This document shows, piece by piece, positions 1 through 33,738 of a DNA stretch of 33,738 nt (position 1 is the stretch's first letter; each line of letters begins with the position of its first letter). The position numbers and the translations under genes are program-made. The notes beneath the pieces were generated by a model. That model saw nothing but the letters and a program-made list of their open reading frames with translations, searched no databases and had not been told where the DNA came from. The DNA lies in NCBI GenBank assembly GCA_029262005.1, contig JAJDAG010000172.1:1-33738 (forward strand). The letters are read 5' to 3'. This DNA is from Candidatus Zhuqueibacterota bacterium. Lineage in GTDB: Bacteria > Zhuqueibacterota > Zhuqueibacteria > Oceanimicrobiales > Oceanimicrobiaceae.

Positions 1-1085
1 TCTTTGATGATTGGGTTTATGGTGGTGGACATCCGGTATTCGAAGTGAGCTACACTTATTTGGCCGACCGCAAATTGCTTGACCTGTGCGTGAAACAAGT
101 ACAGCCAATGGTAAAGGGCCAGGATTTATTTAAGTTACCTGTGACAATCACAGTTGCCACCGCAAGCGATATAACAAAGCATAAGATATGGCTTGAACAT
201 GACGAGGAAAATTTTCTATTCGAATCAGCAACGGCGCCACGAATGGTGAGTTTTGACGGTGATGGCGAACTTGTCGCTGAATTACAATTTGACAAAAAAA
301 GTGACGCGCTTTTATATCAAATAGGGCATGACGCGCTGCCAGGACGCATTTGGGCTTTACGGCAGTTAGCTGCACGTTTTCCAACTCGAGATGAGACTTT
401 AAATATAATATCAGAAATTCTTGCCGGGGATGGTTTTTGGGGACTGAAAGCTGAAGCCGTACTGCAGTTAGGTTCGCTGCGAACTTCGGCCGCCTGGCAA
501 GTAATCACTTCTGCTCTGGAAAATCCTGAATATCGTATTCGTAAAGCCGCTGTACTGGCAATTGCCAATTTCAGTAGTAGTTTGGCAAAAGAAAAACTAA
601 AGAATATAATTAACAGTGACTCCCACAGCGACGTAGTTGCGACGGCAATTGTGGCTCTGGCAAAGACAGACCCGGACGTTGAAATAGATTTTATCCGCAA
701 GCAATTAGGGCGCACCTCCTGGTATAGCGAAATTACCATTGCTTGTATGAATGCTTTTGGTATTCTTGGTGATAAAAGCCTCGTTTCAGCACTAAAACCA
801 TTCACGACTGAAGAACATAATCAGTACCTGCGAATGGCCGCTCTAAAAGCATGGCAAAGCTGCGCACCGGCAGACTCAGAATTACATAAAACGCTGATGA
901 TGTCTGCAGAAAAAACACCTTACCAATTGCAGCAGTTGGCAATCGAAATGCTCGGGAGCCTCCATGTCACTCAAGCCAAACAACTCTTAGAGGAAACGGC
1001 CAGGGAATCTGGTGATGTTAATATTACTGTGCTAGCGGAGCGTGCCCTGAATCAAATTAGCCGAGTAGAAAATTTTAAAAGATAA
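1..1085 (+). CDS. M1-family metallopeptidase (aminopeptidase N-like), C-terminal part, 5' truncated
   Basis: The reading frame is open from base 3 and its start lies outside the window. The first visible residues (FDDWVYGGGHPVFEV) match the segment following the catalytic domain of M1 aminopeptidases, where a conserved W...GHPVFEV-type block opens the beta-sandwich domain. The rest is alpha-helical with HEAT-like repeats (for example the stretch around RIRKAAVLAIANF), as in the C-terminal cap of this family. M1 enzymes remove N-terminal residues from peptides using a zinc bound by HEXXH; that motif would be upstream and cannot be checked. The stop is TAA at 1083-1085. The next gene is 146 bases away and looks unrelated. 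A non-catalytic HEAT-repeat protein is the alternative, but the GHPVFEV block argues for M1. Confidence 0.75.
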   Translation, partial: FDDWVYGGGHPVFEVSYTYLADRKLLDLCVKQVQPMVKGQDLFKLPVTITVATASDITKHKIWLEHDEENFLFESATAPRMVSFDGDGELVAELQFDKKSDALLYQIGHDALPGRIWALRQLAARFPTRDETLNIISEILAGDGFWGLKAEAVLQLGSLRTSAAWQVITSALENPEYRIRKAAVLAIANFSSSLAKEKLKNIINSDSHSDVVATAIVALAKTDPDVEIDFIRKQLGRTSWYSEITIACMNAFGILGDKSLVSALKPFTTEEHNQYLRMAALKAWQSCAPADSELHKTLMMSAEKTPYQLQQLAIEMLGSLHVTQAKQLLEETARESGDVNITVLAERALNQISRVENFKR

Positions 1086-1231
1086 TTTTTCTTTGTAATG
1101 CTATAAATTAAGAAAGGCTAAAGGAAGCGCATCATCAATATTGAAACGGGATAAGTGCACCTAACACGAAAGCGGTGTGCAATTTTCAGCTTCTATGCAC
1201 TCAAGTACCGCCAGACAGGACTATCTAATCT

Positions 1232-1717
1232 ATGAAAAAAGTTGCCGTATTTGTGGATGTTCAAAACATTTACTATACTACAAAACAGGTTCACAATTGT
1301 CATTTTAACTATAATGCGTTTTGGGCGAAAGCAACTGCAAATAGAGAGGTTGTAAAAGCGTTTGCTTACGCCATTGACAAGGGGGATGAAAAGCAGAAAC
1401 AATTTCAAAACATACTTAAGGGAATTGGCTTTGACTTGAAACTAAAGCCGTTTATTCAAAGAAGTGATGGTTCCGCCAAGGGTGATTGGGATGTTGGCAT
1501 CGCACTTGACGTTATGGAATATGCAGGGAAAGCAAACGTTGTTGTGTTGGCATCCGGGGATGGTGATTTTGACTTATTAGTAGATAAAATAAGAAAAGAC
1601 TTGGGTATTTCAGTTGAAGTCTATGGGGTCGCTCAATTAACAGCGACATCTTTGATTAATTCGGCATCCAGATTTGTACCAATTGAAGGCGATTTGCTAT
1701 TGAGAATTACAAGATAG
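1232..1717 (+). CDS. NYN domain protein (LabA/DUF88-like, PIN-fold nuclease family)
   Basis: This 161-residue protein consists of a single NYN domain. The conserved acidic sites are visible: FVDVQNIY at residues 7-14, the central GDWDVGIALDVM block and the SGDGDF block. In this PIN-like superfamily these aspartates bind metal for RNA cleavage, although many LabA/DUF88 members have no assigned substrate. The gene stands alone and is visibly more AT-rich than its neighbours. It is followed at once by an integron-attC-like sequence (1731-1806), which suggests acquisition as a mobile cassette; that is inference. Upstream, a small hairpin (TGCAC at 1156-1160 with GTGCA at 1177-1181) lies in the leader. 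No strong ribosome site precedes the ATG. The family call is firm; the cellular role is unknown. Confidence 0.85.
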   Translation: MKKVAVFVDVQNIYYTTKQVHNCHFNYNAFWAKATANREVVKAFAYAIDKGDEKQKQFQNILKGIGFDLKLKPFIQRSDGSAKGDWDVGIALDVMEYAGKANVVVLASGDGDFDLLVDKIRKDLGISVEVYGVAQLTATSLINSASRFVPIEGDLLLRITR

Positions 1718-1730
1718 TGGCGCATAAAGT

Positions 1731-1806
1731 GCCTGATAATCAAATGCACGCTGACCTTTATCTCGTTGCGCTCTTAGTCGCACTTAACGCGGGCGGATGT
1801 TAATAC
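1731..1806 (+). repeat. attC-like degenerate element after the NYN gene
   Basis: Fourteen bases after the NYN stop codon the sequence passes from GCCTGATAATCAAATGCACG through a loop-like CTCGTTGCGCTC to CTTAACGCGGGCG and then GTTAAT. Integron attC sites typically run from a GCCTAAC-like box to a CTTAACGCGGGCGTTA-like end, with weakly complementary arms. The right end matches well except for three extra bases (GAT) before GTTA. The left end is degenerate, and arm pairing is only partial. It is best read as a decayed or divergent attC. Chance resemblance is possible, and no integrase gene is in view. Confidence 0.35.
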
Positions 1807-1852
1807 TCATTTAACCAAATGAAACAACAGAGAATCTATATTTTTTGAGATT

Positions 1853-3604
1853 ATGAAAAGTTGCAAAGGGTCAAAAGCAATGCGCCCAAACGGTTCACAC
1901 ACAAGGTATCAGGTAGAATATCCGCATCGCGGCGCTGTTGTTTCGCTGCAGAGTGGGGCAAGATGGATTTGCAGACTTGGCTTGCTGCTATCGTTGCTTT
2001 TGTTTTACAACACGACATTTGCCAATGATGGTGAAATCCGCAAAGTCGATGAAATCCGTTTCGAATACAGCAATTTCGATTCTACGCTGGCTGCGGCGAA
2101 CAATCCTTTGATTATTTGCATTCCCGGCTTTACTCAGCACAATCGCAGCGCAGAGTTTTTAATTCTTAAGAATTTCTTCAAACAACTGGGATTTTCATTT
2201 CTCATCATGAATCCACCGCAGCACGGTGAGGACATTTCCTATAAACAGTTGTTTGATTGGGGAAATCGGGAAGTTCAGGATGTTGTTACTTTAATCCGTT
2301 CTTTGCGCCTTTTGCAGAAGCACAAAGAGGTTCATTTGCTCGGTTTTTCCATAGGCGCTAAGGTTGTTTTAAAGTTGGGGGCTACGGCCGGGTTGCAGGA
2401 TTCTTTTACCTCTGTGATTGCAGTGGCGGCGCCCTATCGTGTGAGCGAAATAAATTTACGCCCATCCGGGAGTGTTTCGAAACTGCTTGAAGGCGTTATT
2501 TCCGGTTTTTACGCTTACGACAGGTCGAGTTTGGGCAGATTTTGGGCCATGGCTTTACTGGGCTTGCCAACCGCATCGGTGCGCAACACAGCGACCCCGG
2601 CCAATGAAATTGCTGCCATTCGGGTCCCTGCGCTTTTACTGCACAGCGCCGATGACTGGCTGACAAAGTCTTTTCATTCAAAGAAGCTGTTTCGTCGCGG
2701 CAGAGAAAATCAGCCATTGTCTTTTGTGTCCCTGGCAGTGAAAACGCACGCGGAGGACATGCTGACGCGCGATCATTCCCGGGTTAGAAAGGCCTTTCTC
2801 GATATTCTGGATAACTGGATTGAATTCATCCGCAGCGGCAATTTCAAACATGAGAAAACCGAATTTGATGCGCAATTTAAGCGGAAGCTGGGGAAAACAA
2901 TCGATACAGAGTTGCTTTATCCCGTCAATAAAATCTCGATGATGGGCAGCCCGGCCATTCACGAATTCAATTCTGATTTGTGGCTAACAGCCGTCGAACA
3001 CAATCACTCAATGATAACGCTCAACTCGGTTGCCAGCCTGAACGGCAACCATTTCGCGCGACACTTACTCACCTTTGGCTCGACAAAAACCGACGGCCGC
3101 TTTTGGCAGCGCCTGCGCGGCGGATTAAGTTTTCAACAAAATCAATCCGGGCGACCCGAAAATTTCTTTGGAAATGTTTCACTCTATTATCCCTTTGGCT
3201 CAATTATCTGGTTACGCCGAATTTCTTACGCTCAGAAACTCGGCAACGGATTTGATCGCAGATTTTTTTCAACCGACCTTGCTTTTCTCGTGCTTGACTT
3301 TCAAGTGAACTATGGCAATTTTATTAATGATGAATATGATCTTCAGTTAAATTTCAATTTTCCTCTGGTTGGCAATGCCGCCAACAGCTATCTTTTTGGC
3401 ATTGGCTACAGCCGGTTTTTGTCGGACATTCCAGGCACGTTCTACAAAAACAATTTGAAAGTCTACCTGCTTCTCGGGCCATCCGCCGCGGTGCAGCGAA
3501 CCCGGGTACGAGCCATTTTTCAATATGAGCAGGAAGGCTTCAATCCTTCAGGTGCAGCACATGTCTGGAGCGCAGGCCTGTCTTTTAATTTTGATGAGCA
3601 GTAG
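1853..3604 (+). CDS. Exported alpha/beta hydrolase with C-terminal beta-barrel-like region
   Basis: This is a 583-residue protein. A hydrophobic export segment lies near residues 43-56 (LGLLLSLLLF), preceded by a long basic N-terminus. The start may be the ATG at 1853 or the one at 1880, which has a better AAGGG ribosome site. An alpha/beta hydrolase domain follows: an ICIPGFTQH strand with its oxyanion turn, the nucleophile elbow G-F-S-I-G with Ser166, and a later HSADDWL block fitting the acid strand. Beyond about residue 370 the chain changes to aromatic-rich, alternating strands (for example FGNVSLYYPFGSIIWLRR and LQLNFNFPLVGNAANSYLFG) ending AGLSFNFDEQ, which resembles an outer-membrane beta-barrel. 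An esterase or lipase carried by its own barrel is plausible; the substrate is unknown. It stands alone, with 134 bases before and 286 after. Confidence 0.65.
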   Translation: MKSCKGSKAMRPNGSHTRYQVEYPHRGAVVSLQSGARWICRLGLLLSLLLFYNTTFANDGEIRKVDEIRFEYSNFDSTLAAANNPLIICIPGFTQHNRSAEFLILKNFFKQLGFSFLIMNPPQHGEDISYKQLFDWGNREVQDVVTLIRSLRLLQKHKEVHLLGFSIGAKVVLKLGATAGLQDSFTSVIAVAAPYRVSEINLRPSGSVSKLLEGVISGFYAYDRSSLGRFWAMALLGLPTASVRNTATPANEIAAIRVPALLLHSADDWLTKSFHSKKLFRRGRENQPLSFVSLAVKTHAEDMLTRDHSRVRKAFLDILDNWIEFIRSGNFKHEKTEFDAQFKRKLGKTIDTELLYPVNKISMMGSPAIHEFNSDLWLTAVEHNHSMITLNSVASLNGNHFARHLLTFGSTKTDGRFWQRLRGGLSFQQNQSGRPENFFGNVSLYYPFGSIIWLRRISYAQKLGNGFDRRFFSTDLAFLVLDFQVNYGNFINDEYDLQLNFNFPLVGNAANSYLFGIGYSRFLSDIPGTFYKNNLKVYLLLGPSAAVQRTRVRAIFQYEQEGFNPSGAAHVWSAGLSFNFDEQ

Positions 3605-3728
3605 AACAATCTGGGCGGGCAGAACGATATTCATGTCGATAATATTTGATTTTTCTCTGCTCAACTCTCAACTTGGGAATAGGTCTCTTTGTATCATTTT
3701 CTCTGTGAATTGTCGCAAAAACATGTTG

Positions 3729-3744
3729 ATGTGAGGCCTCACAT
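3729..3744. promoter_or_regulatory. Perfect 16-bp palindrome upstream of the speH gene
   Basis: The sequence ATGTGAGGCCTCACAT reads the same on both strands with no spacer. It lies about 150 bases upstream of the S-adenosylmethionine decarboxylase start, in a 286-base non-coding stretch. Its size and symmetry fit an operator for a dimeric regulator, but no regulator gene is adjacent and the binding protein is unknown. Confidence 0.35.
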
Positions 3745-3890
3745 TTCTTTTGGAAAGTACACCTGTTTGTTTTATATTTTATGTTCGCTATTTTGACCGT
3801 GGGTTGAATGTTGCATGAAGAATTGTGTAGCATGGAAGGCAGCTACGGATTGTTTTTATGTGAATTTTGGTAATTTCAAGAAGGGAATGA

Positions 3891-4292
3891 ATGCAACCTG
3901 TTGGTATTCAACTATTGGGCGAGCTTCGGGATTGTGCCCCGGAGTTGTTAAACGATGCACAGGGGCTGGAACGGCTTGTGTCCGCTGGGGTGGCGCGCTG
4001 CGGATTTCATCAGGTTCAAGTCACCAGTAAGAAATTTGAGCCTGTTGGCGTGACGGTCATTGCTATAATTAGTGAGTCGCATGTTTGCATTCACACTTTT
4101 CCGGAAACAAAACACGCTTCTGTGGATATTTTTCACTGCTCAGGTGATGCCGGGCCGCTGCACGTTCTTCTCAATTTTCTTAAAGAATCTTTGGGTGCGG
4201 AATCCATGCAATGCCTGGAGATTAATCGCGGCAGAAAACTAGAAGTAAACGGGTTAGGTCGCACTGATAAGACAGCCGCTCAGGCGTGTTAG
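3891..4292 (+). CDS. speH: S-adenosylmethionine decarboxylase proenzyme (prokaryotic class)
   Basis: It makes decarboxylated S-adenosylmethionine, the aminopropyl donor for spermidine synthesis. The 133-residue proenzyme shows the self-cleavage site ISESHVCIHTFPE. Ser63 would become the N-terminal pyruvoyl cofactor after cleavage from Glu62, with His68 and Cys83 (in DIFHC) at the processing and proton-donor positions, the same numbering as the well-studied Thermotoga enzyme. The start is set by AAGGGA six bases before the ATG. Another open frame covering 3815-4030 overlaps it but has no family features. It is 18 bases upstream of the radical SAM gene and probably co-transcribed with it and trhP. 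No spermidine synthase gene lies nearby, so the polyamine pathway must be completed elsewhere. Confidence 0.93.
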   Translation: MQPVGIQLLGELRDCAPELLNDAQGLERLVSAGVARCGFHQVQVTSKKFEPVGVTVIAIISESHVCIHTFPETKHASVDIFHCSGDAGPLHVLLNFLKESLGAESMQCLEINRGRKLEVNGLGRTDKTAAQAC

Positions 4293-4310
4293 AATCACAG
4301 ATCTCATACA

Positions 4311-5597
4311 ATGAAAGCAGAATATATTAATAAATTCGAGTCGTTCAGGGAGCAAACCCTGTTCCCCTATTTGGCGACAGAGCAGCAGGCCTTTATCCGC
4401 GACATTGCCATTGAATATCGTTTCACCTTTCAGGAGTTTCGGCAAGTGGCCGAAGCGTGTCGCGATCTGGAGATGTGGGGTGAGCCGGATTTGCAAGTCT
4501 GGTGGGAGACCCAACCGAAGCCTGAGAAAAGTGCCGGAAAACAGTTCAAAAAAAGTCTGTTGACGAACTTGCAAACTTATTTGCAGGAAAAACGCGCTGC
4601 GCTGAATGTGTATCCGGCAAATGGTTTGCCACGACCGGAAGCGCGCGAAAAGAAGCACATTTTTCAAAAACAATCTTCCAAGGAGATTGCCGGCATGTGT
4701 CCGGTGGCTTCAGAGGAAACAGTTTGTTGTAATTTGCGCACCATCGACACCGTTGAAAACTGTGCTTTCGGCTGCAGCTATTGCACCATTCAAACATTTT
4801 ACAAAGACAAATTTACCTTTGATGTAAACCTGGCGGAAAAACTAAAGGCCATCGAAATCGACCCTGAGCGTTTTTACCATTTTGGCACCGGGCAGTCATC
4901 GGATTCGCTGGTCTGGGGCAACAAGTTCTCCACTCTGGAAACTTTGTGCGCCTGGGCTGCGGCGAATGCCAATGTGCTGCTCGAGTTTAAAACGAAATCG
5001 AATAATGTTTCGTTTTTTCTCGAAAAGGAAGTACCGCCAAATTTGGTTTGCAGTTGGTCACTGAACACACCGACCATTATTAAGAATGAAGAACATTTTA
5101 CCGCAAACCTGGAACAGCGGTTGGCGGCTGCCAGAAGTGTCGCTGATCGAGGAATGAAAGTGGCGTTTCATTTTCACCCGATGGTGCACTATGACGGTTG
5201 GGATGAGGACTATCCCGCAATTGCCGCTCGGCTCAAAAACTGTTTTGACCCCGATGAGGTTCTTTTTGTTTCGCTTGGCTCAATTACGATGATCAAACCA
5301 GTGATGAATAAAATTCGTAAGAACGGGCATGCGACAAAGATTCTGCAAATGGAAATGACGCCTGATCCGCTGGGCAAACTTACTTATCCTGATGACACAA
5401 AAGTAGAGATGTTTCGCACAATGCACAGCGCTTTCTCAGACTGGCACGAGCGGGTTTTTTTCTATTTATGCATGGAAAAGGCGACCATCTGGCAGCGTAC
5501 TTTTGGCTTTTCCTATCCAGACAATGAAACATTCGAGCGCAAATTCTTGCAAAGCTCAATGAGTAAACTTCAAACACCCGAGGTGTTCGTACCATGA
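4311..5597 (+). CDS. Spore photoproduct lyase-like radical SAM protein
   Basis: This 428-residue protein carries a CxxxCxxC radical SAM cluster motif at Cys151, Cys155 and Cys158 (NCAFGCSYC), the spacing found in spore photoproduct lyase. Further blocks typical of that family follow: HFGTGQSSDSL, LEFKTKSNNV, CSWSLNTP and FHFHPMVHYDGW. Bona fide SPL repairs the 5-thyminyl-dihydrothymine photoproduct in spore DNA. Here an N-terminal region of about 120 residues makes it longer than the roughly 340-residue Bacillus enzyme, and no sporulation gene is in view, so the substrate may differ. It overlaps trhP by four bases (ATGA), indicating translational coupling, and follows speH by 18 bases. The family assignment is strong; the exact reaction is uncertain. 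Confidence 0.82.
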   Translation: MKAEYINKFESFREQTLFPYLATEQQAFIRDIAIEYRFTFQEFRQVAEACRDLEMWGEPDLQVWWETQPKPEKSAGKQFKKSLLTNLQTYLQEKRAALNVYPANGLPRPEAREKKHIFQKQSSKEIAGMCPVASEETVCCNLRTIDTVENCAFGCSYCTIQTFYKDKFTFDVNLAEKLKAIEIDPERFYHFGTGQSSDSLVWGNKFSTLETLCAWAAANANVLLEFKTKSNNVSFFLEKEVPPNLVCSWSLNTPTIIKNEEHFTANLEQRLAAARSVADRGMKVAFHFHPMVHYDGWDEDYPAIAARLKNCFDPDEVLFVSLGSITMIKPVMNKIRKNGHATKILQMEMTPDPLGKLTYPDDTKVEMFRTMHSAFSDWHERVFFYLCMEKATIWQRTFGFSYPDNETFERKFLQSSMSKLQTPEVFVP

Positions 5598-6922
5598 CTT
5601 TGACCCCATCGCCTGAACTTTTGATGCCGGCCGGCAACTTTGAAAAACTCCGGTTTGCTTTTGCCTACGGCGCTGATGCCGTTTATGCCGGTGTTCCCAT
5701 TTTTTCCCTGCGGGCCCGTGAAAATGATTTTACAAAGGAAATCATTAAAGAGGCTATTGAGTACACGCATAGCCTGGGCAAACGCATTTACCTAACCATG
5801 AATATTTACGCCCACAACATCAAGATTAATAAATTTTTAGATGCATTTTGTGAAATGGCCGACATGGGGCCGGACGGCTTTATTATGACGGATCCGGGTC
5901 TCATCAACAAGTCGGTGAAACTTAGACCCGAGTCGATAATTCATCTTTCTACGCAAGCCAACGCCACCAACTGGGCTACCATTGAGTTCTGGCGGGACAT
6001 TGGTGTCAAGCGCATTATTTTGCCGCGTGAACTTTCTATTCAGGAAATGGCAACTATCCATGAAAAAGTGCCGGATATTGAGTTGGAAGCTTTTGTGCAC
6101 GGGGCCATTTGTATCGCATACTCAGGCCGCTGCTTGATTTCCAATTATATCAATCATCGGGATGCAAACCAGGGCACCTGCACCAATTCATGCAGATGGG
6201 AGTTCTCACTGGCCGTGGATAAAGGCAGTTTGCTTGAGGCCGAATCAGTTCATACAGAGAATGCTGATTATCAGCCGCTGGCTGGAAAATACCTTGCCAA
6301 GGAAGCTTCACGCGCAGAGCAGAATTACGTTGGGCAGCAATTTGAAATGGATGAGGATGAGCACGGCACTTATTTAATGAATTCAAAGGACTTGTGCGCG
6401 GTTGAGTTGCTGGAAGATTTACGCGAGGCGGGTATTTGCAGCTTCAAAGTGGAAGGGCGAAGCAAGTCTGTTTATTATGCTGCTGTGGTTGCCCGCGCTT
6501 ATCGCCGCGCAATTGAGGATCTGGCGACAGGAAGGCCATTCAATCCTGAAAATTTGCAGGAGCTTGTGAGCACGTCCAATCGCACGCTCATGACTGGTTT
6601 CATGAAAAAGCGACCCCAGGAATACGGTGAAAATTTCGAAGATGGAGCATCTTTGCCCCTAACACACAGATTTGCCGGGCAGTTTCGAGACTATGATTCA
6701 GCCTCCGGCCTGGCATTGCTCGACTTAAAGAATCGACTTGAAATCGGTGATACGCTGGAGTGGATTACACCCGATGAGACGACTGCAGTGCAAGTGGAAT
6801 CCCTTTTTAAACCGAATGGTTCGAGGGTGGATGTTGCGCACGGTGGGCTGCAATGCCAAATACCTGTGCCATTTGAACCCAATGAATTCACCCTTGTTCG
6901 TCAAGTCCTGAAAAGTGCCTAA
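5594..6922 (+). CDS. trhP: tRNA hydroxylation protein TrhP, peptidase U32 family
   Basis: This 442-residue protein is closely patterned on Escherichia coli YegQ/TrhP. The N-terminal TIM-barrel opening LLMPAGNFEKLRFAFAYGAD leads to the family signature EAFVHGAICIAYSGRC, then RDANQGTCTNSCRW. Four cysteines (173, 180, 196, 200) occupy the positions that bind an iron-sulfur cluster in related U32 proteins. TrhP acts in prephenate-dependent hydroxylation of uridine 34 in tRNA, the first step towards 5-oxyacetyl- or methoxyuridine; it is not a protease despite the family name. The ATG overlaps the stop of the upstream SPL-like gene. After the stop there is a 390-base gap, so this is the last gene of the operon. 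Another U32 RNA hydroxylase such as RlhA is a less likely alternative. Confidence 0.88.
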   Translation: MTLTPSPELLMPAGNFEKLRFAFAYGADAVYAGVPIFSLRARENDFTKEIIKEAIEYTHSLGKRIYLTMNIYAHNIKINKFLDAFCEMADMGPDGFIMTDPGLINKSVKLRPESIIHLSTQANATNWATIEFWRDIGVKRIILPRELSIQEMATIHEKVPDIELEAFVHGAICIAYSGRCLISNYINHRDANQGTCTNSCRWEFSLAVDKGSLLEAESVHTENADYQPLAGKYLAKEASRAEQNYVGQQFEMDEDEHGTYLMNSKDLCAVELLEDLREAGICSFKVEGRSKSVYYAAVVARAYRRAIEDLATGRPFNPENLQELVSTSNRTLMTGFMKKRPQEYGENFEDGASLPLTHRFAGQFRDYDSASGLALLDLKNRLEIGDTLEWITPDETTAVQVESLFKPNGSRVDVAHGGLQCQIPVPFEPNEFTLVRQVLKSA

Positions 6923-7089
6923 TGTAGCCTTTTTAATAACTGCACAAATTTTCCACTTTCGGAATTATTCTCCCGGATATGATAATTTTTGTTATAAAAA
7001 CTATCAAGTCTGAGAAACATTATTTCCTGCTTTGATGGCATTTCCCCTTAGATTTAATAAAAACACCGTTTTATCTTAATACTCATTTG

Positions 7090-7136
7090 GCGATGCCTTT
7101 ATTTTGAGTCTGGTGTAAAAATTGTAACGGCATCGC
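7090..7136 (+). repeat. Inverted repeat with 8-bp arms upstream of the nqr promoter
   Basis: GCGATGCC at 7090-7097 is exactly complementary to GGCATCGC at 7129-7136, with 31 bases between. It ends about 50 bases upstream of the predicted -35 box. It could be a looped operator or the base of a terminator for the preceding operon, but no T-run follows. Confidence 0.35.
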
Positions 7137-7186
7137 TGTCATATCAGAGCCATTAAAAAATTAAGCAACGCCGCCAAAAAATACAC

Positions 7187-7214
7187 TTGATTCTGAACTT
7201 AATTCTGTTATAAT
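7187..7214 (+). promoter_or_regulatory. Sigma-70-type promoter with extended -10 for nqrABCDEF
   Basis: A -35 box TTGATT (7187-7192), a 16-base spacer and a perfect -10 box TATAAT (7209-7214) are preceded by TG at 7206-7207, giving an extended -10 (TGTTATAAT). Transcription would start near 7221 and give a leader of roughly 90 bases before the nqrA ATG. Confidence 0.65.
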
Positions 7215-7234
7215 GCATCTGGCTGTATTGGAAT

Positions 7235-7251
7235 AGACATGTGAAATGTCT
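7235..7251 (+). promoter_or_regulatory. Small hairpin in the nqrA 5' leader
   Basis: AGACAT (7235-7240), a five-base loop GTGAA and ATGTCT (7246-7251) form a perfect 6-bp stem shortly after the predicted transcription start. It could stabilise the mRNA or be an operator; nothing in the sequence decides between these. Confidence 0.3.
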
Positions 7252-7312
7252 GTAATAAAAAGCGAAAATATGAATAGTCAATTGCACAACCAAAATTCAT
7301 AGGATTGACTGA

Positions 7313-8656
7313 ATGAAAAAGATAAAGCGAGGATTGAATCTTCCCATCAGCGGTGAGCCGGAGCAGGTTGTTGGCGATGGCAATAGTCCGCACACCGTAG
7401 CTGTGGTGGGTGAGTGCTATGTGGGCATGAAGCCGACAATGGCCGTGAAAACGGGTGATAAGGTTAAATTGGGTCAACTTCTGTTTACGGACAAGAAAAA
7501 ACCGCGGGTACGATATACGTCTCCGGGGAGCGGCAAGGTTGTTGAAATAAATCGTGGTCATAAGCGCAAGTTGTTGTCCGTCGTAATTGCCCTGGAAGGC
7601 AGTGGGCAGGTTGCGTTTGAGCCTGTGGCAAAAGAGAAACTTGCAAACCTCGGGCGTGAAAAGATAGTCGGGCGGCTACTCGACTCTGGTAGCTGGGTTG
7701 CGTTGCGCGCACGGCCATTTAGTTCAGTGGCGGATCCTGATAGTGTTCCACACGCCATTTTTGTCACCGCCATGGACACCAACCCATTGGCGCCTTCTAT
7801 TGAAACGATACTGGCGGGTCAGGAAGAAGATTTCTCAAATGGGCTGATGGTGCTTTCAAAGCTGACCGAAGGCAAGCTCTATTTATGCAAATCACCCGGA
7901 GCCAGGATATCGGCAACCGGACCCACAAATTTGGTGGTAGAGGAGTTTTCCGGCCCACATCCGGCCGGACTTGCCGGCACACACATTCATTTTCTCGATC
8001 CGGTCGGGCGAACGAAAACAGTCTGGCACATAAATGCACAAGATGTGGCCGCCATCGGTAGTTTGTTTACCACCGGCAAGATCGAAGTTGCGCGTGTGGT
8101 TGCACTTGCCGGACCTGCGGTAAAAAATCCCCGGCTGCTGCGCACTCGTATTGGCGCTTCATTGTCAGACTTGACAGACGGGGAGCTCAAGGATGGTGAA
8201 AACAGAGTGATTTCCGGCTCTGTATTTTCAGGTCACACCGCCAATGATGAGCGCGCCTATCTGGGCCGCTATCATCAGCAGGTTTCTGTGTTGGCTGAAA
8301 ATCGGAAAAAGGAATTTCTCGGCTGGCTTAGTCCGGGCTTGAAACTGCATTCGGTAAAAAAGATGATTCTCTCCAGTCTGTTGCCCACAAAGAAACTTGA
8401 TTTGACCACATCAACAAACGGCGGGGTGCGGTCCCTGGTACCGATTGGCAGCTACGAAAAGATCATGCCTCTGGATATCCTGCCGACACAGCTTCTGCGC
8501 GCGCTTGCCGTAGATGATGTTGAAGATGCTGAGCAACTCGGGTGTTTGGAGCTAGACGAAGAGGACCTGGCTTTGTGCACCTATGTTTGCCCGGCAAAAG
8601 TCGAGCACGGCCCCGCATTGAGAAGAAATTTAACCTTAATTGAGAAGGAAGGCTAG
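7313..8656 (+). CDS. nqrA: Na+-translocating NADH:quinone reductase subunit A
   Basis: This 447-residue soluble subunit opens with the family start [16 protein letters not shown] and continues with the biotinyl-like segment [13 protein letters not shown] and the [13 protein letters not shown] block. NqrA sits on the cytoplasmic face of the Nqr complex and has been linked to quinone interaction. A weak AGGA site lies eight bases before the ATG. It is the first gene of a complete nqrABCDEF set driven by the promoter at 7187-7214, and its stop codon TAG shares one base with the GTG start of nqrB. Its length and N-terminal features match NqrA and not RnfC, which would carry ferredoxin-type cysteine motifs that are absent here. 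Confidence 0.95.
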
Positions 8657-9855
8657 TGAAATTTCTACGAAATTTTCTGGATCAACAGGAAAAGCACTTT
8701 GTGAAAGGCGGTAAATTTGAGCCGTATTACCCTGTGTATGAAGCCATCGACACATTCCTGTTTACGTCAGGCAAGGTTACACAAAGGGACTCGCATGTCC
8801 GTGACGCGCTTGACCTGAAACGCATGATGATGACCGTTGTTGTTGCGCTGCTGCCGGCGGTTTATATGGCTTTGTACAATACCGGCTTGCAGGCTAATTT
8901 GGCCCTTGCCAAGCTAGGTTTGGCCGGCGTCGAGGGATGGCGCGGTAGCATTCTCAGTGCTTTGGGAGTGGGGTTGAACCCGGCAAGTATCTGTGACAAT
9001 ATTATACACGGCACGTTGTATTTTTTGCCTGCTTATATTGTGACAATTGCGGTTGGCGGTTTCTGGGAAGCGATTTTCGCCACGGTTCGCAAGCATGAAA
9101 TTAATGAAGGTTTCCTGGTGACAAGTTTGCTGTTTCCGCTCATCTTGCCACCGAACATGCCCTTTTGGCAAATGGCCCTTGGCATTTCGTTCGGGGTTGT
9201 TATTGGCAAAGAAATATTTGGCGGGGTCGGCATGAATATTTTAAACCCTGCTTTAACCGGCCGCGCTTTTCTCTTCTTCGCTTATCCGGCTCAAATTTCC
9301 GGTGATGCTGTCTGGGTTGCTGTAGATGGTTTTAGCCGGGCGACGCCTTTGGCACAGTTTGCAGATCCAACCATGACAATAGGCGTCAGTTGGTACGATG
9401 CGTTCATGGGTTTAATTCCAGGCTCCATGGGGGAAACTTCAGCACTTGCCTGCTTAATCGGCGCGTTTGTACTTGTTGTGTCCGGGATTGGCTCATGGCG
9501 AATTATGCTCAGTGTGTTAGTTGGCATGGTGGCGCTTTCGAGTTTGTTAAACGTCATCGGCAGCGAATCCAACCCGATGTTTCAAATGACGCCGGCCTGG
9601 CATTTTGTGCTGGGCGGATTTGCATTTGGCGCTATTTTTATGGCGACTGACCCGGTGAGTGCAGCTATGACGGAGTCTGGAAAGTTTGTGTACGGGTTGC
9701 TGATAGGCTGCCTTGTGGTGCTCGTGCGGGTTATTAACCCTGCTTTTCCCGAAGGCATGATGTTGGCCATCCTGTTCGGAAATGCCTTCGCGCCGATTAT
9801 CGATAAGATTTTTATCAAACGAAACATCAAGAGGAGATTGCTTCGAAATGCCTGA
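8656..9855 (+). CDS. nqrB: Na+-translocating NADH:quinone reductase subunit B
   Basis: This 399-residue integral membrane subunit has multiple hydrophobic helices (for example near [18 protein letters not shown] and the C-terminal [17 protein letters not shown]). It carries a covalently bound FMN: the attachment motif DGFSRATPL places the flavinylated residue at Thr230, matching the S-x-A-T rule for ApbE targets. NqrB takes part in electron transfer and Na+ movement. The start is GTG at 8656, overlapping the nqrA stop by one base and preceded by AAGGAAGG. It overlaps nqrC by eight bases. The matching transferase gene, apbE, lies 4 kb downstream. Confidence 0.96.
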
Positions 9856-10639
9856 TGACAGTATCAAAAAAACCGTAGGTGTTGCTCTTGGCGTTTGCCT
9901 TGTCTGCTCAGTTTTGGTGTCCACTGCGGCGGTTACGCTGAATGCCATTCAAGAAGAAAATAAAAAGCTGGACAAGATAAAAAATATTCTGTTAGCCGGG
10001 GGATTGCTTTCTGATGGCATGGAGGATATAAAGGCCGCTTACGATGAAAAAGTTGAGCCGACGTTAATAGAACTGGCAACAGGCGCAATTGTGTCTGAGG
10101 AAAACTATGATAAAGTGCTCAATATTGAACACTTTGACTTGAAAGCCATTTGTTCTCATTCAGATTATAGCGATGCTATTTCACCCAAAAAAGACATTGC
10201 CAACATAAAGCGGCGCCCTCGATATATGCTGGTTTACAGTGTCAAAGAAAATGGCCAGACAGATAAGGTGATTTTACCGGTGTTTGGAAAAGGACTTTGG
10301 TCCACACTTTTCGGCTTTGTGGCTCTGAACAAAGATATGAAGACAGTTGCTGGTTTCACTTTTTACGAGCATGGGGAAACACCGGGTTTGGGCGGTGAAA
10401 TTGATAATCCGCGCTGGAAGAAAATGTGGCTTGGAAAGGCTGCGTTCAACGATGCAGGCGAGGTGGTAATTGAAGTGCTCAAAGGCAAAGTAGACAATGC
10501 CGGTGCCAATGCAAATCATCAGATTGATGGTTTGTCCGGGGCCACTTTAACCACGCGCGGCGTTGATCAACTTGTCAAGTATTGGCTTAGCAGTGACGGG
10601 TACGGCCCTTTTTTGAACAAATTGCGGCAGGAGGGTTAG
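9848..10639 (+). CDS. nqrC: Na+-translocating NADH:quinone reductase subunit C
   Basis: This 263-residue protein has one N-terminal membrane helix ([20 protein letters not shown]) and a periplasmic flavin domain. The FMN-attachment motif is [12 protein letters not shown], with Thr233 as the expected flavinylated residue. The start at 9848 is chosen because GAGGAG lies 11 bases upstream and the protein then begins directly before the membrane anchor; a longer in-frame start at 9782 would add an atypical basic extension inside nqrB. The stop TAG is followed immediately by the nqrD ATG. NqrC passes electrons through its FMN within the complex. Confidence 0.95.
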
Positions 10640-11260
10640 ATGAGTAAATATCGAAAAGTAATTGCGGATCCCATATTTCACAACAATCCCATCGCCTTGC
10701 AAATTTTGGGAATTTGCTCTGCGCTTGCAGTCACCACCAAACTCGAAACTGCAGCGGTGATGTCGTTGGCTGTAATCGCGGTGACGGCATTTTCAAATCT
10801 GGCGGTCAGTATTATTCGCAATCACATTCCAAGCAGCATCCGCATCCTGGTAGAAATGACTATCATTGCTTCGCTGGTAATCATTGCCGACCAGATCATT
10901 AAAGCGTATGCTTATGATATCAGTAAGCAATTGTCGATCTTTGTTGGTCTCATCATTACAAACTGTATTGTTATGGGCCGGGCCGAGGCATTCGCACTGA
11001 AAAATCCGCCGCTCGTGAGTTTTTTAGATGGCATTGGTAATGGCGTTGGCTACAGTTTGATATTGCTCCTAGTTGGTTTTTTTAGAGAATTGCTTGGCTC
11101 AGGCAAAGTTTTTGGAATATCGGTTTTGGCACTGAACACCGAGGGCGGTTGGTACGTGCCAAACGGATTGTTTCTGCTTTCTCCAAGCGCCTTTTTTCTC
11201 ATTGGTTTTATCATTTGGGCGCTGAGAGCCTGGTACCCTGAACAAGTAGAAAGGGATTAA
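10640..11260 (+). CDS. nqrD: Na+-translocating NADH:quinone reductase subunit D
   Basis: This 206-residue, very hydrophobic subunit of the NqrD/RnfE type has about six membrane helices. Two cysteines are in conserved half-helix positions: Cys26 in [10 protein letters not shown] and the one in [16 protein letters not shown]. Together with the matching pair in NqrE they ligate the buried iron centre of the complex. The ATG directly abuts the nqrC stop and nqrE follows after three bases, so the subunits are likely made in fixed ratio. Confidence 0.95.
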
Positions 11261-11263
11261 GCG

Positions 11264-11875
11264 ATGTTTGAACATTACTTAAATTTATTCATCAAGTCTA
11301 TTTTTATTGAGAATTTGGCGCTGTCGTTTTTTCTCGGCATGTGTACGTTTCTGGCTGTTTCCAAGAAAGTAGAAACAGCTGCGGGCCTTGGAGTTGCCGT
11401 CATTGTTGTGCAGGCAATCACCATTCCGGTTAACAACTTTATCTACACCAACCTTCTAAAAAAAGGCGCTCTTTCCTGGGCGGGTCTGGCTGAGGTTGAC
11501 CTGACGTTTCTCGGATTGATCACTTACATTGGCGTGATTGCGGCAATGGTACAAATTCTCGAAATGGCGCTTGATAAGTTTGTGCCAAAACTGTACAACG
11601 CGCTGGGGATTTTTCTGCCGCTTATTACAGTGAATTGCGCCATTCTTGGCGGTTCCCTTTTAATGGTAGAACGAAATTACAATTTTACAGAAAGCGTGGT
11701 CTACGGTGTCGGTTCCGGCACAGGTTGGGCCCTGGCAATTATTGGCCTGGCCGGCATACGCGAGAAAATGAAATACAGCAATGTGCCTGAAGGGTTGCGC
11801 GGTTTGGGTATCACTTTCATCACCGTTGGTTTGATAGCCATGGCGTTTATGTTATTTTCAGGAATTCAACTCTAA
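11264..11875 (+). CDS. nqrE: Na+-translocating NADH:quinone reductase subunit E
   Basis: This 203-residue, six-helix membrane subunit is paralogous to NqrD. The iron-site cysteines are Cys27 ([14 protein letters not shown]) and the one in [13 protein letters not shown]. It forms an inverted-topology pair with NqrD. It begins three bases after nqrD, and nqrF follows after 12 bases containing GAGGCGG. Confidence 0.95.
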
Positions 11876-11887
11876 CGAGGCGGTTAC

Positions 11888-13123
11888 ATGACAGGAATTA
11901 GTTTAATCACACTTAGCGTGTTCATGTTCACGCTCATCGTGCTGGCGCTGGTCGCGGTTATTCTATTGGCCAAATCGAAACTGGTCGCTTCCGGCAGTGT
12001 GAACATCGGAATCAACGGCGACCCGGGGCATGCCCTCAAAGTGCCCATTGGCGACAAACTACTCAATGTTTTGGCAGGGCAGAAAATTTTCATTTCATCT
12101 GCCTGTGGTGGCGGCGGCACTTGCGGTGAGTGTAGATTGATCGTTAAAGAAGGCGGGGGTGATGTTTTGCCAACCGAGACTTCCAAATTAACCAGAAGAC
12201 AGATTCGCGAAAAATATCGTCTCTCCTGCCAGGTTGCGGTTAAGTGTGATTTGGAAATCGAAGTTCCAGCCGAAGTGTTTGATATAAAAAAATGGGAATG
12301 TACTGTACGCTCCAATAACAACGTGGCCACTTTTATAAAAGAATTGGTTCTGGAACTGCCTGCCGGTGAAAATGTGGATTTCCGTGCGGGCGGATATATT
12401 CAAATTGAAGCGCCGGCGCATACGGTTAAATACTCGGAGTTTGATGTGGAAGAAGAGTACAAGCCGGATTGGGATCAGTTTAATGTGTGGCGTTATGTTT
12501 CCAAGGTCAACGAGCCCATTGTTCGGGCCTATTCCATGGCCAATTATCCTGAAGAGACGGGCATTATTATGCTCAATGTCCGTATTGCATCCCCGCCGCC
12601 GCGCCTGCCGGATGTGCCACCCGGACAGATGTCGTCTTTCATTTTTAATCTGAAGCCGGGCGATAAAGTGACAATTTCCGGCCCTTATGGCGAATTCTTT
12701 GCCCGTGAAACCAATAGCGAAATGATTTTCGTCGGTGGCGGTGCCGGTATGGCGCCAATGCGTTCACACATTTTTGATCAGTTGCGACGGCTTGGCTCCA
12801 GTAGAAAAATTTCTTACTGGTATGGCGCCAGAAGCTTGCGGGAAATGTTTTACGTTGAAGATTTTGATGAGCTGCAAAAAGAGAATGAAAATTTTCAGTG
12901 GCATGTCGGTTTGTCCGAGCCGCAACCGGAAGATAATTGGACAGGTTACACCGGCTTCATCCATCAGGTGCTTTTTGACAATTACCTAAAAGAGCACCCG
13001 GCGCCAGAGGATTGCGAGTACTATCTCTGTGGGCCGCCTATGATGAATAGCGCGGTAACAAAGATGCTTGACGACCTTGGTGTTGAGCCTGAAAATATCA
13101 TGTATGACGATTTTGGTGGATAG
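11888..13123 (+). CDS. nqrF: Na+-translocating NADH:quinone reductase subunit F
   Basis: This 411-residue NADH-oxidising subunit is the electron entry point of Nqr. One N-terminal membrane helix (residues about 4-27) is followed by a plant-type 2Fe-2S domain with ligands Cys73, Cys79, Cys82 and Cys114 ([11 protein letters not shown] and LSCQ). An FAD domain follows with RAYSMANYP, then an NADH-binding domain with [12 protein letters not shown] and the C-terminal [12 protein letters not shown] block. It ends with the conserved YDDFGG tail. It is the last structural nqr gene, and a terminator-like hairpin lies 17 bases after its stop codon. Confidence 0.97.
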
Positions 13124-13140
13124 TTTAGTTCAGAAAGTGT

Positions 13141-13184
13141 AAATTCCCAAGTGCTGTTTCCGAGGTTTGGGAATTTGCATTTTT
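13141..13184 (+). terminator. Terminator-like hairpin after nqrF
   Basis: AAATTCCCAA (13141-13150) pairs perfectly with TTGGGAATTT (13167-13176) across a 16-base loop, followed by GCATTTTT. The T-run begins after a three-base gap and the stem is AT-rich, so termination may be partial. Read-through would still serve the CBS, apbE and nqrM genes. Confidence 0.5.
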
Positions 13185-13263
13185 ACAGCTTTTTTCAACA
13201 TGGATTTGCTGTTTTGAAGTATCGTTGTCACGTAACGGAAATTGAAATTAACCAGGAGGCATC

Positions 13264-13728
13264 ATGAAGACAGCAGAACAAATGGTGAATGAGAAGAATC
13301 AGGAAATGGTCTGCACTGCACCGGAAACGACCGTTCATGATGCGCTTGATAAAATGCTGTCTGTCAGAATTGGCGCTATGCTTATCAAGCGGGATGATAA
13401 GATAATCGGTATTTGGACGGAGCGCGACCTCATGCGTAATGTCATTGCGCCGGGGTTTGACTGCAAATCAGCGCAGCTTGGCGATTTAATGACGACCAAA
13501 CTTGTGACGGTGCCGCATGATGCTACGGTATATAACCTCAAAGATAAATTGCTTGGCATGCGCCTGCGGCATCTGCTGGTTGAGAAAGACGGTCAATATA
13601 TTGGCATTTTGTCTATTGGCGATGTCATACGAGCCAGTCTGGATGCAAAGGATAAAGAGCTCACTTCTCTCAGCGCCAGTGTCAATTGGGAATATTACGA
13701 AGATTGGAAGTGGAAGAAAAAACATTAA
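13264..13728 (+). CDS. CBS-domain-pair protein in the nqr locus
   Basis: This 154-residue protein is made of two CBS motifs. The first is around VCTAPETTVHDALDKMLSVRIGAML with IIGIWTERDLMRN, and the second around TTKLVTVPHDATVYNLKDKL with YIGILSIGDVIRASL. CBS pairs bind adenine nucleotides or S-adenosylmethionine and act as energy sensors. No catalytic domain is attached. The ribosome site is a full AGGAGG at 13254-13259, four bases before the ATG, stronger than for the neighbouring genes. It lies between nqrF and the Nqr maturation genes, so sensing NAD(H) or ATP status for respiration is plausible but not shown. Confidence 0.85.
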   Translation: MKTAEQMVNEKNQEMVCTAPETTVHDALDKMLSVRIGAMLIKRDDKIIGIWTERDLMRNVIAPGFDCKSAQLGDLMTTKLVTVPHDATVYNLKDKLLGMRLRHLLVEKDGQYIGILSIGDVIRASLDAKDKELTSLSASVNWEYYEDWKWKKKH

Positions 13729-13768
13729 AATATCTTGCCTGAAAATTTTTTTGGACAGAGTTTATTCG

Positions 13769-14845
13769 ATGAAACCTTCTTTGCTTTGGAACCGAATTTG
13801 TCTGCTTTTCACTGCTGGTGTTTTGGTATCCGTCCTCATTTTTCTGGGCTGTAGAGATGAAGGAGTAACGCATGAGCTTCTGACGATTCAGGGAAAAACC
13901 ATGGGTACGAGCTTCGTGGTAAAAGTTGTACAGTCGGCCGGAAAGCAGAATGTCACGATAACAGAGACTCTGGAAACGGAAATAAACAGCCTGTTGCGGG
14001 AAGTGAATCGCCAGATGTCTACCTACCAAAAAGACTCAGAGATTTCACAATTCAATCAATACGGGAAAACAGACTGGTTTCCAGTTTCACCGGCTTTTGC
14101 CACTGTTCTCGAAAGCGCAGTGCAGATAGCTGATATATCCGATGGTGCATTTGATTTTACCGTAGGGAATTTGGTGAATTTGTGGGGATTTGGTCCCGAT
14201 GCCCGCCCTGAGAAAATCCCAACAGATGCTCAAATTGCTGAAAGAAAAGCCGTGGTTGGCTATGAGCAAGTTTCGGTTCGGCATGAAGCACCCGTGGCGG
14301 TTAGAAAAGTCAGGCCTGCGATCCACTGTGATTTATCTGCAATCGCAAAAGGTTTTGGCGTCGATAAGGTAGCTGAATATCTTGAAAGTCTCGGCCTGGT
14401 CAATTACCTGGTGGAAATCGGCGGCGAAGTCCGTGCGCTCGGTCAAAATCAATTGGGTTCTGCTTGGCGGATTGGTGTCGAAACGCCTGATTCTCCCAAC
14501 GGCATTCATAAGGTTGTTGCATTGAGTGGATACGCGCTTGCCACTTCGGGAGATTATTTCAACTATTTTGAGAAGGATGGCCAACGGTATTCGCACACAA
14601 TTGATCCACGCACCGGCAGACCGATTACGCACAAGCTCGCTTCCGTAACGGTGTTGCACAGCTCATGTATGATGGCAGATGGCCTGGCAACGGCAATCAA
14701 TGTTCTTGGCCCGGACAAAGGTTTGGAATTTGCCCGCGGTAAAGGGCTCGCGGTGTTTATGTTAATTAGAAGCAACGGCGGTTTTTCCGAAAAGATGACG
14801 CCTGAATTTGCGACACTTTTTAGTCACGAAAAGAAAAAGAGTTAG
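13769..14845 (+). CDS. apbE: FAD:protein FMN transferase (lipoprotein ApbE)
   Basis: This enzyme transfers FMN from FAD to threonine in S-x-A-T motifs, and NqrB and NqrC are its expected substrates here. The 358-residue protein begins with a lipoprotein signal (MKPSLLWNRICLLFTAGVL...) and a lipobox ending LGC, with Cys28 as the lipidated residue. Family blocks follow: GKTMGTSF, DLSAIAKGFGVDKVA, the FAD-contacting YSHTIDPRTGRPI and MADGLATAINVLG, whose Asp helps bind Mg2+. The start at 13769 is chosen because it places the lipobox normally; the frame stays open upstream to 13517 but overlaps the CBS gene. nqrM follows after five bases, making a two-gene maturation unit. Confidence 0.94.
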   Translation: MKPSLLWNRICLLFTAGVLVSVLIFLGCRDEGVTHELLTIQGKTMGTSFVVKVVQSAGKQNVTITETLETEINSLLREVNRQMSTYQKDSEISQFNQYGKTDWFPVSPAFATVLESAVQIADISDGAFDFTVGNLVNLWGFGPDARPEKIPTDAQIAERKAVVGYEQVSVRHEAPVAVRKVRPAIHCDLSAIAKGFGVDKVAEYLESLGLVNYLVEIGGEVRALGQNQLGSAWRIGVETPDSPNGIHKVVALSGYALATSGDYFNYFEKDGQRYSHTIDPRTGRPITHKLASVTVLHSSCMMADGLATAINVLGPDKGLEFARGKGLAVFMLIRSNGGFSEKMTPEFATLFSHEKKKS

Positions 14846-14850
14846 AATTG

Positions 14851-15045
14851 ATGAGTGAGTATTTTGTGGTATTTGGATTTTTTGCTGTGGGCTTTACTTT
14901 TATGGCGTTCGCTCTGCATTTCAGCCAGTATAAAAAACGCGGTTCCAGTTGTTGTGGCTCTGCTTTTGATGATCCCGGTTTAGGCTCGGGTTGCGGCACA
15001 TGCCCCAGGCGTGAGGCTGAGTCAGTTGACACAACCCGGTTGTAG
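14851..15045 (+). CDS. nqrM: Nqr maturation protein NqrM (DUF539-like)
   Basis: This 64-residue protein has one N-terminal membrane helix (YFVVFGFFAVGFTFMAFAL) and a short cysteine-rich tail (SSCCGSAF and SGCGTCPRR). This architecture, together with its place directly after apbE in an nqr locus, fits NqrM, which is required to assemble the iron centre held by NqrD and NqrE. The ATG at 14851 is preferred over the TTG at 14848. Sequence similarity can only be judged by pattern here, as the family is short and variable, but the context makes the call likely. Confidence 0.8.
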   Translation: MSEYFVVFGFFAVGFTFMAFALHFSQYKKRGSSCCGSAFDDPGLGSGCGTCPRREAESVDTTRL

Positions 15046-15097
15046 TTTTTGTCTGTTTTGTAGTCTCCACGCAAGTGATTTTTTCTCAGGATAAAAC

Positions 15098-15709
15098 CTA
15101 GCCGCCGTACTCTTCTTTATAATCCAGCAAGGCCGCTTCAACCACGGCAAGCGCATGCTCCCAATCATAAACCGTTTCGATGGTGGTGTTGGCTTCCTGC
15201 CCCAGAATCGTTTTATAAGTACAGAAATAATGACGCAAGCGCTCTACAAGAATATTGGGCAAGTCATCTAATTTGTGGGCATCTCCCCAGATATTGTCAT
15301 TCTCCAACACAGCGATTATTTTATCATCTGCTTCCTCGTTGTCAACCATTTGCAGACCACCAACCACTCTAGCGCGCAGAATAATATCTGAACGATTAAT
15401 CGGCCGCTCGCTAATCACACAAATGTCGAGCGGGTCTTTGTCGCCTTTTAGAGACTCGGGAGAGAGTTTTGCCACACGATGCCCGCAAAAGGTTCTCGGA
15501 ATGAAACCATACAAAGTCGGTGGTTGCGAAGATGTGCGCTGAGGTCTGTCTACTCGAAGGTAGCCTGTGGCTTTATCCACTTCATATTTGACTGAGTCAA
15601 AAGGTGTGATTTCAATGTAAGCGTTCACGTGCTTGGGAGGATCTGCCCCTGCTTCAAGCCCGTGCCAGGGGTGGGGTCTCCATCGGTAAAATGGGTTTGG
15701 GAATGACAT
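15098..15709 (-). CDS. ppa: Inorganic pyrophosphatase (family I)
   Basis: This enzyme hydrolyses pyrophosphate to two phosphates and so pulls biosynthetic reactions forward. The 203-residue protein shows the family I core: [10 protein letters not shown], then the metal-binding [11 protein letters not shown] block, and a [23 protein letters not shown] region matching the second metal and substrate segment. It is the only recognised minus-strand gene in the window, convergent with nqrM and divergent from the leuC-like gene. GAGGA lies five bases before its ATG. It is slightly longer than bacterial PPases of about 175 residues because of an N-terminal stretch ([19 protein letters not shown]), as seen in some PPases. 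Confidence 0.93.
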
Positions 15710-16015
15710 TGTTTTCCTCGTTTATATGTTAATGAGATACTTTGATTTTTTCTAAAATGCCGCAATAGTCTCGCTTTGCAATGGGTGAAATGTATGATGG
15801 CGAAAATTCGAAGTCAATACTTTAAATATCGTGAAAAGTACAATTAACATGAGTTCCTAAATACAGACGGCGACCTTGCGCAAGCAAAAAGTCTTCTGTT
15901 CCATTTTAAGCGCATCAATTTAAAAATACCACTTGAACTTTGTGTTATTTATGCATATTATTTTTTCTGCTTCAATTAGAGATAATTGACCCCAATTATA
16001 GGACGCTGAGCGCTT
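15710..16015. other. 306-base divergent intergenic region between ppa and the leuC-like gene
   Basis: No gene is seen. The right part holds a good promoter-like site for the rightward carbon-metabolism genes (15933-15961). No convincing leftward promoter or operator for ppa was found by eye, and no repeat stands out. Confidence 0.5.
15933..15961 (+). promoter_or_regulatory. Sigma-70-type promoter for the leuC-like gene
   Basis: TTGAAC (15933-15938), a 17-base spacer and TATTAT (15956-15961) give near-consensus boxes with ideal spacing. The start of transcription would be near 15968, about 48 bases before the ATG at 16016. Confidence 0.6.
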
Positions 16016-17287
16016 ATGGCAATGACTTTAACTGAAAAAATTCTGGCAAATAGAGCTGGACTGGCGGGTGTGACACCCGGTGATTTGATAATTGCAAAAA
16101 TTGACATGGCCATGGCCACTGATATTTCATCGCCATTGACTATTAAAGTGTTTGAAGATATGGGTGCGGACAAAGTGTTCGACACCGGAAAAATTCCACT
16201 TGTGCACGACCATCTTGTACCTGCGAAAGATATCAAGTCGGCTGAATTTTCGAAAATTATGCGAAACTTTGCTGCTGCGCAAAATATTGAGCATTATTTT
16301 GAAGTGGGACGTTCCGGCATTTCCCATCAACTGTTGCCGGAACAAGGGCTCGTTCATCCTGGCGATGTTGTTTTAGGAGCCGATTCCCACAGTACTACTT
16401 ATGGCGCACTTGGCTGTTTTGCTACCGGTGTTGGCAGCACTGATATGGCTGCCGCCTGGGTGCTCGGGGAAACCTGGTTACGTGTGCCCGATTCTATCAA
16501 AATTCGTTTCAGCGGCAAACTGCCGGAGTGGGTTTCTGCAAAAGACATGATGCTCCTTGTCTGCCGCGATCTCGGGTTGGAAGGCGGCACTTATAAGGCG
16601 TTGGAATTTGGCGGTGAAACCATCGAAAACATGCCGATGTACGATCGTTTTGTTTTTGCAAATATGACGATTGAGTGCGGTGGAAAAAACGGGGTCGTCC
16701 TGCCGGATGAAACAACCCGAGAGTACCTGACCGGGCGGGCTAAAAAGCCGGAAGCCGAATGGATGTTCTTTCAGCCCGATGAAGATGCAACGTATTGCCG
16801 GGAACTCAACTATGATGTGAGTGATATGCAGCCGATGGTTGCGCGGCCAAATCTGCCTGGAAATGTTGTGACTGTAGAAGAGGTTGAGCAGGTTGCGGTT
16901 GATCAAGTTTACATTGGCTCTTGCACAAACGGCAAAATTGAAGATTTAAGAATAGCCGCACAAGTGCTGAAAGGGAAGCAGATAAACAAGACAACTCGCA
17001 TGGTTGTTGTGCCTGCAACTGAAAGTATTTACCACCAAATGTTGAAAGAAGGGCTGGCCGAAATTTTTCATGCTGCGGGCGCTTCTATCGGGCCGCCAAC
17101 GTGTGGCGCTTGTTTTGGTGCGCATATGGGCGTTATGGCAGCGGGCGAAGTTGGTGTGTTTACCACCAATCGCAATTTTGTCGGGCGCAACGGGTCCACT
17201 GAATCCAGTGTGTATCTTGTCAGCCCGGCCGTTGCCGCGGCAACGGCAATCCGGGGTGTGATTACGGATCCGCGTGAAGTTTTGTAA
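16016..17287 (+). CDS. Aconitase-superfamily large subunit (LeuC/HacA type)
   Basis: This 423-residue protein is a 3-isopropylmalate dehydratase/homoaconitase-type large subunit. The start (MTLTEKILANRAG) and GADSHSTTYGALGCFATGVGS blocks are typical. The 4Fe-4S ligands are Cys303 (GSCTNG) and Cys363 and Cys366 (PTCGAC). These enzymes isomerise 2- or 3-hydroxy acids through a dehydrated intermediate and need a small swivel subunit (LeuD type), which is not in this window. The gene has its own promoter and is followed by a 122-base gap. Its place beside citrate-related genes leaves open whether it acts on isopropylmalate, homocitrate or citrate. LeuC is the safest family name. Confidence 0.85.
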   Translation: MAMTLTEKILANRAGLAGVTPGDLIIAKIDMAMATDISSPLTIKVFEDMGADKVFDTGKIPLVHDHLVPAKDIKSAEFSKIMRNFAAAQNIEHYFEVGRSGISHQLLPEQGLVHPGDVVLGADSHSTTYGALGCFATGVGSTDMAAAWVLGETWLRVPDSIKIRFSGKLPEWVSAKDMMLLVCRDLGLEGGTYKALEFGGETIENMPMYDRFVFANMTIECGGKNGVVLPDETTREYLTGRAKKPEAEWMFFQPDEDATYCRELNYDVSDMQPMVARPNLPGNVVTVEEVEQVAVDQVYIGSCTNGKIEDLRIAAQVLKGKQINKTTRMVVVPATESIYHQMLKEGLAEIFHAAGASIGPPTCGACFGAHMGVMAAGEVGVFTTNRNFVGRNGSTESSVYLVSPAVAAATAIRGVITDPREVL

Positions 17288-17409
17288 TAGTACGAATTTA
17301 TTTTGCGCTGCATTTGCGCGATAGATTTGGTATTTTCTGAGTTTGCATCCTTGAATATTTGAATTGTCTCAAGGCAATTTTTTTATCTAAAAGAGGACAG
17401 TGTTGTTCA

Positions 17410-18393
17410 GTGCCGGAAGATAACGAGGTGTTTGACGTCGTAATAATTGGTGCGGGCCCCAGTGGACTTGCCTGCGCCATTGCAGCAAAGAAATTTGACT
17501 TTAACTACCTGCTGCTCGAAAAGGGCTGCCTGGTAAACTCTATTTTCCATTTCCCTTCGCAAATGATCTTCTTTTCAACGCCTGAATTGCTTGAGATCGG
17601 CAATATCCCTTTCATTATTTCAAATGAAAAACCAGCGCGTGCTGATCTCCTGAAATATTATCGTGCCGTGACCGAGCACTACGAATTGAACTTGAGGATG
17701 TTTGAAAACGTGGAGGCAGTGACCGGGCAGTCTGGCGGCTTTTCAATTCAAACCGGCAATGGCCGGGCATACACTGCGGCCAATATCGTTTTGGCTACCG
17801 GCCAATATGATCGACCCAATATGATGGGAATTCCAGGCGAAGAATTGAACAAAGTCAGTCATTATTTCACAGAAGCCCATTCATTCTATAAGAAGAAAGT
17901 TGTTGTTATTGGCGGGAAAAATTCAGCGGTCGAGGCTTCTCTTGAATTGTACAAAGCCGGCGCCGATGTCACGCTCATTCATCGGCATGATGACTTTGGT
18001 CAGTCGGTGAAATACTGGATTCTGCCTGACATCCGTAACCGTATCAAGGAAAATAAAATTACGGCACACTTCAATACCGAGGTTAAGGAAATTCGAGAAA
18101 ATAGCATCATCATTGAAGATGGAAGTGGGAAACAAACGGCGTTTGAGAATGATTTTGTTTTTGCTCTGACCGGTTATAATCCCGATACGGCATTTTTCCG
18201 AAAACTTGGTATCGGGATCGAAGCACAACAAAAACCGGTTCATAATCCCAAGACGCTCGAAACCAACATATCAGGCATTTACGTAGCCGGGGTCATAACG
18301 GCCGGCTCCGACGGTAGCAAAGTCTTCATAGAGAACTCACGTCATCATGGCGATTTAATTATGGGAAATATCCTAAATGGCAGCAAAAACTGA
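17410..18393 (+). CDS. ypdA: YpdA-like FAD/NAD(P)H oxidoreductase (bacillithiol disulfide reductase family)
   Basis: This 327-residue flavoprotein has an N-terminal FAD motif VVIIGAGPSGLACA, the family segments FFSTPELLEIGNIPF and VKYWILPDIRNRIKE, a second dinucleotide motif VVVIGGKNSAVEASLEL, and the C-terminal GVITAGSDGSKVFIENSRHHG. YpdA/Bdr proteins reduce bacillithiol disulfide with NADPH. The Cys of the usual G-P-C-G motif, implicated in activity in Staphylococcus, is Ser18 here, so activity may be different. The start GTG at 17410 is chosen over the earlier TTG at 17359 because AGAGGA precedes it and the N-terminus then matches the family. The end overlaps the lpd start by 17 bases, suggesting coupled translation. 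Confidence 0.8.
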   Translation: MPEDNEVFDVVIIGAGPSGLACAIAAKKFDFNYLLLEKGCLVNSIFHFPSQMIFFSTPELLEIGNIPFIISNEKPARADLLKYYRAVTEHYELNLRMFENVEAVTGQSGGFSIQTGNGRAYTAANIVLATGQYDRPNMMGIPGEELNKVSHYFTEAHSFYKKKVVVIGGKNSAVEASLELYKAGADVTLIHRHDDFGQSVKYWILPDIRNRIKENKITAHFNTEVKEIRENSIIIEDGSGKQTAFENDFVFALTGYNPDTAFFRKLGIGIEAQQKPVHNPKTLETNISGIYVAGVITAGSDGSKVFIENSRHHGDLIMGNILNGSKN

Positions 18394-19780
18394 GCAGTTT
18401 GATCTCGCGGTTATTGGTGGTGGGCCGGGTGGTTATGTGGCGGCTATTCGTGCGGCACAGTTGGGGTTAAAGTCATGTGTAATTGAAAGGGACAAATTAG
18501 GCGGACTTTGTTTAAACTGGGGCTGCATTCCCAGCAAAGCATTGTTAAAAAGCGCGGAAGTTTACCGCTTGGTTCAGGAGGCCGACTCTTACGGAATCAG
18601 TACCGGCGAAGTAAAGTTTGATGCCAAAAAAATCGTGCAACGCAGTCGTGCTGCGGCTGAGCAGTTGAGCAAAGGCATTGCATTCTTGCTGAAAAAAAAC
18701 AAGGTGGCGCATATTGCCGGTACCGGGGTCATCAAGGGAAAAGGCATTGTCGAAATTTTTACTAAAGACAAAGCCGAATTGACCGTTAATGCCAAACATA
18801 TCGTGGTGGCAACCGGTGGATTTACCCGGTCGCTACCAGGCGTTGAAATCGATGGTAAAAAAGTGATTTCCAGCCGGGAAGCGTTGGTTTTGAGTAAGCT
18901 GCCAAAATCGGTGGTGATCATCGGCGGTGGCCCGATTGGCGTTGAATTTGCTTATTTTTATAATTCTTTTGGCGTGAAATGCAGCATCGTTGAAATGATG
19001 CCGCACATTCTACCCATGGAAGACGCGGAAATTGCAAAAACCTTGCAGAGAAATTTTAAGAAAAACAAGGTTGCACTTTTTACCGAGAGCAAGGTTGAAA
19101 GTGTCAAGACGACGGCTGCCGGCGTAACCGTTACCGTTTCCGGCAAAAAGGGCACAGAGGAAATTAAAGGTGATATTGCTTTAATGGCAGTAGGTTTTGG
19201 CGGTTTTACGGACGGCCTTGGTCTGGAAAATGTTGGCGTAGTCACGGATCGTAGTTTCATAAAGGTAGATGAAAACTATCAAACGAATGTGCCGGGCATT
19301 TTTGCCATAGGCGATGTCATTGGGCCGCCGCTGCTGGCGCATGTTGCCTCGGCTGAAGCCATTTTTCTGGTTGAAAAATTAGTGGGGCATAATCCGACGC
19401 CGGTGGATTACGGCAACATTCCCGGCTGCACTTATTGCCAGCCGCAAGTGGCCAGCGTTGGCCTGACCGAAGAAAAGGCTATTGAAACGGGCCATAAAAT
19501 AAAGGTCGGACGTTTCCCGTTTCGTGCAAACGGCAAGTCTATCGCTGTTGGCGAAATCGAAGGGTTGGTCAAGTTGATATTTGATGAAAAGTACGGCGAA
19601 CTGCTCGGAGCCCACATTATCGGGGTAGAAGCCACAGACATGATTGCGGAGCTGGTTCTGGCCAGAACACTGGAAACAACCGTTACCGAAGTTATGAAGT
19701 CTGTACATGCGCACCCAACTTTGTCTGAGGCTGTCATGGAGGCAGCGGCAGATGCCATGGGTGAGGCGATTCATATTTAG
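18377..19780 (+). CDS. lpdA: Dihydrolipoyl dehydrogenase (E3)
   Basis: This E3 flavoenzyme reoxidises dihydrolipoamide of 2-oxoacid dehydrogenase or glycine cleavage complexes with NAD+. The 467-residue protein shows the FAD motif VIGGGPGGYVAAIRAAQLG, the redox pair Cys45 and Cys50 (GGLCLNWGCIPSK), the NAD motif VVIIGGGPIGVEFAYFY, AIGDVIGPPLLAHVAS, and the C-terminal His-Glu base block HAHPTLSEAVMEA. It overlaps ypdA by 17 bases and is followed 72 bases later by lipB, which supplies the lipoyl precursor. No E1 or E2 subunit gene is in the window, so the partner complex is encoded elsewhere. Confidence 0.96.
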   Translation: MAAKTEQFDLAVIGGGPGGYVAAIRAAQLGLKSCVIERDKLGGLCLNWGCIPSKALLKSAEVYRLVQEADSYGISTGEVKFDAKKIVQRSRAAAEQLSKGIAFLLKKNKVAHIAGTGVIKGKGIVEIFTKDKAELTVNAKHIVVATGGFTRSLPGVEIDGKKVISSREALVLSKLPKSVVIIGGGPIGVEFAYFYNSFGVKCSIVEMMPHILPMEDAEIAKTLQRNFKKNKVALFTESKVESVKTTAAGVTVTVSGKKGTEEIKGDIALMAVGFGGFTDGLGLENVGVVTDRSFIKVDENYQTNVPGIFAIGDVIGPPLLAHVASAEAIFLVEKLVGHNPTPVDYGNIPGCTYCQPQVASVGLTEEKAIETGHKIKVGRFPFRANGKSIAVGEIEGLVKLIFDEKYGELLGAHIIGVEATDMIAELVLARTLETTVTEVMKSVHAHPTLSEAVMEAAADAMGEAIHI

Positions 19781-19852
19781 AGTTTGACCGATGGCTTCAA
19801 GTTTGTTGTCATTCCGAATCCGTTGTGCCGGGTATAGCAATTAGGCGACTGT

Positions 19853-20545
19853 ATGAAAGCAGGGACTTTACTCAATGCCGGACTTCTTGACTACCAACAA
19901 GCCTGGGACTTGCAAAAACAATTGCACCAGCAGCGAGTCAAAAGCGAGATCGGCGATACGCTCATCATGACTGAGCATCCGCACACTTACACGCTGGGCA
20001 AGACTGCGCGTGAGGCACATTTGGTCGCGGAGGAAAGTGCACTGCAAAAGCAGGGCGTAAATGTCTATCGAATCGACCGTGGAGGCGATATTACCTACCA
20101 CGGCCCCGGTCAAATCGTCGGCTACCCGATTTTGGATTTGCACGATCATTATTTGGACATGCACCGCTATTTGCGCGAGCTTGAGCAGGTGATAATTGAC
20201 CTGCTGTCTGATTACGGAATTCAAGCCGGCAGGGAAGAGGGACTCACCGGCGTCTGGGTAGATGGCGCCAAGGTCGCTGCCATCGGCGTGAAAGTCACGC
20301 GCTGGGTTACGATGCACGGTTTTGCGCTTAATGTGAATACTGATTTGAGTTATTTCAGTAATATTATACCGTGCGGAATTGTTGATAAACCGGTGACCTC
20401 GATGCAGCAATTAGTGGGAAAACAAATGAATTTTGCCGATGTTGTAGAAAGGGTTATTTCACATTTTTCGAATATATTCAGGATTGAATTCATTGTTGCT
20501 AGCCGGCGCAGTGTTTCACGATTGCAGGCAACGGCACTGGTTTAG
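19853..20545 (+). CDS. lipB: Octanoyl-[acyl carrier protein]:protein N-octanoyltransferase (lipoate biosynthesis)
   Basis: LipB moves octanoate from acyl carrier protein to lipoyl domains, the first step of lipoate synthesis. This 230-residue protein carries the signature RGGDITYHGPGQIVGYPILD, the catalytic Lys147 (VAAIGVKVTRW) and the nucleophile Cys174 (NIIPCGI), followed by DKPVTSM. It follows lpdA by 72 bases, which links it to 2-oxoacid dehydrogenase or glycine cleavage function. The radical SAM partner LipA is not in this window. The length and motifs are standard for the family. Confidence 0.95.
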   Translation: MKAGTLLNAGLLDYQQAWDLQKQLHQQRVKSEIGDTLIMTEHPHTYTLGKTAREAHLVAEESALQKQGVNVYRIDRGGDITYHGPGQIVGYPILDLHDHYLDMHRYLRELEQVIIDLLSDYGIQAGREEGLTGVWVDGAKVAAIGVKVTRWVTMHGFALNVNTDLSYFSNIIPCGIVDKPVTSMQQLVGKQMNFADVVERVISHFSNIFRIEFIVASRRSVSRLQATALV

Positions 20546-20618
20546 ATCCTGTTCATTAACTGTTTTTGAAGCGCAAAACGTTTCATTTTGAATTATTAAT
20601 TAAATTGAAAGATCGAGC

Positions 20619-22163
20619 GTGGCACGACTACACGAATATCAAGGGAAAGAACTGTTAAAACAGTTTAAAGTAAAAACGCCGCGCGGCAGCATTGCCTGCA
20701 CGGCGGACGAGGCATTCAAGGTAACAGCAGAACTCGCGACCCCGGTCGTGGTTAAAGCCCAGGTCTGGACGACAAAACGGGCGGACTTTGGCGGCATTCA
20801 ATTTGCCAAAACAGCAGAAGAAGCGAAAACAAAAGCAGAAAAACTTCTCGGGTTGCAGGTACAGGATTTTACCATCGACACCGTCCTGGTTGAAGAGCAA
20901 ATCAAAATCGAGCGCGAGTTTTACGCCGGCATTGTCATCGACGATTCGTCGAAATGCCCGGTGCTGATTTTTAGCTCGATGGGCGGCAGTGGAATTGAAG
21001 AAATCGCTGAAGCACACCCCGACAAAGTAGCGAAAGTCAACATAGATATTGTAGAGGGCCTTCGTGATTACCAGGCCCGCAATCTCATTCGCGCCACTGG
21101 TATTTCCGGAAAATTGCAGATGCAGTTGGCTGGGGTTCTCGTAAAGTTATGGCAGGTGGCGCGCAAATACGAAGCACGTTCGGCGGAGATTAACCCACTG
21201 GTTCTAACCGCCAACGGTGAAATCATGGCCGCCGATTGCCGGGTGACTGTTGATGACTACGCTGTTTTTCGGCACCCGGATCTGGGTATCGAGATTGCGC
21301 GCGAGTTAAACCGTCCACCTTCTCAGTTAGACAAAATCGCTTACGATGTTGAAAAGAATGACTACCGCGGCACTTTTTATTTTATCCAAATGGAAAGTGG
21401 TTTTAAGAAGAATGATGGCTATGTCGGCTTTCACGGTGCAGGCGGCGGCGGCTCTATGATGTCCATGGATGCGGCGCACACGCAGGGTTTTAAGCTGGCT
21501 AATTTTACCGACACCAGCGGTAACCCGGCTGCCTCAAAAGTGTATCGTGCTGCGCGAATAATTTTGGCGCAAAAAAATATTGTAGCCTATTTTGGCTCCG
21601 GATCTGGCGTTGCGAGTCAGGAGCAGTTTCATTCGGCTCGCGGTCTGGCCAAAGCTTTTATTGAAGAAAATCTCTCCATTCCAGCCGTGATCAGGTTGGG
21701 CGGCAATTTGGAGGATAAAGCCATCGACATACTTGAAACCTGCACTAAAGGCTTGCCTGCGCCGGTTGAAGGCTATAAAAAAGACGACACGGCGCATTTT
21801 TGTGCAGAGCGCCTCCGGCATCTGGTCGAGACTTTCCAACCTGATTCAGGTGCGCGGGAGAAGTTTGAAAAGCCTGATTTTGACAAGCCGTACTCTTTTG
21901 AAACCATTACCGGCAAGATTACTTTTGACCATGGCGTCTGTGCGGAGTGTGACCATCACGCTTGTGTTGAGGCTTGCATTCCGGAAATTCTCAAGTTGGA
22001 AAACAATGTCCCTGTACTCGCAATTAGTACGGAAGAAGCAAAAACCGGAAAGTGCATCGAATGCCTCGGGTGTGAAATGGAATGTGTTTACCGCGGCAAA
22101 CGCGGCGCCTATATTGAATTGCCCATCGCCGGGTTGGACGAATACGTTGGGGAGGAAGACTGA
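20619..22163 (+). CDS. SucC-like ATP-grasp CoA ligase subunit fused to a two-cluster ferredoxin domain
   Basis: Residues 1 to about 390 form an ADP-forming CoA ligase beta subunit. The start MARLHEYQGKELLKQF and the SAEINPLVLTANGEIMAAD block are SucC-type, and LANFTDTSGNPAASKVYRA fits the ligase domain. The usual glycine-rich ATP loop after KAQV is replaced by WTTKRADFGG. A C-terminal domain of about 85 residues carries two 4Fe-4S motifs, Cys441, 444, 449 and 453 (CAECDHHACVEAC) and Cys479, 482, 485 and 489 (CIECLGCEMEC). The start is GTG, and the stop overlaps the sucD-like ATG by one base. With the next two genes it could form a citryl-CoA synthetase/lyase set; succinyl-CoA or malate-CoA ligase are alternatives. 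The reaction is not settled by sequence. Confidence 0.82.
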   Translation: MARLHEYQGKELLKQFKVKTPRGSIACTADEAFKVTAELATPVVVKAQVWTTKRADFGGIQFAKTAEEAKTKAEKLLGLQVQDFTIDTVLVEEQIKIEREFYAGIVIDDSSKCPVLIFSSMGGSGIEEIAEAHPDKVAKVNIDIVEGLRDYQARNLIRATGISGKLQMQLAGVLVKLWQVARKYEARSAEINPLVLTANGEIMAADCRVTVDDYAVFRHPDLGIEIARELNRPPSQLDKIAYDVEKNDYRGTFYFIQMESGFKKNDGYVGFHGAGGGGSMMSMDAAHTQGFKLANFTDTSGNPAASKVYRAARIILAQKNIVAYFGSGSGVASQEQFHSARGLAKAFIEENLSIPAVIRLGGNLEDKAIDILETCTKGLPAPVEGYKKDDTAHFCAERLRHLVETFQPDSGAREKFEKPDFDKPYSFETITGKITFDHGVCAECDHHACVEACIPEILKLENNVPVLAISTEEAKTGKCIECLGCEMECVYRGKRGAYIELPIAGLDEYVGEED

Positions 22164-23074
22164 TGGCCATTTTAATCAACGAAGAAAACCGTGTGCTTGT
22201 CCAGGGTATTACCGGACGCGAGGGGTTAACTCGCGCAAAATTGATGATGGAATACGGCACCAAAGTTGTGGCCGGCGTCACCCCTGGAAAGGGTAACCAA
22301 ACTGTGCTGGAAGTACCAGTTTTTGATACGGTTAAAGAAGCGACAGAGAACGTTGCCGGCATTAACACTTCTGTGATTTTTGTGCCGGCGCCGCTGGTAA
22401 AAAATGCCGCTTTGGAAGCCATTGACGCCGGTATAAAGCTGCTGGTCATCGTGCCGGATCGCGTTCCCATGTACGATGTGCTGGAAATTGCCCATGCTGC
22501 TGAACAAAACGGCGCTCGTTTTGTTGGTCCCAATACTTTGGGTTTGTTAAGTGTTGGCAAAGGGGTTTTGGGTATGATTGGCGGTCGGGCGGAAACGGCG
22601 CGGCAGTGGTTCCGGAAAGGACATGTCGGCGTTACATCCAGAAGTGGAGGTATCACTTCTTCCATTTCTTACTATCTAAGCCGCAGTGGCATCGGACTGA
22701 GTTCCATTGTTCACGTTGGCGGCGATGGCATCGTTGGCACGCCGCATCCGGAGGTTATTAAATTATTTCAGGACGATGATGACACAAATGCCGTGGTGAT
22801 GTTCGGCGAAATCGGCACGACCCAGGAAGAGCAGGTTGCTGACTTGATTGAATCAGGCAAATTCACCAAACCGCTGATCGCTTTTATCGGCGGGAAAGCG
22901 GCGAAATCCGGCACACGTTTTTCACACGCCGGCGCCATTGTCGAGGGTAACCGCGGCACACATGAAAGTAAAGTACGACGTTTGCGAGAGGTTGGTGCAC
23001 ACATTGTTGAGCATTTTGATGATATTCCAAAAGTAACCCGGGAAGTCCTGGACGATCTCAATTTGCAAAGTTGA
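22163..23074 (+). CDS. SucD-like CoA ligase alpha subunit
   Basis: This is a 303-residue partner of the preceding ATP-grasp subunit. It has the CoA-binding Rossmann start (VLVQGITGREGL, AGVTPGKGNQ), the PAPLVKNAALEAIDAGIKLL block, the SRSGGITSSISYYLSRSG loop and the phosphorylatable active-site His255 in FSHAGAIVEGNRGTHESK. Such subunits form an acyl-phosphate and then an acyl-CoA, reversibly, with ATP. Succinate, citrate and malate are all used within the superfamily. The ATG overlaps the preceding stop by one base, so the two are made as a pair. The next gene is a citryl-CoA-lyase-like protein, 164 bases on, which tilts the interpretation to citryl-CoA synthetase (CcsB role). Confidence 0.87.
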   Translation: MAILINEENRVLVQGITGREGLTRAKLMMEYGTKVVAGVTPGKGNQTVLEVPVFDTVKEATENVAGINTSVIFVPAPLVKNAALEAIDAGIKLLVIVPDRVPMYDVLEIAHAAEQNGARFVGPNTLGLLSVGKGVLGMIGGRAETARQWFRKGHVGVTSRSGGITSSISYYLSRSGIGLSSIVHVGGDGIVGTPHPEVIKLFQDDDDTNAVVMFGEIGTTQEEQVADLIESGKFTKPLIAFIGGKAAKSGTRFSHAGAIVEGNRGTHESKVRRLREVGAHIVEHFDDIPKVTREVLDDLNLQS

Positions 23075-23238
23075 AACCAAAACAAGTGCTTTTACCCATG
23101 ATTTGTGAAGCGGCCAGCGAACGAATCAGGGGGAGGCCTGACACACGCAACTTTGAAATACAGTCATGGCTTCAAGGAAACTGCAATAAAATAGGAATAA
23201 ACAGTAATTTTTAAACAACTTATAGTAGGTGTTGCAAC

Positions 23239-24015
23239 ATGAGTGATTTACACTGGAAAACAGCAATTACTAAAATCAAACCCAATGAAGTGCGTTTGCG
23301 GGGCTACCGCATTGAAGAACTGATGGGAGAAGTCTCATTTGGTCAGGCCGTTTATCTGGCTTTGAAGGGTGAGTTGCCGTCAGAAAATGCCGGCAAAATG
23401 CTGGATGCCATTCTCGTTTCGTCCATAGATCATGGCGCAACGCCACCTTCTGCGTTGGCCGCAATGACCGTCGCCTCTACTGGTTCCGGGCTGAACGCAT
23501 CGGTTGCAGCGGGGATTTTGGCTATTTCCCGTTTTCACGGTGGTGCAATCGAAGACGGCATGGCCATTCTGCTGCAGGCCGATGACAAAATGAGGGCGAG
23601 AGAGATTTCTGCTGCCGTTGCCTGCAAAGAACTTGTTGCAGAGTACCGCGAAATGCGCCGCAGAATATCCGGGTTTGGCCACCGGCTTCACACTGCTGAC
23701 CCGCGTTCCGCCCGCCTGTTTGATTTGGCTAAGGATTTGGAAATCGGTGATCATTTTATTGAGATAGCCAAAACCGTTGAGTCTGAGCTTGAGAAACAGT
23801 CAGGGAAAAAGCTGCCGATTAACGTCGATGGCGCCATTGCCGCAGTTTTGTGTCAGTTGGACTTTGCGCCGAAATTGGCCAATGCATTTTTTATGATTGC
23901 ACGGCTTCCTGGCCTGGTGGCGCATGTGCACGAAGAGCAGACGCGGCACAAGCCGATGCGCTCTATTCATCCAAAAGACCACGAATACGATGGACCGGAA
24001 GACAGAACACTTTAG
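23239..24015 (+). CDS. Citryl-CoA lyase-like protein (short citrate synthase superfamily member)
   Basis: This 258-residue protein matches the C-terminal citryl-CoA lyase module of ATP-citrate lyase and the stand-alone Ccl of Hydrogenobacter, and is far shorter than citrate synthase (about 370-430 residues). Candidate catalytic residues all line up: His100 (RFHGGAIEDG), His148 (GFGHRLHTADPRS) and Asp197 (PINVDGAIAAVL). The NVDG form is typical of lyases, whereas citrate synthases usually have NVDFYSG. The expected reaction is citryl-CoA to acetyl-CoA plus oxaloacetate. It sits directly after a CoA ligase pair that could make citryl-CoA. A methylcitryl-CoA or other 3-hydroxyacyl-CoA substrate cannot be excluded. 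Confidence 0.82.
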   Translation: MSDLHWKTAITKIKPNEVRLRGYRIEELMGEVSFGQAVYLALKGELPSENAGKMLDAILVSSIDHGATPPSALAAMTVASTGSGLNASVAAGILAISRFHGGAIEDGMAILLQADDKMRAREISAAVACKELVAEYREMRRRISGFGHRLHTADPRSARLFDLAKDLEIGDHFIEIAKTVESELEKQSGKKLPINVDGAIAAVLCQLDFAPKLANAFFMIARLPGLVAHVHEEQTRHKPMRSIHPKDHEYDGPEDRTL

Positions 24016-24095
24016 ATATTCGGTCCGCGGTGTGCTGAAGAAAATAGTCATAATTCAATAGAAATAAATAACTAAAATACAAGGATTTACTTGAC

Positions 24096-24632
24096 ATGGA
24101 GAAAGCCAAACTGCTGGAACTTATTCCCGAATTTAATCTCATTAAAGATGAGGACCTGCGTGAAAACACCATTGCCATCTGGGAAGAAGCGACAAACTAC
24201 CGTAATTGGACAGCCGAAGAGTTGCTGAATATTCCATTTACACTTCTGGCAGACAACTGCAAAATAAAGTATCTGGAACATGTGCGTACGGTTTGCCAAA
24301 TGTGTGTTGCGTGTGATGAAGTGCTCACCACAGCCTATGGCGAACGGAAAACACCGGTTAATCGGGATTACTTAATTGCCGGGGCCATGCTTGCAGATGT
24401 GGGTAAGCTTTATGAGTACGACAAAGAAAACGGCAACGTGGTCAAAAGTAAGCACGGCAAATATTTGCGCCATCCTTTCAGTGGCGTTGGCCTTTGCTTC
24501 AAATATGATATTCCCGAGGAAGTCATGCACGTTGTTGCCGTGCACTCGAAAGAGGGAGATCATTTTCCACGGTCGCCTGAAGCGATAATTTTGCATCACG
24601 CCGACTTTATTGATTTTGATTTGGTGAAGTAA
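24096..24632 (+). CDS. HD-domain-like protein with altered metal site
   Basis: This 178-residue protein has the helical layout of an HD phosphohydrolase. The first His is His62 (YLEHVRTV), then comes a block GAMLADVGKLYEY where the family normally has HD, here Ala100-Asp101, then HPFSGVG, VVAVHSKEG and ILHHADFIDFD. Losing the signature His would weaken or change metal binding, so catalysis by the usual route is doubtful. The motif VCQMCVACDE adds three close cysteines of unknown role. It lies between the citryl-CoA-lyase-like gene (80 bases before) and icd (165 bases after), so it is probably part of this metabolic cluster. No substrate can be given. Confidence 0.7.
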   Translation: MEKAKLLELIPEFNLIKDEDLRENTIAIWEEATNYRNWTAEELLNIPFTLLADNCKIKYLEHVRTVCQMCVACDEVLTTAYGERKTPVNRDYLIAGAMLADVGKLYEYDKENGNVVKSKHGKYLRHPFSGVGLCFKYDIPEEVMHVVAVHSKEGDHFPRSPEAIILHHADFIDFDLVK

Positions 24633-24743
24633 AGAACAGGGGCATGATGACGCAATTTGTCAACAATCGTGATCGCGGTTTCAGGCAAATAGAGCGGAGG
24701 ATAGTGGTGGTTGGCCCAGGCATCTACAACTCATTGAAATTAA

Positions 24744-24766
24744 ACACCCTGCAACTGCATGGGTGT
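24744..24766 (+). promoter_or_regulatory. Hairpin in the leader of icd
   Basis: ACACCC (24744-24749) and GGGTGT (24761-24766) form a perfect 6-bp stem. The inner TGCA and TGCA copies can extend it with one unpaired base. It ends 31 bases before the icd ATG, in a 165-base non-coding stretch. It could be an operator or mRNA leader structure; no T-run follows, so it is unlikely to be a terminator. Confidence 0.35.
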
Positions 24767-24797
24767 GGCTTAACCAAGTAAACGAAAGAGGAAATTT

Positions 24798-25916
24798 ATG
24801 GCAAAGTACAAAATAGCATGGTTACCGGGAGACGGCGTTGGCAACGACGTTATGGAGGCTGCTAAAATCGTCCTGGATGCGTTAAAGTTAGACGCTGAAT
24901 ACCAACACGGCGACATCGGCTGGGAGTTCTGGAAAAGCGAAGGCAATCCATTGCCTGACCGTACCATTAAATTACTCAAGAACACAGATGCCTGTCTCTT
25001 TGGCGCGATTACGTCGCTGCCTAAGGAAGAGGCACAAAAAGAATTGGCGCCTGAATTGCAAGACAAAGGCCTGACTTACTCCAGCCCAATTGTGCGCCTG
25101 CGCCAGGAATTCAATTTACACACAAATCTACGCCCGTGCAAAGCCTACTCGGGCAATCCTTTAAATTTCCGAGATGATATTGATCTGGTGGTCTTCCGTG
25201 AAAACACCGAAGATATGTACGTCGGTGTGGAATTTCACCCGCTGCCGCAAGATGTCATGGACGTTGTTTGCGCCAATTCAGCCAAAATGAAACGTTTCGC
25301 CGACACACCTCTGGACGAAATCGCGGTTTCATTGCGTATAAACACGATCAAGGCTTCTCGGAGCATTGTCACCCAGGCGTTTGAATATGCGAAGAAGCAT
25401 GGCTACAAAACTGTGACCATCGTCGAAAAACCAAACGTGCTGCGCGAAACGAGCGGCCTGGTGGTACGGGAAGCGCGCAAGGTTGCGGCGAACTACCCGG
25501 GTATTGATTTGTGGGAAACCAACATCGACGCCATGTGCATGTGGCTCATCAAGAATCCACAAAACTACGGCGTTCTGGTTGCAACGAATATGTTTGGCGA
25601 TATTATTTCCGACCTTTGTGCGCAACTCATTGGCGGCCTTGGGTTTGCTTCCAGTGGCAATATTGGTGATAATTACGCCGTGTTCGAACCCACCCATGGT
25701 TCTGCCCCAAAATATGCCGGGCAGTATAAAGTGAATCCTATGGCAATGCTCTTAACAACCAAACTAATGCTTGATTGGCTCGGTGAACTGCAATTGGGTG
25801 AGAAGCTCGATAAGGCCATTTCCAGCGTTATCAATGATGCAAAGGTCAAGACCTATGACATGGGCGGTAATTCATCCACTTTGGATGTTGCTGAAGAGGT
25901 CGTCCGAAAATTGTAG
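24798..25916 (+). CDS. icd: Isocitrate dehydrogenase (isocitrate/isopropylmalate dehydrogenase family)
   Basis: This 372-residue beta-decarboxylating dehydrogenase probably interconverts isocitrate and 2-oxoglutarate. The opening is WLPGDGVGNDV, substrate-binding arginines are in LRQEFNLHTNLRP, and the RENTEDMYVGVE loop is of isocitrate dehydrogenase type. The coenzyme segment FEPTHGSAPKYAG has Lys-Tyr at the positions that give NADP+ preference in the Escherichia coli enzyme, whereas NAD-type enzymes usually have Asp-Ile there. So NADP+ is the likely coenzyme; that is inference. A good AGAGGA ribosome site precedes the ATG. The VEKPNVLRETSG block departs from the common HKANI form, so an isopropylmalate or related hydroxy-diacid substrate cannot be fully ruled out. 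Confidence 0.85.
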   Translation: MAKYKIAWLPGDGVGNDVMEAAKIVLDALKLDAEYQHGDIGWEFWKSEGNPLPDRTIKLLKNTDACLFGAITSLPKEEAQKELAPELQDKGLTYSSPIVRLRQEFNLHTNLRPCKAYSGNPLNFRDDIDLVVFRENTEDMYVGVEFHPLPQDVMDVVCANSAKMKRFADTPLDEIAVSLRINTIKASRSIVTQAFEYAKKHGYKTVTIVEKPNVLRETSGLVVREARKVAANYPGIDLWETNIDAMCMWLIKNPQNYGVLVATNMFGDIISDLCAQLIGGLGFASSGNIGDNYAVFEPTHGSAPKYAGQYKVNPMAMLLTTKLMLDWLGELQLGEKLDKAISSVINDAKVKTYDMGGNSSTLDVAEEVVRKL

Positions 25917-25944
25917 CAGGTTGCAAGTGGCAAGGTGCAACCTG
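25917..25944 (+). repeat. Inverted repeat directly after icd
   Basis: CAGGTTGCA (25917-25925), a ten-base loop and TGCAACCTG (25936-25944) form a perfect 9-bp stem that begins on the base after the icd stop codon. There is no T-run behind it, so it may protect the mRNA 3' end or cause partial termination before the prpD-like gene. Confidence 0.5.
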
Positions 25945-25977
25945 AAAATCAGGCACTATTAATTTTAAATTAAATAA

Positions 25978-27351
25978 ATGATTATGACTTCTCTATCAAG
26001 ACAAATCGCACGTTTTGCATTATCTTTAAAATATGAAGATTTACCTGCTGATGTTGTAAACGAAGTAAAACGCTATCTCTACGATTCAATCGGTTGCGCT
26101 TATGGCGGCTATCAAACACATGACGTCGATATTGTGAAATCAATTCATGATGAAATGGGCGGTAAAGCCGAGGCCACTATCATTGGTAGCGGTGATAAAA
26201 TTCCGGCCTACAACGCCACTTTTGTAAACAGCCTGATGATTCGCGCGCTTGATTTTAATGATATTTATTGGAAGGAAGACCCCAGCCACCCAAGCGATAT
26301 TATTCCGGTGGCGCTGGCCGTTGGTGAGCGGGAAGGCAGTTCTGCCAAAGATGTAATCACCGCCATTGTTTTGGCCTACGAATTCGAAATGCGTTTGTGT
26401 GAATTTGCTGTGCCGGGTGTGCGTGAGCGTAAGTGGCACCATGCAACTTTGACGCAATTTGTCTCGCCGATAGTTGCCGGTTATTTGCTTGGGCTGAACG
26501 AGGAGCAAATGGTTCACGCCATCGGCATTTCCGGAGCACACAATCTGACGCTTGGCGCTGTGACCGCAGGCAAACTCACCATGATGAAAAATACGGTTGA
26601 TCCGATGGCTGCACAAAGCGGCGTTATGGCAGCTTTGATGGCGCAACGTGGTTACAGCGGTACTGAACAAATTTTTGAAGGAAAAGAAGGCCTCATGCAA
26701 ACCCTCGGCCCTGACTGGGACAATGAAAAACTGGTTGGCGGGCTGGGCGACAGTTTTAAGATTCTCGAGTGTTCAATGAAGGGATTTCCCACTGAGGCCT
26801 TAACACACACGCATATTTCCGCCACGCTTAAAGTAATCATTGAAAATGATATTAAACCGGATGATATTGAGGAAGTCATAGTGACCACCATTGCTCGCGC
26901 TGTGGATATTTTGTTTGACGATGAAAAATACAATCCTTCATCCCGCGAGACTGCCGATCACAGTCTGCCGTACTGCATCGCTGCCGCCATTGTTGATCGC
27001 AAAATAACAGGTGATCAGTTTAGTGATGAACGCATTCAGGATCCGGCTATCAAATCCGTGCTTGGCAAAATAAAGGGCGAGGCCAGCGAGGAATTTGAAA
27101 AAATGTTTCCGGCGAAGCAGCCTTCCAAAGTCAAGGTCCGGCTTAAGAGCGGTGCTGAGTTCACTGCGCAGCTTGATTACCCCAAAGGCGATCCGCGCGA
27201 ACCTATGACTGAGCAGGACTTGGACACTAAATTCAGTGGTTTGAGCTCGTCTTTGTTTGGCCCTGACAAACAAAACGCAATCAAAAAGGCAATCTGGGAC
27301 TTGGAGAGCTATGCGACCATTAATGGATTTATGGCGCAGTTGCGTGTTTGA
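25978..27351 (+). CDS. MmgE/PrpD family protein (2-methylcitrate dehydratase-like)
   Basis: This 457-residue protein has the MmgE/PrpD arrangement: the N-terminal helical domain with YLYDSIGCAYGGYQ, NATFVNSLMIRALDFND, WHHATLTQFVSPIVAGYLLG, GAHNLTLGAVTAGKLTMMKN, and the C-terminal alpha-beta lid containing TADHSLPYCIAAAI. Members dehydrate 2-methylcitrate or citrate to the aconitate form, decarboxylate cis-aconitate, or epimerise iminodisuccinate. Here it lies 61 bases after icd and near a citryl-CoA-lyase-like gene, which points to a C6 tricarboxylate substrate. No methylcitrate synthase or methylisocitrate lyase is nearby, so propionate degradation is not supported. The start could be the ATG at 25978 or the one at 25984. 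Confidence 0.83.
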   Translation: MIMTSLSRQIARFALSLKYEDLPADVVNEVKRYLYDSIGCAYGGYQTHDVDIVKSIHDEMGGKAEATIIGSGDKIPAYNATFVNSLMIRALDFNDIYWKEDPSHPSDIIPVALAVGEREGSSAKDVITAIVLAYEFEMRLCEFAVPGVRERKWHHATLTQFVSPIVAGYLLGLNEEQMVHAIGISGAHNLTLGAVTAGKLTMMKNTVDPMAAQSGVMAALMAQRGYSGTEQIFEGKEGLMQTLGPDWDNEKLVGGLGDSFKILECSMKGFPTEALTHTHISATLKVIIENDIKPDDIEEVIVTTIARAVDILFDDEKYNPSSRETADHSLPYCIAAAIVDRKITGDQFSDERIQDPAIKSVLGKIKGEASEEFEKMFPAKQPSKVKVRLKSGAEFTAQLDYPKGDPREPMTEQDLDTKFSGLSSSLFGPDKQNAIKKAIWDLESYATINGFMAQLRV

Positions 27352-27398
27352 AAATTCTCGCCTGAGAGTCGTGCAAATTTTTTATGAAAGACATCTGC

Positions 27399-27752
27399 AT
27401 GAATGAACTCATCGCTGTTTTAGTAATGCTTATCGGCGTTGGCCTGGTTGTTGGGCTGCTGCTGTTTTTGTCAAACTGGCTCGGCCCAAAACGGGAAAAT
27501 CCGGTTAAGGGTGAACCTTTCGAGTGCGGCAACATTCCCATTGCAACCACCAGCGCCCGCTTTTCGGTGAAATTCTACACCGTTGCCATCCTGTTTGTTT
27601 TATTTGACATTGAAATTGCCTTTCTGTTCCCCTGGGCTGTGGTGTTCCAAAGCCTGGGGTGGACAGGCTTGGTATCGATGAGTTTATTCATTGCAGTTCT
27701 GTTGCTGGGCCTGGCATACGCCTGGAAAAGAGGAGCTTTGCAATGGGATTGA
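27399..27752 (+). CDS. nuoA: NADH-quinone oxidoreductase subunit A
   Basis: This small membrane subunit of complex I has 117 residues and three helices (IAVLVMLIGVGLVVGLLLF, YTVAILFVLFDIEIAFLFPW and LVSMSLFIAVLLLGLAYAW). The loop block GEPFECGNIPIATTSARFSVKFY carries the conserved quinone-site-loop cysteine. NuoA helps couple quinone reduction to the membrane arm. The ATG at 27399 is favoured by GAAAGA seven bases upstream; the ATG at 27384 is possible and adds five residues. The gene overlaps nuoB by 10 bases and opens the nuoA-B-CD-E set. Confidence 0.94.
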   Translation: MNELIAVLVMLIGVGLVVGLLLFLSNWLGPKRENPVKGEPFECGNIPIATTSARFSVKFYTVAILFVLFDIEIAFLFPWAVVFQSLGWTGLVSMSLFIAVLLLGLAYAWKRGALQWD

Positions 27753-28219
27753 GAAGTTTGTTCGGTGGGGACAATGTTGTAACGACCAAACTGGATGAAG
27801 CCATAGGCTGGGCTCGAAAGTACTCACTTTTTCCCTATCCGTTTGTGACCGCTTGCTGCGGTATGGAATACATGTCCGTCTCGGCATCGCATTATGATTT
27901 GGACCGATTCGGCGCTGCGTTTCCAAGGTTTTCACCACGTCAGGCGGACATGCTCATGTGCGTTGGTACGGTCAGCCAGAAAATTGCGCCCGTTCTGCGC
28001 CGCGTTTACGATCAGATGTGCGAACCGAAATATGTGATTGCCTTTGGCGTTTGCACCTGCACCGGCGGCTTCTACGACAACTATGCCACGGTGCAGGGCA
28101 TTGACACCATTTTGCCGGTCGATGTTTATATTCCTGGCTGCCCGCCGCGTCCTGAAACAGTGATTCAGGGTTTGATGCTTTTGCAAGAGAAAATTCAGAA
28201 ACAGAAGCATGAGTACTAG
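27743..28219 (+). CDS. nuoB: NADH-quinone oxidoreductase subunit B
   Basis: This 158-residue hydrophilic subunit holds the terminal N2 4Fe-4S cluster that passes electrons to quinone. The ligands are visible: the tandem Cys38-Cys39 (ACCGMEYMS), Cys104 (GVCTCTGGFYDNYA) and Cys133 (PGCPPRPE), spaced as in the Escherichia coli subunit. The start at 27743 overlaps nuoA by 10 bases; the frame stays open upstream to 27659, but that extension lies wholly inside nuoA and lacks family features. nuoCD follows after three bases. Confidence 0.96.
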   Translation: MGLRSLFGGDNVVTTKLDEAIGWARKYSLFPYPFVTACCGMEYMSVSASHYDLDRFGAAFPRFSPRQADMLMCVGTVSQKIAPVLRRVYDQMCEPKYVIAFGVCTCTGGFYDNYATVQGIDTILPVDVYIPGCPPRPETVIQGLMLLQEKIQKQKHEY

Positions 28220-28222
28220 ATT

Positions 28223-30094
28223 GTGCCAAACGCTCTAAAACTACTTCAAAATAAATTCAGCGATTGCATCCGCGAGACAAATTGTCATCTCGGTGACACC
28301 AGCGCGGTAGTTAACAAAAAAGCCGTCCACGATATCCTGGAGTTTCTCCGTGATGATGCCGATCTCAATTTTGACCTGCTTGTGGACTTGACCTGCGTTG
28401 ATTATGGTGAAGGCGAACCACGCTTTGAAATCGTCTATCTGCTGCATTCATTCAAAACAAAGGCACGCATTTTTATCAAAGCGCAAGTGTCGGAACCTGA
28501 CCCGCAAGTGCAAACGGTTTCTGATTTGTGGCACATCGCCGATTGGTACGAACGCGAAGTCTGGGATTTGTTTGGTGTAAGTTTCAAGGGACACCCTGAT
28601 TTGCGGCGCCTGCTTATGTACGAGGAGTTTCAAGGACATCCGCTGCGCAAAGATTATTCAATTGACAAGCGCCAGCCGCTGGTCACTGCCGAAGGCACCA
28701 ACAACAGTCAAATCACCCCTACGCTTGAGCAAAGCCAACAAGCCATGGAAGAATACGTGTCCGAAGAAAACGGGCTCAGCGTCAGGCATATGTTTTTGAA
28801 TATGGGGCCATCGCATCCGGCCATGCACGGCGTAGTCAAAATTGTGCTTGAGCTGGATGGGGAGAAGGTCGTTGGCTCGGATGTCGGCATTGGCTACCTG
28901 CACCGGGCTTTTGAGAAACACGCGGAGAACATCAGTTACACTGGTGTTTTCCCCTACACCGATCGGCTGAATTACGTGTCGCCAATTATCAACAATGTTG
29001 GCTACGCTTTGGCCGTGGAAAAGCTGCTCGGCATTGAGGTTACCGAGCGCTGCAAATACATTCGCGTAATCATGAGCGAAATTTCCCGCATTGCTGATCA
29101 TTTAACCTGCATCGGCGCAATGGCGATGGAGCTAGGCGCCATGACCCCATTCCTCTATTTTATGCAAGCGCGCGAGGCTATGTACCAGCTCATCGAAGAA
29201 GTCACCGGAGCGCGTATCACCGTTTCGTACGTGCGTGTGGGTGGCGTCAAGGCAGATTTGCCTGCCGGCTTCGAGTCGCGCGTGCATGATCAGCTTAAAA
29301 AAGTGCGCGCTGAACTAAAGCAGGTACACAGACTTCTGAGCCGCAACCGTATTTTTGTTGACCGAGTGCAGGGCATTGGTGCGATTTCAACTGCGGACGC
29401 GATTTCATACAGTTTTACCGGCCCAATGCTTCGCGCTTGCGGCGTTGATTATGATGTGCGCAAAACCTTTCCTTACAGCAATTATGACCGCATCGATTTT
29501 GATGTGCCGGTTGGCGAGAATGGCGATATTTTGGACCGCTATCTGGTGCGCATGGAAGAGATTGAACAAAGCTGTCGCATTATTGAACAGGCATTTGAAA
29601 AAATTCCGGTCGGCAATGTAATGGTTGATTTTACCGGTAAAGAAATTCCGGCTGAAAAAATGGCGGATCTTGGTAAGTTCGGTCAGACAGAGGGCCTGCT
29701 CCTGCAGGTGGCAGTTACCGATCCCACGTTGCTTGGCGCCGGCGAGTCGGAACACGCCGAGGTGCGGCACGCAGATAAACGCGTCAGTCTGCCGGCGAAA
29801 GAAAAGACCTACGCCAGCATTGAAGGGCTGATTAATCATTTTATGCTCATCATGGACGGTCACGGCATTTGCCCGCCCAAAGGAGAAGCCTACTTCCCGG
29901 TGGAAGGCGCAAACGGCGAACTCGGATTTTACATCGTCAGCGATGGCAGCGACAAAGCTTACAGAGTTCGCTGCAGACCGCCCTGTTTTGCTTTTGTAGC
30001 CGGCTTCAGCAAAATGATTGAAGGCTGCCAACTCGCAGATATTATTCCCGCGTTTGGCTCCATCAATATGATTGCAGGGGAGCTTGATCGGTGA
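28223..30094 (+). CDS. nuoCD: NADH-quinone oxidoreductase subunit C/D fusion
   Basis: This 623-residue protein fuses the 30-kDa (NuoC) and 49-kDa (NuoD) subunits of complex I. The NuoC part (about 1-165) shows YEREVWDLFGVSFKGHPDLR and GHPLRKDY. After a short linker, the NuoD part begins near MFLNMGPSHPAMHG, with His198 in the quinone-pocket loop, and continues through YLHRAFEKHAENISY to the C-terminal FGSINMIAGELDR. The two domains are separate genes in many bacteria but fused in Escherichia coli and others. The GTG start is three bases after nuoB. The stop overlaps the GTG start of nuoE by four bases (GTGA). Confidence 0.96.
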   Translation: MPNALKLLQNKFSDCIRETNCHLGDTSAVVNKKAVHDILEFLRDDADLNFDLLVDLTCVDYGEGEPRFEIVYLLHSFKTKARIFIKAQVSEPDPQVQTVSDLWHIADWYEREVWDLFGVSFKGHPDLRRLLMYEEFQGHPLRKDYSIDKRQPLVTAEGTNNSQITPTLEQSQQAMEEYVSEENGLSVRHMFLNMGPSHPAMHGVVKIVLELDGEKVVGSDVGIGYLHRAFEKHAENISYTGVFPYTDRLNYVSPIINNVGYALAVEKLLGIEVTERCKYIRVIMSEISRIADHLTCIGAMAMELGAMTPFLYFMQAREAMYQLIEEVTGARITVSYVRVGGVKADLPAGFESRVHDQLKKVRAELKQVHRLLSRNRIFVDRVQGIGAISTADAISYSFTGPMLRACGVDYDVRKTFPYSNYDRIDFDVPVGENGDILDRYLVRMEEIEQSCRIIEQAFEKIPVGNVMVDFTGKEIPAEKMADLGKFGQTEGLLLQVAVTDPTLLGAGESEHAEVRHADKRVSLPAKEKTYASIEGLINHFMLIMDGHGICPPKGEAYFPVEGANGELGFYIVSDGSDKAYRVRCRPPCFAFVAGFSKMIEGCQLADIIPAFGSINMIAGELDR

Positions 30095-30567
30095 AAAAAA
30101 TAGAATTCAGCAAAAAAGCAAAAAAAGAATTCAATACAATTGTTGGCAGATACCCGGAAAAACGGGCTGCCATGCTTCCCACGCTGCATCTTGCAGAAAA
30201 AGAATTTGGCTGCATTTCACCGGAAGTGGAAGTTTATGTTGGTGAATTGCTGACGGTTCCCGCGGTTAAGGTGCGCGAGGTTGTCACATTCTACACGATG
30301 TTTGCGCAGCAGCCCCGGGGCAAGTATCATTTCCAGATTTGTCGAGGCATTTCCTGCGACCTGCTTGGCTGCACAAAAATACGCGACTATCTCACCGAAA
30401 AACTCACTCTGGAAGTCGGTGCAACCAGTCCGGATTCAAAATTCACTTTGTCTGAAGTAGAGTGTCTGGGCGCTTGCGAAACCGCACCAATGATGCAGGT
30501 TAACGAAGATTATTACGGCAAGCTCAGTCAAAAGAGTGTGGACAAAATTTTCAGGAAACTGAAATGA
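30091..30567 (+). CDS. nuoE: NADH-quinone oxidoreductase subunit E
   Basis: This 158-residue thioredoxin-fold subunit belongs to the NADH-dehydrogenase module and holds the 2Fe-2S cluster N1a. Ligands are Cys84 and Cys89 (CRGISC) and Cys125 and Cys129 (CLGAC). The lead-in LPTLHLAEKEFGCI and VVTFYTMF blocks are typical. The GTG start overlaps the nuoCD stop. It is followed not by nuoF at the usual short distance but by 348 bases containing a hairpin and a long inverted repeat, so this may be the end of the first nuo transcript. Confidence 0.95.
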   Translation: MKKIEFSKKAKKEFNTIVGRYPEKRAAMLPTLHLAEKEFGCISPEVEVYVGELLTVPAVKVREVVTFYTMFAQQPRGKYHFQICRGISCDLLGCTKIRDYLTEKLTLEVGATSPDSKFTLSEVECLGACETAPMMQVNEDYYGKLSQKSVDKIFRKLK

Positions 30568-30642
30568 TGTAAAGTACTCTAAATCACAGTATGTATGCGA
30601 GCAAAAAAACTAAACCACGAAAAACACGAACGTTTTAGTAAC

Positions 30643-30668
30643 TGACAAGTATTTTCTTGTCACTTTTT
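30643..30668 (+). terminator. Terminator-like hairpin after nuoE
   Basis: TGACAAG (30643-30649), a six-base loop and CTTGTCA (30656-30662) form a perfect 7-bp stem followed by CTTTTT. The stem is short but well formed, consistent with partial or full rho-independent termination between nuoE and nuoF. Confidence 0.5.
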
Positions 30669-30674
30669 GGCAGA

Positions 30675-30861
30675 AAATCACAAATAGCAAAGATCAAATA
30701 AATTACAAAATCCAATGTCAAGAATCCCAATTGTCTGGTTGCCTGCATTCAGCCACCTCGAATGCTTAAGCCAAAGATTCAGGGCCGGGCACGAAGACAA
30801 GTTTTGAGTTTGAAATTTGCAAATTTGGAATTTATTTAGACTTTGTATTTTTTGTGATTTG
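30675..30861. repeat. Imperfect long inverted repeat between nuoE and nuoF
   Basis: The left arm (about 30675-30713, beginning AAATCACAAAT and containing AAATAAATT) is closely matched by the reverse complement of the right arm (about 30821-30861, containing AATTTATTT and ending TTGTGATTTGG). By eye roughly four in five positions agree over about 39 bases. The arms enclose about 107 less AT-rich bases. The layout resembles a small non-autonomous, MITE-like or palindromic repeat unit; other genome copies cannot be checked here. Confidence 0.5.
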
Positions 30862-30915
30862 GCTTTTCCAGTTTATCTGGGTTAGGTCAATAACAAAGCA
30901 ACAAATATTCAGACG

Positions 30916-32211
30916 ATGGCAGAAAAAATAATCTCAAAATTTTTTGATATTCGTGATAGCCACACCATTGATGTCTACATGAAACATGGCGGCTATAAGA
31001 CCATTCAAAAAACGCTCAAGAAGATGAAGCCGGCTGCTGTCATTGACGAAGTTCTCAAGTCAAACCTCAGAGGGCTTGGCGGCGCTGGTTTTCCTGCAGG
31101 ACGCAAATGGTCGTTCATCCCGAAAGACAGTTCCAAGCCCAAATATCTGATTGTCAACGCGGATGAAAGCGAGCCTGGTACGTTTAAAGATCGCTACATC
31201 ATAGACCATTTTACGCATGGCCTTTTTGAAGGCATTATGCTCGCTGCCTACGCAATTGGTGCGCATCAGTGTTTTATTTATATTCGCGGTGAGTATGTTC
31301 GTCAGGCCGAGCGCCTTGTCAAAGAAATAGAGGCAGCCCGCAAGCGCGGATTTTTAGGCGAAGGTATTTTTGGTTCAAAATATGATCTGGATATTGTTGT
31401 TCACCGTGGCGCCGGTGCTTACATTTGCGGTGAGGAAACAGCTTTGTTAGAGTCGCTCGAAGGCAAAAAAGGCTTCCCACGAATGAAGCCGCCGTTTCCA
31501 GCTATTGAGGGCGTTTTTGGGTGTCCGACCATCGTCAATAATGTTGAAACAATTGCCTATGTGCCGGCAATTATTGAGCGTGGCGCTAAGTGGTTTGCGG
31601 ATCTGGGTTGCGAACGGAGTGGCGGATTAAGACTGTTTGGCGTCAGTGGTCATGTGAACAAGCCCGGCGTTTATGAATTGCCCGTTGGCACGCCGCTGCG
31701 CGAAATTATTTACAATCATGCCGGTGGCGTTCTGAACGGCAAAGGATTGAAAGCCGTGATCCCGGGTGGCTCTTCTTCACCAATTCTGACTCCCGATGAA
31801 ATTGATGTAAATATGGACTGTGATTCGCTTGCGGAAATTGACGCAATGCTCGGCTCGGCAGGTGTTATTGTCATGGATGAGGACACGGACATTGTGCGCG
31901 CACTTTATGTCGTCACCCGTTTCTATCGCCACGAGTCGTGTGGGCAATGCACACCTTGCCGTGAAGGAACGGGGTGGGCCGAGCGTATCCTTAAACGTAT
32001 GCTCGACGGCCACGGCCGTCCGGAGGATATCGACAATTTGTTTCGAATTGCAGGCAATATAATGGGCAATACTATTTGTCCGCTGGGGGATGCTGTAGCG
32101 CTGCCCTTAAAAAGTTACATTACAAAATTCAGGGAGGATTTTGAAAAGAGAATTCCAGTGGATGGCGCCGGCGCAAGCAAGCAACGAGATTCCCTAATGC
32201 TGTTGAATTAA
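30916..32211 (+). CDS. nuoF: NADH-quinone oxidoreductase subunit F
   Basis: This 431-residue flavoprotein binds NADH and FMN and carries cluster N3. The FMN/NADH-binding blocks are LRGLGGAGFPAGRKW, NADESEPGTFKDR and GAGAYICGEETALLESLEG. The N3 ligands are Cys342, Cys345 and Cys348 (SCGQCTPC) and Cys388 (NTICPLGDA). The ATG at 30916 has no clear ribosome site. nuoG follows after nine bases with AAGGAAA before its ATG. Together with nuoE and nuoG this gives a complete NADH-oxidising module, so this complex I is NADH-linked and not a ferredoxin-only version. Confidence 0.96.
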   Translation: MAEKIISKFFDIRDSHTIDVYMKHGGYKTIQKTLKKMKPAAVIDEVLKSNLRGLGGAGFPAGRKWSFIPKDSSKPKYLIVNADESEPGTFKDRYIIDHFTHGLFEGIMLAAYAIGAHQCFIYIRGEYVRQAERLVKEIEAARKRGFLGEGIFGSKYDLDIVVHRGAGAYICGEETALLESLEGKKGFPRMKPPFPAIEGVFGCPTIVNNVETIAYVPAIIERGAKWFADLGCERSGGLRLFGVSGHVNKPGVYELPVGTPLREIIYNHAGGVLNGKGLKAVIPGGSSSPILTPDEIDVNMDCDSLAEIDAMLGSAGVIVMDEDTDIVRALYVVTRFYRHESCGQCTPCREGTGWAERILKRMLDGHGRPEDIDNLFRIAGNIMGNTICPLGDAVALPLKSYITKFREDFEKRIPVDGAGASKQRDSLMLLN

Positions 32212-32220
32212 GGAAAATTC

Positions 32221-33738
32221 ATGCTCAAAGTTACGATTGATGGCATTGAAACTGAAGTCGAAAAAGGTACAACTGTTATGCAGGCAGCAGAGCAACTTGG
32301 TATTGATATCCCCGGTTACTGCTACCATCCCGGTTTAACAATCGTTGGGGTTTGCCGGATTTGTCTGGTTGAAATTGAGCGCATGCCAAAGCTGCAGGCT
32401 GCCTGCTACACACCGGTGACAGACGGCATGGTGGTTCAGACAAAAAACGAAAAAGTGCTACAGGCAAGGCAGGCTGTGATGGAGTTTTTGCTGGTGAATC
32501 ACCCGCTCGATTGTCCGGTGTGTGACCAGGCCGGGGAATGTGGGCTGCAAGATTATTATATGCAGCACGGCCTGCACGACAGTCAAATGATTGAGAACAA
32601 AATCAAGAAGAGCAAGGCGTGGCCAATCGGCGCGCATGTCATGCTCGACTCAGAGCGCTGTATTCTCTGTTCGCGCTGCGTTCGCTTCTGCGATGAAATT
32701 AGCGGGACAAATGAGCTTGGTATTTTTAATCGTGGGGACCGCGCGGAATTGCAACCTTATCCCGGACAGAAACTGGATAACAGTTACTCAGGAAACACCG
32801 TTGACATTTGTCCTGTTGGGGCGTTAACAGATCGTGACTTTCGGTTTAAGACACGCGTTTGGTATTTATCCGAGACGCCCTCTGTTTGTCCCGGCTGCAG
32901 TACTGGCTGTAATATTTTTGTGCATCATAATGACAAACGCACTTATAAAGCGGAAGGGCGGCGAATAGCACGACTGAAACCACGCTACAATGCCGAGGTA
33001 AATCAGTGGTGGATGTGCGACGCCGGTCGCTACGGTTTCACTTCGGTGGACGACGAGTCCCGATTGCTGACACCCCTGAAACGTCAAGAAGGGAGTTTCA
33101 TTGAATTGAAATGGGACTCTGGCATTGCTGATATTTGTGAGTCGATTACGAAAATTAGGGAGAAACACGGCGCTGACTCCATCGCTGTCATTTTGTCGCC
33201 GCAAATGACCAATGAAGGTTTATTTGCCGCCCGCAAGTTGTTCAAAGAGCAGCTAGGGGTGAAGCATCTCGACTGTTCGGTTGAGCCGCTGCAGAAAGGG
33301 GTCGAGGACGATTTTCTCGTAAAGGCTGACAAGAATCCAAACACGCGCGGTGCCAGTGAACTGGGTTTGACTGCAAAGAGTTTTGGCGGACTGAGTGTGA
33401 AAGAAATGCTCACGGCCGCAACGAGTGGCAAAATCAAGGCACTCTTTATTTTCTATCACAATCTGAGCGATTACTTTTCGGAGAAAGATGTTCACGAGGC
33501 ATTTTCCAAATTGAAGTTGCTGGTTTTTGCCGGAAGCAATGAAAATGCAACTTCCAGACTCGCGGATATTGTTTTGCCCGGCGCGACATTTGTTGAGAAG
33601 GAGGGTACTTTTACTAATTTTTCGGGGCGTGTTCAGCGATTAAATAAAGCCGTGGAACCACTGGGTGAATCAAAACCGGATTGGGAAATATTCCGCCTAT
33701 TGTCAAAAGAGCTCGGTGAGGCACAGCCATATTTATCG
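32221..33738 (+). CDS. nuoG: NADH-quinone oxidoreductase subunit G, 3' truncated
   Basis: The frame runs 506 codons from the ATG at 32221 to the window edge without a stop. Clusters can be read in order: N1b 2Fe-2S (Cys34, 45, 48, 62), the His-Cys3 cluster N5 (His94, Cys98, 101, 107), N4 (Cys147, 150, 153, 197) and the start of the molybdopterin-oxidoreductase-like domain. That domain carries the extra N7 motif (Cys223, 226, 230 in VCPGCSTGC, and Cys266 in WMCDAGR). Only some bacterial NuoG proteins keep N7. The spacing between the third and fourth N7 ligands is about eight residues longer than in Escherichia coli. Blocks such as DIVLPGATFVEKEGTFTNF near the end are typical of the family. Confidence 0.95.
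   Translation, partial: MLKVTIDGIETEVEKGTTVMQAAEQLGIDIPGYCYHPGLTIVGVCRICLVEIERMPKLQAACYTPVTDGMVVQTKNEKVLQARQAVMEFLLVNHPLDCPVCDQAGECGLQDYYMQHGLHDSQMIENKIKKSKAWPIGAHVMLDSERCILCSRCVRFCDEISGTNELGIFNRGDRAELQPYPGQKLDNSYSGNTVDICPVGALTDRDFRFKTRVWYLSETPSVCPGCSTGCNIFVHHNDKRTYKAEGRRIARLKPRYNAEVNQWWMCDAGRYGFTSVDDESRLLTPLKRQEGSFIELKWDSGIADICESITKIREKHGADSIAVILSPQMTNEGLFAARKLFKEQLGVKHLDCSVEPLQKGVEDDFLVKADKNPNTRGASELGLTAKSFGGLSVKEMLTAATSGKIKALFIFYHNLSDYFSEKDVHEAFSKLKLLVFAGSNENATSRLADIVLPGATFVEKEGTFTNFSGRVQRLNKAVEPLGESKPDWEIFRLLSKELGEAQPYLS

Follow-up and report, generated by a model that had tools for sequence, protein, structure and literature searches.

Biochemical knowledge of two-step citrate cleavage comes from Hydrogenobacter and its relatives. 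A genome survey recorded the CCS/CCL form in only 10 metagenome-assembled genomes (MAGs) (PMC9802188). Outside Aquificae, putative CCS/CCL genes of Planctomycetes OTU-14 from Mushroom Spring are described as falling between the Aquificae CCS-CCL and type II ATP-citrate lyase (ACL) (PMC5459899). Running the other way, ATP-citrate lyase of Desulfobacter postgatei is reported to work in reverse, with ATP-forming citrate synthesis (Moller et al. 1987, as cited in PMC12137691). Here we set beside these systems a gene cluster from a 33,738-nucleotide stretch of DNA (the window) assigned to a Candidatus Zhuqueibacterota bacterium.

A ligase pair, a free lyase and their neighbours

The first-pass annotation described a CoA-ligase pair with a one-base overlap followed by a 258-residue lyase-type protein, with icd and a PrpD-like gene adjoining, and the open reading frames bear this layout out. 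The SucC-like frame (514 aa) opens with GTG, and its TGA stop ends at 22163, the first base of the ATG of the SucD-like frame (303 aa). The lyase frame is complete. Pfam families of the three genes are ATP-grasp_2, CoA_binding plus Ligase_CoA, and Citrate_synt. Going beyond that annotation, we also found an eight-cysteine domain on the beta subunit, an HD gene and an upstream aconitase-family gene. The features are as follows.

16016 to 17287, + strand: large subunit of the aconitase/homoaconitase/isopropylmalate-isomerase type, 423 aa; upstream, with homologues inside the operon in other phyla
18377 to 19780, + strand: dihydrolipoamide dehydrogenase, a conserved upstream neighbour
19853 to 20545, + strand: LipB lipoyl transferase, a conserved upstream neighbour
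20619 to 22163, + strand: SucC-Fd, CoA-ligase beta subunit with ATP-grasp and CoA-ligase domains and a C-terminal ferredoxin-like domain
21888 to 22145, + strand: eight-cysteine domain of SucC-Fd, predicted from cysteine conservation to be of the 2x[4Fe-4S] type
22163 to 23074, + strand: CoA-ligase alpha subunit (SucD-like), with the phospho-histidine loop FSHAGAI
23239 to 24015, + strand: Ccl, citryl-CoA-lyase-type protein, 258 aa, named from NCBIfam, PDB match and tree
24096 to 24632, + strand: HD-domain protein, 178 aa (Pfam HD), conserved in the operon
24798 to 25916, + strand: Icd, isocitrate/homoisocitrate-dehydrogenase family, 372 aa, with the NADP-type site HGSAPKYAGQ
25978 to 27351, + strand: MmgE/PrpD-family protein, 457 aa, a second hydro-lyase candidate

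Dihydrolipoamide dehydrogenase and LipB probably lie outside the module. The HD protein was modelled with a pLDDT of 90, and its best fold match, YhaM (E 1e-4), is a generic HD-phosphohydrolase match.

SucC-Fd forms a third lineage, apart from both SucC and CcsA. In a ligase tree containing no MtkA it fell outside all ordinary SucC (support 99/98), and a topology joining it to Hydrogenobacter CcsA was marginally rejected (AU p = 0.033). AclB/AclA branches are extremely long in both the ligase and lyase trees, so the deep order of CcsA, ACL and SucC-Fd is not reliable. The best NCBIfam matches of the ligase pair are the SucC and SucD models, both below cut-off; SucC-Fd scored 261 bits against the curated SucC model (cut-off 370) and 191 bits against the curated malate-CoA ligase (MtkA) model (cut-off 604). 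Full-length sequence scores and overall fold place it closest to succinyl-CoA synthetase (Thermus 3ufx), and in a PDB comparison of its substrate domain CcsA scores highest, at 37.5 bits, barely ahead of Thermus SucC at 37.2. Within that domain an RPP...D(Y/H)RG insertion and the motifs GGGGS and GNPP are common to SucC-Fd and CcsA and absent from SucC; their ACL counterparts are a partly equivalent insertion, GGGA and GNPP. The 'ANNT' loop of CcsA and ACL, which touches citrate in ACL structures, is replaced in SucC-Fd by 'ASQE', invariant in 44 homologues. A plain CcsA orthologue is ruled out by tree position and the absent ANNT loop, and an ordinary succinyl-CoA synthetase by the tree, the motifs and an ordinary SucC/SucD pair elsewhere in the window's genome.

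The extra C-terminal domain of SucC-Fd spans about residues 424-509. Its eight cysteines form two four-cysteine motifs (C441, C444, C449, C453; C479, C482, C485, C489) and were invariant in an alignment of SucC-Fd homologues (44/44). This pattern predicts two [4Fe-4S] clusters. Pfam Fer4 models matched the domain below threshold only (best Fer4_9, E 9e-4, 19.7 bits), a phmmer search of the PDB gave no relative at E<1, and a literature search for SucC with a ferredoxin domain returned an unrelated match only. The AlphaFold2 model of SucC-Fd had a mean pLDDT of 89. Such a domain would probably act as a redox-state sensor or as a dock for a ferredoxin enzyme; conserved on an ATP-grasp CoA ligase, it would represent a new regulatory or coupling device.

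Ccl scored above the NCBIfam 'citryl-CoA lyase' cut-off (PRK06224.1-6, 282 vs 212 bits), and its closest PDB relative is citryl-CoA lyase 6hxp (E 5e-66). It grouped apart from citrate synthases with support of 97/96. All of the residues named in the first-pass annotation were located: His100, His148, Asp197 and the NVDG block are kept in the aligned relatives, one of which has NADG. Both 6hxp and citrate synthases have one residue more than Ccl in the loop after the catalytic histidine (after GHR). At 258 aa the protein compares with about 350-430 aa for full-length citrate synthase; a citrate synthase fragment is ruled out by the complete reading frame, the separate clade and conservation in other phyla.

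Operon conservation and the loss of citrate synthase

Other genomes of the window's family, at 71-90% identity, have the same SucC-SucD-Ccl-HD-Icd-PrpD order, and it is largely kept in other phyla too, which is conservation far beyond chance. We found the SucC-Fd fusion in at least 10 phyla, and those with the module include KSB1, Calditrichota, Zixibacteria, Chloroflexota, Aminicenantes and Acidobacteriota. Its usual partners are SucD, Ccl, the HD protein, an aconitase-family enzyme, an isocitrate-dehydrogenase homologue and PrpD, and two hydro-lyases tend to occur per cluster. KorABC (2-oxoacid:ferredoxin oxidoreductase) adjoins the module in some Anaerolineae. Sister families of the window's class carry ATP-citrate lyase instead of the module (AclA 905-917 aa). 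Within the window's phylum no co-occurrence of SucC-Fd and AclB was seen, in numbers too small to carry weight.

Loss of citrate synthase and of ordinary isocitrate dehydrogenase is statistically linked to the module. We compared 396 genomes of the class Anaerolineae (Chloroflexota), 31 with the fusion and 365 without. Citrate synthase was absent from 21/31 fusion-bearing and 64/365 fusion-free genomes (Fisher p = 8e-9, from incomplete MAGs and with no correction for relatedness). Among the module genomes, canonical isocitrate dehydrogenase was present in 8 of the 10 that have citrate synthase and in 1 of the 21 that lack it (p = 5e-5, judged by hit length, again from incomplete MAGs and with no correction for relatedness). 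In most module-bearing Anaerolineae that lack citrate synthase, the cluster's Icd is the sole non-LeuB member of its family. Genome G110 offers a compact case: its one aconitase-family gene and one Iso_dh gene both lie in the cluster, no citrate synthase was found, and it has no PF00682 member and hence no Re-citrate synthase or LeuA. In citrate-synthase-less genomes the module probably replaces citrate synthase. The majority of the initial set of 45 module genomes encode citrate synthase as well.

Proposed reactions and competing readings

We favour reading the gene set as a new subtype of reversible two-step module for cleaving or making citrate, a reading that sequence comparison makes reasonably probable. 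The citrate-cleavage interpretation of the first-pass annotation survives the refuting condition set for it: the ligase does not group with ordinary SucC, nor the lyase with citrate synthases. A two-step citrate module is the best reading, but its ligase is not CcsA, being a separate lineage that lacks ANNT and carries an iron-sulfur-type domain. SucC-Fd/SucD would catalyse citrate + CoA + ATP <-> citryl-CoA + ADP + Pi, using the ATP-grasp domain together with the phospho-histidine of the alpha subunit. Ccl would then interconvert citryl-CoA with acetyl-CoA + oxaloacetate, using His100/His148/Asp197. The aconitase-family, PrpD and NADP-Icd enzymes would link citrate, isocitrate and 2-oxoglutarate, and KorABC, where it adjoins the module, would take the pathway on to succinyl-CoA. 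The citrate-forming direction could save one ATP per citrate and could give citrate-synthase-less anaerobes an ATP-conserving route to citrate.

A bolder version can be offered only tentatively. On this view SucC-Fd would be an iron-sulfur citryl-CoA (or homocitryl-CoA) synthetase of a class not described before and widely distributed among uncultured anaerobes; together with Ccl it would have replaced citrate synthase and would make citrate and ATP. The ferredoxin-like domain would tie the ligase to redox state or to 2-oxoglutarate:ferredoxin oxidoreductase. Points that we counted against a citrate module are the ASQE loop, the shorter Ccl loop, the homoisocitrate-type score of Icd, the aconitase-family genes that pass as homoaconitase, the marginal rejection of a grouping with CcsA and the retention of citrate synthase in most of the 45 genomes.

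Several of these points suit a different substrate, homocitrate or another longer tricarboxylic acid, which we regard as unlikely. Here acetyl-CoA + 2-oxoglutarate <-> homocitryl-CoA <-> homocitrate + ATP would come first, and the neighbouring enzymes would then lead via homoaconitate and homoisocitrate to 2-oxoadipate. Icd has its best NCBIfam match in the homoisocitrate dehydrogenase AksF2 (340 bits, below the 540 cut-off), and the aconitase-family genes of clusters L096 (743 bits) and L132 (670 bits) exceed the 530-bit cut-off of the homoaconitase model TIGR00139. The substrate loops of ligase and lyase that differ from the citrate forms, the paired hydro-lyases and the ordinary citrate synthase in many hosts point the same way. 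However, this route would not explain why citrate synthase and ordinary isocitrate dehydrogenase are lost together, the cofactor site of Icd resembles that of NADP-ICDH, and the recurrent neighbours included no recognisable genes of the alpha-aminoadipate lysine route.

Autotrophy, with the module serving a reductive TCA cycle in the window's organism, appears improbable. Targeted searches of its genome for the oxidoreductases of such a cycle revealed a KorB of the 2-oxoglutarate:ferredoxin-oxidoreductase type that passes its cut-off and no 2-oxoglutarate dehydrogenase E1 that does, so the cycle is potentially reversible; pyruvate:ferredoxin oxidoreductase gave weak matches only. That ATP-citrate lyase takes the module's place in the sister families also favours this role. 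Against it, the genome encodes two full-length citrate synthases, AcnA and a second aconitase besides the module's, and another isocitrate dehydrogenase, which are enough for an ordinary oxidative cycle. With ordinary citrate synthase kept, the citrate module more likely serves there for citrate cleavage or as an alternative under anoxia. Across anaerobes, replacement of citrate synthase accounts for the comparative evidence no worse than CO2 fixation does.

A ligase acting as a succinyl-CoA or malate thiokinase, its neighbouring lyase being unrelated to it, would suit the Thermus-like fold and full-length scores and the sub-threshold SucC/SucD matches, but is very improbable given the ordinary SucC/SucD pair elsewhere in the genome, the position of SucC-Fd outside all SucC, a malate-CoA ligase score below that for SucC, and the linkage of Ccl to the ligase across many phyla.

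Comparison with described citrate-cleaving systems

If the SucC-Fd lineage performs the same chemistry, the two-step route would be far commoner than surveys suggest, and markers based on CcsA may miss it. This would bear on the evolution of citrate synthase, ATP-citrate lyase and TCA cycle direction.

SucCD resembles the window's ligase in fold, ATP-grasp domain and phospho-histidine loop, whereas SucC-Fd stands outside the SucC clade, with the substrate-domain insertion, its motifs and the ferredoxin-like domain. The D. postgatei enzyme, as cited, provides a precedent for a citrate-cleaving enzyme that makes citrate and ATP, although it is an ATP-citrate lyase and the window has a separate ligase and lyase. 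Planctomycetes OTU-14 has SucCD-like and citrate-synthase-like genes outside Aquificae; the passages of PMC5459899 that describe them mention no ferredoxin-like domain. ATP-citrate lyase (AclBA) shares homologous domains, the overall chemistry and, in its beta subunit, the GGGA/GNPP motifs, but its lyase is fused to the ligase alpha part and the window's lyase is free. CcsA/CcsB and Ccl of Hydrogenobacter thermophilus (6hxq, 6hxp) share the arrangement of three separate genes with the same reaction logic, and no PDB entry is closer to the window's lyase than that Ccl. CcsA has the RPP...D(Y/H)RG insertion, GGGGS and NFTD..GNP in common with SucC-Fd. In contrast, SucC-Fd is a separate lineage with ASQE for ANNT and an extra iron-sulfur-type domain, the window's Ccl loop is one residue shorter, and its operon adds HD, aconitase-family, Icd and PrpD genes.

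Gene content of the window

The first-pass annotation described a CoA-ligase pair with a one-base overlap, followed by a 258-residue protein bearing His100, His148 and Asp197, with icd and PrpD-like neighbours. The open reading frames bear out this layout: the overlap falls in TGATG, the three residues are present, and both neighbours lie downstream of an HD gene.

16016-17287, LeuC/homoaconitase-type large subunit
20619-22163, + strand, SucC-like protein, 514 residues
22163-23074, + strand, SucD-like protein, 303 residues
23239-24015, + strand, citrate-synthase-superfamily protein of citryl-CoA-lyase type (Ccl), 258 residues
24096-24632, HD-domain protein, 178 residues
24798-25916, isocitrate/homoisocitrate-dehydrogenase-family gene (Icd)
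25978-27351, MmgE/PrpD gene

No small subunit adjoins the LeuC/homoaconitase-type gene in the window. A nuo operon starts 32 bases past the PrpD gene, a spacing that suggests co-transcription with the citrate module in the window's family; it includes a fused NuoC-NuoD (28223-30094). A sodium-pumping NQR operon, recognised by NQR/RNF-type domains, occupies 7313-13123 (NqrA, an NqrB/RnfD-type protein, an FMN-binding subunit, two Rnf-Nqr membrane subunits and an NqrF-type flavoprotein); a CBS-domain gene and one for ApbE come last in this stretch. At 17359-18393, overlapping a dihydrolipoamide dehydrogenase gene, lies a putative bacillithiol disulfide reductase of YpdA type that exceeds its NCBIfam cut-off. 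The window forms contig C82 within a genome of 5.77 Mb. A candidate division KSB1 MAG (L055) is the closest named record to share the window's gene order.

A ligase with a ferredoxin-like domain, and its putative lyase

The first-pass annotation overlooked a C-terminal domain of the beta subunit. Past the ATP-grasp and CoA-ligase domains, ~90 extra residues carry two four-cysteine motifs, and all eight cysteines are invariant in 44/44 homologues. Pfam matched this domain below threshold only (Fer4_9, E 9e-4), and no PDB chain was similar at E < 1. An AlphaFold2 model built from the 44-sequence alignment had a mean pLDDT of 89 (~90-95 across most of the domain), and Foldseek matched the remainder to succinyl-CoA synthetases, citryl-CoA synthetase and ATP-citrate lyase (ACL). 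The cysteine pattern suggests that this ferredoxin-like domain binds iron-sulfur clusters, and it might serve as a redox gate, dock to KorABC or be structural. We found no description of such a ligase in the openly accessible literature searched, which holds few subscription journals.

Judged by sequence, this fusion (SucC-Fd) is a distinct lineage, neither ordinary SucC nor CcsA, the large subunit of Hydrogenobacter citryl-CoA synthetase. In a tree of the ligase beta subunit, one of those proposed earlier (IQ-TREE, 33 sequences), the fusion proteins formed one group (99/98) and all SucC another (100/99), with CcsA and AclB outside both. Uniting the fusion group with CcsA cost 8.7 log units at a marginal AU p = 0.033, and uniting SucC with CcsA was similarly costly and marginal (p = 0.035); given these values and the long branches, we limit the claim to a distinct lineage. 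The substrate-binding domain matched CcsA (37.5 bits) and Thermus SucC (37.2 bits) about equally well. SucC-Fd and CcsA share an RPP...D(Y/H)RG insertion, GGGGS and GNPP; ACL has a comparable insertion with GGGA and GNPP, whereas SucC lacks all of these. Ordinary SucC was rejected on the tree, the motifs and the presence of an ordinary SucCD elsewhere in the genome. CcsA was rejected on its position in the tree and on its ANNT loop, shared with ACL, where SucC-Fd has an invariant ASQE; in ACL structures the ANNT loop contacts citrate.

Ccl scored 282 bits against the NCBIfam citryl-CoA-lyase cut-off of 212, its nearest PDB relative was Hydrogenobacter citryl-CoA lyase (6hxp, E 5e-66), and the lyase tree likewise set it apart from full-length citrate synthases (97/96). 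Arginines are present at positions with an established role towards oxaloacetate in citrate synthase. Throughout the aligned Ccl family, the loop that comes after the second catalytic histidine is shorter by one residue, compared with 6hxp and citrate synthases.

Distribution and associated gene loss

Among 84,980 species genomes, a search with an alignment of conserved sequence retained 80 fusion loci (54-78% identity). Their MAG names, which may be imprecise, are KSB1, Calditrichota, Neomarinimicrobiota, Zixibacteria, Gemmatimonadota, Cloacimonadota, Acidobacteriota, Chloroflexota, Aminicenantes, Deinococcota, Desulfobacterota, Bacillota and others. Across 85 stretches, many ended by contig ends, partners were SucD (76), Ccl (63), HD (47), an aconitase-type gene (36), Icd (27) and PrpD (15). 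In many phyla (relatives in L055-L133) the operon retains the 178-residue HD protein, with conserved His and Asp residues. There tend to be two hydro-lyase candidates per cluster, one LeuCD-type or a 650-residue homoaconitase type, the other PrpD or a further LeuCD (L078, L092, L103, L108, L122 and L133 versus the window, L058, L062, L082, L101, L118 and L132), as if dehydration and hydration were divided between enzymes. Directly upstream of the fusion, Anaerolineae loci L082, L101 and L118 carry a divergent KorABC-HdrA-EtfAB-type cluster (L082 KorA, 561 bits against an NCBIfam cut-off of 411). In it KorABC adjoins EtfAB, a TfrB/HdrB-like protein and an HdrA2-like one of 1140 residues, possibly an electron-bifurcating 2-oxoacid oxidation unit. 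Sister families f7 and f10 of the window's class (L135-L140) have ACL genes instead of the module (AclB ~420, AclA ~905 residues).

All but one (G086) of 45 fusion-bearing genomes had a Ccl-type match, and ~10 lacked any full-length citrate synthase. We compared 396 draft genomes (completeness at least 85%) of the class of G110, an Anaerolineae MAG, calling the fusion at E < 1e-100 and citrate synthase by a best PF00285 match stronger than 1e-50. Citrate synthase was missing from 21 of the 31 fusion genomes and 64 of the 365 others (Fisher p = 8e-9, odds ratio 9.9, uncorrected for kinship). Canonical isocitrate dehydrogenase, recognised by a ~1140-bp hit, occurred in 8/10 citrate-synthase-bearing but 1/21 citrate-synthase-less fusion genomes (p = 5e-5); in the latter the cluster's Icd was usually the one non-LeuB member left, with 60-71% identity to the Icd of the window in genomes checked. 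The cleanest case, G110, has Ccl and the cluster's aconitase-family gene and Icd as its only such genes, and no PF00682 protein, therefore no Re-citrate synthase, an enzyme known from other Chloroflexota (PMC3971608). A module that takes over the segment from citrate to 2-oxoglutarate would be expected to give these joint losses and the content of G110. In two fusion-bearing genomes (G263, G378) neither citrate synthase nor Ccl appears to have a match, reflecting either missing sequence or a ligase paired with another lyase.

Substrate, role and direction

We place citrate well ahead of homocitrate as the substrate, though not beyond doubt. Homocitrate would fit the altered substrate loops of ligase and lyase, the paired hydro-lyases, homoaconitase-model matches in L096 and L132, and the best model for Icd, AksF2 homoisocitrate dehydrogenase (340 bits, below its cut-off of 540). 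However, the Icd site HGSAPKYAGQ resembles NADP-isocitrate dehydrogenase, the lyase belongs to the Ccl family, the ligase has CcsA-like motifs, and citrate synthase and isocitrate dehydrogenase are lost jointly.

The window's own genome encodes two full-length citrate synthases (C39, C62), the former adjoining another isocitrate-dehydrogenase-family gene, as well as AcnA (C141), a second aconitase (C111), ordinary SucCD (C57) and a separate leu operon with LeuC/LeuB (C184). The module is thus an addition there, not a replacement. The suggested search for a 2-oxoglutarate oxidoreductase yielded, on C16, a KorB that exceeds its cut-off; 2-oxoglutarate dehydrogenase E1 gave no match above cut-off in this genome. 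Here the module more probably cleaves citrate, as proposed earlier, or acts as an alternative under anoxia; autotrophy, also raised earlier, is no more than a possibility.

Ligase and lyase steps are both reversible on thermodynamic grounds, and the sequence is compatible with either direction of the module. Among known systems, CCS/CCL occurred in 10 MAGs of a large survey (PMC9802188), and SucCD-like and lyase genes are reported from a Planctomycetes bin (PMC5459899). The ACL of Desulfobacter postgatei yields ATP from citrate synthesis, as cited in PMC12137691.
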